Source: Enterovibrio baiacu (GTDB lineage: Bacteria; Pseudomonadota; Gammaproteobacteria; Enterobacterales; Vibrionaceae). From it: a DNA stretch of 64,000 nucleotides. This document shows, piece after piece, positions 1 through 64,000 of this stretch. Below the pieces are notes generated by a model. It was given only the letters and a program-made list of their open reading frames with translations, was not told the DNA's origin and searched no databases. Made by a program: the position numbers and the translations under genes. The stretch's first letter is position 1; the number at the start of each line of letters is the position of its first letter. The stretch lies in the NCBI RefSeq assembly GCF_004120195.1, contig NZ_SCHN01000008.1, positions 285,973-349,972 on the forward strand. Direction: 5' to 3'.

Positions 1-1
1 T

Positions 2-1705
2 CAAGAAACCTTCAACATGTCACAAGCGCGTGGTTATCGCGTGGGTGGTACCATTCGCATTGTTGTAAACAATCAGATTGGTTTCACGACGTCTAACCCG
101 CACGATACGCGTTCAACGCAATATTGTACTGACATCGCGAAAATGGTTCAGGCGCCAATTCTGCACGTAAATGCGGATGACCCTGAAGCAGTTGCGTTTG
201 TTTCTCGCCTTGCACTGGATTACCGAAATACGTTTAAGCGCGATGTTGTTATCGATTTGGTGTGTTATCGCCGCCATGGTCACAACGAAGCTGATGAGCC
301 AAATGCGACTCAGCCTCTGATGTACCAGAAAATAAAAAAACACCCAACGCCGCGTAAACTTTATGCCGATGTGCTAGCTGATCAAAATGTCGCTGACATT
401 GAGAAAGCAACCTACCTCATCAATGAGTATCGCGATGCACTCGATCGCGGTGAGCACGTTGTTAAAGAGTATCGCCCAATGGCGCTTCACTCTGTCGACT
501 GGTCTCCATACCTTGGTCATGATTGGACCATCGAATGGCCAAATACCTTCGACATGACGCGTTTGGTAGAACTCGGACATCAAGTTTGTAAGTACCCTGA
601 AAGCCACAAATTGCACAGTCGTGTTAATAAGCTCTATAACGATCGCCTTGCGATGGTGAATGGAGATAAAGCACTCGATTGGGGTATGGCTGAAACGCTC
701 GCTTATGCAACCTTGGTTGATGAAGGCAAGCGTATTCGTATCAGTGGTCAAGACGCAGGCCGTGGAACCTTCTTCCACCGTCACGCTGTTTTGCACAATC
801 AAACGGATGCGAGCACCTACATCCCGCTATCTAACCTTCATGACAAACAAGGGCCATTCCAAGTGTTTGACTCTGTGTTGTCGGAAGAAGCGGTATTGGC
901 GTTTGAATACGGTTATACCACTGCTGAGCCAGGCGGCTTGACGATTTGGGAAGCACAATTTGGTGACTTCGCAAACGGCGCGCAAGTTGTTATCGACCAA
1001 TTCATCAGCTCTGGTGAGCAGAAGTGGGGCCGTATGTGTGGCCTGACCATGCTGCTTCCACACGGTTATGAAGGTCAAGGCCCAGAGCACTCATCTGCAC
1101 GTCTTGAGCGCTACTTGCAGCTTTGCGCAGAGCAAAACATGCAAGTGTGTGTACCGTCGACACCTGCACAGATTTATCACATGATCCGTCGCCAAGTGCT
1201 TCGCCCTATGCGTCGTCCACTTGTTGTGATGTCTCCTAAATCATTGTTGCGTCATCCACTTTGTACGTCTTCGCTTGATGAACTTGCTAACGGCAATTTC
1301 CAAAGCGCGATTGGCGAAGTTGATGATCTTGATCCAGCAGCAGTGAAGCGCGTGGTGCTGTGTTCCGGTAAGGTTTACTACGACTTGCTAGAAACCAGAC
1401 GCAAAGAAGAAATCAAAGACGTCGCGATTGTGCGTATTGAGCAGCTTTACCCGTTCCCGAAAGAGGACTTACAAGCTGTGATTAGCCAATTCGTGAATGC
1501 AAAAGACTTTGTGTGGTGCCAAGAAGAACCTCAAAACCAAGGTGCTTGGTACAGCAGCCAACATAACTTCCGCTTAGCAATTCCTGCGGATGCCACCTTA
1601 AGCTATGCAGGGCGCGCTGCGTCAGCATCGCCAGCAGTGGGCTATATGTCGGTGCACCTAAAACAACAAAAAGCGTTAATTGAAGACGCGCTTACCCTGA
1701 ATTAA
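2..1705 (+). CDS. sucA: 2-oxoglutarate dehydrogenase E1 component, C-terminal part (5' truncated by window)
   Basis: Thiamine-diphosphate E1 subunit of the 2-oxoglutarate dehydrogenase complex, which decarboxylates 2-oxoglutarate and passes the succinyl group to the SucB lipoyl arm. The reading frame is open from the first bases of the window, so the true start lies upstream. About 567 residues are visible, against roughly 930 in the family. Conserved stretches include SGQDAGRGTFFHRHAVLH near residue 245, and the C-terminal transketolase-like half ending in LIEDALTLN. It is the first visible gene of the sucABCD run, 28 bp before sucB. The identification is very secure from sequence and from the neighbouring sucB, sucC and sucD. 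Confidence 0.97.
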   Translation, partial: QETFNMSQARGYRVGGTIRIVVNNQIGFTTSNPHDTRSTQYCTDIAKMVQAPILHVNADDPEAVAFVSRLALDYRNTFKRDVVIDLVCYRRHGHNEADEPNATQPLMYQKIKKHPTPRKLYADVLADQNVADIEKATYLINEYRDALDRGEHVVKEYRPMALHSVDWSPYLGHDWTIEWPNTFDMTRLVELGHQVCKYPESHKLHSRVNKLYNDRLAMVNGDKALDWGMAETLAYATLVDEGKRIRISGQDAGRGTFFHRHAVLHNQTDASTYIPLSNLHDKQGPFQVFDSVLSEEAVLAFEYGYTTAEPGGLTIWEAQFGDFANGAQVVIDQFISSGEQKWGRMCGLTMLLPHGYEGQGPEHSSARLERYLQLCAEQNMQVCVPSTPAQIYHMIRRQVLRPMRRPLVVMSPKSLLRHPLCTSSLDELANGNFQSAIGEVDDLDPAAVKRVVLCSGKVYYDLLETRRKEEIKDVAIVRIEQLYPFPKEDLQAVISQFVNAKDFVWCQEEPQNQGAWYSSQHNFRLAIPADATLSYAGRAASASPAVGYMSVHLKQQKALIEDALTLN

Positions 1706-1733
1706 GAACTAGAAAGCTAAGGAAAATAACGAT

Positions 1734-2948
1734 ATGACAATCGAAATTCTGGTTCCCGACCTACCTGAGTCTGTTGCGGATGCGACAGTTGCAACTTGGC
1801 ACAAGCAGCCGGGCGACACCGTTGAACGTGACGAAGTGCTTGTTGATATCGAAACCGACAAAGTCGTTCTCGAAGTGCCTGCACCTGAAGCTGGTGTGTT
1901 GGAAGCCATTATCGAAGAAGAAGGTGCAACGGTACTTTCTAAGCAGCTGCTTGCGAAAATCAAAGCAGGTGCTGTAGCTGGTGAACCAACGAAAGACACC
2001 ACCGCTTCTTCAGAAGCTTCTCCTGATAAGCGCCACACGGCGTCTTTGAGCGAAGAGCAAAACGAGTCACTAAGCCCAGCCGTTCGCCGCCTACTCGCAG
2101 AAAATGATCTGCAGCCAGAGCAGGTGAAAGGCACGGGTGTGGGTGGTCGTATTACACGTGAAGACGTGGACGCGTTCCTGAAGCAAGGTGGTGCGAAAAA
2201 AGCAGCGCCTGCGCAAGAAGCAAAAGACGACACACCATCTCTTGGTCACCGCAGTGAAAAACGTGTTCCTATGACACGTCTTCGTAAGCGTGTTGCAGAG
2301 CGTTTACTCGAAGCCAAGAACAGCACTGCGATGCTGACAACGTTCAACGAAGTGAACATGAAACCAATCATGGACATTCGTAAGCAATACAAAGATGTGT
2401 TTGAAGAGCGTCATGGTATCCGCTTGGGCTTTATGTCTTTCTACGTGAAAGCCGTTGTAGAAGCGCTGAAACGTTATCCTGAGGTGAATGCATCTATCGA
2501 TGGTGATGATATCGTTTATCACAACTTCTTTGATGTAAGCATGGCCGTTTCAACCCCACGTGGTTTGGTAACGCCAGTGCTTCGCGACTGCGACCGTCTT
2601 GGTTTGGCAGACGTTGAAAAGGGCATCAAAGAATTGGCACTTAAAGGTCGTGACGGTAAGTTAACCGTTGATGATCTAACCGGTGGTAACTTTACTATCA
2701 CCAATGGCGGCGTTTTTGGTTCATTGATGTCGACGCCAATCATCAACCCACCACAAGCTGCAATTCTTGGTATGCACAAGATCCAAGAGCGTCCAATGGC
2801 AGTGGATGGCAAGGTTGAGATTCTACCAATGATGTACCTTGCTCTTTCTTATGATCACCGTTTAATCGATGGACGCGAGTCTGTGGGTTTCTTGGTTACC
2901 ATCAAAGAGCTTTTAGAAGACCCAACGCGTTTGCTGCTTGACGTATAA
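1734..2948 (+). CDS. sucB: Dihydrolipoyllysine-residue succinyltransferase (E2 of 2-oxoglutarate dehydrogenase)
   Basis: Core E2 subunit of the 2-oxoglutarate dehydrogenase complex; it transfers the succinyl group from the lipoyl arm to CoA. The 404 residues show the expected order: an N-terminal lipoyl domain with the modified lysine in ETDKVVLE (Lys43), a flexible charged linker (about 80-110), a peripheral subunit-binding domain ([11 protein letters not shown], about 103-140), and a catalytic acyltransferase domain with [10 protein letters not shown] (His375) near the C-terminus. The start is preceded by an AAGG Shine-Dalgarno sequence about 10 bp upstream. It lies between sucA and sucC in the same orientation, as in enteric and Vibrio genomes. 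Confidence 0.98.
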
Positions 2949-2969
2949 GTAGTCCGGCTTCTGTCGGTA

Positions 2970-2992
2970 ACAGGGGGCATGACGTCCCCTGT
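2970..2992 (+). other. Hairpin between sucB and sucC
   Basis: A 7-bp perfect inverted repeat, ACAGGGG (2970-2976) and CCCCTGT (2986-2992), with a 9-nt loop lies 21 bp after the sucB stop. No T-run follows, so it is not a standard terminator. It may stabilise or punctuate the polycistronic suc transcript. Confidence 0.5.
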
Positions 2993-3044
2993 GTGGAAAG
3001 CAAATTAGACCTATAAAATGGAAAACAGACACGGATAGAACATC

Positions 3045-4211
3045 ATGAATCTGCACGAATATCAGTCAAAACAGCTGTTTGCTGAATACGGGCTGCCTGT
3101 ATCAGAAGGGTATGCTTGTGACACTCCTCAAGAAGCAGCGGAAGCTGCAGACAAGCTTGGCGGCAACAAGTGGGTTGTAAAATGCCAAGTACACGCTGGT
3201 GGTCGCGGTAAAGCGGGCGGCGTAAAGCTTGTTAGCACAAAAGAAGAAATCAAAGAGTTTGCTCAAAACTGGTTGGGCAAAAACCTGGTGACTTACCAAA
3301 CGGATGCAAACGGTCAGCCGGTAAGCAAAATCTTGGTTGAAGATTGCACTGACATCGCGAAGGAACTTTACCTTGGTGCGGTTGTTGACCGTGGCACGCG
3401 TCGCGTTGTCTTCATGGCATCAACGGAAGGTGGTGTGGAAATCGAAAAAGTTGCGGAAGAAACGCCGGAACTGATCCACAAAGCAGCGATTGATCCATTG
3501 GTAGGCCCTCAGCCATACCAAGGTCGTCAACTTGCATTCAAACTTGGCTTGCAAGGCGACCAGATCAAGCAATTCACCAAGATCTTTATGGGCATCGCTA
3601 AGTTGTTCATCGAGCGTGATGTTGCACTTGTAGAAGTTAACCCATTGGTTATCACTGACCAAGGCAACTTGCACTGCCTAGATGCAAAACTGACTATCGA
3701 CAGCAATGCAGTTTACCGTCAGCCAAAAGTGCGTGAAATGCACGATCCTAGCCAAGATGATGCACGTGAAGCGCACGCAGCTCAGTGGGAACTGAACTAC
3801 GTTGCTCTAGACGGAAGCATTGGCTGCATGGTTAACGGTGCTGGCCTTGCAATGGGTACTATGGATATCGTTAACCTGCATGGTGGCAGCCCGGCAAACT
3901 TCTTGGATGTTGGTGGCGGCGCGACAAAAGAGCGTGTAACCGAAGCATTCAAAATCATCCTATCTGACGATAATGTAAAAGCCGTTTTGGTGAACATCTT
4001 CGGCGGTATCGTACGTTGTGACCTCATTGCAGACGGCATCATTGGTGCGGTTGAAGAGGTAGGCGTTAAGGTACCTGTTGTTGTTCGCCTAGAAGGTAAC
4101 AACGCAGAACTTGGAACTCAAAAATTGGCCGATAGCGGCCTGAACATTATCGCTGCGACCTCACTGACTGAAGCAGCTGATAAAGTTGTTGCTGCAGCGG
4201 AGGGCAAATAA
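3045..4211 (+). CDS. sucC: Succinyl-CoA ligase (ADP-forming) beta subunit
   Basis: ATP-grasp beta subunit of succinyl-CoA synthetase, which with SucD converts succinyl-CoA to succinate with substrate-level phosphorylation. The 388-residue length is the family norm. The N-terminus [12 protein letters not shown] and the nucleotide-binding region [18 protein letters not shown] (about residues 45-63) are diagnostic, as is the glycine-rich C-terminal CoA-ligase domain with FGGIVRCD (about 322-329). Its stop codon overlaps the sucD start, consistent with translational coupling of equimolar subunits. Confidence 0.98.
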
Positions 4212-5083
4212 TGTCTGTTTTGATCAATAAAGATACTAAAGTTATTTGCCAAGGTTTTACCGGTGGCCAAGGTACGTTCCACTCTGAGCAAGCGCTTGAG
4301 TATGGTACGCAAATGGTAGGTGGTGTTTCTCCTGGTAAAGGCGGCACAACACACCTCGGCCTTCCTGTGTTCAACACAGTGGCTGAAGCGGTAGAAGCAA
4401 CGGGTGCAACGGCATCAGTTATCTACGTACCAGCACCATTCTGTAAAGATGCAATCCTAGAAGCTATCGATGCAGGCGTTGAGCTTATCGTCACCATTAC
4501 TGAAGGCATTCCAACACTGGACATGCTAGAAGTGAAAGTGAAGCTAGACGAAGCTGGCGTTCGCATGATCGGTCCTAACTGCCCAGGTGTTATCACTCCA
4601 GGCGAGTGTAAGATCGGTATCATGCCAGGCCACATTCACAAGCCAGGTAAAGTAGGTATTGTATCGCGTTCAGGTACCTTGACTTACGAAGCTGTTAAGC
4701 AAACAACTGACGAAGGTTTCGGCCAATCTACTTGTGTAGGTATCGGTGGTGACCCAATCCCAGGTTCAAACTTCATCGACGTTCTAGAAATGTTCGAGAA
4801 AGATCCTGCGACTGAAGCGATCGTCATGATCGGTGAAATCGGTGGTACTGCAGAAGAAGAAGCGGCTGCATACATCAAAGAGAACGTCACTAAGCCTGTC
4901 GTTTCTTACATTGCAGGTGTTACAGCACCTCCAGGTAAGCGTATGGGTCACGCAGGTGCGATCATCTCTGGTGGTAAAGGTACTGCGGAAGACAAATTTG
5001 CGGCACTAGAAGCTGCTGGCGTGAAAACCGTTAAGAGCCTTGCTGACATCGGCAAAGCACTTCGCGAGAGCACGGGCTGGTAA
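4211..5083 (+). CDS. sucD: Succinyl-CoA ligase (ADP-forming) alpha subunit
   Basis: CoA-binding alpha subunit carrying the phosphohistidine of succinyl-CoA synthetase. The 290 residues include the CoA-binding N-terminal fold ([16 protein letters not shown], about 14-29), the central [18 protein letters not shown] motif, and the active-site histidine in [14 protein letters not shown] (His247). The start codon overlaps the sucC stop by one base. A strong bidirectional terminator follows, so this is the last gene of the suc operon. Confidence 0.98.
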
Positions 5084-5120
5084 TACAGCTAACGCGCTGT
5101 CTTCGGATACGCTGAGAAAT

Positions 5121-5149
5121 AAAAAACCGCTCTCATGAGCGGTTTTTTT
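5121..5149. terminator. Bidirectional terminator between sucD and znuB
   Basis: Stem ACCGCTC (5126-5132), loop TCAT, and GAGCGGT (5137-5143), flanked by an A-run and a T-run. It can end sucD transcripts on the plus strand and znuCB transcripts on the minus strand. Confidence 0.9.
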
Positions 5150-5173
5150 ATGTGCTTAATAGGACGTGTTGGC

Positions 5174-5959
5174 TTATTCCACTTGTCGGCGGAATTGGCT
5201 AAGAAAAAACAGTAAACCAGCAAACACCACCACTGAAGGCCCTGCAGGGGTGTCCTCAAGCCAAGACAGTGAGATACCACCAAGGACGGAGAGCACGCCG
5301 ATTACGCTGGCAAGCATCGCCATTTTTTCAGGGCTGGTGGAGAAACGCCTCGCGGTCGCTGCTGGGATAATCATCAAGGAAGTGATGATCAGCGCCCCCA
5401 CGAACTTCATCGCAATGGCAATGACCAATCCGACCATGAGCATCAGGATTAGGCGTAGTCGATCCACATTGTATCCGTCCACGCGCGCAAGCTCTTCATT
5501 AACGGTAATAGCGAGAAGCGGGCGCCACATCTTGATCAGCGTAAGCGTGACCAATCCGCAGCCAAGGGCGATCCAGCCTAAATCGGTGCTCGAAACAGAC
5601 AGCAAATCACCGAATAGATAAGCCATGAGATCGACGCGTAAATCATCGACCAAGCTGATAGAGACCAAGCCTAAAGAGAGAGAAGTATGCGCGATAATGC
5701 CAAGGAGCGTATCGGTCGATACGCTGCTTTTTCGCTGCAAGCCAACCAGCAACATGGCGATCAGTAAGCAGCTAGCAATTAGGGCGACATTCAAATTCAC
5801 TTGAAAAATGAACCCCAGTGATAAGCCCAAAAGAGAGGCATGCGCTAAGGTATCGCCGAAGTATGCCATTTTGCGCCAAACAACGAATGAGCCAAGCGGG
5901 CCGACAGCGGCTGCAATCAAAATGCCCGCAAGAATCGGGATGGTTAAAAACTCAAGCAT
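5174..5959 (-). CDS. znuB: Zinc ABC transporter, membrane permease
   Basis: Integral membrane subunit (261 aa) of the ZnuABC high-affinity zinc importer in the inner membrane; ABC-3 permease family. The reading frame extends further upstream, but the start MLEFLTIPILAGILIAAAVG (ATG at 5957-5959) is chosen because it gives a normal family N-terminus and lies just after the znuC stop with a 1-bp gap. Many hydrophobic helices are visible, and the conserved EELARVDGYNVDRLR segment is the usual coupling region with the ATPase. It forms an operon with znuC, transcribed away from znuA. Confidence 0.95.
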   Translation of the reverse strand: MLEFLTIPILAGILIAAAVGPLGSFVVWRKMAYFGDTLAHASLLGLSLGFIFQVNLNVALIASCLLIAMLLVGLQRKSSVSTDTLLGIIAHTSLSLGLVSISLVDDLRVDLMAYLFGDLLSVSSTDLGWIALGCGLVTLTLIKMWRPLLAITVNEELARVDGYNVDRLRLILMLMVGLVIAIAMKFVGALIITSLMIIPAATARRFSTSPEKMAMLASVIGVLSVLGGISLSWLEDTPAGPSVVVFAGLLFFLSQFRRQVE

Positions 5960-5960
5960 C

Positions 5961-6719
5961 TTAGTGGTCTCCGTGCTGGCAAGGACCAACAGGGTTGCCT
6001 GATAGATCGTGGTCGTGATTATGGTGGTGGTGATACAAGGCGAGCTGTTCGCTTTCTTGGCGACCAAACATTGCAACATATTCTGGGTGTGATGATATTG
6101 AATCAGGCGCACCTGAGCAGCAAATATGGTGCTGCAAGCAAATAACCTCATCGGTTTTTGCCATCACAAGATGCAGGTCATGAGAGACCATTAAAATGCC
6201 ACAATGCAGTTTGGCTTTTAGCTTGGCTATCAGGCTGTATAGTGCGAGCTGCCCGGTGACATCAACACCTTGTACCGGCTCATCAAGCACCAGTAAATCA
6301 GGCTTTTTGAGCACGGCATTCGCCAGCAAAACGCGTTGCGTTTCACCGCCGGACAGCGTGTGCATGTTTGCATTGAGCAACTTGGTTGCGCCCACGAGCG
6401 ACAATGCCTCGTTAATCGACGTGGATGTTGCATAAGGGTTTAGTTTTAGAAAGCGCTCTACGCGAAGCGGCAGCGCATCGTTAAGGTGAAGTTTCTGAGG
6501 AACATAACCAATCTTCACATTGCGGCTGCGATCAACACTACCTTCCGTGGGTTTGTTTAGGCCTATAACCGTTTTGACCAGTGTCGACTTTCCTGCACCA
6601 TTGGGACCAATAAGCGTGGTGATTTTGTCTCTGTATAGGGAAAACGTAACCCTGTCCAGAACGCTTCTGCCATCAAACACGACGGAAACGTTATCGAGTG
6701 TAACAAGAGGTGCGGACAT
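5961..6719 (-). CDS. znuC: Zinc ABC transporter, ATP-binding subunit
   Basis: ATPase (252 aa) that powers ZnuB-mediated zinc import. Walker A is [10 protein letters not shown] (about 38-47), the signature is LSGGETQRV (about 122-130), and Walker B is LLVLDEP with the catalytic Glu. The C-terminus is histidine-rich ([11 protein letters not shown]), a plausible zinc-binding or sensing tail that is often seen in ZnuC. It is the first gene of the minus-strand znuCB pair. Its start is 24 bp from the Zur-box palindrome, so zinc-dependent repression is expected. Confidence 0.96.
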
Positions 6720-6742
6720 AAATTCGACATGATGTTTAAAAG

Positions 6743-6765
6743 GAAGTGTTATATTATAACACTTT
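6743..6765. promoter_or_regulatory. Zur box between znuC and znuA
   Basis: AAGTGTTATA, one central T, TATAACACTT (6744-6764): a perfect 10-bp-arm palindrome in the divergent promoter. It closely resembles the known gamma-proteobacterial Zur operator (a GTTATA/TATAAC core), the zinc-responsive repressor site. The site would repress znuCB and znuA together when zinc is sufficient. Confidence 0.92.
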
Positions 6766-6800
6766 GCGTCACGATCAAATCACCAACCGTCGGAACAATT

Positions 6801-7706
6801 ATGAGATTAAATCTTCCCCGCCTCCTCGCTATCGCTAGCTTGGTTGTTACTTGTGCTGTTTCAGCATCCCCATTATCCATTGTTACTACCATTAAACCGC
6901 TAGCCTTGATCGTGAACGATATTGCTGGTGATAAAGCCAACGTTGATGTTCTGTTGCCATCGAATGCGTCGCCACATGACTATGCGTTGAAGCCTTCCGA
7001 CATTAAAAAACTGAAAACGGCGGATATGGTGGTTTGGGTGGGGCCTGAGCTCGAATTGTTCCTAGAAAAAATGCTATTAACGCAAAAGAGCGCGCTTCAG
7101 CTAACCAATTATGAAGGCATGCCCGTCATGTATTATGGTGACGAAGAAGGACATGATGACCATGACGCTCATCATGGCCATGATCACTCAGGTGTCGATG
7201 GACATATCTGGTTGGGCCCAGAACAAAGTAAAGTGATTGCAACTGCGGTTCTGGAAGATTTGTCGCAAAAAGATCCGAAAAACGCCGCTGAATACAAAAA
7301 CAACTACGACAAATTTGTAGCTGAAGTATCCCAAACACAGCAGGCATTAACGGATGACTTTGCATCGATTGAAAACAAAGGTTATTTTCTTTTCCACGAT
7401 GCTTATGGGTACTTTGAAAGTGCGTTCGGTCTCTCTCCAACAGGGCACTTTACCGTCGATCCTGAGCGTAAACCGGGGGCAAGAACCTTGGTGACCATTC
7501 GCACAACACTGCAGAACAAAGAAGCACAGTGTGTTTTTACTGAACCTCAGTTTAATCCTTCACTCATAAAGAGTGTGACCAAAGGAACTGGGGTTAAATT
7601 GGTAGAACTTGATCCGATGGCGCAAGACATTGACTTGGCGACGCAAGGTTACAAAGACTTTCTACTGTCTCTTGGCTCGAGTTATTTGGCGTGTTTCCAG
7701 CACTGA
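6801..7706 (+). CDS. znuA: Zinc ABC transporter, periplasmic zinc-binding protein
   Basis: Cluster A-I substrate-binding protein (301 aa) that captures zinc in the periplasm and delivers it to ZnuB. The chosen start, MRLNLPRLL, gives a clean signal peptide ending near VSASPLS. An upstream in-frame Met at 6729 would put the Zur box inside the gene. The mature protein has conserved metal-ligand histidines in SPHDYALKPSD and GHIWLGPE, plus the characteristic histidine/aspartate-rich loop (HDDHDAHHGHDHS, about residues 118-130). It is divergent from znuCB under the shared Zur operator. Confidence 0.96.
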   Translation: MRLNLPRLLAIASLVVTCAVSASPLSIVTTIKPLALIVNDIAGDKANVDVLLPSNASPHDYALKPSDIKKLKTADMVVWVGPELELFLEKMLLTQKSALQLTNYEGMPVMYYGDEEGHDDHDAHHGHDHSGVDGHIWLGPEQSKVIATAVLEDLSQKDPKNAAEYKNNYDKFVAEVSQTQQALTDDFASIENKGYFLFHDAYGYFESAFGLSPTGHFTVDPERKPGARTLVTIRTTLQNKEAQCVFTEPQFNPSLIKSVTKGTGVKLVELDPMAQDIDLATQGYKDFLLSLGSSYLACFQH

Positions 7707-7749
7707 TTCATTTTGTTCTTTGAGGCACAAAATCGCTCTGTCTATGAAG

Positions 7750-7780
7750 GCGCCGAACACCGAGAGTTTGGCGCTTTTTT
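7750..7780 (+). terminator. Terminator after znuA
   Basis: GCGCCGAA (7750-7757) pairs with TTTGGCGC (7767-7774) with one G-T wobble, followed by six T residues. Rho-independent terminator of znuA. Confidence 0.8.
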
Positions 7781-7987
7781 ATTTTCACTTTAGCCATCCT
7801 ACCTCAACGACAGCGATCCTTAGATCGTTGCATCACTTCTTACACACCAACGTCATTTAAATAGCGGTCAATGCTGTTTTGTTTATGTGATCGTTGTTGC
7901 AATAATGAATCACCTTCAATTGGCGGTAAATAAAAACTGAGAAAATCTAACGTACCAAAATCACGTCTTTACAGTGGTGTAGTCTCA

Positions 7988-10813
7988 ATGCCTCGCCTTT
8001 TGCTTGCTCGAACTTTTTTCAGGTACTTTATTGCGTTCATGCTGCTGATTGCTGCGCGTGTATCGTTCGCTGATCCTATTTTTTATGCATTTCCTTTTCA
8101 GCAACCGAACGATACGACCTCCGTTGAATCCATTAAATCGGTTGGCGACTCAGGGATGTGGTTGCTCGATACGGCAGGAAAGGTCAGCTATTACGATGGC
8201 GTCCACTTTCATTTACTTGAAGCGTTTGTCCCAGCGTTATCTAAGCCTGTGTCTTGTATTGAAGTCTTTGATGGCGGGTTGTGGTTAGTCGCAGACGGTG
8301 AATTGTACGAATACAATCAAAATGAAAACACCCTAACAAAGCATGACATTGATGGTCCTGCCCAAATCATCGCGACTAAACAACGCCTTTGGGTTTCCAC
8401 GGATAACGCCGTTGTTGCTTTTCAAGCAGGCCAGCGATTGCCAGAAACGATGCTTAGCCAACCCGTATCAAGAATTTTCACCACGCAAACGCGCACGTAT
8501 TTTCTAAAAGATCACGAACTCTATTTTGCTGACAACATGTCCACGTCCTTGTTTTCACATACGTCAATGACGGCCGTACAAAATGTTGATGACGCCATAT
8601 GGGTGGGTACCCGTGAAGGTGTGTTCGTTTTGCACCACAATGAACTAACGGCTGCAAAGGGTAAAGCATCGCAACCTTGGCATTTGGCAGGAAAGCTGCT
8701 TAGCGATTTAGCCATTTCGAGCATCAATGTAAACGAAGAAGGCGTTTGGGTTGGAGGGCGAGATGGCTTACGCCTGAGCCAACAACTTGACTACTCATCG
8801 GCTCAATTTAAAAAAATCGAGAATAACCCGGACGACATTTACGGCTTTGCTGGGCAAAACGTTTACGACATTGAAATCGCCGACAATGGCGACTTATGGG
8901 TCGCGACTGATCAGGCGCTAAACTATCGTTCTATCATTGCCATCAACATTGCGCGGTTTCCGCTCCATGATATACGTGAAGCAATGGGTGAAGACCGTGT
9001 AAGTGGCTTAGAAAGAGACAATGACAGTTATTTAATGAGCGTAAGAAATACACTGATTGCGCTGTCTTCTAGCACACTTGAAAAGCAGCGTGTTGCCACA
9101 TTAAACATTGTCGTCGAAAGTATGGATAGACTCGATAGCACCCTTTGGGTAGCTGCATCATCGGGTCTCTATGCGTATTCATCAGCCACTTTTGAAGAAG
9201 AGCGTTGGCGCGTGCCGTCGATGTTTACTCGTCAGCCAATTGATAGCGTGATTGCAGATTCTCATTCGCTATGGGTCACTGTGGGAAACAGTGTTTATCG
9301 CTATTGGCCAAAAACAGAAACCATCGTTAATTACGGGAATGAATGGGCAAGTGACGAAAATACACGTCTACATGCATTGGTTGACTTGGATGATGAGGGA
9401 ATCTGGCTAGGCACGACCAACGGTATTTTTCATTTCTATGATGGTGCTTTTAATAAAGTAGTGTCCCGCGAACAAATTGGTGCTGTTCAAAGCTTGGAGG
9501 CTGACGGCAATGGTTATCTGTGGGTATTGTCGAATCGAGGCGTTTATCGTCGTTTGCATAAGCCATCTGCCGTGGGTATTGAACCTGTCATGTTTAATAG
9601 TGCTGAAGAGCGAACACGGTGTCTTTCGCTCACCGACGATGCAGCGCTATTGGTGACCAGTAAGGGGTTACGAAAACTGCCGACGTTAACGGGTACTGCT
9701 GCTGTTTCTTACAACGCAAACCAGTTCAATCAAACGTCAACACTGCCACACCATTGCTATTTCAGTGATGACACTCTCGCGCTTGCTGGTGATTGGGGGG
9801 TGTTTTCATTTGATCTTCAGACAATGGGCGATTTGTTTGAACGGGAAGTGTTTGAAGCGAGTATCGGTGCGTTGTTTGTTGATGGAAAACCTTGGCGTTT
9901 AGGGTCTAAACATAGTGAACCCTTAGCATTTTCAAGCAAAAGTGCATTGATGGTGGACGTTGGCCTAATGCCATTCGGAAACCGGAAGGAGCTCCAATAT
10001 CGCCTCGACGGGCGTGGTGCTGGTAACTGGTACAGTACGCAAGATCAACGTTTGGTCTTTGATTCTCTCGAGCCCGGGCGTTATGCCCTTATTATTAAAA
10101 GTCCTACGCGCACAGATCCTGAACGTGAAGTGACCTTGTTGTCCTTTTCAATCAACTCTCCTTGGTTCTATAACCCGTGGTATTACATTAGCTTTATGCT
10201 GTTGATGGGGGGCGTTGGTTACCTTTTTGCTCGAAAACGTACAATGATTATTAAGGCGCAAAATAGGCAACTCAGAGAGACGGTGCATAAGAAAGTGGCG
10301 ACAATTGCAAAGCAGCAGCACTTTGTTGAGGTAACACCGCCACGCAGAGAAGAATATTGTCATCTCCCTTTGCCGCAAATGCTGCCGTCGCTTGAGGAAG
10401 CTGCGTTGTTGGACGAGCAGGAGGGAGGAACGGAACATCATGAAGATCAGCTCGATGAGTCCCGCGAATGGCGAGCATCAGTGAGTGAGCATATTGGCAG
10501 CCACTTCCATGATCCCGAATATTCACCGTCTATCCTTTCAAAAGCGCTATTTATCTCAGAGCGAAGTCTTCAACGGCGCTTTAAAGTAGAGTTTGGGTGT
10601 ACGTTTAAGGAAGCGTTAATCGCGACGCGACTGGAACAGGCAAGTTGCATGTTGCTCCAGGGAGATAAGATTTCTGATGTTGCTGTTGCATGTGGTTTCA
10701 ATGAGCCATCTTATTTTGCCAAATCGTTTAAAGCAAAATACAACTGCACACCTTCGCAGTTCAAAGAAGATAAAAATAAAGAAGGGATAGAGAAAAAAAA
10801 GAGCGTGGTATAG
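7988..10813 (+). CDS. tfoS: TfoS-like membrane-anchored AraC-family regulator (chitin/competence)
   Basis: A one-component transmembrane regulator of 941 aa. Visible order: signal peptide or N-terminal anchor (about 1-28, ending VSFADP); a long periplasmic beta-propeller of repeated two-component-regulator-propeller blades (LWLVADGE, IWVGTREGVF, VWVGGRDGLR, LWVATDQ, IWLGTTNGIF, about 40-640); a Y_Y_Y-type domain (LQYRLDGRGAGNWYS, about 670-720); one transmembrane helix (about 730-755); and a C-terminal AraC HTH pair (LSKALFISERSLQRRF and ISDVAVACGFNEPSYFAKSFK). There is no kinase or receiver domain. This architecture and the znu/feo neighbourhood match V. cholerae TfoS (VC2080), which is known to activate the sRNA TfoR in response to chitin oligosaccharides. 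Function here is inferred from that match. Confidence 0.85.
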   Translation: MPRLLLARTFFRYFIAFMLLIAARVSFADPIFYAFPFQQPNDTTSVESIKSVGDSGMWLLDTAGKVSYYDGVHFHLLEAFVPALSKPVSCIEVFDGGLWLVADGELYEYNQNENTLTKHDIDGPAQIIATKQRLWVSTDNAVVAFQAGQRLPETMLSQPVSRIFTTQTRTYFLKDHELYFADNMSTSLFSHTSMTAVQNVDDAIWVGTREGVFVLHHNELTAAKGKASQPWHLAGKLLSDLAISSINVNEEGVWVGGRDGLRLSQQLDYSSAQFKKIENNPDDIYGFAGQNVYDIEIADNGDLWVATDQALNYRSIIAINIARFPLHDIREAMGEDRVSGLERDNDSYLMSVRNTLIALSSSTLEKQRVATLNIVVESMDRLDSTLWVAASSGLYAYSSATFEEERWRVPSMFTRQPIDSVIADSHSLWVTVGNSVYRYWPKTETIVNYGNEWASDENTRLHALVDLDDEGIWLGTTNGIFHFYDGAFNKVVSREQIGAVQSLEADGNGYLWVLSNRGVYRRLHKPSAVGIEPVMFNSAEERTRCLSLTDDAALLVTSKGLRKLPTLTGTAAVSYNANQFNQTSTLPHHCYFSDDTLALAGDWGVFSFDLQTMGDLFEREVFEASIGALFVDGKPWRLGSKHSEPLAFSSKSALMVDVGLMPFGNRKELQYRLDGRGAGNWYSTQDQRLVFDSLEPGRYALIIKSPTRTDPEREVTLLSFSINSPWFYNPWYYISFMLLMGGVGYLFARKRTMIIKAQNRQLRETVHKKVATIAKQQHFVEVTPPRREEYCHLPLPQMLPSLEEAALLDEQEGGTEHHEDQLDESREWRASVSEHIGSHFHDPEYSPSILSKALFISERSLQRRFKVEFGCTFKEALIATRLEQASCMLLQGDKISDVAVACGFNEPSYFAKSFKAKYNCTPSQFKEDKNKEGIEKKKSVV

Positions 10814-10884
10814 CCGCCAAGCTATACCACGGGTGTCAAAGACACCTTCGCTTGCTGCCGGAGGTGTGTGGGTAACCACACACC
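10805..10884 (+). other. Three consecutive hairpins at the tfoS 3' end
   Basis: Three perfect stems follow in 80 bp. Stem 1 is GTGGTATAGC (10805-10814) with GCTATACCAC (10821-10830); it contains the tfoS stop codon. Stem 2 is GGTGTC (10832-10837) with GACACC (10841-10846). Stem 3 is GGTGTGTGG (10863-10871) with CCACACACC (10876-10884), closed by a GTAA (GNRA-type) tetraloop. None is followed by a T-run. They may form a structured 3' UTR or a transcriptional barrier between tfoS and the region where tfoR is expected. Confidence 0.6.
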
Positions 10885-11250
10885 GTCTGGAATTTGTTTC
10901 GATTAGATGAATCCATTAAAGCGGTTTCCCCTTCCCCGCAGATAGTAATTTCCCGCCATTATTTCATTCCGATTAAAAAGCTTAGTTTTTTTTGTGGCGC
11001 CTCTAAATTTTTAGGGGGCTTAATGGATGCATTTCTCTGGTTTTTAACGAAATTAACGGAAAACAACGTAATCCATCGAAAGATTGTGGAAACAAAATCT
11101 CACTCAAGTGTCCGTTTTTCTGACAGTTTTACGGGTTTGAATGACATGAATTTGACGATTTTAACGTTTGTTGTCTTTGGCTTATCTCTCTAAACGGTTC
11201 GTTTGTTGATCAAAAACAACTTTATATAAGAAACATTTTGCAATACTTTA
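10885..11250. other. AT-rich intergenic region in the expected tfoR sRNA position
   Basis: This is the rest of the 474-bp gap between tfoS and feoA. In V. cholerae the competence sRNA TfoR (about 100 nt, activated by TfoS, promotes tfoX translation) is encoded between the tfoS and feoA loci, so this is where an orthologue would sit. I cannot pin its ends. Visible landmarks are a C-rich stretch (CCCCTTCCCC at about 10928), a T8 run at 10986-10993, and a weak stem CCTCTAAA/TTTAGGGG near 11000. A 99-codon open frame here (10894-11193) has no ribosome site and looks spurious. Confidence 0.3.
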
Positions 11251-11258
11251 GTCGCAAA

Positions 11259-11273
11259 TGTATATGATTCTCA
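11259..11273. promoter_or_regulatory. Fur-box-like site upstream of feoA
   Basis: TGTATATGATTCTCA matches 12 of the 14 defined positions of the 7-1-7 Fur consensus TGATAAT-N-ATTATCA. It ends 14 bp before the feoA start, close enough to block transcription or initiation. Iron/Fur repression of feo is established in related bacteria; the assignment here is by motif only. Confidence 0.65.
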
Positions 11274-11287
11274 TTTTGGTTGTGATT

Positions 11288-11521
11288 ATGAAGCTAGCTG
11301 AGCTCAAACCGGGATTCTCGGGTCGCGTAACGTCGCTTGCGAACGTGCCGGTCATTCCGCGAAAAAAACTGATGGCGATGGGGTTATTGCCTGATACACA
11401 AGTGACCGTGGTGCGCATCGCCCCTATGGGTGACCCTATTCAGGTTCGAGTTCGTGGCTGCGATATCGCGCTTCGTTTAAGCCTTGCAGAGAATATTGAG
11501 GTATTGAACGATGCAAAGTAA
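11288..11521 (+). CDS. feoA: Ferrous iron transport protein A
   Basis: Small cytoplasmic SH3-like protein (77 aa) that supports FeoB-dependent Fe(II) uptake. The start MKLAELKPGFSGRV is the standard FeoA N-terminus. An upstream in-frame Met at 11258 would add a hydrophobic stub and overlap the Fur-like site, so it is rejected. The family signature KKLMAMGLLPDTQVTVVR and the closing segment DIALRLSLAENIEV are present. It overlaps feoB by 11 bp, indicating coupled translation. Confidence 0.93.
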   Translation: MKLAELKPGFSGRVTSLANVPVIPRKKLMAMGLLPDTQVTVVRIAPMGDPIQVRVRGCDIALRLSLAENIEVLNDAK

Positions 11522-13793
11522 GCAACTACTCACTGTCGGCAACCCTAACTCGGGTAAAACGACGCTGTTTAACCGCTTGACCGGTGGTCGCCAAGAAATT
11601 GGTAACTGGGCTGGGGTGACAGTAGATAAAAAAACAGGGCAAGCACACATAGGTGAAGAAAGTTTTCTGATCACCGATTTGCCAGGTATCTACACATTAG
11701 ATAACGCTGACGGTGAAAACAGTCTTGATGAATCCATTGCGATCACCGCACTTTTCTCGCACCCAAGCGATCTTATCGTCAATGTTCTTGATGCCAGCAG
11801 TTTAGAACGCAGCCTCTATTTAACGCTTCAGCTGAGAGAGCTTGGCCGCCCAATGGTGGTGGTGTTGAATAAAATGGATGTTGTGCAGCAGCAAGGCTTC
11901 TCCATCAATACTGATGTGTTATCTGAAGCGATTGGCTGCCCTGTTCTTACCGTGACGGCAACCTCGATGGATGATGTTGAATCGTTCAAACAGGCACTAC
12001 CAAAACAAATTCAACCAGCCCAAGCGTGTTCACCACTGTCTATTCAATATGGCGGCGATATCGAATCTGCCATCTCGGCGATTGCAGCATCTCTAAAAGA
12101 CACCGAGATTGCGTATCAGCGCGCGGCAGCGATTCGTTTGCTTGCAGGTGATGCTATTTTGTTGAATCAGCTTTTGGCTGATGCTCAAGCAAACGTGAAG
12201 CACATTACCACTGAAGCAAGCCGAAAGTCAGATACGGATTTGGTCATCGCAGACGTGCGTTATTCGCGCGTTGCGGATATTTGTCATCAGTGTAAACAGC
12301 AAGATCTCCCGTTAACGGAACGCGTGACGGATGCCATCGACAATGTATTGCTGAACCGTTGGTTAGGGTTGCCACTCTTCTTTGTGGTGATGTACCTGAT
12401 GTTTATGTTCTCTATTAATATCGGCAGCGCATTTATTGATTTCTTCGATATCAGTACTGGCGCAGTGTTGGTGGATGGTGGACATTACCTGCTCGATAAC
12501 CATCTGCCTGTTTGGTTGGTGACTATCATTGCTGATGGTGTTGGCGGCGGTATTCAAACGGTCGCCACCTTCATTCCTGTCATTGCGTGTTTGTACCTGT
12601 TCATGTCTTTGCTAGAAAGCTCTGGTTACATGGCGCGTGCGGCCTTTGTACTCGACAAATTCATGCAGAAAGTCGGTCTTCCGGGTAAAGCGTTCGTGCC
12701 ATTGGTGTTGGGTTTTGGCTGTAATGTGCCAGCCATCATGGCAACCCGAACCCTTGATCAAGAAAGGGAACGTCGACTTGCAGCCGCAATGGCTCCCTTC
12801 ATGTCTTGCGGCGCAAGGCTTCCTGTTTATGCGTTGTTTGCAGCCGCGTTCTTCCCTGAACAAGGTCAAAACATAGTCTTCCTTCTGTACCTTATGGGTA
12901 TTGCAGCAGCCATTTTTACGGGCATGGTGTTACGCCGTACATTGTTCCCAGGTGATAGCGAAGCCTTGATCATGGAAATGCCACGCTATGAGTTACCACG
13001 CTTAAAAGATGTGATGCTCAAAACATGGCACAAACTCAAGCGCTTTGTTCTTGGTGCGGGTAAAACCATCGTGGTCGTGGTCACCATTCTGAGTTTCTTC
13101 AACTCGATTGGTACAGATGGAAGCTTTGGTAACCAAGATTCAGAACAGTCAGTGTTGTCGGAAGCCGCGAAAATCGTTACACCTATTTTTGCACCTATTG
13201 GTATTCAAGAAGATAACTGGCCAGCAACGGTGGGTATTATCACGGGCATTTTTGCGAAAGAAGCCGTGGTAGGTACGTTGAACAACCTGTATGCCTCACC
13301 GTCTGATGAAGAAAGTGCTGAGTATGATCTTGCGGGCAGCCTTCAAGAAGCCGTGCAAAGCATTCCTGAAAACTTGTTAGGAATTAACTTTGCAGACCCA
13401 TTGGGCATTGATGTGGGTGATTTGCCCGACCAAGAGACAGTCGCGGAAGATCAAGGCGTAGATTTGAGCATCTTTGCTAACTTGAACGTGAACTTCTCTG
13501 CGGCTGGCGCTTTCGCTTACCTCGTGTTCATTCTGCTCTACACACCATGTGTTGCCGCAATGGGTGCTTATGTTCGCGAATTTGGTCGTGCGTTCTCTGC
13601 TTTCATTGCTAGTTGGACGATGTTGCTAGCGGTTGTTGCAGCTACCTTGTGCTACCAAGTGCTTGCTTTCTCATTGTCGCCGGTGACCAGCATGTTGTGG
13701 ATAGCGGCAAGCATTGCTGTGATGCTACTGAGCATTGTTGGATTAGGCGTTTATGCCAAGCGTGAGAAAACACAGCGCTGGGCAACACTATGA
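11511..13793 (+). CDS. feoB: Ferrous iron transporter B (GTPase-coupled permease)
   Basis: Inner-membrane Fe(II) transporter of 760 aa. The N-terminal G domain has G1 GNPNSGKTTLF (about 10-20), a G2/G3 region with the switch DLPGIYTL, and G4 NKMD (about 121-124). A helical regulatory domain follows, then a polytopic membrane core with two Gate domains; the conserved LGFGCNVPAIMATRTL (about 400-415) and FAKEAVVGTLNNLY motifs are visible. It overlaps feoA upstream and feoC downstream by a few bases, so the three form one operon, probably Fur-controlled. Confidence 0.97.
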   Translation: MQSKQLLTVGNPNSGKTTLFNRLTGGRQEIGNWAGVTVDKKTGQAHIGEESFLITDLPGIYTLDNADGENSLDESIAITALFSHPSDLIVNVLDASSLERSLYLTLQLRELGRPMVVVLNKMDVVQQQGFSINTDVLSEAIGCPVLTVTATSMDDVESFKQALPKQIQPAQACSPLSIQYGGDIESAISAIAASLKDTEIAYQRAAAIRLLAGDAILLNQLLADAQANVKHITTEASRKSDTDLVIADVRYSRVADICHQCKQQDLPLTERVTDAIDNVLLNRWLGLPLFFVVMYLMFMFSINIGSAFIDFFDISTGAVLVDGGHYLLDNHLPVWLVTIIADGVGGGIQTVATFIPVIACLYLFMSLLESSGYMARAAFVLDKFMQKVGLPGKAFVPLVLGFGCNVPAIMATRTLDQERERRLAAAMAPFMSCGARLPVYALFAAAFFPEQGQNIVFLLYLMGIAAAIFTGMVLRRTLFPGDSEALIMEMPRYELPRLKDVMLKTWHKLKRFVLGAGKTIVVVVTILSFFNSIGTDGSFGNQDSEQSVLSEAAKIVTPIFAPIGIQEDNWPATVGIITGIFAKEAVVGTLNNLYASPSDEESAEYDLAGSLQEAVQSIPENLLGINFADPLGIDVGDLPDQETVAEDQGVDLSIFANLNVNFSAAGAFAYLVFILLYTPCVAAMGAYVREFGRAFSAFIASWTMLLAVVAATLCYQVLAFSLSPVTSMLWIAASIAVMLLSIVGLGVYAKREKTQRWATL

Positions 13794-14014
13794 TTCTGAC
13801 TGATCTTAAACAGTACATTGAGGCACACCCTAAATGTAGCCAAGCTGAATTGGCGAAAGCCTTTAACCTTTCAGAGGATGGTGTTGATGCCATGCTGTCT
13901 GTTTGGGTGAAAAAAGGCAGGGTGAAGACCATCGTATCGGACCGACAAGGTAAATCAGAGCGACGGTATATCTGGTTAGCCAATGACGAGTTTGGGATCA
14001 CCGTTATCCAATGA
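13790..14014 (+). CDS. feoC: FeoC-type small winged-helix protein
   Basis: 74-residue protein with a winged-helix N-terminal half (LTDLKQYIEAHPKCSQAELAKAF). It begins within the last codons of feoB (4-bp overlap) and is followed by a terminator. FeoC proteins associate with FeoB and, in enterobacteria, carry a four-cysteine iron-sulfur site. Here I see only one cysteine (near residue 15), as in Vibrio-type FeoC, so a role as a FeoB partner rather than an Fe-S sensor is more likely. Confidence 0.85.
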   Translation: MILTDLKQYIEAHPKCSQAELAKAFNLSEDGVDAMLSVWVKKGRVKTIVSDRQGKSERRYIWLANDEFGITVIQ

Positions 14015-14015
14015 C

Positions 14016-14044
14016 AAAAAAGCGCGGGAAACCGCGCTTTTTTT
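14016..14044. terminator. Bidirectional terminator between feoC and the HIT gene
   Basis: AGCGCGG (14021-14027), loop GAAA, CCGCGCT (14032-14038), with an A-run before and a T-run after. It ends the feo operon and, in reverse, the convergent HIT gene. Confidence 0.92.
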
Positions 14045-14086
14045 GTGTCTTATGCTTCGCGGCGTCATGTTCCGCGAATAACCACA

Positions 14087-14515
14087 TTATGCGGCAGTAA
14101 ACTCTGGATGAGACGCGAAAATTGCTAGCCATTTCTCGACTTCCGCTGATTGTTCTTCCTCAGAACGCAAGTTACCCGGTGTATTCCCCCAAACAGGACT
14201 TGGCCACGCTGCGTCTGTCGTGAATCGTGCGATATGGTGAATGTGAAGCTGAGGCACCATGTTCCCAAGCGCTGCCACGTTCATTTTTTCTGGGTTCGTT
14301 TCTTTTTCGATGATGCTGGCCAGCAAGCTCGATTCACGCATAAGTTGCTGTTGGTCAGCATCACTGAGGTGGTGAATTTCTCGCAGTTCAGCGATTTTCG
14401 GAACGAGGATAAACCAAGGACCAATAGCTTCTTTAATCAGTAAAAGACGGCAAAGAGGGAAGTCGCCAATCCAACTGGTATCTGCAGCAAGACGTGGGTG
14501 TAATTCGAATGCCAT
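14087..14515 (-). CDS. HIT-family protein (histidine triad nucleotide hydrolase/transferase)
   Basis: 142-residue HIT-superfamily protein, likely a cytoplasmic nucleotide-binding hydrolase. The histidine motif appears near residue 92 as LHIHHIARF, a variant of the canonical H-x-H-x-H that I recall from HIT proteins of Vibrio and Pseudomonas. The N-terminal FELHPRLAADT and the central WFILVPK segment fit this subgroup. It stands alone, convergent with feoC. The substrate cannot be stated from sequence. Confidence 0.8.
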   Translation of the reverse strand: MAFELHPRLAADTSWIGDFPLCRLLLIKEAIGPWFILVPKIAELREIHHLSDADQQQLMRESSLLASIIEKETNPEKMNVAALGNMVPQLHIHHIARFTTDAAWPSPVWGNTPGNLRSEEEQSAEVEKWLAIFASHPEFTAA

Positions 14516-14745
14516 GTTGTTTTCTCTTAAATGAAGGATTGTTCAAAAAGCTACTTGGGATTACCAGTAATGTAAACCGATGACTCAGATAAAACTATCG
14601 TCGTCGCGCGTTACGTCATCTTGCGTAATTGTCTTGTAACAATCACAAAACGTAACCTTGTGTTGGCAATTACACACCGAGCTGTTTGATTAGCTATTAG
14701 GCTAAAAATATCGGCATTGGGCGTGAATAATCACGAGGTACGGGG

Positions 14746-15345
14746 ATGGATTATATAGAGGTTTTAGATTTTTGGTTTGGGGATGCAGATGCGCCTCAAT
14801 CCGATGATGAACGCCAGTCGCTGTGGTTCCGAGGAAAGGGTGAAACGGACAATATTATCCGAGAGCGATTCTTACCCTACGTGAGCATGGCAGGGGAAGG
14901 GCGTTTTGCGCAGTGGCTTGATTCTCCCGAGGGCTCATTAGCCAATATCATTCTTTTAGATCAGTTTAGCCGCAATATTTACCGCGGATTGAGTGCTGCA
15001 TTTCGTTATGATGAGTTTGCGTTAGCGCTGTGTAAGCGTGGGCTTGCAAGTGCGCAAGATGAACAGCTTCCGTTGATTCAACGCGCGTTTTTCTACATGC
15101 CTTTGCAGCATTCAGAGCATCTGGAAGATCAAGAAGAAGCGCTTTTTCGGTACAGCCAATTGTGTGAAAGTGCAGGGCCTGGACTTGAGGGAATGTTCGA
15201 ACATTTCTATCGCCACGCGCGAATTCACCATGACATCGTGAAGCGATTTGGGCGTTTCCCACACCGAAATGCATCGCTAGGACGTTTGTCGACAGAAGAT
15301 GAAATCCAATGGTTGGCAGATGGTGGCGCGAGGTTTGGACAGTAG
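14746..15345 (+). CDS. DUF924 family protein
   Basis: 199-residue soluble protein of the DUF924 family, recognisable from the N-terminus IEVLDFWFGD and the downstream LILLDQFSRNIYRG-like (here IILLDQFSRNIYRG), RAFFYMPLQHSEHLEDQ and GRFPHRNASLGR motifs. The family is all-helical and tetratricopeptide-like; its biochemical role is not established to my knowledge. A purine-rich GGTACGGGG lies just before the ATG. It is a single gene with no obvious operon partner. Confidence 0.88.
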   Translation: MDYIEVLDFWFGDADAPQSDDERQSLWFRGKGETDNIIRERFLPYVSMAGEGRFAQWLDSPEGSLANIILLDQFSRNIYRGLSAAFRYDEFALALCKRGLASAQDEQLPLIQRAFFYMPLQHSEHLEDQEEALFRYSQLCESAGPGLEGMFEHFYRHARIHHDIVKRFGRFPHRNASLGRLSTEDEIQWLADGGARFGQ

Positions 15346-15388
15346 TGATGCGCTCGCCAAACCTCGATATCTGATTTACATTCAATTG

Positions 15389-16411
15389 TTAACGAAAACC
15401 GGGCATGACACGGTTTCGCCCATTTTCTTTCGCTTTATATAACTGCTCATCTGCTCTTGCCAATAAAGAAGCGCTTTCTTCACCTTCCCCTAAAGCAGCA
15501 ATACCAAATGATGCAGTAATGGAGTTTATTTTCTGGCCAGAACGCTTGTCTGTGACAGACAGTCGCTCCAAGGCTTTGCGTGTTTTCTCCGCAATTAACC
15601 AAGCCCCTTTAATCGAAACATCCGTAACCAGCACGGAAAACTCTTCGCCGCCATATCGATAAACAGTCGCCACTTCCTGCATATTTTGTTCGAGCTTATT
15701 CGCCACAATCTTGAGGACACTGTCGCCCATTTGGTGGCCAAACTCGTCATTGAACAGCTTGAAGTGATCGATATCGACCATGATAAGACACACGCCATTG
15801 TTATTGTGAACGTGCTCAGCGAGTGCCAGATCAAAGGCGCGCCTATTGAGGCAGCCTGTTAAGGCGTCATGGGAGGCTTGTTTACGGTAGTCTTCCAACT
15901 GCTGTTTGAGTTGGTCGATCTCGGTACGTTGTGCTTTAACATGCAGTTGATACTGCTCGGTCGCGGCCAGCAAATCTTGCGAACCTTGTAAAAGATCGTG
16001 GGTGATTTTTTTGCTTTCTTTGCCTTGAAGTTCGCGGTTCTTCACGTCTTCTAGCTTGGTCACGGATGAGTTCAGAATGTCCTGAAACTCTTCAGTGTTG
16101 GACATGGTCGTATCCATGCTGCTGCCAAGATCGGCGGCTAAGTCTTGTACTTTCTGGCGGAAGGTATCGAGTTCTTTTGTTGCGTCGTCAAGCAAATACG
16201 TTTCGATAAAATCGTCACAGTGTTCGACGGTGCAAAGTCCCTCTTTTTTAACGATGGCATCAAGGGCGCGGTTAAGGGCTGGGTGGGTGCCAGCACAATA
16301 GGCATACCACAGCGAAAAGTAGTGTGGTGTGGTTGGCACTTTATATTTCACCATCAAAGGCACTGCGCGTTTAAACACCCTTGTGGCTTCAATCAAAGCA
16401 TATTCATTCAT
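15389..16411 (-). CDS. GGDEF-domain diguanylate cyclase
   Basis: 340 aa predicted to make cyclic di-GMP from two GTP. The C-terminal GGDEF domain (about 175-340) has DALTGCLNRRAF, the FKLFNDEFGHQMGD metal/GTP region and the catalytic motif GGEEF (about residue 253), so it should be active. The usual allosteric I-site RxxD five residues before GGEEF is absent (the four residues there read QEVA). The N-terminal half has no membrane segment. It contains a helical, charged region with HYFSLWYAYCAG near residue 30 and a coiled-coil-like stretch before the catalytic domain, so it is probably a cytoplasmic signal-input region. Confidence 0.92.
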   Translation of the reverse strand: MNEYALIEATRVFKRAVPLMVKYKVPTTPHYFSLWYAYCAGTHPALNRALDAIVKKEGLCTVEHCDDFIETYLLDDATKELDTFRQKVQDLAADLGSSMDTTMSNTEEFQDILNSSVTKLEDVKNRELQGKESKKITHDLLQGSQDLLAATEQYQLHVKAQRTEIDQLKQQLEDYRKQASHDALTGCLNRRAFDLALAEHVHNNNGVCLIMVDIDHFKLFNDEFGHQMGDSVLKIVANKLEQNMQEVATVYRYGGEEFSVLVTDVSIKGAWLIAEKTRKALERLSVTDKRSGQKINSITASFGIAALGEGEESASLLARADEQLYKAKENGRNRVMPGFR

Positions 16412-16485
16412 TCCTGATTCTCACTTCCATGTCAAAGCTATCAGTAATGATATGCACAAACCGTACGCTGTGTTAGTTGAGAACG

Positions 16486-16515
16486 AAAAAAGCCCCGATC
16501 TTTACAATCGGGGCT
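16486..16515 (-). terminator. Terminator after argS
   Basis: AGCCCCGAT (16491-16499) pairs with ATCGGGGCT (16507-16515); read on the minus strand it is followed by five T residues. It lies 32 bp beyond the argS stop. Confidence 0.88.
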
Positions 16516-16546
16516 CTCATTTTGTGAACAAGGTTCAGCTTTTGGT

Positions 16547-18277
16547 TTACATACGCTCTAGCGTTTTAATACCAAGTAGATCAAGACCTTGTTTGATAGT
16601 TTTCGACGTCAGCGCAGCCAGTTTCAAACGACTTTGCTTCGTTTCGCCTTCAGCATTTAGCACTGGGCAAGCTTCATAGAAGCTAGAGAAAGTGCCCGCC
16701 AATTCGAAGAGGTAACCACACATAATGTGGGGTTGGCCTTCACGCGCAACAGACTGTACTGCTTCTTCGAATTGAAGCAGCTTAGACACAAGTGCTTTCT
16801 CTTTGTCGTCTGCAATCAAGATCTTACCGTCGATAGCGTTAGGATCGATACCTGCTTTGTTGAAGATAGATGCTACACGGGTGTAAGCATACTGCATGTA
16901 CGGTGCAGTGTTACCTTCGAATGCCAGCATGTTGTCCCAGTCGAAGATGTAGTCAGTGGTACGGTGCTTAGACAGATCTGAGTATTTCACCGCAGCCATG
17001 GCAACAGTTTCTGCGATGTTTGCTTTCTCTTCAGCAGACAAGTCAGGGTTTTTCTCTTCGATCAGTTTCTTCGCACGCACTTCCGCTTCATCAAGCAGGT
17101 CAGCCAAACGTACCGTACCGCCTGCGCGAGTTTTAAATGGACGACCGTCTTTACCCAGCATCATGCCGAATGCATGGTGTTCTAGGCTCACAGACTCAGG
17201 AACGTATCCTGCTTTACGTACGATGGTCCACGCTTGCATCAGGTGCTGGTGCTGACGTGAATCAATGAAGTACAACACGCGGTCTGCATTGAAGGTTTCG
17301 TAGCGGTATTTCGCACACGCGATATCCGTGGTGGTGTACAAGAAGCCGCCGTCGCGTTTTTGGATGATAACACCCATCGCTTCGCCATCTTTGTTCTTGA
17401 ACTCATCAAGGAACACAACCATTGCGCCGTCATCTTCAACCGCCAAGCCTTGTGCTTTAAGGTCTTCAACGATGCCTGCAAGCATGCTGTTGTACATGCT
17501 TTCACCCATCACGTCTTTGTCAGTCAACGAAACGTTTAGGCGATCGTAGTTACGTTGGTTTTGCTCAAGGGTGATTTTAACCAGCGTTTTCCATTTTTCT
17601 TTGCAGTACTCGTCGCCGCTTTGTAGGCGAACAACGTAGTTACGTGCCGTTTTCGCGAACGCTTCGTCTTCGTCATACAACTTTTTAGATTCGCGGTAGA
17701 AGCCTTCGATGTCGCTCAGGTCCATCGAGATGTCACCGCCTTCCGCTTCGTGACGCTCAAGGTTCGCGATGAGCATACCGAACTGCGTGCCCCAATCACC
17801 AAGGTGGTTAGCACGTGTCACGTTGTGGCCCAAGAACTCAAGGGTACGAACAACGGCATCACCAATGATGGTTGAACGCAGGTGACCAACGTGCATTTCT
17901 TTCGCTACGTTTGGTGCTGAGTAGTCAACAACGATGTTTTGTTTGTCAGCTTCTGCCACACCTAGGCGGCTGTCAGAAAGGGCTGCATCAGCTTGTGCTG
18001 CTAACCATTCTGTATCAAGGAAGATATTAATAAAGCCTGGACCCGCAATTTCAGTTTTCGAAGCAATGCCATCGAGATCCAGTACATCCAACACTTTTTG
18101 CGCGAAATCGCGTGGGTTGCCGCCAAGTTTTTTAGCAATGCCCATGATGCCGTTTGCTTGATAGTCACCAAATTGTGGTTTTGCTGATTGACGAACTGCA
18201 GCTGGGCTGCCTTCTGGTGCACCGGCTGCAACCATCGCTGCCGATACTTTGTCATTGAGAAGGGCTTGAATATTCAC
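16547..18277 (-). CDS. argS: Arginyl-tRNA synthetase
   Basis: Class I aminoacyl-tRNA synthetase (576 aa, normal length). The N-terminal additional domain leads into the HIGH-like signature, here HVGHLRST (about residues 128-135, after NVAKEM). The conserved [11 protein letters not shown] region and the C-terminal anticodon-binding DALR domain ([31 protein letters not shown]) follow. It ends KTLERM, the usual terminal motif. It is transcribed alone on the minus strand with its own terminator. Confidence 0.98.
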
Positions 18278-18658
18278 GTGCTTACCTTAATTTTATTACC
18301 CGACTGACACCGCGTGATATTGGATCACGACGATGGGCTTACTTGTCATGGTACTAAAGCAAAAATCCGTCAACGATACCCAATGATAAATGTTCATTGC
18401 AGGGCATGGTTGACGGCTTTAATACCAAGCGTTCGGCACAGAATACGGGTGCAGATAGATAGGCGTAATAATACCCACAAATAGCTGCGGTTTGAAACCC
18501 AAATGCGGTGAAATACCTTGATTTCATTGTCGCCGCGCTTTGTTCATTTCTTTACAACAGGATTCTGGAGAAAATTCACGCGTTCGATAGGCTATTGTTA
18601 ATGCCGTTCTTGGGATGGGATACTAAGAGTGTTTTCCATGACGATTAAAGAGATATTC
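18278..18658. other. Intergenic region between argS and the YecM-like gene
   Basis: 381 bp of divergent promoter space. I find no convincing open frame, repeat, terminator or named operator. It presumably carries the two outward promoters. Confidence 0.5.
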
Positions 18659-19231
18659 ATGTCATCACTTACTGTTGAGCACCTTTTCTCCTCACTGCTG
18701 CCGTTTAGCCAGCGTTTACAAGGGTTGATTGACACGCTCGGGCTTGATCTTTCGCCTTATGACACTGACCACATTGCCCTTCGCGTGAATGACGCAGAGC
18801 AAGCCAAACAATTGCATCAAGCATGGTTGGCACACGGCGATGAAATTTCAAACAACATGATCAACGGGCGCCCAATCGTGGTGGTAAAAACACATGCAGC
18901 GCTCATGTTTGGTGGTTGGAAAACACACTGTGTGGAATTGCCTTATCCTGGCGATAAAGCTTACCCAGAAGAGGGTTGGGAACATGCGGAGTGGGTTATT
19001 CCTTCTCTCGCCACCACGCCAGAAGCCTTGCTTGAAGATGTGTTCGCTTTATTTCCAGCCCTAAAAAGTGAATGGGACACATTGGAAGAGAAGGGCGTGA
19101 AGGTCAAACTCAGTTCACCGTCTGGAGAAGGGGAGCGGTTGGCGAACCCTACGGTCGCGTTCAAGGCTAAAGGTGTTTGTATCAAGCTCCATCCGGTCAC
19201 GTTAGAACAAGTGATTGAGAGCGAGCAGTAA
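18659..19231 (+). CDS. yecM: YecM-family protein (VOC-fold metal-binding superfamily)
   Basis: About 190 residues, resembling E. coli YecM, a glyoxalase/VOC-fold protein of unknown substrate. Seen motifs: DTDHIALRVND (about 35-45), NGRPIVVVKTHAAL, and the C-terminal ELPYPGDKAYPEEGWEH with LHPVTLEQVI. An upstream in-frame start at 18629 exists, but the ATG at 18659 has AAAGAGA five bases before it and gives the expected N-terminus. E. coli also keeps yecM near argS. A metal-dependent catalytic role is only implied by fold. Confidence 0.8.
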   Translation: MSSLTVEHLFSSLLPFSQRLQGLIDTLGLDLSPYDTDHIALRVNDAEQAKQLHQAWLAHGDEISNNMINGRPIVVVKTHAALMFGGWKTHCVELPYPGDKAYPEEGWEHAEWVIPSLATTPEALLEDVFALFPALKSEWDTLEEKGVKVKLSSPSGEGERLANPTVAFKAKGVCIKLHPVTLEQVIESEQ

Positions 19232-19259
19232 CCGCAAAAGTCCCATTCCTCCTCACTTC

Positions 19260-19290
19260 GCAGAGCTAAAATTTGCCTCATTAGCTCTGC
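19260..19290 (+). terminator. Hairpin after the YecM-like gene (possible terminator)
   Basis: A perfect 10-bp stem, GCAGAGCTAA (19260-19269) with TTAGCTCTGC (19281-19290), and an 11-nt loop. No proper T-run follows, so termination is likely weak or factor-assisted. Confidence 0.5.
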
Positions 19291-19375
19291 TTATGATCAC
19301 CATAAGGACTGACAATTAGAGCATCTTCAGCAATCTCGTTACCTTACTCGCGTACTCAACTTACAGGTGACGATT

Positions 19376-20497
19376 ATGAAGAAAACGCTATTGGCCCTCA
19401 TTCTAGGCTCAACTTTTGTCGTGGCAGGATGCTCTTCATCAAACCATGGTAACAACGATCATGTTGTTGACCGCCCAGAACCGACAGATCCGAGCTTCGG
19501 TATAGATCCACCGACAGTTGATCGCCCTGAGCCGGCTGATCCCAATTTTGGGATTCCAGCAGCACCTGTTATCCCTGATTTTGACGAGACACCGGACTGG
19601 GGGCTGGATATTGGAGATACACCCGACTGGGGCGGTGTAATTGGCGATATTCATGTTGATAACGATGGGCTAGTGCGCTTTGAGGGGCAGGAATACCAAA
19701 TCACTGGTTATGATGAGATGACGAAAGAATTTGCTCTTGTTGATAAAGACGGTGAGGCTGTCGCAGCAAGAATTATGGGAGATGGCACCATTGGTGTGAT
19801 TTATAAACAGCAGGTTTATTTTTTCAATATTACCCGTTTTGCTTTCACCCCAGATTACGACTTTGGTGTTGACTCGAATCTTGATTACGTCGCCAAAGAC
19901 GATATTACTGCGGTACTCAATCTGCAAAAAGAAATCATCAAAGCATATAACCAAGATGATCTGATCGGCGAGTATCTTAAATACGGATCTGGTATTCATT
20001 ACGACCAAGCCAAGATGGAGCAAGCTGCATTCACTGTGGTGGCTTACTACCTAACGACAGATGCGGATCTCGATCTTCAACACAAACTTGGCGCGTTAGC
20101 ATTCTCATTCAATGGCAATGTATCGATTGCTCACTCGATTGTGGTTGATGCACTAAAGCACATTGATAAAAACGTGGCTGACTCAGACAAACAAGCGGTG
20201 CTGCGCAGTATCAATGATTACCTAGGCACTGAACATGACAGCATCCAAAGTGTTTACGAAGGGGTGTATCGTCACGGACAAGATATGCTCTCTCGCCTTG
20301 GTGTGTCTGGCAATGAAGGGAACCGCTACACCATCGCATTGATCCGTAATATTCAGCGTCACGGCTGGGACAATGTAAAAGGCAAGATTGAAGATCACAT
20401 CAAAAACAACCCGCAGCCGATGCAGATAAATGCCCCTGCGCGAAACATCGACCGCGACAGAGTGCGCAGCGAAATTCGTCACCGTATTAGCCAGTAA
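19376..20497 (+). CDS. Predicted lipoprotein of unknown function
   Basis: 373 aa, not recognised. It starts MKKTLLALILGSTFVVAGCSSS, a lipoprotein signal peptide with lipobox VAGC (Cys21), so it is anchored to a membrane. Residues about 30-65 hold a 17-residue tandem repeat (VDRPEPTDPSFGIDPPT then VDRPEPADPNFGIPAAP), followed by a twice-used DTPDWG motif: a proline/aspartate-rich stalk. The rest is a soluble region with a helical C-terminal half. A strong terminator follows and then a beta-barrel gene in the same direction; whether the two cooperate is unknown. Confidence 0.75.
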   Translation: MKKTLLALILGSTFVVAGCSSSNHGNNDHVVDRPEPTDPSFGIDPPTVDRPEPADPNFGIPAAPVIPDFDETPDWGLDIGDTPDWGGVIGDIHVDNDGLVRFEGQEYQITGYDEMTKEFALVDKDGEAVAARIMGDGTIGVIYKQQVYFFNITRFAFTPDYDFGVDSNLDYVAKDDITAVLNLQKEIIKAYNQDDLIGEYLKYGSGIHYDQAKMEQAAFTVVAYYLTTDADLDLQHKLGALAFSFNGNVSIAHSIVVDALKHIDKNVADSDKQAVLRSINDYLGTEHDSIQSVYEGVYRHGQDMLSRLGVSGNEGNRYTIALIRNIQRHGWDNVKGKIEDHIKNNPQPMQINAPARNIDRDRVRSEIRHRISQ

Positions 20498-20516
20498 TTC
20501 CTTTTCGGCTCCGGTT

Positions 20517-20543
20517 ACCCGGAGCCATTTTTTCTTCTTATCC
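20517..20543 (+). terminator. Terminator after the lipoprotein gene
   Basis: GGCTCCGG (20517-20524), loop TTAC, CCGGAGCC (20529-20536), then ATTTTTT. A classical intrinsic terminator separating the lipoprotein and barrel genes. Confidence 0.92.
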
Positions 20544-20571
20544 CAAAAGCCACGAGACGCGCCCACACACT

Positions 20572-21216
20572 ATGATAAAAAACATCCTGCTTATGAGCTT
20601 GTTACTGTCACCAGCAATGGCATCTGCCAATATGAACGTGAGCTATTCAGACAACATTTTAGAGTTGGGATACTCGGTGGATATCAAGGATGATTCGTAT
20701 CTGTATTTGGGGGCGGATTCAGCCAACTGGTTTGCGGTTGGTTATGGCCATGCCTACATGTTTGATAACTATGTTCGACTCTCGGGTTATTACGAATATT
20801 CCCAATGGGATAACGTGTTGCTAGGTGACTTTGGTGTGCGAACAAACAGCCATCTCATCGATCTTTCGGTGACTAAATTTTTCCCTGCGTCTTCGATTAA
20901 GTTTGGGGGTAAATACGAACTGATTGATGACAGTGGCTGGGAGTTTGAAGCAGGCGATAAACAAGCGCTCTACACAGGCTACAGCCGATATTTTGAAAAG
21001 TGGTATGCCTCGGCAACCTATACGCATTCATTGAGACAGTATGACGATGAAATGTGGGGTGATAGCGACAGTGATTATCGAAGCAATGAACTGGAGCTGA
21101 CGTTGGGATGGAATCAAGTGTGGAAGGTTTCGCCTTACATCAAAGGCACTGCATTTCGCATGTATGGCGACAATACAGGTTACAGTTGGTCGGTGGGGGG
21201 CAGTGTTTCCTTTTAA
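20572..21216 (+). CDS. Predicted small outer-membrane beta-barrel protein
   Basis: 214 aa with a signal peptide (MIKNILLMSLLLSPAMASA, cleavage near 19). The mature part is an alternating aromatic/polar pattern typical of 8-10-stranded barrels (ILELGYSVDI, YLYLGADSANWFAVGYGHAYMF, LELTLGWNQVW). It ends SWSVGGSVSF, with the C-terminal phenylalanine recognised by the BAM machinery. I do not recognise the family. The promoter must lie in the short gap after the preceding terminator, or transcription reads through it. Confidence 0.75.
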   Translation: MIKNILLMSLLLSPAMASANMNVSYSDNILELGYSVDIKDDSYLYLGADSANWFAVGYGHAYMFDNYVRLSGYYEYSQWDNVLLGDFGVRTNSHLIDLSVTKFFPASSIKFGGKYELIDDSGWEFEAGDKQALYTGYSRYFEKWYASATYTHSLRQYDDEMWGDSDSDYRSNELELTLGWNQVWKVSPYIKGTAFRMYGDNTGYSWSVGGSVSF

Positions 21217-21235
21217 TTGAAACCAATGCAAAGAC

Positions 21236-21265
21236 AAAAAACAGGCCGATTAACTCGGCCTGTTT
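21236..21265. terminator. Convergent terminator between the barrel gene and purU
   Basis: ACAGGCCGA (21241-21249), loop TTAAC, TCGGCCTGT (21255-21263), with five A residues on the left (T-run for minus-strand purU). It is a weaker terminator for plus-strand transcripts. Confidence 0.85.
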
Positions 21266-21287
21266 GCGTTTATTTTTGCAGTTGTGC

Positions 21288-22124
21288 CTACAAAATCACG
21301 GTCTTGTTACCGTAAACGAAGACCTTGTCTTCAAGCACCAAACTGAGTGCATTACTTAGCACTGTTTTCTCGACATCTCGCCCTGCTTTCACCATGTCTT
21401 CAGCACTAAATGTATGGTCAACATGCTTGATGTTCTGGTCGATGATTGGGCCTTCATCAAGATCATTGGTGACGAAGTGCGCCGTTGCCCCCGTTATTTT
21501 CACACCGCGTTGGTATGCCTGATGGTACGGGCGCGCACCAATGAAGGCTGGCAAGAAACTGTGGTGAATGTTGATGATTTGACGCGGGAAGCGGGCAACA
21601 AAGTTTGGCGTGAGCACACGCATGAACTTGGCCAGCACAATGTAATCCGGTGAGTAAGAATCGATAATCTCAATAACCTGATTCTCGTGTGCTTCGCGTT
21701 CGACGTTCTCGTGGCTAACGAAGTGGAATGGAATATCAAACTTCTCCGTCAATGCCGCAAGGGTATTGTGGTTACCAATGACGGCAGCAATATCAACATC
21801 CAACGAGCCATCATACGCTTTCATCAAAATGTCACCCAAGCAGTGCGATTCCTTCGTGACGAGAATCACTATGCGCTTGCGACGCTTGGCATCAACGAGG
21901 CTGCGATGGCTGCCTGCAGGCAGTGCTTGGTCGATATCCATCAAGAAGGTTTCATCATTAAAGATGCCTTCAAGCTCTGTGCGCATGAAGAACTGCCCAG
22001 TGCTGTGATCAACGTATTCGTTGTTATGGATAATGTTGAGCTGATGCTTGTAACAAATGTTGGTGATTTTGGCGATGAGGCCTTGCGCGTCAGGACAATC
22101 CGTCAGCAGAGTCTTTCTTTCCAT
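21288..22124 (-). CDS. purU: Formyltetrahydrofolate deformylase
   Basis: Hydrolyses 10-formyl-THF to formate and THF, balancing one-carbon pools and supplying formate for purine synthesis. The 278 aa show an N-terminal ACT-like regulatory domain (LLTDCPDAQGLIAKITNICYKH, about 5-80) and a C-terminal formyltransferase-fold catalytic domain with the NIHHSFLPAFIGARPYHQAYQRG motif (about 196-219) and GATAHFVTNDLDEGPII. It is a monocistronic minus-strand gene. An alternative assignment as GAR formyltransferase is excluded by the ACT domain and motif details. Confidence 0.97.
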   Translation of the reverse strand: MERKTLLTDCPDAQGLIAKITNICYKHQLNIIHNNEYVDHSTGQFFMRTELEGIFNDETFLMDIDQALPAGSHRSLVDAKRRKRIVILVTKESHCLGDILMKAYDGSLDVDIAAVIGNHNTLAALTEKFDIPFHFVSHENVEREAHENQVIEIIDSYSPDYIVLAKFMRVLTPNFVARFPRQIINIHHSFLPAFIGARPYHQAYQRGVKITGATAHFVTNDLDEGPIIDQNIKHVDHTFSAEDMVKAGRDVEKTVLSNALSLVLEDKVFVYGNKTVIL

Positions 22125-22350
22125 AGAAGCGTGAATCTCGCGAAGTCAAAGTGGTGCTGTAAAGCAGATACGTTTTCCATTTGTTTTACGCTGAATTTTC
22201 CAATAGGTCAAAAATTCGAGATAGATGGGCTGAATAGCGCTGTTTTTTCACCGTCATACTCTCACTATCACACCTTTCCCATTTGATGAATGGCAGGTCG
22301 GTGGGATTGTTGGCATAATGCAGTCCTTTCTAACACTGTATATATGACCA

Positions 22351-24309
22351 ATGATTTCGAAGGTTTTCTCCACAACAGGTGCGCTCGCGAAAGCCATTAA
22401 AGGCTTTCAACCACGTCAACCGCAAACGGACATGGCGATGGCTGTTGAGCGCGCGATAAAAGACAGCTCCCAGCTGGTGGTAGAAGCGGGAACGGGTACG
22501 GGTAAAACCTATGCCTATCTTGCGCCTGCGCTGCTTAGTGGCAAGAAAACCATTGTCAGTACAGGGTCGAAAAACCTTCAAGAGCAGCTTTTTCATCGTG
22601 ACTTGCCGTTGATGATGAATACGCTGGGTTTCACGGGGCGCGTTGCGCTGTTAAAAGGGCGATCCAACTACCTTTGTCCAGAGCGTTTGGGGCGTCAGTT
22701 GATTGAAAGTCATGACGGTCAAGCCGATCCTACCTTGCTCACGCAACTTGTGAAAGTACGCGGTTGGTCATCTGAAACCAAAAGCGGGGATTTGGGCGAG
22801 TGCGATGATTTGGCAGAAGACAGCCCCATCATTCCTACCATCACGTCAACGAACGACAATTGCCTTGGAAAAGAATGCCCAAGTTATAAAGAATGCTTTG
22901 TCGTCAAAGCGCGCAAGAAAGCAATGGATGCTGATCTTGTCGTGGTGAACCACCATCTTTTCTTGGCGGATTTGGCCATAAAGGAAACCGGATTCGGTGA
23001 GTTGATCCCCGAGGCGGAAGTGTTCATTTTCGATGAGGCCCACCAAATTCCAGACATTGCCAGCCAATACTTCGGTCAAAGCTTATCTAGCCGCCAGATT
23101 CAAGAGCTCGCCAAAGACATTCACATTGCATACCGAACGGAACTGCGAGACACCAAGCAGCTTGATAAAGTGGCGGATCGTTTGTCTCATTCGGCGTCGG
23201 ATTTGCGTATTGTTCTCGGCGAGCCGGGCTTTCGCGGTAACTGGCGAGAAATCAGCGCGTCACCCGCAGTGGCGCGTGAATTAGTGAGATTGTCAGATGC
23301 ACTCACGCTCGCCTATGACGTGATCAAACTGTCGCTAGGGCGCAGCCAATTGTTAGATGCGGCGTTTGAACGCACAACCATACTCAAGGCGCGATTGGAG
23401 CGACTGAGCGACACGTCAATTCCCGGTTATTCGTATTGGTATGAGTGCAGTCGTCACCATTTCAGTTTGAACATCACGCCGCTTTCTGTCGCAGAAAAAT
23501 TCCGTGAACAAATTCAGATGCAGCAAGGCGCGTGGATCTTCACGTCTGCGACGTTGGCGGTAAACGACGACTTCAGCCATTTCAGCCACCGTTTAGGCTT
23601 AGAGCCTGCAGAGCAATTTACGTTACCAAGCCCGTTTGACTATGCGTCTCAAGCGATTTTGTGCGTACCCCGTTTTCTACCTGAACCGAATAGCTACGGG
23701 TTGGCGGACAAACTGGTAGACATGCTCGCGCCTGTGATTGAGCAAAATGGCGGCCGCTGTTTTTTCCTTTGCACGTCTCACCAAATGGTGCGTGATTTAT
23801 CGGAGGGCTTTCGAGAGCGTTTTGATTTGCCCGTGCTTGTGCAGGGCGAAATGTCGAAACAGAAATTGTTGGCGGAATTCCTTGAGCTTGGAAATGCGTT
23901 ATTGGTGGCGACGGGGGCTTTCTGGGAAGGGATTGACGTTAGAGGCCAAGCCCTGAGCTGTGTTATTATTGATAAATTGCCTTTTACTGCACCGGACGAT
24001 CCGCTTTTAAAAGCGCGAATCGAAGATTGCAGACTGCAAGGGGGCGATCCGTTTTCCCAAGTCCAAATTCCAGATGCTGTTATCACGCTCAAGCAAGGGG
24101 TAGGACGTCTTATTCGAGACGGACGAGACCACGGCGCATTGATCATTTGTGATAATCGCTTGGTGAGCAGACGCTATGGGGAAACATTCCTTCGCAGTTT
24201 ACCTCCAATCCCACGTACACGGGATTTAGAGAAAGTGAGCGAGTTTCTCGCCGCTATAGACACACATAACAACGATGATGCTGAAGTTCCAGCAACGCCT
24301 GAGGTGTAA
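22351..24309 (+). CDS. yoaA: ATP-dependent DNA helicase, YoaA/DinG family (XPD-like)
   Basis: 652 aa superfamily 2 helicase of the Fe-S XPD-like group. Walker A is VEAGTGTGKTYAY (about 45-57). The Fe-S cysteines are in NYLCPERLG and DNCLGKECPSYKECF (about 110-195), the DEAH box is FDEAHQIPD (about 229-237), and the C-terminal motif V/VI segment is GVGRLIRDGRDHGALIICD. E. coli YoaA works with HolC in tolerating replication damage; that role is assumed here. It is followed immediately by tsaB. Confidence 0.93.
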   Translation: MISKVFSTTGALAKAIKGFQPRQPQTDMAMAVERAIKDSSQLVVEAGTGTGKTYAYLAPALLSGKKTIVSTGSKNLQEQLFHRDLPLMMNTLGFTGRVALLKGRSNYLCPERLGRQLIESHDGQADPTLLTQLVKVRGWSSETKSGDLGECDDLAEDSPIIPTITSTNDNCLGKECPSYKECFVVKARKKAMDADLVVVNHHLFLADLAIKETGFGELIPEAEVFIFDEAHQIPDIASQYFGQSLSSRQIQELAKDIHIAYRTELRDTKQLDKVADRLSHSASDLRIVLGEPGFRGNWREISASPAVARELVRLSDALTLAYDVIKLSLGRSQLLDAAFERTTILKARLERLSDTSIPGYSYWYECSRHHFSLNITPLSVAEKFREQIQMQQGAWIFTSATLAVNDDFSHFSHRLGLEPAEQFTLPSPFDYASQAILCVPRFLPEPNSYGLADKLVDMLAPVIEQNGGRCFFLCTSHQMVRDLSEGFRERFDLPVLVQGEMSKQKLLAEFLELGNALLVATGAFWEGIDVRGQALSCVIIDKLPFTAPDDPLLKARIEDCRLQGGDPFSQVQIPDAVITLKQGVGRLIRDGRDHGALIICDNRLVSRRYGETFLRSLPPIPRTRDLEKVSEFLAAIDTHNNDDAEVPATPEV

Positions 24310-25026
24310 ATGACATCTAAAATTCTTGCCGTCGACACGGCGACTGAAAACTGCTCTGTAGCGCTAAAAATCGGCAACGACACGATTGCGCGCTGTGAAA
24401 TGGCACCCCGCGAGCACACGGTTAAAATTCTGCCAATGGTTGATAGCGTTTTGGCGGAAGCGGGTTTGACCTTGCGAGAACTCGATGCGCTGGCTTTTGG
24501 CCGTGGACCGGGCAGTTTCACTGGAGTACGTATCGGTATTGGTATTGCGCAAGGATTGGCGTTTGGTGCAGACATTCCTATGGTGGGCGTTTCCACCATG
24601 GCAGCCATGGCGCAACAGGCTTACCGCCGTAATCAATCAACACAGGTATTGTCAGCGATTGATGCGCGTATGAATGAAATTTACTTCGGTGGTTACCAGC
24701 GCCTTGAAAACGGCGATTGGGAAACCGTCCATGAAGAAGCCGTGCTTCCACCTGAAATGCTCGCAGCGCAGCTCAGTGAAAATGCTGCGGTCAGCACAGA
24801 AAATGCATGGGCGATCGCGGGAACAGGTTGGCCAGCCTACCCAGATTTGGCAAGCCAACTACACTTATCCGTAACGGAAAGTGGCGTTCTGTATCCAGAA
24901 TCAGAAGACATGTTAGTGCTTGCTCATCATGCGTTGTTGCGTGGTGAAGCTGTGGATGCGGAGCACGCCAGCCCTGTGTATTTGCGAGACACGGTAGCGT
25001 GGAAAAAGCTGCCAGGTCGCGAATAA
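24310..25026 (+). CDS. tsaB: tRNA threonylcarbamoyladenosine biosynthesis protein TsaB
   Basis: Non-catalytic ASKHA-fold partner of TsaD in making t6A37 in ANN-decoding tRNAs (cytoplasmic TsaBDE complex). The 238 aa have the hallmark start [15 protein letters not shown] and [23 protein letters not shown] (about 60-82). It begins the base after the yoaA stop, so the two genes are likely cotranscribed, an arrangement also seen in other gamma-proteobacteria. Confidence 0.96.
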
Positions 25027-25054
25027 CGCCTAATTACCATCAATAAGGTCAGCC

Positions 25055-25345
25055 ATGGTTTCGATTCAAGGATTACCGCAGCCCATTCAGCGCCCGTCCA
25101 CCACGCGGCGCAAGAAAAGTGATAACGCCTCACCCAGTGAGAATACGGCCAAGCCGTCGGTTGTTGCTACTGCAGTCTCTCTTGGTATTCGAAACCCTGA
25201 ACTGGCACAAGAAGCCCATCAGCAAATTCATTACGATTTGCCGGATGGCAAAAGTCGACATGCCCTCGCGTCTTACATGGACATAAAGAACCAAGCAAGA
25301 CGCGAAGAGTTGGCGGCCTTATTCGGTGTTGATATCTTTGTCTAA
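25055..25345 (+). CDS. Small conserved-looking protein of unknown function
   Basis: 96 aa, basic and low-complexity at the N-terminus (PIQRPSTTRRKKSDNASPSE) and ordered at the C-terminus (MDIKNQARREELAALFGVDIFV). No signal peptide, membrane segment or known motif is recognised. An AAGG Shine-Dalgarno sequence lies seven bases before the ATG, and the gene sits 28 bp after tsaB in the same direction, which supports it being real and cotranscribed. I do not assign a function. Confidence 0.7.
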   Translation: MVSIQGLPQPIQRPSTTRRKKSDNASPSENTAKPSVVATAVSLGIRNPELAQEAHQQIHYDLPDGKSRHALASYMDIKNQARREELAALFGVDIFV

Positions 25346-25474
25346 ATCGGTTCGTTTTAACTCCTCGTACCACTTAAGCCGTATATTCTTCCCTGCACAT
25401 TACTGTGTTAGGCTGCGCGCGCTCGTCCCCAGCGCGGCGCTCACGCTGTTCAATTGCTCGTTGGTTTTCTGCGC

Positions 25475-26356
25475 ATGATGACATTACAAGAAGGAAAATT
25501 CGCCGTGAGGCATGGTGATCTCGCGGCGCAAGTCTGTCTTACTGACAGCAATAAGCCAGTGCTTCTCATGTTGCACGGCTGGCAAGATAACAGTGGTAGC
25601 TTCGAACCACTTGTGCCACTGCTTACCGAACGATTTGACCTCGTGTTACCCGATTGGCCGGGACACGGTTTGTCTGATCACAAAGGTCCCGATAGCTTCT
25701 ATCCTTTCTTTGACTATGTTGATGATCTTCACCAGCTTATCTTGCAGTTGGGTGATCGCGCTCTGTACTTGGTTGGGCACTCACTGGGTGGCTTAGTGGC
25801 GTCTTGTTGGTGCGCGGCGTTTCCTGAAAGGGCAAAGGGACTCATCATGATTGAAGCGCTTGGGCCCATGTCCGAGCGAGACGATAAAGTGGTTGAGCGA
25901 TTGAGAAGTGGCGTGTTAAGCCGAGAAACACTCAAGCAACCTCGTGATTTACCGTCGTTTGAAGCGGCGTTAAAACTGCGTCGAGGCATCAACAAAGTGC
26001 CGATGGATGATCTCGCGCCTTTGGTGCGACGTGGCATAGAACAACGAGGCGGTGTGTGGCAGTGGCGACACGACGCGAAATTAAAAACCGAATCCGTGTA
26101 TCGAATGTCAACGCATCATGCCGAGCATTTGATTCGTGGCATTCGTTGTCCGGTGCTCGCCATTATTGGTGATGACGGCTACCCAGAATTACGGGGCCCT
26201 ATGGCCCAACAACGTGCGGCATGGTTTAACGATCTGACCATCGAAACGGTGACAGGAACCCATCATTGTCACCTACAAAGTCAGGCAGATACCGCGGCGT
26301 TGATTAACGATTTTGTGACCAAGCTACACCTCATTGAGTATGAGGATGTTAATTGA
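25475..26356 (+). CDS. Alpha/beta-fold hydrolase
   Basis: About 293 aa soluble alpha/beta hydrolase. The oxyanion-hole motif is LHGWQDNSGSF (about 29-39). The nucleophile elbow is GHSLGG (Ser at about residue 104), and a late histidine lies in GTHHCHLQ (about 262-269), so a Ser-Asp-His triad is likely. It is annotated from the MMTLQEGKF methionine at 25475; an in-frame Met at 25454 lacks a better ribosome site. It lies upstream of fadD with a 109-bp gap. The substrate (ester, lipid or other) cannot be told from sequence. Confidence 0.85.
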   Translation: MMTLQEGKFAVRHGDLAAQVCLTDSNKPVLLMLHGWQDNSGSFEPLVPLLTERFDLVLPDWPGHGLSDHKGPDSFYPFFDYVDDLHQLILQLGDRALYLVGHSLGGLVASCWCAAFPERAKGLIMIEALGPMSERDDKVVERLRSGVLSRETLKQPRDLPSFEAALKLRRGINKVPMDDLAPLVRRGIEQRGGVWQWRHDAKLKTESVYRMSTHHAEHLIRGIRCPVLAIIGDDGYPELRGPMAQQRAAWFNDLTIETVTGTHHCHLQSQADTAALINDFVTKLHLIEYEDVN

Positions 26357-26465
26357 TTGTTACTCATGGTCTAATTGAGTATTAAAACGCTCGTTTAACT
26401 TTTTTGCGTCTGGCACGGGGATATACCCGTGAAAAATACCCGCGAATAATAATAGGAGAGTTCAA

Positions 26466-28154
26466 GTGGATAAGGTTTGGCTTAACCGCTACCCATCAGA
26501 TGTACCAGCGGAAATCTCACCGGATAAATACCCGTCATTGGTAGAAATGTTCGAGAAGTCGGTACAAAAGTATGCCGATCAGACTGCCTTCATCAATATG
26601 GGGCAGGTGATGACCTTCCGTAAGCTGGAAGAACGCAGCCGTGCATTTGCCGCTTACTTGCAAAACGATCTAAAGCTTAAGAAAGGCGACCGCGTTGCCG
26701 TGATGATGCCTAACTTGCTGCAATACCCGATTGCGCTGTTCGGTATTCTGCGTGCAGGTTGTGTGGTGGTGAACGTAAACCCACTTTACACACCACGTGA
26801 GCTTGAGCACCAATTGAACGATTCTGGCGCGAAAGCCATCGTTATTGTGTCGAATTTTGCGCATACCCTTGAGAAAGTGGTCGATAATACCGGCGTACGT
26901 CACGTGATTTTGACGAGCTTGGGCGATCAGCTTCCACGAGCCAAAGGTACTATTGTTAATTTCGTGGTGAAATACATCAAGAAGATGGTGCCTAAGTACA
27001 GCCTGCCACATGCGACATCTATGCGCCTTGCTCTGAAGAAAGGCCGTCGTATGCAGTACGTGAAACCGTTCATGACGGGCGATGATATTGCCTTCCTGCA
27101 ATATACGGGCGGTACAACAGGCGTAGCAAAAGGTGCCGTGCTCTCACACCGCAACATGCTCGCTAACGTTTACCAAGCCAAAGGCACGTATTCGCCTGTC
27201 TTGGTTGAAGGCCGTGAATTGGTGGTTACTGCGTTACCGCTGTATCACGTCTTTGCACTAACGGTTAACTGCCTGTTGTTCATTGAGCTTGGCGGCCAAA
27301 ACCTGTTGATCACCAACCCGCGTGATATTCCAGCCTTCATCAAAGAGCTTAAACAGCACCCATTCACGGCGATCACCGGCGTGAATACCTTGTTTAATGC
27401 CTTGTTGAATAACGAAGATTTCCACGAGTTGGATTTCTCAAACCTTAGCCTAACCGTGGGTGGCGGCATGGCCGTGCAACGCGCAGTTGCGGAAGGCTGG
27501 GTGAAGCTGACAGGTAAACACCTATTGGAAGGTTATGGCCTGACAGAGTGTTCACCGCTTGTTGCGGCTTATCCGTATGACCTTGTTGAGTACAACGGTT
27601 CCATCGGCTTGCCAGTACCATCTACCGATGTTCGCATTGTTGATGACGAAGGTAACGTGCTGCCAAACGACCAAATCGGTGAGCTTCAAGTGAAGGGGCC
27701 GCAGGTGATGCAAGGTTACTGGCAGCGTCCTGAAGCGACAAAAGAAGTGCTGACTGATGACGGTTGGCTCTCAACGGGCGATGTTGTGAAGTTTGATGAA
27801 GATGGCTTCCTGCACATCGTTGACCGTAAGAAAGACATGATTTTGGTGTCTGGCTTTAACGTTTACCCGAACGAAATTGAAGACGTCGTCGCGTTACACG
27901 GCAAAGTGTTGGAAGTGGCCGCGATTGGTCAGCCACACGAAACGTCTGGCGAAATCGTGAAGGTGTGTGTCGTGAAACGCGATCCAAGCCTGACCAAAGA
28001 CGAGCTACTGGCGCACTGCCGTGAACACCTCACTGGCTACAAAGTGCCAAAAATTGTCGAATTCCGCGAAGAATTGCCGAAAACCAACGTGGGTAAAATC
28101 CTGCGTCGCGCACTGCGTGAAGAGCAAGAAGCAAAAGCTGCAAGCGCGGAATGA
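26466..28154 (+). CDS. fadD: Long-chain-fatty-acid-CoA ligase
   Basis: Activates long-chain fatty acids to acyl-CoA for beta-oxidation at the inner face of the inner membrane. The 562 aa show the adenylate-forming motifs: P-loop [12 protein letters not shown] (about 213-224), [11 protein letters not shown] (about 356-366), [31 protein letters not shown] split over residues 435-465 (A8 region and FACS motif), and the catalytic lysine in [10 protein letters not shown] (about 540). GGAGAG lies seven bases before the ATG. A terminator follows. Confidence 0.97.
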
Positions 28155-28213
28155 GTCTCAGGTCTCGTGCTAACTGAATAAGTAGCGCGTACAATAGAGG
28201 CGAATCGCCAATT

Positions 28214-28249
28214 AAAAACATGCTGGCTTAGGCCGGCATGTTTGTTTTT
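28214..28249 (+). terminator. Terminator between fadD and rnd
   Basis: AAACATGCTGGC (28216-28227), loop TTAG, GCCGGCATGTTT (28232-28243, one G-T wobble), then a T-rich tail. Confidence 0.85.
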
Positions 28250-28300
28250 ATTGCCCTGTAGATTGATGGGCGCGTCGCTCATCGCGGCAAAAACCAAAAA

Positions 28301-29434
28301 ATGGAAGATAGTGTGAATTTTGAAATTGTAACTGAACTATCCCACCTTGAACGTGTTTGCCAGCAAGCGCGAAACGTTCCTGCCGTGATGCTGGATACCG
28401 AATTTGTCCGTACACGCACCTTGTACCCAAGATTGGGTCTGATTCAAATGTTTGATGGCGAGACGCTGTCGCTGATTGACCCGATTGAGCTTGATGATCT
28501 TTCGCCACTTTGGGCGGTGCTGTCGGACGAATCTGTCATCAAGGTATTGCACGCGTGCAGTGAAGACCTTGAGGTGTTTCACCACTACGCAGGTGTGATG
28601 CCAACCCCGATGATTGATACCCAAATCATGGCGGCATTTTTAGGTCACGGCTTGTCTACAGGCTTTGCTGCGCTGGTGGATGAGTACCTTGGTGTCGCAC
28701 TCGACAAAGGCGAAGCACGTACCGATTGGTGTGCACGTCCATTGAGTGACAAGCAGCTTGAATACGCCGCAGCCGATGTTCACTACTTGCTTCCTCTTTA
28801 CGAAATTTTGGCGGAACGCGTTGAGCAAACAGGTTGGGGTGAGGCAGTGAAGCAAGAGTGTGCCTTGATGATGAGTAAGCGTGGAAAAACGCCTGATCCT
28901 GACAAAGCATACTTAGACATCAAAAATGCATGGCAACTTCGCCCTAAACAACTGGCGGTGCTGCAGAAGTTAGCCAGCTGGCGTTTGAAAGAAGCGCAGC
29001 GTCGTGACCTTGCGTTAAACTTTGTCGTGAAAGAGTTAAACCTTTGGAAAGTGGCACGCTTTGAGATTCGTTCGCTCGAAAAAATGGCGGATGAAGGCTT
29101 TGATCGCTTTGAACTGGAGCGTCACGGTAAACGCCTGATCGCCATGGCGTTAGAAGCGGACAAAACACCGGAAGCGCATTACCCAGAACCGATTGCGCGC
29201 TTGGTTGATATGCCGAGTTACAAGCAGACAGTGAAGAACATTAAAGACCAAACCAATGCGGTGGCAGAACAACTCGGTGTGGTACCTGAGTTTGTTGGGT
29301 CTAAAAAGCAGATTCACCAAATGCTGAAATGGGCGTGGATCAACGCGTGCAATCCAGAAAAAATGCCTGACTTGCTGTCGGGCTGGCGCAAGCCTTACCT
29401 GGAAGAAAAAGTCCTACCGCTACTGCGTAAATAA
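28301..29434 (+). CDS. rnd: Ribonuclease D
   Basis: 3'-5' exoribonuclease acting in tRNA 3' end maturation; DEDD superfamily. The 377 aa have ExoI MLDTEFVRTRTLYPRLGLIQ (catalytic DxE, about 30-49), ExoII with VLHACSEDLEVF, ExoIII with LEYAAADVHYLLPLY, and a C-terminal HRDC domain (LAVLQKLASWRLKEAQRRD, about 217-235). The ATG at 28301 was kept, although a start a few codons later (VNFEIV) is possible. It sits between fadD and a bidirectional terminator. Confidence 0.95.
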   Translation: MEDSVNFEIVTELSHLERVCQQARNVPAVMLDTEFVRTRTLYPRLGLIQMFDGETLSLIDPIELDDLSPLWAVLSDESVIKVLHACSEDLEVFHHYAGVMPTPMIDTQIMAAFLGHGLSTGFAALVDEYLGVALDKGEARTDWCARPLSDKQLEYAAADVHYLLPLYEILAERVEQTGWGEAVKQECALMMSKRGKTPDPDKAYLDIKNAWQLRPKQLAVLQKLASWRLKEAQRRDLALNFVVKELNLWKVARFEIRSLEKMADEGFDRFELERHGKRLIAMALEADKTPEAHYPEPIARLVDMPSYKQTVKNIKDQTNAVAEQLGVVPEFVGSKKQIHQMLKWAWINACNPEKMPDLLSGWRKPYLEEKVLPLLRK

Positions 29435-29493
29435 CGCCGCTGCAGCGATGAATCTTTGGGTGACCTAGGGCTTCATCAATCAGTAAGTAGAAA

Positions 29494-29525
29494 CAAAAAA
29501 ACCGGCTTTCATGGCCGGTTTTTTA
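29494..29525. terminator. Bidirectional terminator between rnd and minE
   Basis: ACCGGC (29501-29506) and GCCGGT (29514-29519) with an A-run to the left and a T-run to the right. It serves convergent rnd and the minCDE operon. Confidence 0.9.
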
Positions 29526-29550
29526 TTAACGCTCAGAATCGGGCGTCAGC

Positions 29551-29814
29551 TTATTTGTCTTCCTCAGGAAGGGTGACATTCAGTTCTAGGACTGAAATGT
29601 CGTCATCACGCTGCTCAAGACCCACAGACACTTGTTCTGGCGAGATATCTACGTACTTGCGGATAACGTTCAGGATATCCTGCTTAAGCTGGGGTAGGTA
29701 CGTAGGCTCAGGACTCCCTGCGCGACGGCGCTCTGCAACAATAATTTGCAGACGTTCCTTCGCCAATGACGCAGACGATTTCTTGCTCGGACGGAAAAAC
29801 TCCAGCAGTGCCAT
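29551..29814 (-). CDS. minE: Cell division topological specificity factor MinE
   Basis: 87 aa protein that displaces MinC from MinD and drives pole-to-pole Min oscillation. The N-terminal membrane/MinD-binding helix [12 protein letters not shown] and the anti-MinCD segment [12 protein letters not shown] (about 18-29) are intact, followed by the dimerisation beta-domain. It is the last gene of minCDE, 3 bp after minD. Confidence 0.97.
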
Positions 29815-29817
29815 AAC

Positions 29818-30630
29818 TTATCCTCCAAACAAGCGTTTTAGGAACCCTTTTTTCTCTTCCTCAAGGAAGCGGTAAGGGCATTCTTCACCAAGCAGACGGC
29901 GAATCGCATCACCATAGGCTTGGCCTGCATCAGACTCTTCATCAAGGATAACAGGTTCACCTTTGTTTGAAGCGTGCAGTACGGAAGGGCTTTCAGGGAT
30001 CACACTCAACAGCGGTATACGAAGAATTTCTTCGACATCCGCCACACTTAGCATTTCACCACGGGTTACGCGCGCAGGGTTGTAACGGGTCAAAAGAAGG
30101 TGAGTTTTAACAGGCTCTTCTCCATTTTCCGCGCGACGAGATTTTGAATCCAAGATGCCCAAAATACGGTCTGAATCGCGTACTGAAGAGACTTCTGGGT
30201 TCGTGGTAACGATGGCTTCATCGGCGAAGTAAAGGGCCATCAGAGCGCCTGCTTCGATGCCTGCGGGTGAATCACAAATGATGAAGTCGAAATCCATCGC
30301 TTTCAAATCGTCAAGCACACGTGCAACACCGTCTTTCGTCAGTGCGTCTTTGTCGCGTGTTTGTGAGGCTGGCAGTACGAAAAGGTTCTCGATGCGTTTG
30401 TCTTTGATCAGTGCTTGGTGCAGGTTCGCTTCACCGTTGATCACGTTAACGAAATCATAAACAACGCGACGTTCACAACCCATGATCAGGTCAAGGTTAC
30501 GCAAGCCGATATCGAAGTCGATAACTGCAGTTTTCTTTCCTGACTGAGCAAGGCCAGTCGCAATCGCAGCACTCGATGTGGTTTTACCAACACCGCCTTT
30601 GCCGGACGTAATAACGATAATTCGTGTCAT
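29818..30630 (-). CDS. minD: Septum site-determining ATPase MinD
   Basis: ParA/MinD-type ATPase (270 aa) that binds the membrane in its ATP form and recruits MinC and MinE. The deviant Walker A is TSGKGGVGKTTSS (about 8-20). The switch I/II region includes VIDFDIGLRNLDL (about 36-48) and ICDSPAGIEAGA. The C-terminal amphipathic membrane-targeting helix is KKGFLKRLFGG. It lies 19 bp after minC in the same operon. Confidence 0.98.
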   Translation of the reverse strand: MTRIIVITSGKGGVGKTTSSAAIATGLAQSGKKTAVIDFDIGLRNLDLIMGCERRVVYDFVNVINGEANLHQALIKDKRIENLFVLPASQTRDKDALTKDGVARVLDDLKAMDFDFIICDSPAGIEAGALMALYFADEAIVTTNPEVSSVRDSDRILGILDSKSRRAENGEEPVKTHLLLTRYNPARVTRGEMLSVADVEEILRIPLLSVIPESPSVLHASNKGEPVILDEESDAGQAYGDAIRRLLGEECPYRFLEEEKKGFLKRLFGG

Positions 30631-30649
30631 TCCTCAATCCTTTGGATAG

Positions 30650-31312
30650 TTAGAGTGTGAGGGGTTCAATATTTAATGAGTCATTTTGCAGTGATACCTT
30701 CACAGGACGAGATGCATATTCGTCAGGAATGGTTTCACTGAGCCAATAAGTGCCCGCGATAGAGACGAGTTCTGATTGCAGGTTTTGGCAAAAGATATGG
30801 GCTTCTTTTTGTCCACTCGCGCCCGCAATCGCTCGACCACGAAGTACGCCATAGATATGGATACTGCCGTCGGCTATGATTTCAGCGCCAGCACTCACGT
30901 GATTCAAGATCACCAAGTCAGCATTTTTCGCATACACTTGCTGACCCGAGCGAATTGGCGTGGTAACCACTTTGGTCGGGGTTTGAATGGGGTCGTTGAT
31001 ACGGCTTTGCTTGGCAGGTGCCATGATGGCAAGTCCAGCGAGCTTTGCCGCTTCTCGGGTTGAATTCAACTTACAGCCCGTAATACCGACCACCAACATG
31101 CCCATGTAGGCGATGGTTGCTTTTAGCGCATTAAAATCAGGTTGGCGGTGAAGTCGGGAAATATCGACAACCACCGGCGCACCATCGAAAAAGGCAGGCG
31201 CTTGGTTCACCTTTTCCAATAAAACATTCATTGCGCCATCAAGATCGTCGTCGAGCAAATGAAGCACAGAAAGTGTAAATGAACTGCCTTTGAGTTCAGC
31301 ATTTTTAGTCAT
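30650..31312 (-). CDS. minC: Septum site-determining protein MinC
   Basis: FtsZ-assembly inhibitor activated by MinD (220 aa). The start MTKNAELKGSSFTLSVLHL is chosen over an upstream in-frame Met (31333) because it matches the known N-terminus of Vibrio MinC. The N-terminal FtsZ-interacting domain (about 1-105) is followed by the C-terminal beta-helix with SGQQVYAKNADLVIL and GAEIIADGSIHIYG, which dimerises and binds MinD. It is the first gene of minCDE and divergent from ycgL. Confidence 0.96.
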   Translation of the reverse strand: MTKNAELKGSSFTLSVLHLLDDDLDGAMNVLLEKVNQAPAFFDGAPVVVDISRLHRQPDFNALKATIAYMGMLVVGITGCKLNSTREAAKLAGLAIMAPAKQSRINDPIQTPTKVVTTPIRSGQQVYAKNADLVILNHVSAGAEIIADGSIHIYGVLRGRAIAGASGQKEAHIFCQNLQSELVSIAGTYWLSETIPDEYASRPVKVSLQNDSLNIEPLTL

Positions 31313-31685
31313 TAAGGGTAATCCAGCTGGCACAGGCTTCTTTTGGGAAATAGAGCAAAGTGTGTCGTGACTTTCTAAAGCGGATTCGAGTACACCTCTT
31401 GCTTGCGTTTCTCTCTCGTTTTAGAGCAAGGGGCGCAAAGAAAAGTTCATCGTGTTGTCGCTAACATTGTCATTAACACACTCCAAGAATAAAGCGGCAT
31501 TCGTGCATTATCAGACAGTGCTCTGCATGGTATATTCCTGAAAACATTGCGGCAAGCGCCAACACGAAATGTGACGGATTAATCGTCTATTTCGTGACAT
31601 TTTTCTAAGCCATTTCTCTAAATTGGGATAGAGGTGATAAGGTCATTGAGTCAGTGATCTTAAAAGCATGACGAAGAGGTACAAC
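31313..31685. promoter_or_regulatory. Divergent regulatory region between minC and ycgL with an interrupted hairpin
   Basis: 373 bp without a gene. On the plus strand, TTATCA (31508-31513), a 17-bp spacer and TATATT (31531-31536) make a plausible sigma-70 promoter. Downstream lies an interrupted stem, CACGAAAT-gt-GACG (31563-31576) pairing with CGTC-t-ATTTCGTG (31584-31596), followed by ACATTTTTC. It could be a leader hairpin for ycgL, a small-RNA terminator or an operator. No named motif is recognised. Confidence 0.45.
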
Positions 31686-31961
31686 ATGCATTGCGCGATT
31701 TATAAGAGCGGTAAAAAAGCGGCAACTTATCTATATATTAATCGAAAGGACGATTTTTCTGATGTTCCTGAACAATTATTAGCAACTTTCGGGAACCCTC
31801 AGTTCGTCATGATGGTCAACTTAGAGAAGAGAGATAAGTTAGCATTAGCAGATATCTCTAAGGTTCGTGATAGTCTGAAAACAGATGGTTTTTTCTTGCA
31901 GATGCCGCCACAACCCGATGCTGCACTGCAACACATTCGAAATAAAAACACGAAATTGTAA
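31686..31961 (+). CDS. ycgL: YcgL-domain protein
   Basis: 91 aa protein of the YcgL family, small and cytoplasmic, of uncertain role. The start MHCAIYKSGKKAATYLYI is typical, with AAGAGG seven bases upstream; an in-frame Met six codons earlier is less likely. Conserved segments VPEQLLATFG and GFFLQMPP are present. Its position divergent from minCDE and immediately before a lytic transglycosylase gene is the same as I recall from other vibrios. Confidence 0.88.
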   Translation: MHCAIYKSGKKAATYLYINRKDDFSDVPEQLLATFGNPQFVMMVNLEKRDKLALADISKVRDSLKTDGFFLQMPPQPDAALQHIRNKNTKL

Positions 31962-31970
31962 AGGAGCGCT

Positions 31971-32948
31971 ATGCGTAAAGGATTAGTTGGTATCTTCATC
32001 GGTGCTGCGCTGTCTCTGTCAGTGCCAGCGATGGCGGAAAAGCCAAGTTTTGAAAGCTATGTTGCCGGGCTTAAACAGGAAGGACTAAATAAAGGCATAG
32101 ATGCTGCGCTTCTCGATAGTGCGTTTGACGGTATTCGTTATCGTGAAAGGGCAGTAAAAGCGGACCGCAATCAGCCGGAAAAAAGATTAACGCTGGATGA
32201 GTATATTCCACGCGCCGTGCCTGATTGGAAAGTGAAAAAAGCACGCCGCTTATATGATGAGCATTACGATGATTTAAAACGCATCGGCGATATTTATGGT
32301 GTGCAGCCAAGGTTCCTTGTCGCGCTTTGGGGCGTAGAAAGTAATTTCGGCGCGTTTACCGGAAAATACGATGTCGTGGAAGCGCTCACCACATTGGCGT
32401 ACGACGGACGGCGTGAAGCCTTTTTTAGAGGCGAAGTATTTTCTGCTCTAAGTATTTTGCAAGAAGGCCATATTGATGTTGATTCCATGAAAGGCTCTTG
32501 GGCTGGTGCAATGGGACAATGCCAATTTATGCCAAGCTCTTTCTTATCATTTGCCGCTGATGGGAATAATGATGGAAAGAAAGACATTTGGAATTCGAAG
32601 CCTGATGTTTTCGCGTCATCCGCCAATTATTTGAAAAATGCAGGGTGGGATGATGGTTATACTTGGGGCAGACAAGTTGTTTTACCAAAAGGTCTTAATT
32701 CTCAATTGTTAGGGTTAGGTCAGGATAAAGCTAAATCTTTAGCGGAATGGCAATCATTAGGCGTGCGAACGATGAATAAGAGTGCATTGCCTGATGTTGA
32801 TATAAATGCGTGGTTAATTCAGCCTGACGATGAATTTGGTCGTGCCTACCTGGTGTATGGGAATTACCAAAGTTTGATGAGATGGAACCGTTCGCATTAC
32901 TTTGCAATCGCTGTCAGCCATCTCGCAGACCGTATTAAATTTGGTTAA
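31971..32948 (+). CDS. Lytic murein transglycosylase, MltB family (periplasmic)
   Basis: Peptidoglycan lytic transglycosylase of 325 aa. The signal peptide MRKGLVGIFIGAALSLSVPA is cleaved after AMA (about residue 22); there is no lipobox, so it is soluble in the periplasm, unlike lipoprotein MltB. The catalytic glutamate is in ALWGVESNFG (about 119-128), followed by the family motifs YDGRREAFFRGE, GSWAGAMGQCQFMPSSFL and DIWNSKPDVFASSANYL. It starts 9 bp after ycgL and is probably cotranscribed with it. Confidence 0.93.
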   Translation: MRKGLVGIFIGAALSLSVPAMAEKPSFESYVAGLKQEGLNKGIDAALLDSAFDGIRYRERAVKADRNQPEKRLTLDEYIPRAVPDWKVKKARRLYDEHYDDLKRIGDIYGVQPRFLVALWGVESNFGAFTGKYDVVEALTTLAYDGRREAFFRGEVFSALSILQEGHIDVDSMKGSWAGAMGQCQFMPSSFLSFAADGNNDGKKDIWNSKPDVFASSANYLKNAGWDDGYTWGRQVVLPKGLNSQLLGLGQDKAKSLAEWQSLGVRTMNKSALPDVDINAWLIQPDDEFGRAYLVYGNYQSLMRWNRSHYFAIAVSHLADRIKFG

Positions 32949-32971
32949 TTAAAATACCGGATTGTCTGCTA

Positions 32972-33006
32972 AAGCCGAGTGAGAATTGCCTCTCGCTCGG
33001 CTTTTC
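32972..33006 (+). terminator. Terminator after the transglycosylase gene
   Basis: AAGCCGAGTGAGA (32972-32984) pairs with TCTCGCTCGGCTT (32991-33003), one mismatch, then TTTTC. Confidence 0.85.
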
Positions 33007-33117
33007 TATTTCTACTGTTTGCATGAGGCGCGCTGTAGAAAGAGGGCCAGATGCAAACACACGCACTTGCGCGTAAATTAGCCGACAAGAGAAACAGCGA
33101 GACTGTTTTTCAGGCAT

Positions 33118-33148
33118 AAAAAAAGAGACGGTAAACCGTCTCTTTTTT
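33118..33148. terminator. Bidirectional terminator downstream of hns
   Basis: AAAAGAGACGG (33121-33131), loop TAAA, CCGTCTCTTTT (33136-33146). Strong in both directions, it ends minus-strand hns and backs up the upstream terminator. Confidence 0.92.
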
Positions 33149-33223
33149 GTGCTCTATAGGTATCAAATAAGGGCGAATCTTTATGTCGATTCAAGCGATA
33201 CTGAACATTAAAGCCATTAGCAA

Positions 33224-33622
33224 TTAAAGAAGGAAATCTTCGATTTTCGCGCCGCCGTCTAGGGCGTCTTTGATTGCTTTAGGAGTACGACCTTGGCCAG
33301 TCCATGTTTTTTCTGAACCATCAACATCGGTGTACTTGTATTTCGCAGGGCGAGCAGCACGCTTTGATTTTGGTTTAGCACCGCTTAGTGATGCCAATAG
33401 TTCTTCTGGATCGATACCGTCTTGAATCAGCATTTCGCGGTATTTTTCCATTTTCTCAAGGCGTTCTTTTTCAGCTTCGTGTGCTTCTGCTTCCGATTCT
33501 TCACGCTCGGTCACAACTGCTTGAAGTTTTTCTAGGGCTTCTTGTAGTTGTTCAAGGGTAAGTTCACGCGCCACGGCACGAAGGCTGCGCAGGTTTAGCA
33601 ATACTTTTAGTGCATCAGACAT
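33224..33622 (-). CDS. hns: H-NS family nucleoid-structuring protein
   Basis: 132 aa xenogeneic silencer. The N-terminal oligomerisation region ([21 protein letters not shown], about 5-25) leads into a charged coiled coil (about 30-65). A basic linker ([14 protein letters not shown]) and the C-terminal AT-hook-like DNA-binding domain with [16 protein letters not shown] (about 109-124) follow. A single gene with an AT-rich upstream region, where autoregulation is expected from known H-NS behaviour. Confidence 0.95.
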
Positions 33623-34069
33623 TATGCCTATCCTATTCTCTCGTTATGTAATAATTAATAGCTGAAATAAGAGTAGCAAGAATAATTAAATCTTTGCAAT
33701 GTCAGCTGAATTAATTTCTCCATTATTAGATAACTATTTTATTGAAAGTGCAAATTCAAAATAATAAATAAAGACGTTTTTCATACTTATAGGTTCAATT
33801 TCTTTAGCGCTGTCTGGCAAATCTGTCATGGATGCTCGATAAGCTATGCTACTCCGGTGCCAAAATCCAAGTAAATGTTTTGTGTTTGTTAACGCTTGTG
33901 GTGTGCTGTGTAAAACCATTTGTCTGCTTATTGCAAAGTTTCCAAGGTTACATACAATACGATGGCTTTATGCACGTAGAGGTGCGCGGTTTATCAGTAA
34001 CATGTCTTAGGGTGATTCCGTTGAGGATATGTGAAAGGAAATAGCGCCGAAGTAGAAATCGGTTAATCA
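33623..34069. other. AT-rich intergenic region upstream of hns
   Basis: The first 447 bp of a 616-bp gene-free gap between hns and the antiporter gene, strongly AT-rich near 33640-33800, as expected for an H-NS-autoregulated, bent promoter. Short open frames here have no ribosome sites. I see no named operator. Confidence 0.5.
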
Positions 34070-34227
34070 AACCCTTCTGCTGGGGTTGTGCTCGAATAGA
34101 CACAACACTGCCATAGTATTGGGATTTAGCTATGGAGCGCTACTGTAGTTTCTATCAATGTGTATAACCATTGTTTCGAAATATCTGGTTTTCCATTTCT
34201 GCAGTAGATCTCCAACCTAACAGGTTG
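34070..34227 (+). promoter_or_regulatory. Hairpin-rich leader before the NhaC-type antiporter
   Basis: Five complementary pairs lie in about 160 nt directly upstream of the gene: AACCC (34070-34074)/GGGTT (34083-34087); GTTGTG (34085-34090)/CACAAC (34101-34106), mutually exclusive with the first because they share 34085-34087; CCATAG (34111-34116)/CTATGG (34130-34135); CTACTG (34140-34145)/CAGTAG (34202-34207) enclosing CAATG (34156-34160)/CATTG (34169-34173); and CAACCT (34213-34218)/AGGTTG (34222-34227) ending 11 bp before the ATG. It could be a structured regulatory leader. Each stem is short, so chance is not excluded. Confidence 0.35.
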
Positions 34228-34238
34228 ATATAGAGATC

Positions 34239-35819
34239 ATGAATTTAGTCGATTTTTCTTCTTCTTCTTTATCGGTGTTGCCCGCCATCTTGGCGCTGGG
34301 CCTCGCCATTATTACGCGTCGCGTTTTGCTTTCATTAGGTTTAGGTATTGTTTCCGGCGCGTTGCTGCTGAACGATTTCTCCTTGTCTGCATCCACTTCT
34401 TATCTTTCTTCTTTGGCATTGAGCTTATTTGTTGAAGAGGGGGCCATTAACTTTGGCAAGATGAGTATCGTCGCGTTCCTTATTCTTGTCGGTATGATTA
34501 CCGCACTGATTACTTTATCCGGTGGTACCCGCGCATTTGCAGAATGGGCGCAATCACGCGTTAAAAGTAAACGTGGTGCGAAGCTACTGGCTGCCTTTTT
34601 AGGTGTGTTCATCTTTATTGATGATTACTTCAACAGTTTGGCTGTTGGTGCAATCAGCCGTCCAGTGACCGATCGTTTCCACGTATCTCGAGCAAAACTC
34701 GCTTACATTCTTGATTCAACGGCAGCACCTATGTGTGTGATCATGCCAGCGTCAAGCTGGGGTGCTTACATCATTACTGTGATTGGCGGCATTTTGGTGA
34801 GCCATGGCGTGACGGAATACAGCCCGCTGAGTGCGTTTGCACACATGATCCCAATGAACTTCTACGCAATCTTTGCATTGCTGATGGTATTTGCGGTTGC
34901 TTGGTTCCAAATGGATGTTGGCCCAATGCGTCGCTTCGAATACCAAGCGTCAACGGGCAGCCGTTTGGGCGACGAAGAATGTGGTGGTCCATCGTTAGAC
35001 GATGAGCTAGGCATTGAAGAAAGCAGCAAAGGCAATGTCTCTGACCTTGTTGTGCCGATCATTGTGCTGATCGTTGCGACCATTTCTCTGATGATTTTCA
35101 CCGGCGCGCAAACGTTGGAAGAAAGCGGTAAAGCTTTCTCTGTGCTGGGTGCATTTGAAAATACTGATGTGGGTACATCACTGCTTTATGGTAGTGGCAT
35201 GGGCTTAATTTCGGCATTGTTCACTGTGTTCAAACAACGTATGCCAGTGCCTGAAATTGGTCGCACCATGTGGATCGGTGCAAAGTCGATGTTCGGCGCA
35301 ATCTTAATTCTTTTCTTCGCATGGACCATCGGTAGCGTTATTAGTGACATGGAGACGGGTAAATTCCTGTCCACCTTGATTCAAGGGAATTTGCCACCTC
35401 AACTATTACCTGTGATTTTGTTCGTATTGTCAGCAGCAATGGCGTTCTCCACCGGTACTTCTTGGGGTACGTTCGGCATCATGCTGCCAATTGCAGGTGA
35501 CCTGTCAGCAGCAACTGAAATTGCACTGATGTTGCCTATGCTTTCTGCTGTGCTAGCCGGCGCGGTATTTGGTGACCATTGTTCACCGATTTCAGATACC
35601 ACAATCTTGTCTGCGACGGGTGCACGATGTGGGCACATTGATCACGTATCAAGCCAGCTGCCTTATGCGTTAGCGGGCGCTGTGGTTGCGGCATTCTCTT
35701 ACCTTGTATTGGGTTTCACAGATTCACTGACGTTATCTCTGGTGACGGGTTTCTTTGTGTTTACCTTGGTGTGCATGTTCCTCATGTGGTTGTCGCGACG
35801 TCCCGGTAAACTGGCTTAA
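34239..35819 (+). CDS. Na+/H+ antiporter, NhaC family
   Basis: 526 aa polytopic inner-membrane protein, predicted to exchange cytoplasmic Na+ for H+. About a dozen hydrophobic helices are visible. Family-like motifs are DDYFNSLAVGAISRPVTDRF (about 128-147), STAAPMCVIMPASSWGAY (about 160-177), and, near residue 410-460, FSTGTSWGTFGIMLPIAGDL and GDHCSPISDTTILSATGA. Residues 235-265 form a hydrophilic loop (DEECGGPSLDDELGIEESSKG). A terminator follows directly. NhaC-type amino-acid or Na+/malate-lactate exchange cannot be excluded. Confidence 0.88.
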   Translation: MNLVDFSSSSLSVLPAILALGLAIITRRVLLSLGLGIVSGALLLNDFSLSASTSYLSSLALSLFVEEGAINFGKMSIVAFLILVGMITALITLSGGTRAFAEWAQSRVKSKRGAKLLAAFLGVFIFIDDYFNSLAVGAISRPVTDRFHVSRAKLAYILDSTAAPMCVIMPASSWGAYIITVIGGILVSHGVTEYSPLSAFAHMIPMNFYAIFALLMVFAVAWFQMDVGPMRRFEYQASTGSRLGDEECGGPSLDDELGIEESSKGNVSDLVVPIIVLIVATISLMIFTGAQTLEESGKAFSVLGAFENTDVGTSLLYGSGMGLISALFTVFKQRMPVPEIGRTMWIGAKSMFGAILILFFAWTIGSVISDMETGKFLSTLIQGNLPPQLLPVILFVLSAAMAFSTGTSWGTFGIMLPIAGDLSAATEIALMLPMLSAVLAGAVFGDHCSPISDTTILSATGARCGHIDHVSSQLPYALAGAVVAAFSYLVLGFTDSLTLSLVTGFFVFTLVCMFLMWLSRRPGKLA

Positions 35820-35825
35820 TGAGAG

Positions 35826-35851
35826 GAGCCTCCCCTTGGGAGGCTTTTTTG
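35826..35851 (+). terminator. Terminator after the antiporter gene
   Basis: GCCTCCC (35828-35834), loop CTT, GGGAGGC (35838-35844), then six T residues. Confidence 0.93.
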
Positions 35852-35964
35852 TTTCTTTAACGCTTTGTTTATTTTTCTTAATTGTATTTTCGCGGCCAGC
35901 ACCGCTTTTACCGATCCTCGTTTTTCGGTAGCATGCCACCGTATTTTTTCCTCGGGAGAGCTTA

Positions 35965-36543
35965 ATGGCCCAGCTGTACTTCTATTACTCTGCAATGAAT
36001 GCGGGTAAGTCGACGACACTGCTTCAATCGTCATTCAATTACCAAGAGCGCGGCATGAATCCGCTTATCTTCACCGCTGCCATTGATGATCGCTATGGGT
36101 TGGGCAAAGTCAGTTCACGTATTGGCCTTCAAGCCGACGCGCAATTATTCTCACCTGAAGACAACATTTTTGCTGCGGTGAGCGACATCAACAGCAATCA
36201 AAAAGTCGATTGTTTGTTGGTGGACGAGTGCCAGTTTTTGACGAAAGAACAGGTGCATCAAATTACCGAAGTGGTCGATAAATTGCGTATTCCTGCGCTG
36301 TGTTACGGCCTTCGCACTGACTTTCTTGGTGAATTGTTCGAAGGGTCGAAATACCTGTTGGCGTGGGCAGACAAATTGGTTGAGCTAAAAACCATTTGTC
36401 ACTGCGGACGTAAAGCAAACATGGTTATTCGTACTGATGCTGATGGCAACGCGATTGCTGATGGTGATCAGGTTGTGATTGGCGGCAATGACAGATACGA
36501 ATCGGTCTGCCGTGTGCATTACAAAGAAGCGCTGGGTAAATAA
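35965..36543 (+). CDS. tdk: Thymidine kinase
   Basis: Salvage enzyme phosphorylating thymidine with ATP (192 aa). The P-loop is [11 protein letters not shown] (about 11-21), Walker B is LLVDECQF (about 85-92), and the zinc ribbon cysteines are in [10 protein letters not shown] and VCRVHY (about 145-188). CTCGGGAGAG provides the ribosome site. It ends at a bidirectional terminator facing the molybdenum cofactor operon. Confidence 0.97.
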
Positions 36544-36610
36544 GCGCAGCTGAAACGACAGTGGCTGAAACGAATAGCAACAGGCACAGTCACGTTTCAA
36601 AATAAATCTA

Positions 36611-36638
36611 AAAAGCGGCGATTATCGCCGCTTTTTTT
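36611..36638. terminator. Bidirectional terminator between tdk and the mob-moeA gene
   Basis: AAAAGCGGCGA (36611-36621), loop TTA, TCGCCGCTTTT (36625-36635). It ends tdk and also the minus-strand tupABC-mobA-mobB/moeA operon. Confidence 0.93.
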
Positions 36639-36678
36639 GTGCCTGAATACGCTTTGGCTGTGTGGGACAGACGAAACG

Positions 36679-38472
36679 CTACAGTCGAGATGCCAGTGGA
36701 ATGATGGTGACACGATCGCCCACTTCCGCATTGTCCACGTCCGGCGCGACTTCAATTAAGCAATTGGCCTCACTCATTGAACGTAAAATACCTGAACCTT
36801 GTGAGCCCGTTGATCTGACTTCTAGCTGGCCATTGGCGCTGATGCTGTATATACCGCGAGTATATTCAGTGCGTCCGCGGCGCGAGCGAATACGTTCTTG
36901 TGTCATCGCCGATAGCGTTTCAGGCTGCCAATAAACGTCTCCCTGCATTTTTCGTACTGCAGGCTCAACAAATTGTAGGAACGTCACCATCACGGCGACA
37001 GGGTTGCCTGGCAGCCCAAAGAACGGAACATCGCCCAGCTTGCCGAAAGCGAGCGGTCTGCCGGGGCGCATGTTTACGCGCCAAAAATTAATGTCACCCA
37101 GCTGGTCTAACACGGTTTTGATGTAGTCAGCATCGCCCACAGAGACACCACCGGACGAAATCACCATGTCGGCTTGTTCAGTTGCAGCACTGAGCGTGGC
37201 GTGTAATGCCGCTTCGGTGTCTTCAATAATGCCGAAATCGAGGATCTCGCAACCGAGTTTGGTGAGCATGGCGCGTAGCGTGTATCGGTTCGCATCATAA
37301 ATGCAGTGAGATTTTGCGGCAGTGCCTGGCGCTTGTACCTCATCGCCGGTTGAGAACAAGGCTACCTTGATGGGTTTGAACACTTCAGCGCTGTCAAAAC
37401 CGAGCGATGCCATCATCCCGAGTTCCGCTGCGCCAATGCGCTTTCCGGTATGAAAGACCGTCGTGCCTTTTCGAAGGTCTTCACCTGATTGACGGACATT
37501 TTGCCCTGCTCGGATACCGCCTTTGGTCGTGTCGAAAGACACGGTGCCGTTATCGTCGCTTGCTTGTTCGCGCATGATCACCGTATCCGCGCCCTCAGGA
37601 ACGGGTGCGCCCGTCATAATGCGCACGCATTCTCCCGCCGTAAGGGTTTCCGCGTAGTGGTGACCAGCAAACACCTCACCCACGAGGCGATAGCTTTCGC
37701 GCTCAATGTCGTCACTGCGGATGGCATAGCCGTCCATTGCTGAATTGGTCGAAGAGGGCACGTTCACGGGCGCAATGATATCCATTGCCAACACTCGATG
37801 AGGTAATGCGTTCAGATCGCATGTTTCGGTGTGTTCGGACACCGCAATCGCTTCCAGGATTTTTGCTCGGCCGTCGTCCACCGACAACATGGTTGGCGAC
37901 AGTGAATCGCACGTCGCAGTTTGTGCGTGATGGCTTTCGATCCAACGTTGAATAAACGCCACCAAGCTCGCAATGTCATTGATATCTAAACGAGGCAGGG
38001 ATGTTGATGGAAGTTCGGCAGAAGAGGCAGAAGAAGAGGAGTCATCGCTGGCGACCGCCACAATGTTGGGATCATCTGGGTGAAGCCAAGGCTTGTTGAG
38101 TGCTGCGCGATGAAGCTCTATTTTGGGGAAAGCGTTGTGTTTAAAGCCTTCCACTAACACCAAATCCGCGTTGTTCTGATCGAGTTGCCCGAGCAATTGA
38201 TTGAGCGTGCATTCGTGATCGGGGGTTTCTGTCATCAATGCGTGACGATAGCGAGAGCTGATCAACATTTGTGTCGCCCCCGCTTTGCGCAGGCGATAAC
38301 TGTCTTTACCCGGTTGATCGACATCAAAATCATGATGCGCGTGTTTGACCATGGCAATGCGAATGCCTTTTTCGACCAAGGCTGGAATGAGTTTTTCCAG
38401 CAGGGTCGTTTTACCTGTTCCACTAAATGCTGCAAACCCTAACACGGGCAGTGAGCAATGGGTCAGGCTCAT
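36679..38472 (-). CDS. MobB-MoeA fusion, molybdenum/tungsten cofactor biosynthesis
   Basis: 597 aa fusion of two cofactor proteins. Residues 1 to about 175 are MobB: P-loop GFAAFSGTGKTTLLEKL (about 12-28), VKHAHHDFDVDQPGKDS and VLVEGFKHNAFPKIELHR. Residues about 200-597 are MoeA, which inserts Mo or W into molybdopterin: VNVPSSTNSAMDGYA, RIMTGAPVPEGADTVIMRE, SSGGVSVGDADYIK and GLPGNPVAVMVTF. It is the last gene of a minus-strand operon after mobA (4-bp overlap) and tupABC. MobB with MobA would add GMP to make the bis-MGD cofactor used by the formate dehydrogenase encoded nearby. Confidence 0.93.
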   Translation of the reverse strand: MSLTHCSLPVLGFAAFSGTGKTTLLEKLIPALVEKGIRIAMVKHAHHDFDVDQPGKDSYRLRKAGATQMLISSRYRHALMTETPDHECTLNQLLGQLDQNNADLVLVEGFKHNAFPKIELHRAALNKPWLHPDDPNIVAVASDDSSSSASSAELPSTSLPRLDINDIASLVAFIQRWIESHHAQTATCDSLSPTMLSVDDGRAKILEAIAVSEHTETCDLNALPHRVLAMDIIAPVNVPSSTNSAMDGYAIRSDDIERESYRLVGEVFAGHHYAETLTAGECVRIMTGAPVPEGADTVIMREQASDDNGTVSFDTTKGGIRAGQNVRQSGEDLRKGTTVFHTGKRIGAAELGMMASLGFDSAEVFKPIKVALFSTGDEVQAPGTAAKSHCIYDANRYTLRAMLTKLGCEILDFGIIEDTEAALHATLSAATEQADMVISSGGVSVGDADYIKTVLDQLGDINFWRVNMRPGRPLAFGKLGDVPFFGLPGNPVAVMVTFLQFVEPAVRKMQGDVYWQPETLSAMTQERIRSRRGRTEYTRGIYSISANGQLEVRSTGSQGSGILRSMSEANCLIEVAPDVDNAEVGDRVTIIPLASRL

Positions 38473-39053
38473 GACAACTCTCCGTAACGCACCAGCTCGT
38501 CGGGCGTGTTGAGGTTGATGAAGGCATCATGCTCGGCGCTGAAATCCACAAAGACGGTATTGCAGAGGTCGTAGAGCAGGACAATTTTGCGGTCACCGTT
38601 CGCGAGAAACGTGTTCAGTCTTTCGAAAATGCTGCGCTTCATCATGGTCACAACCGGCTGTACCGATTCACCATCATGAGCAACCACGATTTCAGCGTCT
38701 GCGCTGATGGCGTGATACATCTTTTCCAGCAAGGTGTGGGGCAGGTTAGGGCAATCGCAAGGGACGAAGCCAAGCCACTCACTGTCGATGTTCGACATCG
38801 CCGCATGCATGCCGCCTAATGGGCCGGGAAAGCCCTCCAACACATCACCAAAAACCGGGCCGTACTGTTCGTACCTTTCTTGGTTTCGGTTGGCGTTAAT
38901 CGCAATGGTTGCGCCTTGCTCTGTCAGGCGCTCATGGACGAATTCAATAAACGGTTTACCGTTGAGTGTCACAAGCCCTTTGTCTTGGCCGCCCATGCGG
39001 CGTGCTTGTCCGCCGGCAAGAATGACCCACGTAGTTTCAGGATGCGAAGGCAT
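38469..39053 (-). CDS. mobA: Molybdenum cofactor guanylyltransferase
   Basis: 194 aa enzyme that attaches GMP to Mo/W-molybdopterin to form the guanine-dinucleotide cofactor of DMSO-reductase-family enzymes. The N-terminal nucleotide motif is VILAGGQARRMGGQDKGL (about 10-27), and FVPCDCPNLP (about 96-105) holds the metal-binding region. Its start overlaps the end of tupC by 17 bp and its stop overlaps the MobB-MoeA start by 4 bp, so it is tightly embedded in the operon. Confidence 0.95.
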   Translation of the reverse strand: MPSHPETTWVILAGGQARRMGGQDKGLVTLNGKPFIEFVHERLTEQGATIAINANRNQERYEQYGPVFGDVLEGFPGPLGGMHAAMSNIDSEWLGFVPCDCPNLPHTLLEKMYHAISADAEIVVAHDGESVQPVVTMMKRSIFERLNTFLANGDRKIVLLYDLCNTVFVDFSAEHDAFINLNTPDELVRYGELS

Positions 39054-39750
39054 GGTTATCCTTGTTAATGATATTGAGTTTTGGTTTGTGTATGAGGCGT
39101 TGGTTTTCCAGTAACCATTGCTGATTACAGCCGTCGGTGAGCGTGTTTGGGTGGTGGCTGGTCAGCACTAAACTCGCGCCGCGGTCACGCAAATCATCGA
39201 CCATGATTTTTTGTGCGTTGATCGCTTCTACATCGAGGTTAGCGCAGGATTCGTCCATCAACAAAATCGAAGGATTAATCGCCCAAGCACGTGCCATGGC
39301 CACTTTCTGTTTTTCACCGCCAGAGAGCACAGAAATATGCTCGCGACTCAGCGATTCTAGCCCAATCATACGTAATGCCTGCATTGTAAGCTGTCGCTGT
39401 TTTCTTTGACAGACATGCTTTCCTTTCAGGCCATAAGCGATGTTTTCAATCACTGAACCATCGAACAAATACGGCGATTGGTGCATGTAAATCACACCAC
39501 TTTGCCCCGTAAAACCCGCTAAACGTTGTAGCCAAGAGGCGCGAGCAAGGTTGAGAGAACCACTGGAAGGGCGCTGAATACCCGCGAGCACCTTTAGCAG
39601 GGTTGTTTTGCCAATGCCGTTTTGACCTGAGAGGTACACGGCATCACCTGGACACAGCTTCAATGAGGGAATATGAAACAACAAACGGTGTTTGTATTTC
39701 ACTGAGAGATCAACAGCTTCTAAGATTATCTGACTCATATTCTCGCTCAA
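39037..39750 (-). CDS. tupC: Tungstate ABC transporter, ATP-binding subunit
   Basis: 237 aa ABC ATPase. Walker A is GQNGIGKTTLLKVLAG (about 42-57), the signature is LSGGEKQKVAMARA (about 141-154), and Walker B is SILLMDESCANLD. It energises the TupB permease. The tup rather than mod/wtp assignment rests on TupA and TupB, which have the Tup-type layout (single permease, TTTS-type binding protein). One base separates it from tupB. Confidence 0.88.
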   Translation of the reverse strand: MSENMSQIILEAVDLSVKYKHRLLFHIPSLKLCPGDAVYLSGQNGIGKTTLLKVLAGIQRPSSGSLNLARASWLQRLAGFTGQSGVIYMHQSPYLFDGSVIENIAYGLKGKHVCQRKQRQLTMQALRMIGLESLSREHISVLSGGEKQKVAMARAWAINPSILLMDESCANLDVEAINAQKIMVDDLRDRGASLVLTSHHPNTLTDGCNQQWLLENQRLIHKPKLNIINKDNHAFAS

Positions 39751-39751
39751 G

Positions 39752-40450
39752 TTAGGTTCTCAAGTGGCCATTGCCATGGGCAAAGCTAATGAAGAAGTTC
39801 ATGGTGAGTGCCAACAACAGCAACACCATGCCGAGTGCGATGCCTTGCGCGAAGGCACCCTTAGACGTTTCTAGCGCAATCGCGGTAGGAATATTTCGTG
39901 TGTAATACAGGATGTTGCCGCCGACCATCATGGAGCACCCAACCTCTGTGATGATGCGGCTGAATGCAGTGATCACAGCGGCAAGCAAAGGGAAACGGAT
40001 TTCCCACATCAAGGTCATCATGGCGCGAGGAATGGATGCACCGAGCGTATAGGCCGTCTCCCACGCGCGTCGGTCACTGTTTTGGAATGCTGCGTGCATC
40101 ATGGAAATCAAGATCGGGAAGCTGATCAGGATCTGTCCCAATATCATCGCCTTTTGCGTAAACAGCATCTTCCAATCACCCAGCGGGCCGGCGCGAGACA
40201 GCATCATATAAAGCAGTAATCCCACCACCACGGTCGGCACAGATTGAAGCGTATTGACGAGAGACAGCACAAACCATTTGCCCGGCACCTGCCAATACGC
40301 AAGGGCGAAGCTGATGAGAAGAGCTGGAATTAAGACCAGCCCGATAGCGATAAGAGACACTGAAAACGACACACCAACAATGCCCCATAGCGTTGTATCG
40401 CCGCTAAACAGCAGGGAAACCGCTTGTTGGGTGGTGTCGAGTAAGTTCAT
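39752..40450 (-). CDS. tupB: Tungstate ABC transporter, permease
   Basis: 232 aa inner-membrane permease with about five or six hydrophobic helices. The ABC coupling motif is in EVGCSMMVGGNILYYTRNIPTAI (about residues 170-192, EAA-like region ETAYTLGASIPRAMM just before). It overlaps the tupA stop by one base (TAATG) and is 1 bp from tupC. It carries the oxyanion across the membrane. Confidence 0.9.
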   Translation of the reverse strand: MNLLDTTQQAVSLLFSGDTTLWGIVGVSFSVSLIAIGLVLIPALLISFALAYWQVPGKWFVLSLVNTLQSVPTVVVGLLLYMMLSRAGPLGDWKMLFTQKAMILGQILISFPILISMMHAAFQNSDRRAWETAYTLGASIPRAMMTLMWEIRFPLLAAVITAFSRIITEVGCSMMVGGNILYYTRNIPTAIALETSKGAFAQGIALGMVLLLLALTMNFFISFAHGNGHLRT

Positions 40451-41262
40451 TAGCTTGCGTCCGCCACAAAGAGTTGCTGGCCGCTGACCTTGAAGTTATC
40501 AATCAAGTGTTGGGCTTTTTCGTTTACCAGCCAATCGCTGAACTTTTTCGCGCCTTGGTAGTTCAAATCAGGGTAGCGAGTCGGGTTGATCAAGATAACC
40601 TGATAAGGGTTAAACAGACGGTCATCGCCTTCGACTAACACGGCCATGTCGAGTTTGCTTTGGTATGCCAGCCAGGTACCTCTGTCGGTAAGGGCATAAC
40701 CTTGTAATTCATTCGCCATCGTCAGTGTAGGGCCCATTCCTTGGCCCACAGCCTTGTAACCAGAAAATGTCGGTTGTACGCTCGCCGCTTCCCAAAGCAG
40801 TCGTTCTTTTTTGTGGGTGCCAGAATCATCACCACGAGAAATAAACGTCTGATTCATTTCAGCCACCTTGCTCAATGCTTGTGTGACGCTTTTGCTGCCC
40901 TTGATGTTGGCAGGGTCACTCTGTGGGCCAACAAGCACGAAATCGTTGTACATCAGGGCGCGGGGTAACACGCCAAACCCTTTATCGACAAAGGTGGCTT
41001 CGGCGTTTGGTGCGTGGGTCATCACCACATCCACATCGCCATTTTCTCCCATCTTTAGGGCTTTACCTGTCCCTGCTGCTAGGACTTGCACGTCATACCC
41101 CGTGTCTTTTTTAAATTCTGGAAGAAGAAAATCGAGCAACCCTGAATGGTAAGTACTGGTGGTGGTCGCAAGGCGAATCACCTCCGCCGCATTGGCGGTG
41201 AAGCAGATTGAAAGGAGTAAGCCTGTTAGTGCAATGGTTTTGGTTTTTCTTATGATTGTCAT
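40450..41262 (-). CDS. tupA: Tungstate ABC transporter, periplasmic binding protein
   Basis: About 270 aa. The start MTIIRKTKTIAL gives a signal peptide ending near FTANAAEV; an upstream in-frame Met (41289) is disfavoured because it only lengthens the leader. The mature protein begins IRLATTTSTYHSGLLDFLLP, with the TTTS-type oxyanion-binding motif of TupA. GDVDVVMTHAPNAE and ISRGDDSGTHKKE are further family motifs. TupA proteins bind tungstate with high selectivity over molybdate; that property is established for the family and inferred here. A sigma-54-type promoter lies 75 bp upstream. Confidence 0.9.
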   Translation of the reverse strand: MTIIRKTKTIALTGLLLSICFTANAAEVIRLATTTSTYHSGLLDFLLPEFKKDTGYDVQVLAAGTGKALKMGENGDVDVVMTHAPNAEATFVDKGFGVLPRALMYNDFVLVGPQSDPANIKGSKSVTQALSKVAEMNQTFISRGDDSGTHKKERLLWEAASVQPTFSGYKAVGQGMGPTLTMANELQGYALTDRGTWLAYQSKLDMAVLVEGDDRLFNPYQVILINPTRYPDLNYQGAKKFSDWLVNEKAQHLIDNFKVSGQQLFVADAS

Positions 41263-41336
41263 TTGTCTTCCTGACGTTGTTGACGACACTTCTTATCGTT
41301 TGGCAGTGAAAATTAGCCTCTGGTGACCCTAGACTT

Positions 41337-41352
41337 AGCAACAAAAATGCCA
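41337..41352 (-). promoter_or_regulatory. Sigma-54 (-24/-12) promoter of the tup-mob operon
   Basis: On the minus strand TGGCATTTTTGTTGCT: GG and GC dinucleotides with exactly 10 nt between, very close to the consensus TGGCAC-N5-TTGCW. Predicted start near 41326, about 64 nt before tupA. Activator-like sequence lies upstream at 41472-41505. Confidence 0.8.
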
Positions 41353-41471
41353 ACCTTGCTATTTGTGGTGGAATTGCCTTATCGTTATGAAATATAAGAG
41401 GTTAAATGTTCATATGCGGATATTGGTAAGTCATGTTCGTGCATGAAAAAGTGATGCTGCTATCGGACTGA

Positions 41472-41505
41472 GTCAAAATGTCCCATGTATCATATGGGCA
41501 CCTGA
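41472..41505. promoter_or_regulatory. Candidate enhancer (activator-binding) site upstream of tupA
   Basis: GTCAAAATGTCCC (41472-41484) is identical to a 13-mer at 48106-48118 upstream of another sigma-54 promoter. Six bases on, ATGGGCAC begins a weaker inverted copy. The centre lies about 150 bp upstream of the predicted tup start, the usual distance for a sigma-54 activator. It is also 42 bp before the response-regulator gene, which could give autoregulation. Confidence 0.6.
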
Positions 41506-41526
41506 GAGAGGAAAGGCATTCAAGAA

Positions 41527-42909
41527 ATGAAAGATGCATTACAGCAGTTTGGGTTTTCCGCCTTGGTGGTTGATGATGAACCCGGCATGCGCGCGATACT
41601 GAACAAAGCGCTATCGAAAAAGCTCACTCAGGTAGAAACCGCCTCTTCTCTTGAAGAAGCGGAAGCCTTGCGAAAGCGAAACCATTTTGACTTGTTGATT
41701 GTCGACATCAACCTTCCCGGACGCTCTGGCATTGATTGGCATGAAGCCTTTAATGACGATGAGCGCCGAAGCGACATTATCTTCATGACAGGCTATGCTG
41801 AGCTGGAAACCGCTATCAAAGCGCTGCGAGCGGGTGCATCCGATTTTATTCTTAAGCCGTTCAATCTCGAACAAATGCTGCAATCTGTTCAGCGCTGTTT
41901 AGATAAACGCATGATGGAACGACGAAATGTCGCATTGCAACGCGATGTCGCGCGATCTTTCCCTGTCGACATCATTGGCGATGCACCCAAAACGTTGGCG
42001 ATGCGTGAGTTGGTTTCACGCCTTGCCCCATCGCCTGCCGCTGTCTTGATTGAAGGTGAATCTGGCACAGGCAAAGAGTTGGTGGCGCGTGCGTTACATG
42101 CGGTAAGCAGCCGAAGTGGCCCTTTTGTGCCCTTGAACTGTGGGGCGATTGCACCGGAGTTATTGGAAAGCGAGCTCTTTGGTCATGTGGCAGGCGCATT
42201 TACAGGTGCAAGAAAAAGCAAAGATGGCCTGTTCCGCGTGGCTGACAAAGGCACGTTGTTTCTTGATGAAATCGGCGAAATGCCATTGTCGATGCAAGCT
42301 TCGCTCCTTCGAACCTTGGAGCAGAAAACCATTCGTCCTGTTGGGGCTGAGCGCGAAGTGAATGTGGATGTGCGCATTGTGGCCGCCACCAACCGCAACC
42401 TGCATGAAGAAGTTGCAGCAGGGCGTTTTCGCAAAGACTTGTTCTACCGCTTGAATGTCTTGTCGGTAGAGATCCCGCCGCTGAGAGAGCGCGTTGAAGA
42501 CATAGGCCTTTTGCTCAATCACTTCTCCGAGATGCTCGCCAGAGACATGGGAATGAAACCCGTGGTATGGGCAAATGACGAAGTGGCGGCCATGCAACAG
42601 TATGGTTGGCCGGGTAACATTCGAGAGCTCAAAAACACCGTGGAACGCGCGATATTACTCGGCAAACCCGATGTCACGCAGTGGCTTGGTAACGCTGGCG
42701 TGACCGTATCGGTGCATGAGGTTGAGCGTGACGTCGAGGAAGCAGGCGTACAAGAAGACGGTTATCCGTTAGGTTGGCCGTTGAAAGACGTTGAACGTGC
42801 GCACATCGAGCGGGTGGTCGATGCGCATGAAGGGAATAAATCTGCTGCGGCGCGCCAACTGGGTGTGGCGAGAAAGACCTTAGAGCGCAAGTTCAAAGAA
42901 TGGCTGTAA
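41527..42909 (+). CDS. Sigma-54-dependent response regulator (NtrC family)
   Basis: 460 aa enhancer-binding protein. The receiver domain (about 8-125) has acidic pocket VVDDEPG (Asp16-17) and phospho-acceptor Asp60 in LLIVDINLPG. The AAA+ domain has Walker A GESGTGKELVARA (about 178-190), the sigma-54 contact loop GAFTGA (223-228) and LFLDEIGEM. The C-terminal Fis-type HTH is NKSAAARQLGVARKTLERKFKE. The kinase gene follows. Its genomic place between tup-mob and the formate dehydrogenase genes, plus the local -24/-12 promoters, suggests that it controls this island. An orthologous gene sits in the V. cholerae formate dehydrogenase cluster, from memory. Confidence 0.93.
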   Translation: MKDALQQFGFSALVVDDEPGMRAILNKALSKKLTQVETASSLEEAEALRKRNHFDLLIVDINLPGRSGIDWHEAFNDDERRSDIIFMTGYAELETAIKALRAGASDFILKPFNLEQMLQSVQRCLDKRMMERRNVALQRDVARSFPVDIIGDAPKTLAMRELVSRLAPSPAAVLIEGESGTGKELVARALHAVSSRSGPFVPLNCGAIAPELLESELFGHVAGAFTGARKSKDGLFRVADKGTLFLDEIGEMPLSMQASLLRTLEQKTIRPVGAEREVNVDVRIVAATNRNLHEEVAAGRFRKDLFYRLNVLSVEIPPLRERVEDIGLLLNHFSEMLARDMGMKPVVWANDEVAAMQQYGWPGNIRELKNTVERAILLGKPDVTQWLGNAGVTVSVHEVERDVEEAGVQEDGYPLGWPLKDVERAHIERVVDAHEGNKSAAARQLGVARKTLERKFKEWL

Positions 42910-42967
42910 CCATGGTGTGCTTATCCCGCCGCCACGCAAGCACGTGCTTTACATGGGGTGGCTGCGG

Positions 42968-45004
42968 ATGAAGTGGCTAACGAAGTGGCGAACACGATTT
43001 CGTACTGCGGTGCGTTATCGTCTGTTGGCATTAACGTCAGTTCCGATTTTATTGACGCTACTCGTCTTGATAGGGCTCACGTTGTATTGGACGGTGGCGT
43101 ATTCATGGACCAACGCTTTGGCGGGGGTTCGCGCCGATCTTGCGGTGGCGAGCAACAGCATGGAAGTGTTGCAGCGAGAGCAACGTCGCCAACTTCACGC
43201 CATCGCAGATTCCTATGAATTCCAAATGCAAATCCAAACCGACCCTGATGGGCTCACTGCATGGGCGCAATCACGGGCGGGGAAATACGATGTGGATTTT
43301 CTTGCTGTGTATGCAGCGGAAGATATCGATCGCCTGCCGCAAACCTTGCGTCTTCCGTTACTCAGAGGCCAGCAGCGCACCTTCTTCCAAGTCATGTCAG
43401 AAATAGAGTTAGCATCGCTCACCAACGACCTTCCTGCCCGCGCTGAAATTCCGCTTTTGAACGAAAACACCTTTGAAGAACGTGGGCTGATCAGCCGCAG
43501 TTTACTGCCGCTTTTCGATGCCAATGGCGAGCTAGAGTGGATCGTGGATGGCGGTATCTTACTCAATAACAGCACGGTACTGGTGGATAGGATCCGCGAC
43601 CTTGTTTTCCCCGAAGGAAAACTGCCCGATGCAGGTGTGGGCACCGTTACCCTCTTTTTGGACGACGTTCGCGTCAGTACCAATGTGCCGTTAAACAGTG
43701 AGAGCAAATTTGGCCGCGCCATTGGTACGCGCGTGTCGCAAGAAGTGCAGCAAACGGTATTGGTGGAAGGGGAGGAGTGGGTAGACCGCGCCTATGTGTA
43801 TGACGCTTGGTATATTTCGGCATACATGCCAATTCGAGATTTCAACAATAGCGTGATTGGTATGCTTTACACTGGCTATCTCGAATGGCCGTTTATTAGT
43901 CGCTATTTGACCAACATTGTCGAATTGGGCATTGGTGTGTTGCTCACACTCCTTGTGTCCGGGTTATTTGTCTACCGTGGCGCACGGGATCTGTTCCGCC
44001 CGATAGAAAAAATTCACCGAGCTGTACGCCTCGTCCAATTCGAAAAAGACATCAGGATTGGCAAGCTAGGGCTTGACCCTGAGCACGAGCTGGCAAGTTT
44101 GGCGCGTCAGTTCGACAGCATGCTTGACCAGCTAAAGCAGCAAAACGATGCGATTCGCCAAAACGCGTTAGAGCTTGAAGACAAAGTGCGCCAGCGCACG
44201 GCGAGCTTGCATGAACGCACTGAGCAGCTGGGCTACCACATCAAACTGTTAGAGCAGACACGAAACAAACTCTTACTCAATGAAAAACTGGCGGCCTTGG
44301 GTGAGCTAACCGCAGGCATTGCCCACGAAATCAATAACCCAGCGGCGGTGATCCTTGGCAATATCGAGCTCATGGAATATGAACTCGGACAGCATGCCGA
44401 TTTGGTGTCTGAGGAAATGTCGGCAGTCTTAGCGCAAATCGACCGTATTCGAAACATCACGCGCAGCCTGTTGCAATACAGTCGCCAAGGCGGCGTGCAA
44501 GATGAAATCACTTGGCAGCGTGTAAACCCAGTCATAGAAGAAAGCGTCACCTTGGTACGTTCAGGAACCAAGAAACAAGACGTTGAAATCGTGACGGCGT
44601 TGAATGCCAAATGCAGCGTAGAGATTAACCGTCATCAATTGCTGCAAGTCTTGGTTAACCTGCAAATGAATGGCATTCATGCCATGAACGACAAAGGTAA
44701 ACTGACTGTTCGCTCAGACGATTGGATCGACGAGCGCGGCGACACCATCGGCGCAGTTATTGCGGTCGAAGACTTTGGCTGCGGTATCGCGAACGAAAAT
44801 TTGACCAAAGTGTTCGACCCGTTTTTTACCACCAGACGATCAGGAACTGGCTTAGGCTTGTCTGTGACACAAGGTATTGTGAGCGGTTTGGGGGGCGAGA
44901 TTAAGGTTGAGTCAGAAGTGGGGAAAGGCAGTACATTCGTGCTGTATCTCAGAGAGAAAATCCCGTCTGATGATGACATTGCACCATTGAAAATGCTTGA
45001 GTAG
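42968..45004 (+). CDS. Membrane sensor histidine kinase, partner of the sigma-54 regulator
   Basis: About 678 aa. TM1 is near 15-40 (LLALTSVPILLTLLVLIGLTL). A large periplasmic Cache-type sensor region follows to about residue 300, then TM2 (VELGIGVLLTLLVSGLFVY), a HAMP-like stretch and a coiled coil. The HisKA domain has His453 in LTAGIAHEINNPAAV, and the HATPase_c domain has VEDFGCGI, FDPFFTTRRSGTGLGL and GGEIKVESEVGKGSTF. The ATG at 42968 has GGGGTGG upstream; a GTG at 42917 in the same frame would extend it. The periplasmic ligand is unknown; formate or an electron-acceptor-linked signal is only a guess from context. A terminator follows. Confidence 0.92.
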   Translation: MKWLTKWRTRFRTAVRYRLLALTSVPILLTLLVLIGLTLYWTVAYSWTNALAGVRADLAVASNSMEVLQREQRRQLHAIADSYEFQMQIQTDPDGLTAWAQSRAGKYDVDFLAVYAAEDIDRLPQTLRLPLLRGQQRTFFQVMSEIELASLTNDLPARAEIPLLNENTFEERGLISRSLLPLFDANGELEWIVDGGILLNNSTVLVDRIRDLVFPEGKLPDAGVGTVTLFLDDVRVSTNVPLNSESKFGRAIGTRVSQEVQQTVLVEGEEWVDRAYVYDAWYISAYMPIRDFNNSVIGMLYTGYLEWPFISRYLTNIVELGIGVLLTLLVSGLFVYRGARDLFRPIEKIHRAVRLVQFEKDIRIGKLGLDPEHELASLARQFDSMLDQLKQQNDAIRQNALELEDKVRQRTASLHERTEQLGYHIKLLEQTRNKLLLNEKLAALGELTAGIAHEINNPAAVILGNIELMEYELGQHADLVSEEMSAVLAQIDRIRNITRSLLQYSRQGGVQDEITWQRVNPVIEESVTLVRSGTKKQDVEIVTALNAKCSVEINRHQLLQVLVNLQMNGIHAMNDKGKLTVRSDDWIDERGDTIGAVIAVEDFGCGIANENLTKVFDPFFTTRRSGTGLGLSVTQGIVSGLGGEIKVESEVGKGSTFVLYLREKIPSDDDIAPLKMLE

Positions 45005-45020
45005 CGAGTGACGCGTGAAA

Positions 45021-45050
45021 CAAAAAACACGCCATCGTCGGCGTGTTTTT
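45021..45050. terminator. Bidirectional terminator after the kinase gene
   Basis: ACACGCC (45027-45033), loop ATCGTC, GGCGTGT (45040-45046), with A-run and T-run. It separates the kinase gene from the convergent HTH regulator. Confidence 0.92.
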
Positions 45051-45072
45051 TATTGTCTGATATCGTTAAACA

Positions 45073-45972
45073 TCAACTCGCTGACCACATCTGTTTGCCA
45101 GTGTGTTGAAAGTCATAGCCACCAAACAATTCGCTTTGCTGACGGCTTTCTTCATCATCCAGATGGTGAATGACCTGCTGCACCAAGGTGCGGAAATAGA
45201 TGTTTTTCGGGATCACCAGTTCGAACGCTTCGTTGGCGATGGGGAGAAAAGCCAAGCCAAATTCTCCCGCCGCACTTTTACTGCCAAAGCCTATATCAGC
45301 AGAACCTCGAGCAATTGCGGAACCGAGTTCGCGTTCACTCAAGCAAGTGGTGACGGTGTTTAACGTGTCTCGCGTCATGTCGTTGCGAAACAGCCATTCG
45401 TCCATGGCGCGCGCACTGCCTGCGCCATCTTGTCGGCCAGCCCAACGCCACCGTTTGTCGGAAAAATGGTAAGGGTCGTTGAGCTTGTCTGCCTGTTCAG
45501 GCCTTACAATCAAGCCTTGAAGTCGCTCGAAACCGTGGACTAACACCCAATTCTTATGCCCCGAATATTGTTGCAGCAAAGCGGGATGACGAAGTTTTGC
45601 TTCTTCCGCGTTTCCCCAATGAATGGCGCACATATCAACATGGCCTTTTTCAAGCATGGCCAGTCCTTGCTTGGTGCCCGTGGCGGTATACCCCACCAGC
45701 GCAGTGCTGCCGAGTGTAGCGGCCATTTTACTCACGATGTGTTGTAGCAGCGGGTCGTCAGAGCCCGCGATGAGCAACCTGTCGTTGAACACCCCATTAT
45801 GGCTCGATGCTAACAACCAACGGTCGAGTAAGCTTTTCGGGAAAAGCCATTTCCCAGTGACCTTGGTGGCGGGGATCACGCCATCATTGGCAAGGCTATA
45901 GACCTTCTTTTCATTCAGGTCGATGTATTCTGCGACTTGGCGGGCGTTCATGAATTCAGGGAAATCACTCAT
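45073..45972 (-). CDS. HTH plus periplasmic-binding-like regulator of the formate dehydrogenase island
   Basis: About 299 aa, cytoplasmic. The N-terminus carries an excisionase/MerR-type helix-turn-helix (FMNARQVAEYIDLNEKKVYSLANDGVIPATKVTGKW in part, about 7-41). The remainder is a PBP-like domain resembling molybdate/tungstate-binding proteins (LLIAGSDDPLL, GHVDMCAIHWGN, RQDGAGSARAMDEWL, GSADIGFGSKSAA). Proteins of this layout are thought to read a small ligand, plausibly oxyanion or cofactor status. The start MSDFPEFMN is preferred over an upstream Met at 45993, and overlaps fdhD's stop by 8 bp. Exact ligand and target are unknown. Confidence 0.85.
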   Translation of the reverse strand: MSDFPEFMNARQVAEYIDLNEKKVYSLANDGVIPATKVTGKWLFPKSLLDRWLLASSHNGVFNDRLLIAGSDDPLLQHIVSKMAATLGSTALVGYTATGTKQGLAMLEKGHVDMCAIHWGNAEEAKLRHPALLQQYSGHKNWVLVHGFERLQGLIVRPEQADKLNDPYHFSDKRWRWAGRQDGAGSARAMDEWLFRNDMTRDTLNTVTTCLSERELGSAIARGSADIGFGSKSAAGEFGLAFLPIANEAFELVIPKNIYFRTLVQQVIHHLDDEESRQQSELFGGYDFQHTGKQMWSAS

Positions 45973-46795
45973 GCCGCAATCCTTTGATATCAAAGTCGAT
46001 ATTCTCTGCGCCGTTAAACACTTGGAAGCGATGGCCTTTGGCGCGCGCGATCATGGTAATGCCAAGTTGCTTGGCGAGATCAAAGCCCATCTGTGTGACG
46101 CCGGAGCGCGATAGCAGCACTGGAATCCCCATTTGCGCCACCTTGATGACCATTTCAGACGTGAGGCGGCCTGTGGTGTAAAAGATTTTGTCGCCCCCCG
46201 TTTGGCCTTGAAGCCACATTTCTCCGGTTAGCGTATCGACCGCATTGTGACGGCCAATGTCTTCAACAAAAGAGAGAATATCAGTGTCTTTGCAGACCGC
46301 GCAGCCGTGCACCGCCCCTGCCGCTTTGTAGGTGTCATTGTGATGCGTCAGAGATTCAAGCAACCCGTAAAGCGTCGATTGTTTCAGGTGGGGCGTAGGG
46401 AGGACTAAGTCATCAAGTTTCTTCATCACATTGCCGAACATAGTGCCTTGTCCGCAGCCCGACGTGACCGTTTTCTTGGAAAGTGTTTCTTCGATGTCGT
46501 CGTTTTGCTCGTTGGTGACGACAGCCGCTGATTGTGTTTCCCAGTCGATGATGACTGAGTCTAAGGCATTGACGTCATGCAACAAGCCTTGGTTGCGAAG
46601 ATAACCTAACACCAACATGTCAGGCCTCGCGCCGAGCGTCATCAAGGTCACGATTTCTCGCCAGTTCAGATACACAGTGAGTGCGCGCTCGCAGGCAATC
46701 TGTTTTGTCATGGGCTCGCCGTATTCGTCGAACACAGTGACATCAATGGTTTGCGGGATATCAGACTGCGTTTTGATGATTTTTGGTTGGGTCAT
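45965..46795 (-). CDS. fdhD: Formate dehydrogenase accessory sulfurtransferase FdhD
   Basis: 276 aa protein that passes sulfur from cysteine desulfurase to the bis-MGD cofactor, which formate dehydrogenase needs to be active. TSGCGQGTMFGNVM carries the conserved CGxG loop (about 116-129); VHGCAVCKDTDILSFVEDIGRHNAVDTLTG spans about 165-195 in segments and is the family signature. It is the first gene of a minus-strand pair with the HTH-PBP regulator, divergent from the main formate dehydrogenase operon. Confidence 0.95.
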   Translation of the reverse strand: MTQPKIIKTQSDIPQTIDVTVFDEYGEPMTKQIACERALTVYLNWREIVTLMTLGARPDMLVLGYLRNQGLLHDVNALDSVIIDWETQSAAVVTNEQNDDIEETLSKKTVTSGCGQGTMFGNVMKKLDDLVLPTPHLKQSTLYGLLESLTHHNDTYKAAGAVHGCAVCKDTDILSFVEDIGRHNAVDTLTGEMWLQGQTGGDKIFYTTGRLTSEMVIKVAQMGIPVLLSRSGVTQMGFDLAKQLGITMIARAKGHRFQVFNGAENIDFDIKGLRHE

Positions 46796-46923
46796 GTACC
46801 CGCTTCCTTTGCGTTGGGGAATGAAAACAGCGCGCCCTTTTCCAGCCCGCTAGGGAAGCAAAAAGCAAAACCTGTTCCAGCATTTAGCGTTGGCATGACT
46901 TTTTGAATGTGGTGAAGGCGCGC

Positions 46924-46961
46924 TGGTATGTGTTTTGCACCACGCTGGTATGTGTTTTGCA
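46924..46961 (+). promoter_or_regulatory. Tandemly duplicated sigma-54 promoter before the DUF3305 gene
   Basis: TGGTATGTGTTTTGCA occurs twice, at 46924-46939 and 46946-46961, within a 22-bp tandem direct repeat (46921-46942 and 46943-46964) differing at one base near the 3' end. Each copy has GG and GC separated by exactly 10 nt (consensus TGGCAC-N5-TTGCW). Predicted starts are near 46950 and 46972, 67-89 nt before the gene. A degenerate third copy (TGGCATGACTTTTTGA, 46891-46906) lacks the -12 GC. Direction fits the formate dehydrogenase operon. Confidence 0.78.
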
Positions 46962-47038
46962 CAAAGACACCTTGAGGGTCCGCCAAACCCCGCTGCAGCG
47001 CGCGCGTATTTCGCTGCGGAAACACGAAGGAGTGATGT

Positions 47039-47491
47039 GTGAGTGAGATAATTAAAGACCCACAACAATGGTTACTGCAATTCGATTTAGAGACAACGAT
47101 TGTCACGGTTGGCCGCTGGAATACAACGCGCTGGTCGCTGGTAAATTTGCACCTTCCTAAAGACCAAGAAACGCTGTCAGAATCAGCGTATTCGCTGCCT
47201 TTGATGCTGTTTAAAGATGAACGCACTGACTACCGATTTAACCTCAGTTCTCGTGACCCTCACCTGTTTTTCATCTTTGAAGTGGAAGAGGATGAATCGC
47301 TAAAACCTCTGCAGGTCACGGCATCGCAAACCGGGGCGGCGAGCTTTATGGATGGCGACTATCTGGTGCTTTCTGAGCCAATGCCGCTGCCGATCCAAGC
47401 GTGGATGGAAGCCTATATTGGTCGCCATGGTGAGCTGTTGGAAACCCGCAAGAAAAAACGCAAAGGCGCGGGGAGGGCAAGTGGCAACTGA
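47039..47491 (+). CDS. DUF3305 family protein
   Basis: 150 aa, GTG start (GTGAGTGAG, 47039) after AAGGAG, about 8 bp upstream. The domain is recognised from the formate-dehydrogenase neighbourhood and from the sequence pattern VTVGRWNTTRWSLV ... LFKDERTDYRFNLSSRDPHLFFIFEV. DUF3305 genes regularly precede DUF3306 and the Fdh structural genes, so this is probably an accessory assembly or electron-transfer factor, with unknown mechanism. First gene downstream of the sigma-54 tandem promoter, overlapping the next gene by 11 bp. Confidence 0.88.
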   Translation: MSEIIKDPQQWLLQFDLETTIVTVGRWNTTRWSLVNLHLPKDQETLSESAYSLPLMLFKDERTDYRFNLSSRDPHLFFIFEVEEDESLKPLQVTASQTGAASFMDGDYLVLSEPMPLPIQAWMEAYIGRHGELLETRKKKRKGAGRASGN

Positions 47492-48155
47492 TTCTTTTCT
47501 CCAACGCTGGTCAGCGAAAAAACGCGGCGAGTGGATTGATGAAACAGAAGAAATCCGCGAAGACGTCACGCAATCCGACAGCGAGCTTCTCTCCTCAGAG
47601 CCTTCTTTCTCCGATGCCACCGAACATGGCGAAAGCCATGAAGGTGAAGATGCTGATACTTTGCCGCCGCCTGCGACCATGGACGACGTTGAAAACCTTC
47701 AGGAAGGTGATTCAGCCGCCGTGTTTCTGGCGAAAGGCGTGTCATCCGAAGTGAAAAAAGCAGCGCTGCGCAAGCTGTTTCGAAGCGATGCCTACAACGT
47801 GCTGGATGGCATGAATGACTATGACCTCGATTATTCCAACACCGCAAATCTGGCTGCGGAAGTGGCGGCGAATCTGCGTCAGTGGACGAAAGAAAACGTC
47901 GAGAAGATGACTGAGTGTGATGATCAAGCATCCGTGAACGCTGAGGAAGCATCCGCGTCTTCGCCTGATTCAAAAGAACGCCCACATGCAAACGCTGAGG
48001 CGAACGGAAATGAGGGTGAAGAGGAAGGCGAATCTGACCTCGCCTTAGCGAGTGAGACAAAAAGTACCCTAGAGAAAAATAGGGACAATTTGTCGTACGG
48101 CGTGCGTCAAAATGTCCCAACTGAAAGCATGGATAAGAATTCAGACGGATTCTGA
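47481..48155 (+). CDS. DUF3306 family protein
   Basis: 224 aa from the GTG at 47481 (VATDSFLQRWSAKKRG), preceded by GGGAGGG; longer frames upstream lack a ribosome site. The core DUF3306 motif is LRKLFRSDAYNVLDGMNDYDLDYSNTANLAAEV split near residues 95-130. The C-terminal 80 residues are acidic and low complexity (AEANGNEGEEEGESD). It overlaps DUF3305 by 11 bp. A second upstream set of regulator sites lies inside its 3' end. Role in Fdh maturation is inferred only from genomic association. Confidence 0.88.
   Translation: MATDSFLQRWSAKKRGEWIDETEEIREDVTQSDSELLSSEPSFSDATEHGESHEGEDADTLPPPATMDDVENLQEGDSAAVFLAKGVSSEVKKAALRKLFRSDAYNVLDGMNDYDLDYSNTANLAAEVAANLRQWTKENVEKMTECDDQASVNAEEASASSPDSKERPHANAEANGNEGEEEGESDLALASETKSTLEKNRDNLSYGVRQNVPTESMDKNSDGF
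48082..48118. promoter_or_regulatory. Inverted pair of activator-like 13-mers
   Basis: GGGACAATTTGTC (48082-48094) and GTCAAAATGTCCC (48106-48118) form an inverted pair (11 of 13 bases complementary) with centres 24 bp apart. The first also contains an internal palindrome, GACAA-T-TTGTC. The second is identical to 41472-41484 upstream of tupA. They sit 100-125 bp before a -24/-12 element, the geometry of a sigma-54 enhancer. Confidence 0.65.
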
Positions 48156-48187
48156 CTCCGTATTCGTTATTTTTCTTCCCTCACAGC

Positions 48188-48203
48188 TGGTTCAGTACTT
48201 GCT
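48188..48203 (+). promoter_or_regulatory. Sigma-54 promoter before the polyferredoxin gene
   Basis: TGGTTCAGTACTTGCT has TGG, then TTGCT, with the required 10 nt between GG and GC. Predicted start near 48214, leaving a 226-nt leader. Inverted activator-like sites are immediately upstream. Confidence 0.7.
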
Positions 48204-48439
48204 CTATAAAAAGCCACTAGCGACAAGTCATTGTTTAAATTGAATTGCTGTTGAATTTTCCTCTGCGTCACCTGCCAGCCTAGGCCAGCAATACCTAGAT
48301 GAGTGAACGTCGCAACAGCCAATGATGTGATTGAAATAATAGACAAATCAAAAATAGATTGGATGCATAGAACAGCCAGTACAGACCAGCACGCGTGATA
48401 TCGCGGGATGGGTTGAACCAGCTTGGAAAGCAGGTGTTT

Positions 48440-50215
48440 ATGGCTAACGAGACAATGTCGACAGAAAATACAATAACAACAATCAATCAGGTTCTTACAC
48501 AACACACTGATCGCAATGGCGTTGCAAGACAACATGCGTTGCAGAGCACGGTGACGTTGGGAAACCTCATTCCTCCGACGGTGAGCTTCGAAAGTCACGG
48601 TCGTATTCTTGTGGCTGGCGCAGCGACAGCGGTTTTCCGCTTTGCGCAAAAGCTACCACTCTCACTGCATACCAATACCGTGTTGCTCTGTACTGAAGGG
48701 ATTAGCAGTGGCGCGGTGACCCCGCCGGAATTTTCAGTGTTCTACGCCAAAGATATTGCGATTGATGGGTTTCTCGGTGCCTTTGATGTGCAGATTGGCG
48801 AGCGTTTGGCAGCCGATGGAAAGCTTGAGAAAGGCTCGCTTGGTCATGACGCGCAAAACCTTGCTGTTATCACCACAGGGCAACCGCACTTCGATGTGGT
48901 GGTGGATTTGACAGAGCAGGGTATTCATCAGGCTGAATTGCCGCCTTTGGGGTATTACGCTGTTGGGCGAGGTGTGTGCTCAGAAGAGGAGACCATTGAG
49001 GCGCTCCCTGATTTAACGGGAACGTTCGACAAGCCGAAGTTTTTCCGTTTGGACACGGAGAAATGCGCGCATACATCACGGGGGTTGGAAGGGTGTACGC
49101 GCTGTATTGATGCGTGTCCTGCCGATGCGTTAGATATCGTTAAGAGCGCCATCACTATCAACCCGTATTTGTGTCAGGGCATGGGATCGTGCGCCACGGC
49201 GTGTCCGACAGAAGCCATAAGCTATGCATTGCCTGATCCCGACAACACCCAGCATTTTCTCCACCAGCTTTTGACGCACTATCACGCAAAAGAAGGTGTC
49301 GCACCGATCGTGCTTTTCTATGCTGACGACGACATGGCGCCCGCAGGTGAAACGTTATTGGCGAATGCCATCGCACAAATGCCGAGCCGAGTCATTCCTG
49401 TTCGTTTGGAAGAACTTGCATCCGTGGGCATTGATACCTGGTTCTCTGCCTTGGTGTATGGCGCCACGCAGGTGGTGTTAGCTGAATCACCACAACTTCA
49501 TGCGAAAACACGCCGTGTGCTTGTGCAAGAACTGGACATTGCCGCGCGTTTTTTAAAGGCGCTCGGGCTGGAAACGCACCGTATCGCCATGCTTCCCATC
49601 GCTGAATTGGGCTACGCGACCTTGTTCGACAGCGATGTGATGTCATCTGACACGTCGAGCGACAACGCGCCTCGCGCCAAATTAGAAGGCAGCAAACGAG
49701 AAAAACTCTCTAGCGCGCTAGATTTGCTCGCCGCCCACACCGGCATACTGCCCCCCATTGTCGCCGTGCCTGAAAATGCCCCGTATGGTCGCATTGATAT
49801 CGATACATCAGGCTGCACCCTGTGCATGGGGTGTGTCACCGTGTGTCCGACCGATGCATTGAAATCCATTGGCACCACGCCCGGGATGACATTCAGAGAG
49901 CAAGATTGCGTGCAATGTGGCCTCTGTGAACAAAGCTGTCCTGAATCGGTTATCTCGTTAACACCAAGATATAACTGGGACAGTGTATCCCGCCAGCAAC
50001 GCCAAACCCTTCATCAAGAGGAAGCCGCCGAGTGCATCAGCTGCGGCAAGCCTTTCGCCCCCGTTTCCATGGTCAACATGTTGATCGAACGTCTTCGCAA
50101 TCACAGCCATTTCCAAGATGACGCCATTAAACGTTTATCGATGTGCGAAGACTGCCGTGTGCGCGACATGGTCGCCGACATGATTGAAAACCCTGACCAG
50201 CAAATAAAGGCGTAG
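48440..50215 (+). CDS. Multi-cluster 4Fe-4S ferredoxin-type protein of the formate dehydrogenase operon
   Basis: About 591 aa from the ATG at 48440. A GTG at 48395 would lengthen it but has weaker support. Two N-terminal 4Fe-4S motifs (CTRCIDACPADALDI, CQGMGSCATACPTEAI, about 210-275) and two C-terminal ones (CTLCMGCVTVCPTDAL, CVQCGLCEQSCPESVISL, about 475-530) are visible, plus a late Cys-rich ECISCGKPFAPVSMV and SMCEDCRVRDMV. The N-terminus has an FAD/NAD-like glycine pattern RILVAGAATA. It is probably an electron-transfer or assembly partner of FdhAB, cytoplasmic (no Tat signal). The TorD-like gene follows in 9 bp. Confidence 0.9.
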   Translation: MANETMSTENTITTINQVLTQHTDRNGVARQHALQSTVTLGNLIPPTVSFESHGRILVAGAATAVFRFAQKLPLSLHTNTVLLCTEGISSGAVTPPEFSVFYAKDIAIDGFLGAFDVQIGERLAADGKLEKGSLGHDAQNLAVITTGQPHFDVVVDLTEQGIHQAELPPLGYYAVGRGVCSEEETIEALPDLTGTFDKPKFFRLDTEKCAHTSRGLEGCTRCIDACPADALDIVKSAITINPYLCQGMGSCATACPTEAISYALPDPDNTQHFLHQLLTHYHAKEGVAPIVLFYADDDMAPAGETLLANAIAQMPSRVIPVRLEELASVGIDTWFSALVYGATQVVLAESPQLHAKTRRVLVQELDIAARFLKALGLETHRIAMLPIAELGYATLFDSDVMSSDTSSDNAPRAKLEGSKREKLSSALDLLAAHTGILPPIVAVPENAPYGRIDIDTSGCTLCMGCVTVCPTDALKSIGTTPGMTFREQDCVQCGLCEQSCPESVISLTPRYNWDSVSRQQRQTLHQEEAAECISCGKPFAPVSMVNMLIERLRNHSHFQDDAIKRLSMCEDCRVRDMVADMIENPDQQIKA

Positions 50216-50224
50216 GAGGCGAAG

Positions 50225-50839
50225 ATGGCAATGCAAGAGATGATTAATGTCGACGATATCAGCAATGAAGAGAACCAGCTTCGCCACCACATTTACAGCC
50301 TGTTAGCGCATCTGCTGCGACAAGCTCCCGATGAGAGCACCTTGACGTGGCTGGCAACGTTGGAATCTGAGGGGGATGAGCACTCTGCCGGCATGGCTGC
50401 GGCGTGGTCAGTACTGAAATTGAGTGCGAAAACCACGCGACCCGTGCAAGCAGCAGATGAATATCAATTGCTGTTTATTGGCGTAGGGCGTGGAGAAGTG
50501 ATGCCGTTTGGGTCTTGGTACTTAACAGGTTCGCTGATGGAGCTGCCGCTCGTGCTGCTTCGCCAAGATTTACGCCAGCTTGGCTTTGAGCGTCAAGAAG
50601 AAACCAAAGAGCCTGAAGACCACATTGCCGCGTTACTCGAAGTCATGGGTATGTTGGTGGAAGAAGGGGATGAAACGCAACAAGCCGCCTTCTTTAACCG
50701 TCATGTCGCCCCGTGGTTTGAGACGCTTTTTACCGACATTAAACGCGCAGATGCCGCGGTGTTTTATACCGCGGTGGCTGAGCTTGCACAGCAGTTTTTG
50801 ATGATAGAAAAAATACGCTTTACCCAACGCCCTTGGTGA
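50225..50839 (+). CDS. TorD/DmsD-family molybdoenzyme chaperone
   Basis: 204 aa all-helical chaperone that binds Tat signal peptides or assists cofactor loading of molybdoenzymes. A GGAGG box eight bases before the ATG gives strong translation. Family-like features are YQLLFIGVGRGEVMPFGSWYLTG (about 79-101) and DHIAALLEVMGMLVEEGDE. Its place before a Tat-signal gene and the formate dehydrogenase catalytic subunit supports a dedicated role for FdhA. Confidence 0.9.
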   Translation: MAMQEMINVDDISNEENQLRHHIYSLLAHLLRQAPDESTLTWLATLESEGDEHSAGMAAAWSVLKLSAKTTRPVQAADEYQLLFIGVGRGEVMPFGSWYLTGSLMELPLVLLRQDLRQLGFERQEETKEPEDHIAALLEVMGMLVEEGDETQQAAFFNRHVAPWFETLFTDIKRADAAVFYTAVAELAQQFLMIEKIRFTQRPW

Positions 50840-50903
50840 GCAGAACCCGCGAAAACCCAGTGGTCGCTAAGTGTTGGACGAAATAAGAACAAAGGAGCAA
50901 GTC

Positions 50904-51113
50904 ATGTCAGAGAACAAAAAAGAGAGCGCACAACCCAACGAAAAACGGCGCGAGTTCCTCAAAGGATTGGGCGTTGCTGCGGCAGCAAGCGCAGCGGCAT
51001 CTGTGGTCAGTACGTCTGCGCAAGCGGATGTGGAGGTCGTAAGCCCCGAAGAAAAGCCCAAGTCTGGCTATCGTGAAACGCAACATATACGCGATTACTA
51101 CGATTCCCTATAA
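50904..51113 (+). CDS. Small Tat-signal protein of the formate dehydrogenase operon (FdhX-like)
   Basis: 69 aa from the ATG at 50904, with GGAGCAAG just before it. The twin-arginine motif is KRREFLKGLGVAAAASAA (about residues 14-31), followed by a hydrophobic stretch and a short, acidic mature part. Small Tat-signal proteins of this size often precede FdhA in such operons. Their role (assembly or anchoring) is not established. It is probably exported or membrane-retained. Confidence 0.82.
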   Translation: MSENKKESAQPNEKRREFLKGLGVAAAASAAASVVSTSAQADVEVVSPEEKPKSGYRETQHIRDYYDSL

Positions 51114-51137
51114 CCCTGCGATTGATGGAGTTTGACC

Positions 51138-53993
51138 ATGAAATTAACCAAACGCTCTGACTCAGTCAGCAAGGATGAAAAACAGCTTGGGGTATCTCGT
51201 CGAACCTTTATGCGCAATTCAACCTTGGCCACCGCAGGCGGCATCGCAGCGGCGGGCATGTTTGCGCCCGGCATGATGAAAAAAGCAACTGCCAAAGACG
51301 TTGACCCCAACAAACCTGTCGAAGTGAAACGTACCATATGCTCGCATTGCTCCGTGGGCTGTGGCGTCTATGCATACGTACAAGATGGCGTATGGACTGA
51401 GCAAGAACCGGCATTCGATCATCCTTTCAATGCCGGAGGCCACTGCGCCAAAGGTGCAGCGTTGCGTGAGCACGGACACGGCGAACGCCGACTGAAATAC
51501 CCGATGAAGCTGGTCGATGGTAAGTGGCAGAAAATTACGTGGGATCAAGCTATCGACGAAATCGGCGACAAAGTGATGGATATTCGCAAAGAATCGGGAC
51601 CCGATTCTGTGTATTTCCTCGGGTCGGCGAAACACAGCAATGAACAGGCATATTTATTCCGCAAAATGGCGTCACTTTGGGGCACCAACAATGTCGATCA
51701 CCAAGCCCGGATTTGTCACTCCACCACGGTAGCAGGTGTGGCCAATACGTGGGGCTACGGCGCCATGACCAATTCTTTTAATGACATGCATAACTGCAAA
51801 TCCATGTTGTTTGTTGGCTCAAACCCCGCGGAAGCACACCCTGTTGCCATGCAGCATATCCTCATCGCGAAAGAAAGGAGCGGCTGCAAAATTGTCGTCG
51901 CCGATCCGCGCCGCACCCGCACTGCCGCAAAAGGTGACCACTTCGTGCAATTGCGTCCGGGAACGGACATCGCCTTCATTTGGGGGCTGCTCTGGCACAT
52001 TTTCGACAATCAGTGGGAAGACAAAGAATTCATTCGCCAGCGCGTGTTTGGTATGGATGAAATCCGCCAAGAAGTTGCGAAGTGGACACCAGAAGAAGTC
52101 GAACGCGTGTCCGGTGTCGGGCGCGAAGACATGTACAAAGCCGCGAAAATTCTCTCTGAAAATCGTCCGGGCTGTGTCGTGTGGTGCATGGGCGGCACGC
52201 AACATACGACGGGTAACAACAACACCCGTGCCTACTGCGTCCTTGAACTGGCGCTAGGTAACATGGGTAAATCTGGCGGCGGTGCAAACATCTTCCGTGG
52301 TCACGATAACGTGCAAGGTGCGACCGATTTAGGCGTGCTCTCTCACACCCTGCCTGGGTATTACGGTCTCTCCGACGGCGCATGGAAGCACTGGTCACAA
52401 GTGTGGGATGTGGATTTAACTTGGATTCAAGATCGCTTCGACCCAACGGTATACAACGGGTCAAAACCCATTAATAGCAACGGCATTCCGGTTTCTCGAT
52501 GGATTGACGGTGTGCTGGAAGACAAAGACAAGATCGCGCAGAAAGAGAACATTCGCGCCATGTTTTACTGGGGACACGCGGTGAACTCTCAGACTCGCGG
52601 GCCTGAAATGCGCAAAGCCATGCAAAAGCTCGACATGATGGTGATTGTCGACCCGTATCCAACGGTTGCAGCGGTCATGAACGATCGTACTGATGGCGTT
52701 TACCTCCTGCCATCCACCACGCAGTTTGAGACCTTTGGCTCTGTCACTGCATCTAACCGCTCGCTGCAATGGCGCGATCAGGTAATTGAACCGCTGTTCG
52801 ATTCTAAACCTGATCACACCATCATGTATTTGCTCTCCAACAAGCTGGGTTTCTCGGATCAATTGTTCAAGCATATCGAGGTGAAAAACAATGAGCCTGT
52901 GATTGAAGACATCACCCGAGAATTCAACAAAGGCATGTGGACGATCGGTTATACCGGCCAAAGCCCAGAACGCATTAAAACTCACCAACAGAATTGGCAT
53001 ACCTTCAATTTCACGACGCTTGAGGCTGAAGGGGGACCGGTTAGCGGGGAAACCTATGGCTTGCCTTGGCCATGTTGGGGAACGCCGGAAATGAAGCACC
53101 CGGGCAGCCATATTCTTTACGACACATCCAAAGAAGTGGCGAGAGGTGGCGGTAATTTCCGCGCCCGTTTTGGCGTGGAATACGAAGGCAAGAACTTACT
53201 GGCCGTTGATAGCTATTCGAAAGGCTGTGAGCTGGAAGATGGCTTCCCAGAGTTTACCGATAAAATGCTCAAGCAGCTTGGCTGGTGGGATGAACTCACG
53301 GCGGAAGAGAAAGCGGCAGCGGAAGGCAAAAACTGGAAAACCGATCTGTCAGGCGGCATTCAGCGTGTCGCCATTAAACATGGCTGCATTCCTTACGGCA
53401 ATGCGAAAGCCAGAGCCATTGTGTGGACCTTCCCTGATCGCGTGCCGCTTCACCGTGAACCACTGTATACACCGCGTCGTGACTTGTTGCCTGAATATGC
53501 AACATGGAATGACAAAGCCGATATTTACCGTCTTCCTACCTTGTACAAGTCGATTCAAGACAACGATGTGTCGAAAGAGTACCCCATCATTCTGACCTCT
53601 GGGCGCTTGGTGGAATATGAAGGGGGCGGCGAGGAAACCCGCTCAAACCCTTGGCTTGCTGAGCTTCAACAAGAAATGTTTGTCGAAATTCACCCCGTGG
53701 ATGCGAACAACTTAGGCATTCGTGATGGTAAGGATGTGTGGGTTGAAGGGGCAGAGCAGGGCCGTGTGAAAGTGAAAGCCATGGTGACGCGCCGCGTGAA
53801 AGAAGGACTCGCATTCATGCCATTCCACTTTGGCGGCAAGTTCGAAGGTGAAGACTTGCGCTCGATATACCCAGAAGGTGCCGACCCGTATGTGATTGGC
53901 GAAGCAGCCAACACCGCCACAACCTATGGCTACGACCCTGTTACTTTGATGCAGGAAACGAAAGTCACCCTTTGCAAAATCAGCGCGGCGTAA
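51138..53993 (+). CDS. fdhA: Formate dehydrogenase catalytic subunit (Mo/W-bis-MGD, Cys-type, Tat-exported)
   Basis: 951 aa from the ATG at 51138 (GGAG, 9 bp upstream). The Tat signal SRRTFMRNS (about 20-28) exports the folded enzyme to the periplasm. An N-terminal 4Fe-4S ligand set begins at Cys68 (ICSHCSVGC). The metal ligand is Cys193 in ARICHSTTVAG, encoded by TGT; E. coli FdnG has selenocysteine at the equivalent position. The MGD-binding motifs MLFVGSNPAEAHP and the C-terminal SGRLVEYEGGGEETRSNPWLAELQ domain are intact. It oxidises formate to CO2, passing electrons to FdhB. Whether Mo or W is used is not decided here, though the local tup genes suggest W. Confidence 0.95.
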   Translation: MKLTKRSDSVSKDEKQLGVSRRTFMRNSTLATAGGIAAAGMFAPGMMKKATAKDVDPNKPVEVKRTICSHCSVGCGVYAYVQDGVWTEQEPAFDHPFNAGGHCAKGAALREHGHGERRLKYPMKLVDGKWQKITWDQAIDEIGDKVMDIRKESGPDSVYFLGSAKHSNEQAYLFRKMASLWGTNNVDHQARICHSTTVAGVANTWGYGAMTNSFNDMHNCKSMLFVGSNPAEAHPVAMQHILIAKERSGCKIVVADPRRTRTAAKGDHFVQLRPGTDIAFIWGLLWHIFDNQWEDKEFIRQRVFGMDEIRQEVAKWTPEEVERVSGVGREDMYKAAKILSENRPGCVVWCMGGTQHTTGNNNTRAYCVLELALGNMGKSGGGANIFRGHDNVQGATDLGVLSHTLPGYYGLSDGAWKHWSQVWDVDLTWIQDRFDPTVYNGSKPINSNGIPVSRWIDGVLEDKDKIAQKENIRAMFYWGHAVNSQTRGPEMRKAMQKLDMMVIVDPYPTVAAVMNDRTDGVYLLPSTTQFETFGSVTASNRSLQWRDQVIEPLFDSKPDHTIMYLLSNKLGFSDQLFKHIEVKNNEPVIEDITREFNKGMWTIGYTGQSPERIKTHQQNWHTFNFTTLEAEGGPVSGETYGLPWPCWGTPEMKHPGSHILYDTSKEVARGGGNFRARFGVEYEGKNLLAVDSYSKGCELEDGFPEFTDKMLKQLGWWDELTAEEKAAAEGKNWKTDLSGGIQRVAIKHGCIPYGNAKARAIVWTFPDRVPLHREPLYTPRRDLLPEYATWNDKADIYRLPTLYKSIQDNDVSKEYPIILTSGRLVEYEGGGEETRSNPWLAELQQEMFVEIHPVDANNLGIRDGKDVWVEGAEQGRVKVKAMVTRRVKEGLAFMPFHFGGKFEGEDLRSIYPEGADPYVIGEAANTATTYGYDPVTLMQETKVTLCKISAA

Positions 53994-54007
53994 TAGGAGA
54001 TCACGTT

Positions 54008-54613
54008 ATGGCGAATATGAAATTTCTGTGTGATACCAAGCGCTGCATAGAGTGTAACGGTTGTGTCACTGCGTGTAAGAACGCAAATTCGGAAGCGGTG
54101 GGTTGGGGCATGCAGCGTCGACGCGTTGTGACCTTGAATGATGGTGTGCCGGGGGAGAACTCGATATCGGTTGCTTGCATGCACTGTACCGATGCGCCCT
54201 GCATGGCGGTTTGCCCTGCTGACTGTTTCTATCGAACAGAAGACGGCATTGTGCTGCACAACAAAGACTTGTGCATAGGCTGCGGGTATTGCCTGTTTGC
54301 GTGCCCGTTTGGTGCGCCTCAATTTCCCAAAGAAGAGGCGTTTGGCGAGAGAGGTAAAATGGACAAATGCACCTTCTGCGCGGGCGGCCCTGAACCTGAT
54401 GGCTCGGAAGCTGAACGTGAATTGTATGGCGCGAACCGCATTGCGGAAGGCAAGCTGCCGCTTTGTGCCGAGTTCTGTTCCACCAAAGCATTGCTAGCGG
54501 GTGATGCAGCGAAAGTCTCTGACATTTTCCGCCAACGCGTGGTTGAGCGTGGCGCGAAAGGCGCAGGTTGGACCAACGGCGAAGACTTGGCTTACGACGC
54601 AACGAAAAGCTAA
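54008..54613 (+). CDS. fdhB: Formate dehydrogenase iron-sulfur subunit
   Basis: 201 aa electron-transfer subunit. The start MANMKFLCDTKRC at 54008 has GGAG eight bases upstream. Four 4Fe-4S motifs are visible: CIECNGCVTACKNANS (about 13-28), CTDAPCMAVCPADCF, CIGCGYCLFACPFGAP, and a final set in KCTFCAGGPEPDG with CAEFCSTKAL. It relays electrons from FdhA to the membrane cytochrome. It follows fdhA by 14 bp. Confidence 0.95.
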   Translation: MANMKFLCDTKRCIECNGCVTACKNANSEAVGWGMQRRRVVTLNDGVPGENSISVACMHCTDAPCMAVCPADCFYRTEDGIVLHNKDLCIGCGYCLFACPFGAPQFPKEEAFGERGKMDKCTFCAGGPEPDGSEAERELYGANRIAEGKLPLCAEFCSTKALLAGDAAKVSDIFRQRVVERGAKGAGWTNGEDLAYDATKS

Positions 54614-54662
54614 TGATTATCGACATGGCAGTGACGTTATGCGTCGCTGTTTAGGAGGAGAT

Positions 54663-55706
54663 ATGTTGAAAACATTGCTCGCCATGTTGATGGTGATAGC
54701 GACTTGCTGGGTTCCCGCCAGTGTTGCTGACGACGCGGAGTCTGTGAAGCCGTCGAAAGAAATGGTGCAATTGGTGGGCGCCGATGTGTGGCGTCAGATC
54801 CGCGCGGGGGAAGAAGGGTATACCACCTCGCAATCGCCAGAACATGGTGTGCTGATTAATACCCCTGGCGAAACCTGGTTCATTTTGAAAGAAAAATGGA
54901 TGTCACCAGCAGCGGCGGTCGCCATTTTTGGCAGTATTGCATTGGTGATCATGGCGTACGTGTTTGTTGGCCCCTTAATGCTCAGCAAACCCAGAACCGG
55001 TAAAAAGCTCAAACGCTGGTCTCGGTGGGACAGAGCGCTGCATTGGAGCATGGCGTTTACCTTCCTCACGCTTGCGTTGAGCGGCTTGATGCTGGTGTAT
55101 GGCAAACACTTTTTGAAACCCTATGTGCCAGAAGCTTTGTGGGGCGGCATCGTGATGTTGGCGAAGCAATACCATAACTACATCGGCCCATTGTTCTTCA
55201 TTTTGCTGATCTTTGTGCTCCTCAAGTGGTGGCGTAAATCTTTGTTTAATAAAACCGACGTGAGTTGGTTCATGAAGCTTGGTGGCATGGTGGGCAAACA
55301 CAAAGGCACGCACCCTTCGGCGGGTTTTTCAAATGGTGGTGAAAAAGCCATTTACTGGCTGTTGATTGTGTTTGGTGCGATTGCTGCCGTGAGTGGATTG
55401 ATTCTGGATTTCCCCATCTTCGGTCAAACGCGCAGTGACATGGAAGTGTCGAACCTCGTTCACATGGTCTCCGCGTTGATCCTGATTTGCGGGTTTGTTT
55501 TCCATATCTATATTGGCTTGTTCGGGATGGAAGGCGCGCTCGAAGGCATGGTCACGGGCGAAGTGGATGAAACCTGGGCCAAAGAGCACCATGATCTTTG
55601 GTATGAAGAACTCACGGGAGAAAAGGTGTCGCACTCGTCCGAACATGAGGATAAGTCAATGCCTGATCACAAGCCGAATATTGGAGGAGCGCCGCTCAAT
55701 GACTAA
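54663..55706 (+). CDS. fdhC: Formate dehydrogenase cytochrome b556 subunit
   Basis: 347 aa membrane anchor. The start MLKTLLAMLMVIATCWVPAS is a signal peptide, after TTTAGGAGGAGAT with a near-perfect ribosome site; a long upstream frame overlapping fdhB is spurious. Four to five transmembrane helices are apparent. Heme-ligand histidines occur in RWDRALHWSMAFTFL (about 122-136), AKQYHNYIGPLFF and VFHIYIGLF, as in the Fdo/Fdn gamma family. It passes electrons from the Fe-S subunit to quinone in the inner membrane. Confidence 0.93.
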   Translation: MLKTLLAMLMVIATCWVPASVADDAESVKPSKEMVQLVGADVWRQIRAGEEGYTTSQSPEHGVLINTPGETWFILKEKWMSPAAAVAIFGSIALVIMAYVFVGPLMLSKPRTGKKLKRWSRWDRALHWSMAFTFLTLALSGLMLVYGKHFLKPYVPEALWGGIVMLAKQYHNYIGPLFFILLIFVLLKWWRKSLFNKTDVSWFMKLGGMVGKHKGTHPSAGFSNGGEKAIYWLLIVFGAIAAVSGLILDFPIFGQTRSDMEVSNLVHMVSALILICGFVFHIYIGLFGMEGALEGMVTGEVDETWAKEHHDLWYEELTGEKVSHSSEHEDKSMPDHKPNIGGAPLND

Positions 55707-56115
55707 GCATCATAACGGGATATGGGTAGCCTATATCCTTAGCTTGCTGACGCCGTTCACCTTGATGATTTCGGGCGTGATCGCCATTGTTTATGCCGGG
55801 TATCGGTTAGATAAAGGGGAAGATTCAGACGTGGTGAATACCCATTACTATGGGTTGATTCGCACCTTCTTTCTGACCTTTACCTTCTTCGTTGTGCTGG
55901 TGGTAACCGTGGCGACATCGAATGGCATTTTGGTGGGCATCAGTGATTACTGGTACCAAAGTCCGATGATAGATCGCTTGGCCTATGCCATTCCTTTTGT
56001 GGGAATGGTGTTCGCAGTTGGTGCGATCGTGCTTTGGATTTATCGCTTAACGCAGGGCATGCAGCAGCTCAGAGATAATCATCCTTTGAGCTTTGCGAAG
56101 GGCCCAAATCTCTAA
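55699..56115 (+). CDS. Small membrane protein, DUF4870-like, at the end of the Fdh operon
   Basis: 138 aa with about three transmembrane helices (WVAYILSLLTPFTLMISGVIAI, FFLTFTFFVVLVVTV, FVGMVFAVGAIVLWIY). Its ATG overlaps the fdhC stop (ATGACTAA), so it is translationally coupled. The N-terminal pattern with VVNTHYYGLIRTFFLTF resembles the DUF4870/Tic20-like family. A role in stabilising or assembling the membrane-bound dehydrogenase is suggested only by position. Confidence 0.8.
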   Translation: MTKHHNGIWVAYILSLLTPFTLMISGVIAIVYAGYRLDKGEDSDVVNTHYYGLIRTFFLTFTFFVVLVVTVATSNGILVGISDYWYQSPMIDRLAYAIPFVGMVFAVGAIVLWIYRLTQGMQQLRDNHPLSFAKGPNL

Positions 56116-56134
56116 GCCCTACTGACAGAGATTT
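56106..56134 (+). other. Hairpin at the end of the formate dehydrogenase operon
   Basis: AAATCTCT (56106-56113) pairs with AGAGATTT (56127-56134) with a 13-nt loop. The 5' arm overlaps the last stop codon. No T-run follows directly, so it is a weak terminator or a 3' stabiliser at best. Confidence 0.4.
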
Positions 56135-56291
56135 AGATGAAAAAACCGGCTTACTTAGGTGGGCCTTTTTGCATGCGAAGTGACGTTCTATATGCAACTG
56201 AACAAGGCTTGCGCAAACGATTGCTTTGAGCTTTTCTTTCTCCGCATTTTCGCTATGATGCGCGTCTCTCAACTGCTTGGAATGTTCCAAA

Positions 56292-57053
56292 ATGCGTAAT
56301 TTCTCCTTGGTGTGTTCGCTTTTCCTGTCCCTGATTTCGCTTAATGCCTTCGCGGTTCAGCCTATTGCCATCATGGGCGCAATGGATGCTGAAATTGAAA
56401 AACTATTGCCGGAAATTCAACACCGTAAGACACACACTGTGTCTGCAAATACGTATTACACTGGCGAGATTGCAGGAAAACCTGTGGTAGTAACCCGCTC
56501 GGGTGTGGGCAAAGTGAATGCTGCCATTACAACGTACGTGCTGATTAATCACTTTGACGCTGACCGAATCATTTTTACTGGAATTGCAGGTGCAGCCAGC
56601 CCTGAGCTCAATGTGGCCGATGTAGTGGTGTCTTCTGCACTCGTGCAGCACGACGTTGACCTTACTGTATTTGGTGCGCCAAAAGGCCAGCTAAGCGGCT
56701 ACGATGACAGATTCTTTTATGCCGACGAAACGCTTCAGAAGTTGGCACTAGAGGCGGCGAAAGCGTCGATCGGTGAGAAGCGCGTGCACCTTGGTGTGAT
56801 TGCAACAGGTGATCAATTCATTGCCGACAAAGGCGCAGTGAAAATGCTACGCGAAGAGTTTGATGCCATGGCGGTAGAAATGGAAGGGGCGGCCGTTGCT
56901 CAGGTCACGGACATGTTTGATGTTCCGTTGGTGGTTATCCGCACCATCTCCGACAAGGCTGATGGCTCAGCACACATGGTGTATGCAGAGGCGAAGCAAG
57001 TGACGGCGGATAATTCTGTGGCGATTACGTTAAAGATGATGAATACGCTGTAA
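56292..57053 (+). CDS. mtnN: MTA/SAH nucleosidase-family protein with an export signal
   Basis: 253 aa from the ATG at 56292. The first 18-19 residues (MRNFSLVCSLFLSLISLNAFA) look like a signal peptide, after which the nucleosidase fold starts PIAIMGAMDAEIEKL. Catalytic features seen: Glu in MGAMDAEIE, the VEMEGAAVAQV ribose-binding motif (about 194-204) and RTISDKADGSA with the catalytic Asp. It should cleave 5'-methylthioadenosine or S-adenosylhomocysteine, but in the periplasm. The plain cytosolic MtnN starts at the equivalent of PIAIMGA. It is single, with its own promoter after the Fdh operon. Confidence 0.85.
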   Translation: MRNFSLVCSLFLSLISLNAFAVQPIAIMGAMDAEIEKLLPEIQHRKTHTVSANTYYTGEIAGKPVVVTRSGVGKVNAAITTYVLINHFDADRIIFTGIAGAASPELNVADVVVSSALVQHDVDLTVFGAPKGQLSGYDDRFFYADETLQKLALEAAKASIGEKRVHLGVIATGDQFIADKGAVKMLREEFDAMAVEMEGAAVAQVTDMFDVPLVVIRTISDKADGSAHMVYAEAKQVTADNSVAITLKMMNTL

Positions 57054-57057
57054 GCAC

Positions 57058-57084
57058 AAAAAAGCGCGGGTTTTCGCCCGCGCT
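57058..57084 (-). terminator. Terminator after pseI
   Basis: AGCGCGGG (57063-57070), loop of six, CCCGCGCT (57077-57084). On the minus strand it is followed by a T-run, ending the pse operon. In the plus direction a T-run is missing, so mtnN termination here is weak. Confidence 0.85.
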
Positions 57085-57106
57085 GATGTTGGCATTTAAA
57101 CGCAAA

Positions 57107-58162
57107 TTACACCTTATCAATCAAATCCCAGTTCAGCGCGGTACCGAACGGAATGTCCGTTTTGGCGGTCTTGCCAAGAACGTCATCATAGAATTTGGGC
57201 GCTAAGCCAAAGCCCGGCCTGACACTTCGCACGTTATGTGCGGTGAAGGTGTCGCCTGCTTTCATTGGCTGACTGACATACAGAGAGCGGCGAAACTGCT
57301 TATTCCCTTTTTCAGCGTCTTTGAGCTGATAACCTGCTTGGCCTAACGCTTGCCAAGCGGTGTCAGTATCTCGGCATAACGTTGCGAGTTCGTCAGGCTC
57401 TAACGAGAAGGTTGAGTCTGGCCCAGGGTCATTGCGGCTCAAGGTGACATGCTTTTCTATCACCGAAGCCCCTAGCGCAACGGCAGTGACAGATACGGTT
57501 GTGCCGAGGGTATGATCGGAAAGGCCTGTTATTACACCAAAGCGTTCTGCTAAATCAGGAATGGTACGCAAATGGCTTTGCGATGCTGGCGCAGGGTAGG
57601 CGCTGATGCAATGCAGCAACACCAATTCTTGGCAGCCGTTGTCCTTTGCTGTAGCTACGGCTTCCGCTATTTCTTGATCGTTTGCCATGCCCGTTGAAAT
57701 GATCATGGGCTTGCCCGTTTGTGCCACGTAACGGATCAGCGGTAAATCGATGGCTTCGAACGAGGCAATTTTATAGGCAGGTGCGTTGAGATCTTCGAGC
57801 AGATCAACGGCAGTGAAATCGAACGGCGAGGAAAACAGCGTAATGTCCAGTTCGCGTGCTTTATCAAACAACGGTTTGTGCCAATCAAATGGAGTATGGG
57901 CTTCTTGGTACAAATCATACAGTGAGCGCCCATCCCAGAGCCCGCCGTGAATCTGAAATGCCTCTGCGTCGCAATTCAAGGTAATGGTGTCGGCAGTGTA
58001 AGACTGCATTTTCACTGCATCCGCCCCAGCGCGTTTCGCCATGGCGAGGGTTTGAAAGGCGCGTTCCAACGAACCATTATGGTTCGCAGACATTTCAGCA
58101 ATGATGTAAGGCTTGTGGTCGGGGCCAATCTTGCGTCCATCAATCGTAATGAATTGGGTCAT
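57107..58162 (-). CDS. pseI: Pseudaminic acid synthase
   Basis: 351 aa enzyme condensing 6-deoxy-AltdiNAc with phosphoenolpyruvate to pseudaminic acid, the last sugar-forming step. An NeuB-type TIM barrel (about 15-270) has YIIAEMSANHNGS, DAVKMQSYTADT, KIASFEAIDLPLIR and GLSDHTLG, and a C-terminal SAF/antifreeze-like domain holds RRSLYVSQPMKAGD. PseI rather than sialic acid NeuB is chosen because of the surrounding pseB-H genes. It is the final gene of the minus-strand operon. Confidence 0.93.
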   Translation of the reverse strand: MTQFITIDGRKIGPDHKPYIIAEMSANHNGSLERAFQTLAMAKRAGADAVKMQSYTADTITLNCDAEAFQIHGGLWDGRSLYDLYQEAHTPFDWHKPLFDKARELDITLFSSPFDFTAVDLLEDLNAPAYKIASFEAIDLPLIRYVAQTGKPMIISTGMANDQEIAEAVATAKDNGCQELVLLHCISAYPAPASQSHLRTIPDLAERFGVITGLSDHTLGTTVSVTAVALGASVIEKHVTLSRNDPGPDSTFSLEPDELATLCRDTDTAWQALGQAGYQLKDAEKGNKQFRRSLYVSQPMKAGDTFTAHNVRSVRPGFGLAPKFYDDVLGKTAKTDIPFGTALNWDLIDKV

Positions 58163-58731
58163 AGTATCTTGCTCTGCTGCGAGTTAGATGGGCGTTGTTG
58201 TCTGATGTTTGGCTCGCGTAAACGCCACACATCGATGGTTAATGCGAAATCGACGTAGGGAATGGCGTTCTCGTCTGGGTCATATGCAATGGCTTCGCCA
58301 ATCTTGCTAAAACCGAGTTTGTTGTGCAAGTGGAGCACTTTCGGATTGATGGTTAACACGCGACTATCAACTTGCTTTAGACCCAAGGAGTCAAAAGCAT
58401 GGTTCAAGGCAGCATGCAGCATGACAAACCCAACGCCTGCAGGCGCATTGGGGGCTTTATAGAACCCCCATTCTGCGCGCCTGTTTTCTTGGTTTATGTC
58501 TGTGAACGACACCATGCCGATATCTGTACCGTCAATACTCACCACATAAAAGCGCTTCGTATCATCACGCTGCACGCGTTCAAACCATGCGGCGTGCTCA
58601 TCGGGCTTGATCTCGTGAGTGGTAAACATCTTCTCGCGTGTTTCCGGGGCGTTTCGCCATTGACGAACCACATCTAGGTCGGTTTTGGTCATGGGGCGTA
58701 GCGACACCGCCGCTGAGGTATTTAGCTGCAC
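58159..58731 (-). CDS. pseH: PseH acetyltransferase
   Basis: 190 aa GNAT-fold enzyme N-acetylating UDP-4-amino-4,6-dideoxy-AltNAc in pseudaminic acid synthesis. The GNAT acetyl-CoA region is APAGVGFVMLHAALNHAFDSLG (about 91-112), and the C-terminal half carries VDSRVLTINPKVLHLHNKLGFSK. It overlaps pseI by 4 bp and pseG by 10 bp. Name by position and family similarity. Confidence 0.9.
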   Translation of the reverse strand: MQLNTSAAVSLRPMTKTDLDVVRQWRNAPETREKMFTTHEIKPDEHAAWFERVQRDDTKRFYVVSIDGTDIGMVSFTDINQENRRAEWGFYKAPNAPAGVGFVMLHAALNHAFDSLGLKQVDSRVLTINPKVLHLHNKLGFSKIGEAIAYDPDENAIPYVDFALTIDVWRLREPNIRQQRPSNSQQSKIL

Positions 58732-59798
58732 GAGGAGGTGGCCTCCATGGCATCAACCACGCGGTTTGCGCCTTCGCCATCAATGTCCGATTCGGGCAAT
58801 CGCCAAGGTAAGGTTCCCCAATGCTCTGCAAGCCATGCAAGCTCATTGGTGTAGTACGCAGCTGTGGTTGCGTCGCTGACACCGAGGTAACGGTAAAGCC
58901 CGGATTTCGCAAGGTGTTCAGCCATTTCACGCTGGTTCTCTGCCACGGAAACCAATGTACTTGGTAAGCGTAAGCAGGTGCGTTCGATAGCACTGACCCC
59001 GGCACCACCAAACGCATAGCGAGAATGCGCCAGTTCGGTTTCAAAGTCGGGCAGGCTCTTTACCAGGGTGACAAAGGCGGGTAATGGCTTCTCTAGCAAC
59101 TCTGCTTCCCTTGGGTTCGACATGCCGTAAACCAGCACCACTCGAAAGGGCAAGCTCGGGATCTGTTGGCAAGCCGAGAGAAGTTTCAAACACTCGCCAG
59201 TGGGATCCGTGCCGCTAAAAAATGCGATAACTTGGTTCTTGATGTCTTCTAAGCGTGTTTCTCTGAGAGAGGCAAAGCTATCGCGCAGTAACGCGAACTT
59301 TGGGCCAAGTAATTGCTGGCTCGATGAAGGCACCAAAGCGTGATAGCGATTTTCGAAATCAGGCCAAGGGTTGTGGTCAAAAAGAATATCGCAGTTATGT
59401 TGACGATTGGCGAGATCATCGATGGCGAAGATGTTTGCGCCTTGGCGTTTCACCAACGATTGCCACTGGGTATCCAGCGCATAGTGATCGAACACCACCC
59501 AATCAAAAGGTGTGTCTTTTAGAGCAGCAAGACACTGATTCGCATCTTCCTCTTGGCTTACGCCCAGCCAGTGTTGGTAGTCATTACGGTCAAGGCTAAC
59601 CACGTCTTCTATCGCGGGCAAGGCAATCACTGTGATGCCTTGCTGACGACAATAATCAATCAGGTTACCCGTTAACTCGCGACTCAGCAGGGTGACGGTG
59701 TGGTGGCGTTCAAGGAGCTTTTTCGCCAACACCAAGCAGCGCATCACATGGCCTGTACCAATTTGGTTTGAGGCATCAACACGGATAACGACGTTCAC
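58722..59798 (-). CDS. pseG: PseG UDP-sugar hydrolase
   Basis: 358 aa GT-B-like hydrolase that removes UDP from UDP-2,4-diacetamido-2,4,6-trideoxy-altropyranose, producing the substrate of PseI. The N-terminal motif is IRVDASNQIGTGHVMRCLVLAKKL (about 5-28). WVVFDHYALDTQWQ and FFSGTDPTGECLKLL are further family motifs. It lies between pseF (4-bp overlap) and pseH. Confidence 0.92.
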   Translation of the reverse strand: MNVVIRVDASNQIGTGHVMRCLVLAKKLLERHHTVTLLSRELTGNLIDYCRQQGITVIALPAIEDVVSLDRNDYQHWLGVSQEEDANQCLAALKDTPFDWVVFDHYALDTQWQSLVKRQGANIFAIDDLANRQHNCDILFDHNPWPDFENRYHALVPSSSQQLLGPKFALLRDSFASLRETRLEDIKNQVIAFFSGTDPTGECLKLLSACQQIPSLPFRVVLVYGMSNPREAELLEKPLPAFVTLVKSLPDFETELAHSRYAFGGAGVSAIERTCLRLPSTLVSVAENQREMAEHLAKSGLYRYLGVSDATTAAYYTNELAWLAEHWGTLPWRLPESDIDGEGANRVVDAMEATSSCS

Positions 59799-60496
59799 AG
59801 CTCGCCTCGCTGAGAGAGAATTTCATAAAGCATTTCGGCGCGCACCCAATCGTCGGGCTCGTCGATATCTTGAACACGAAAGTGTGGGATCTGAACTGAT
59901 TTTGAGTGCGGAGCAAAAATGGGTAACCCAGAGACAAAGGCGCTTGGCTTGCCCCAATAGAACATCCCTGCATCGTGGAATGCAGGTTCTAAATCTTGTG
60001 AACGCGTAGAGAAATGCTCCGGCCAGAACATTTCCACATTGCCTTCATTGTTCATGCGAATACTGCGTTGGATAGGGAAAGAAAAACGCGTGCTAGCAAA
60101 GGTATATTGGGTGTCGTTTCCTGTCAGTAAGGCTAACCCTTCTTCAAGATCTGACGGGCGAGTAAATGGCACAGTCGCGTAAAGGCAACACACTGCGCTG
60201 AGGGCGCGTTCATCATTGTCTTCAAGCCACTCAATCGCATGTTTAATGACATCCAGTGTCGTGGCATGGTCGTTGGCGATATCGTCAGGGCGAACGAAGG
60301 GAACTTCTGCGCCGAATGCTAGCGCGACGCGGGCGATCTCATCGCTGTCTGTGGAGACGATGATGCGGTCGAATAATTCGGACTTTTTCGCCACATCAAT
60401 GGCATAGGCGATAATAGGCTGACCGATGAAGGTCTTCAGGTTTTTTCCCGGAATACGTTTGCTGCCACCGCGAGCAGGGATGATACAGACGTTCAT
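59795..60496 (-). CDS. pseF: Pseudaminic acid cytidylyltransferase
   Basis: 233 aa enzyme that activates pseudaminic acid with CTP to CMP-pseudaminic acid. The NTP-transferase motif IIPARGGSKRIPGKNLKTF (about 5-23), IIVSTDSDEIARVA and the C-terminal IDEPDDWVRAEMLYE are characteristic. It is placed 9 bp after pseC in the operon. Confidence 0.93.
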   Translation of the reverse strand: MNVCIIPARGGSKRIPGKNLKTFIGQPIIAYAIDVAKKSELFDRIIVSTDSDEIARVALAFGAEVPFVRPDDIANDHATTLDVIKHAIEWLEDNDERALSAVCCLYATVPFTRPSDLEEGLALLTGNDTQYTFASTRFSFPIQRSIRMNNEGNVEMFWPEHFSTRSQDLEPAFHDAGMFYWGKPSAFVSGLPIFAPHSKSVQIPHFRVQDIDEPDDWVRAEMLYEILSQRGEL

Positions 60497-60505
60497 ATTG
60501 TCCTT

Positions 60506-62679
<2,174 letters not shown>

Positions 62680-62761
62680 TTAGTCTCAGTATTTAAAGTA
62701 ATTTTAACTGATAGCGTCGGATTTCGTTGGAGAAAAATGCATACACCGTGATTGTCAGGGT

Positions 62762-62792
62762 AAAAAAAGGGCAACCCGCATTGGATTGCCCT
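62762..62792 (-). terminator. Terminator after hisIE
   Basis: AGGGCAA (62768-62774) pairs with TTGCCCT (62786-62792). On the minus strand the stem is followed by seven T residues, ending the his operon before the pse operon. Confidence 0.9.
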
Positions 62793-62813
62793 GATATTCG
62801 ATGCATTTGGTGC

Positions 62814-63446
62814 TTATTTGTGGCGCTCTTTTAGCTTATTCGCCACGTCTTCTAGCGAGAAACCTTGGTCTTGTAGAAGCACCATCAAGTGGTACATCAG
62901 GTCTGCGGATTCATTGATCAATTCCTCCTTATCGCCCGACGTCGCTGCAAGCGCGACTTCAACGCCTTCTTCGCCCACTTTCTGCGAAATACGCTTGGTA
63001 CCCTTAGCGTATAGCGACGCAGTGTAAGATGAAGAAGGATCGGATCCTCTACGGGATGCCAGCACCTGCTCCAATTGATGAAGGAACACCAATGAAGGTT
63101 TGTGTGCGTCGTCTTCTCCCCAGCAGGTCTCGGTGCCAAGGTGGCAGGTTGGGCCAATTGGGTCGGCTTGCACGAGCAGGGTATCTTTGTCGCAATCGAC
63201 GGTGATGTGCTTGAGGCGCAATACGTTTCCAGAGGTTTCGCCTTTGGTCCAAAGACGTTCCTTGGTGCGTGAGAAAAAGGTCACTTGCTCGGTATCAAGC
63301 GTTTTTGCCAGCGCGTCCTGATTCATGTAACCCATCATCAGAACCTGTCCGCTGTTTGCGTTTTGGACGATGGCAGGCACGAGTCCGTCAACCTTGTCCC
63401 AGTCAATGCTGTCAGCGAGCACTGCATTTCCTTGTGTCTGGCTCAT
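62814..63446 (-). CDS. hisI: Bifunctional phosphoribosyl-AMP cyclohydrolase / phosphoribosyl-ATP pyrophosphatase
   Basis: 210 aa HisIE fusion catalysing steps 2 and 3 of histidine synthesis. The N-terminal HisI domain (about 1-118) has [14 protein letters not shown], the metal motif [19 protein letters not shown] and ETCWGEDD. The C-terminal HisE domain (about 120-205) has [31 protein letters not shown] in part, with [30 protein letters not shown]. It overlaps hisF by 4 bp and is the last gene of the his operon. Confidence 0.97.
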
Positions 63447-64000
63447 AAGCGGATCTCCACGTCTTGTTGTTTTAAGTATTGTTTCAGTTCACCAATGTTG
63501 ATGATCTGCTTGTGGAATACGGACGCTGCCAGTGCACCGTCAACATTCGCTTTCTTGTACGCATCGGCAAAGTGAACCATTTCACCTGCGCCGCCTGAAG
63601 CAATCAGCGGCACGTGGCACACTTCGCGAACCATGTTCAGCTGTTCAAGGTCGTAACCGTTGCGAACGCCATCTTGGTTCATCATGTTCAGTACGATTTC
63701 GCCAGCACCACGCTTTTGTACTTCCTGCACCCAATCACGGGTTTCCCATTGCGTTGCTTTGGTGCGCGCTTCGTCGCCAGTAAATTGATAAACCTGATAT
63801 TTCCCCGTGTCTTTGTCGTAATAAGAGTCGACACCGACAACGATACATTGCACACCGAATTTCTCAGCAAGCTCAGTAATGAGTTCAGGGTTGGCCAGAG
63901 CAGGAGAGTTGATGGAGATTTTATCTGCACCAAATTCCAGAATGCGCTTGGCGTCTTCTGCGGTTTTAATGCCGCCAGCGACACAGAAAGGAATGTCGAT
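63443..64000 (-). CDS. hisF: Imidazole glycerol phosphate synthase subunit HisF (5' truncated by window)
   Basis: The cyclase half of IGP synthase, converting PRFAR with HisH-derived ammonia to imidazole glycerol phosphate. Only the C-terminal part is inside the window; the frame is open to the right edge. Seen features: [17 protein letters not shown] and [16 protein letters not shown] (TIM-barrel motifs), [34 protein letters not shown], and the end [22 protein letters not shown] in part. The stop TGA overlaps the hisIE start (ATGA). Confidence 0.96.

Follow-up and report, generated by a model that had tools for sequence, protein, structure and literature searches.

A candidate two-component, sigma-54-dependent regulon for metal uptake, cofactor synthesis and formate dehydrogenase in Enterovibrio baiacu and related bacteria

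The window, a 64,000-nucleotide stretch of the genome of the marine bacterium Enterovibrio baiacu, contains a gene cluster with predicted roles in metal uptake, cofactor synthesis and formate oxidation. On the minus strand lie a mobB-moeA fusion gene for cofactor synthesis (36679-38472; Pfam and NCBIfam PRK14491 matches above cut-off), mobA (38469-39053; TIGR02665 above cut-off), an ABC transporter ATPase gene designated tupC by position (39037-39750; PF00005), which adjoins tupB in mapped regions, and genes for a tupB-like permease (39752-40450) and a tupA-like oxyanion-binding protein (40450-41289). The first-pass annotation had described the uptake system as one for tungstate, a label that is not established by the family scores, as the matches to the NCBIfam equivalogs of the TupABC tungstate transporter fall below cut-off (TupA, 244.6 versus 400 bits; TupB, 190.9 versus 320 bits); the transporter appears to be of the oxyanion type. 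Genes for a response regulator (41527-42909) and a membrane histidine kinase (42917-45004) follow on the plus strand, and the kinase may really begin near 42968, as the alignment with most orthologues starts only around residue 14-24; the kinase was also found in Aliivibrio fischeri. A gene for a one-component protein with HTH_17 and PBP_like domain profiles (45073-45993) lies behind fdhD (45965-46795; PF02634), both on the minus strand. The remaining genes are on the plus strand: DUF3305 (47039-47491; PF11749), DUF3306 (47352-48155; PF11748), which overlaps DUF3305 as listed and may really start later, and genes for a polyferredoxin (48395-50215), a NarJ/TorD-type chaperone (50225-50839; PF02613), a small TAT-signal protein (50871-51113; PF10518, slightly below its cut-off) and the catalytic subunit fdhA (51132-53993; PF00384, PF01568 and PF04879), iron-sulfur subunit fdhB (53972-54613) and cytochrome subunit fdhC (54501-55706, with the ORF start as listed; PF01292) of formate dehydrogenase.

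The regulator has the architecture of an NtrC-family, two-component-type activator, with a receiver domain (PF00072, residues 13-121), a sigma-54 ATPase domain (PF00158) and a Fis-type HTH domain (PF02954), all above cut-off in one protein. Its receiver domain sets it apart from the FhlA type, which has none. The Walker A motif (GESGTGKE at residue 177) and GAFTGA (residues 223-228; DNA 42193-42210) are intact, and the latter was correctly noted in the first-pass annotation together with the neighbouring kinase gene. Across 76 aligned regulators, Walker A is invariant and GAFTGA is conserved at 90% or more in each column. The kinase has its H-box at residue 467 and a sensor domain of the sCache_3_3 family (PF17202), which is present in all 38 kinase members and has its sole match in the E. 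baiacu genome here.

Four candidate sigma-54 promoters with a GG-N10-GC core, a TTGC -12 element and conservation between species were found. These precede the tup-mob-moeA operon (41335-41353, minus strand; 16.5 bits), fdhD (46862-46880, minus strand, divergent from DUF3305; 12.1 bits), DUF3305/DUF3306 (46923-46963, plus strand, tandemly duplicated; best copy only 5.1 bits) and the polyferredoxin-fdhABC operon (48187-48205, plus strand; 7.9 bits). Three of them had been proposed before, with their -24/-12 elements properly located (41337-41352 on the minus strand, 46924-46939 with 46946-46961, and 48188-48203), and all three are conserved across species, but the fdhD promoter had been overlooked. 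The apparent pair of elements before DUF3305 is present as a 22-bp tandem duplication, found only in the window and in L006 among 11 aligned Enterovibrio/Grimontia sequences. Counted over the whole window, neither the -24/-12 motif (44 with up to two mismatches, 50.95 expected) nor a 13-mer reported upstream of two of the promoters (20 with up to three mismatches, 20.75 expected) is in excess over shuffles, so only cross-species conservation establishes them. Using a scoring matrix built without this cluster's three Vibrio parahaemolyticus promoters, we recovered the tup promoter above 10 bits in 79/80 orthologous regions (2.0 expected from letter shuffles), the DUF3305 promoter above 8 bits in 46/49 (1.8 expected), the fdhD promoter above 8 bits in 45/49 (1.7 expected) and the polyferredoxin promoter above 7 bits in 41/45 (2.45 expected); the compared sequences are phylogenetically related and these counts are therefore not independent, and the core is intact in every region counted for the first three, while the polyferredoxin regions were counted by score and not by core. 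Two further candidates were rejected: a promoter of the regulator gene itself, which exceeded 8 bits in just 1/80 regions, and a match at 45017-45035 on the minus strand (14.0 bits), which is located where the kinase and HTH/PBP genes converge, at what appears by eye to be a terminator hairpin.

The 13-mer occurs where it was reported (exact copies at 41472-41484 and 48106-48118, and a near complement at 48082-48094), but it forms part of a larger unit, a palindrome of 15 bp (GGGACA-WWW-TGTCCC) that precedes both tup and polyferredoxin. One candidate regulator site, GAGTCAAAATGTCCC (41470-41484), is in the stretch separating tup from the regulator gene, 131 bp upstream of the tup -24 element. 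Three precede the polyferredoxin gene: a distal site with three mismatches, GAGACAAAAAGTACC (48054-48068), a middle site, GGGACAATTTGTCGT (48082-48096), and a proximal site, GCGTCAAAATGTCCC (48104-48118), which begin 133, 105 and 83 bp upstream of the -24 element, respectively; these distances correct the 100-150 bp first given. With up to two mismatches the palindrome is present in 71/80 tup regions (9/80 lack it) and 40/45 polyferredoxin regions, whereas none of 59 permutations of the half-sites reached more than 8 tup or 4 polyferredoxin regions. The spacing is also fixed, with a site (up to three mismatches) at -82 to -84 in 36 of 41 polyferredoxin promoters. Among the inspected matches to the degenerate site, 35/44 are at tup or polyferredoxin promoters. 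We treated the nine found elsewhere as chance matches; within 260 bp, eight are without any sigma-54 element scoring over 10 bits and the ninth has an imperfect one (11.3 bits). A palindrome-like match at 49977-49991 was rejected for want of the A/T centre. Scanning the 5.37 Mb genome for further copies, as had been suggested, yielded three 13-mers with one mismatch but no exact copy beyond the two above, and a looser palindrome was not enriched there (90 versus 129 in a reversed control), so we claim no further regulon member in this genome.

The kinase and the fdh cluster co-occur. Of 150 genomes, 112 have both, 33 have neither, four have fdh only and one has the kinase only; in this last genome (G086) the contig ends beside DUF3306, so the absence of fdh is not established. 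An exact match to the degenerate site was found in 63/113 kinase-positive versus 4/37 kinase-negative genomes (Fisher p 9e-7) and is absent from 50/113 kinase-positive genomes, including that of the window. Four Vibrionaceae genomes retain tup and fdh without the regulator-kinase pair, and the tree shapes suggest that the pair was lost independently at least twice (two or three times). Their three promoter regions contain no palindrome with up to three mismatches and no -24/-12 element that combines a positive score with an intact GG-N10-GC core. These genomes are not set apart by score alone, since some of their best matches (9.6 bits on the DUF3305 side, 8.0 on the fdhD side and 11.9 on the polyferredoxin side) exceed thresholds used elsewhere, but none of these carries GG together with GC at the correct distance. 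The sequences show the promoters and palindromes, the conservation of both and the lack of them where the regulator is missing, and this joint absence of sites, intact promoters and the pair suggests that the regulator is the activator.

Published data agree with sigma-54 control. According to the accessible part of a V. parahaemolyticus study (PMC9817140), deletion of rpoN lowers the expression of VP1501, VP1508 and VP1510-VP1515, and the fdh clusters of V. parahaemolyticus (VP1510-VP1515) and V. cholerae are RpoN-dependent, as is predicted for the cluster described here. Purified RpoN gave no shift of the VP1510 promoter in an EMSA and the authors called the effect indirect; VP1508 is flagged as an RpoN ChIP peak of V. 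cholerae (PMC9817140). The sigma-54 sites printed there for VP1501 and VP1508 are identical to the sites in the tup and DUF3305 regions of V. diabolicus (L065), and that for VP1510 has one difference. In V. cholerae, tup and fdh genes change together. The portion of the V. parahaemolyticus account available names no activator, enhancer site, signal or fdhD promoter, and lists VP1501 and VP1508 as 'hypothetical protein' (PMC9817140). No paper that we found assigns a regulator, site or signal to these Vibrio promoters, and the pair itself (VC1522; VP1502/VP1503) was found only in listings of expression, binding peaks or predicted networks.

We propose, with a probability of about 0.82, that the regulator-kinase pair is a dedicated two-component activator of a sigma-54 regulon comprising metal uptake, cofactor and formate dehydrogenase genes. 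The kinase would sense a periplasmic signal, most likely formate, through its sCache_3_3 domain, and the phosphorylated regulator would bind the 15-bp palindromes and, with sigma-54 RNA polymerase, fire four promoters, those of tupABC-mobA-mobB/moeA, fdhD, DUF3305-DUF3306 and polyferredoxin-chaperone-fdhABC. The enzyme would then increase jointly with metal uptake and with the synthesis and sulfuration of its cofactor. The binding, the phosphorylation, the sharing of enhancers and the signal are parts of this model that we infer. The first-pass annotation had also read the cluster as a single regulon, a largely correct interpretation that conservation, co-occurrence, the pair-less genomes and the available V. 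parahaemolyticus rpoN data (PMC9817140) support. We refine it by a palindrome in place of the 13-mer, a fourth promoter, the lack of a local palindrome at DUF3305 and fdhD, and formate as the likely signal.

Formate is the likeliest signal because just two solved structures are credible sequence relatives of the sensor profile, the sCache domains 8py0 and 8py1, and both were crystallised with formate (a weak match, E 0.0018), and on these sequence comparisons we give it an even chance. The sensor belongs to the same superfamily as the formate-binding sCache/Cache_3 chemoreceptors (8py0, 8py1, PacF, Atu0526 and McpF), with a sequence match, albeit weak, only to the first two; those receptors feed chemotaxis, whereas the domain here feeds a histidine kinase for gene expression. 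The same regulon could instead respond to another signal, such as a metal oxyanion (for example via TupA, as LuxP serves LuxQ), another carboxylate or the redox state, a serious contender at somewhat under even odds. In keeping with this, tupA is divergent from the regulator gene in every mapped region holding both, LuxQ periplasmic domains match the sensor fold at a TMt of ~0.57, level with the formate sensors, other Cache sensors match as well as these do, and the pocket arginine of Atu0526 is also found in the sensors CitA and DcuS. Against it, besides the two formate-bound relatives, one sCache_3_3 chemoreceptor domain binds formate and, in a gut survey, ligands could be assigned to most of the sCache3_3 domains. 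The sensor has invariant R-x-x-T and R-A-x-G-T motifs, which are no more than candidate counterparts of the formate-contacting residues R142, T145 and T158 of PacF. Its two invariant arginines are R223 and R238, numbered on the fragment that begins at 43004.

The palindrome with up to two mismatches is absent from all 49 Vibrionaceae DUF3305/fdhD regions, and the DUF3305 intergenic region of the window has none with up to three mismatches and an A/T centre. This would be expected if the regulator drove only tup and polyferredoxin-fdh, with the DUF3305 and fdhD sigma-54 promoters under another activator. We consider such a division unlikely, as both promoters lack an intact, positive-scoring core in the four pair-less genomes, VP1508 is among the genes lowered in the rpoN mutant and marked by the V. 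cholerae ChIP peak in the available account (PMC9817140), and in Shewanella-like genomes the palindrome lies 65-67 bp before the DUF3305 element in 11/11 (nine with up to two mismatches, two with three). Only 5/11 of these genomes have an intact core at the polyferredoxin promoter. The presence of the palindrome at the DUF3305 promoter instead suggests that one enhancer may serve several promoters, and under a single activator the DUF3305 and fdhD promoters of the window probably use the 48054-48118 cluster, ~1.1-1.25 kb away. The tup-regulator layout is the same in three other family groups, in which 4/20 tup regions lack the palindrome at up to two mismatches. We tentatively suggest, as a doubtful extension, that the regulon is conserved in four family groups under a formate-sensing two-component system, and that a single enhancer cluster acts over more than 1 kb on several sigma-54 promoters to either side of it. 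The enhancer would have changed place between the polyferredoxin and DUF3305 promoters by lineage, with the DUF3305 promoter remaining under sigma-54 in every lineage and the polyferredoxin promoter doing so in roughly half the Shewanella-like genomes.

It is improbable that the palindromes belong to another regulator, such as a metal repressor or the HTH_17/PBP_like protein; the gene for the latter lies in the cluster and the second domain of this protein belongs to a periplasmic-binding-protein type, but it was undetected in most of the mapped Vibrio loci that keep the palindromes, and the palindrome tracks the presence of the kinase and lies ~83 bp before a sigma-54 element, a usual position for an enhancer. 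That these are short degenerate motifs chosen by eye, as window counts no higher than shuffles might imply, is refuted by the conservation counts, with the permuted half-sites and pair-less genomes also against it, and has a negligible probability.

FhlA of Escherichia coli provides formate-linked, sigma-54-dependent control of formate dehydrogenase and maturation genes, which the regulon proposed here resembles. FhlA is a one-component cytoplasmic sensor with an N-terminal formate-sensing region and no receiver domain, whereas here a membrane kinase is coupled to a receiver-domain regulator. Formate is widely used as an electron donor between bacteria. The moeA1-mobB-tupBCA cluster of Methylorubrum extorquens likewise links metal transport to moeA/mobB, for a tungsten formate dehydrogenase, and comparable two-component/sigma-54 control is not described in the accessible part of that report (PMC13197769). 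Genomes without the pair show the fate of promoters whose presumed activator is missing, and the swap of the site between two promoters provides a natural experiment, in genomes, on the reach and direction of sigma-54 enhancers. A two-component pair that we found in print only in listings gains a proposed function, a predicted binding site, a target list and a candidate ligand: judged from sequence, it probably co-activates metal uptake, cofactor synthesis and the formate-oxidising enzyme, in a circuit that recurs in related bacteria.

The first-pass annotation had placed -24/-12 elements before the tup-mob-moeA, DUF3305/DUF3306 and polyferredoxin-fdhABC genes, with copies of a 13-mer upstream of two of these elements, and both were found at those positions. 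Their counts in the 64 kb equalled those in shuffled sequence, so the finding hung on conservation. Gene identities in the window were assigned using Pfam and NCBIfam. The NtrC-type response regulator (41527-42909, forward strand) is followed by a membrane histidine kinase (42917-45004, forward strand) whose closest named relative is from Enterovibrio norvegicus DSM 15893 (96% identity). A search for the kinase in named genomes yielded 80 loci, and tup is divergent from the regulator-kinase pair in 79 of them (the exception, L031, is a fragment). A protein with HTH_17 and PBP_like domains is encoded behind fdhD (45073-45993); it was detected in Enterovibrio, Grimontia and Photobacterium as well as in some of the remaining families, was undetected in most mapped Vibrio loci, and is possibly a second regulator, sensing an oxyanion.

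Promoters were scored with a sigma-54 matrix derived from 14 V. parahaemolyticus sites, the three belonging to the fdh cluster being excluded. In counts that include the window, and are not independent since they cover regions of related species, elements with an intact GG-N10-GC core were found for tup in 79/80 regions (>10 bits; the miss is L022; letter-shuffled regions, 2.0), for DUF3305 in 46/49 (>8 bits; 1.8) and, on the opposite strand, for fdhD in 45/49 (>8 bits; 1.7). Counted in the same way, and with the same reservation, a polyferredoxin promoter above 7 bits was found in 41/45 regions (letter-shuffled, 2.45). On the opposite strand of the tup region, upstream of the regulator gene, the matrix gave a match above 8 bits in 1 of 80 regions. 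In the window itself the DUF3305 element scores only 5.1 bits and the polyferredoxin element only 7.9 bits. Among 11 aligned Enterovibrio and Grimontia sequences, a 22-bp tandem duplication of the DUF3305 element (46921-46962) is confined to the window and one further locus (L006).

The 13-mer enlarges to a palindrome, GGGACA-N3-TGTCCC, which is the candidate regulator site. With up to two mismatches it occurs in 71/80 tup regions and 40/45 polyferredoxin regions, where the best of 59 other half-site permutations reached 8 and 4, respectively, and in none of the 49 DUF3305/fdhD regions (best permutation, 3). Across approximately 1.6 Mb of loci and the window, 73 of 81 palindromes with at most one mismatch lie inside or within 20 bp of these three kinds of region. 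Spacing is also conserved: 36 of 41 polyferredoxin promoters have a palindrome (≤3 mismatches) starting at -82 to -84 relative to the -24 element, three others have it at -85, the window has it at -83, and the last (L068) has two, at -107 and -74. One-mismatch palindromes also lie within the mobB-moeA gene of five loci (L061:3513, L083:3509, L018:3729, L022:3884 and L025:2632). Eight Vibrio loci (L040, L042, L043, L055, L065-L067 and L070) carry a three-mismatch palindrome lying 41-47 bp past the start of the DUF3305 -24 element, on its downstream side; a protein bound there might either hinder transcription or help it.

In its exact degenerate form, GRGACAWWWTGTCYC, the site is present in 67 of 150 Vibrionaceae genomes (its backward pattern in 15, counted from the rows listed), with 63/113 kinase-positive versus 4/37 kinase-negative genomes (Fisher p 9e-7). 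Of 75 sites listed, 44 were examined in 40 fetched regions; 35 belong to a tup or a polyferredoxin promoter and nine lie elsewhere. Several of the genomes concerned have their tup and polyferredoxin loci tens of kilobases from each other. In the window's own genome the exact degenerate site is absent and looser forms are not in excess.

The polyferredoxin gene was detected in 116/150 genomes and the kinase in 113/150, with both in 112. The four genomes with fdh and no kinase (G011, G030, G121 and G127) retain tup-mob-moeA, fdhD, DUF3305/3306 and the fdh genes, with tup directly after fdhD; their best regulator matches by E-value have 38-39% identity, versus 71% for a true orthologue. Their three promoter regions contain no palindrome with up to three mismatches, and any -24/-12 element whose GG-N10-GC core is intact scores no higher than -3.8 bits. 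If only the score is considered, there are imperfect elements with values of 8 to 11.9 bits, and the G030 fdhD element is retained, ending in TTGAC in place of TTGCT. The simplest reading is promoter decay after loss of the activator, although in the case of tup the deletion itself may have taken the promoter away. As the kinase occurs in other families and G011 is separate from the Vibrio cases in trees, the pair was likely lost at least twice.

Kinase orthologues occur in 52/295 genomes of the order (7/100 genera, four family groups). From 33 kinase-bearing genomes outside Vibrionaceae, 20 were fetched; tup is divergent from the regulator in all 20, its sigma-54 element exceeds 14 bits in 17 (not in L154, L163 or L165), and the tup-regulator interval has a palindrome (≤2 mismatches) in 16 (not in L157, L159, L161 or L165). 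The polyferredoxin gene was present in 15/15 genomes searched. Four genomes of group f2, which we guess to be Aeromonas-like, have both divergent promoters and no palindrome in the DUF3305/fdhD region, and palindromes at -115 and -83 of the polyferredoxin promoter, as in Photobacterium. Eleven genomes of group f6, at a guess Shewanella-like, have a palindrome 65-67 bp upstream of the DUF3305 element (nine with ≤2 mismatches, two with three); at their polyferredoxin promoters the only match was one with three mismatches and no A/T centre. Intact cores are present in 11/11 of their DUF3305 elements, 5/11 polyferredoxin elements and 5/11 fdhD elements (>8 bits). Because the palindrome stands at either the DUF3305 or the polyferredoxin promoter, we propose that a single enhancer would be common to both. 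For genomes in which the second promoter was undetected, transcription running on from the first one is an equally likely explanation.

Published data bear on these operons. In PMC9817140, V. parahaemolyticus delta-rpoN log2 changes are -1.45 (VP1501), -1.84 (VP1508) and -3.17 to -4.75 (VP1510-1515), and VP1501, VP1508 and VP1510 are flagged as having an RpoN ChIP peak in V. cholerae. Speaking against direct control, the VP1510 promoter was not shifted by purified RpoN, and the authors deemed the effect indirect. The portion of PMC5816637 consulted lists VC1510-VC1518 and VC1523-VC1524 (tupAB, as inferred from gene order) jointly with raised values, and VC1519-VC1522 are absent from that listing. 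An AphA ChIP peak in the VC1522-VC1523 intergenic region, which separates the regulator gene from the gene divergent to it, is tabulated in PMC6855506 and hints at quorum-sensing input.

The kinase sensor is sCache_3_3 in 38/38 sequences. Its structural model (mean pLDDT 85) matched many Cache domains in Foldseek, including formate-bound 8py0/8py1 and LuxQ, and the only credible sequence-profile matches were 8py1 (E 0.0018) and 8py0 (0.042). PMC12415202 reports that an sCache_3_3 chemoreceptor binds formate. For PacF, PMC12501870 names R142, T145 and T158; an R-x-x-T that is invariant in the kinase resembles R142/T145 in its spacing. Formate is the likeliest ligand, judging by sequence.

A literature search, with most subscription journals outside its reach, returned no experimental assignment of targets, site or signal for the pair. 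In the material available, VC1522 appears in an expression list and in an AphA ChIP table (PMC6855506), and VP1502/VP1503 are recorded with altered expression and a STRING-based connection to VP1498/VP1499. That sigma-54 controls fdh in Vibrio was previously known; new here are the putative activator, its candidate site, the predicted fdhD promoter, the apparent exchange of sites between promoters and the likely ligand.
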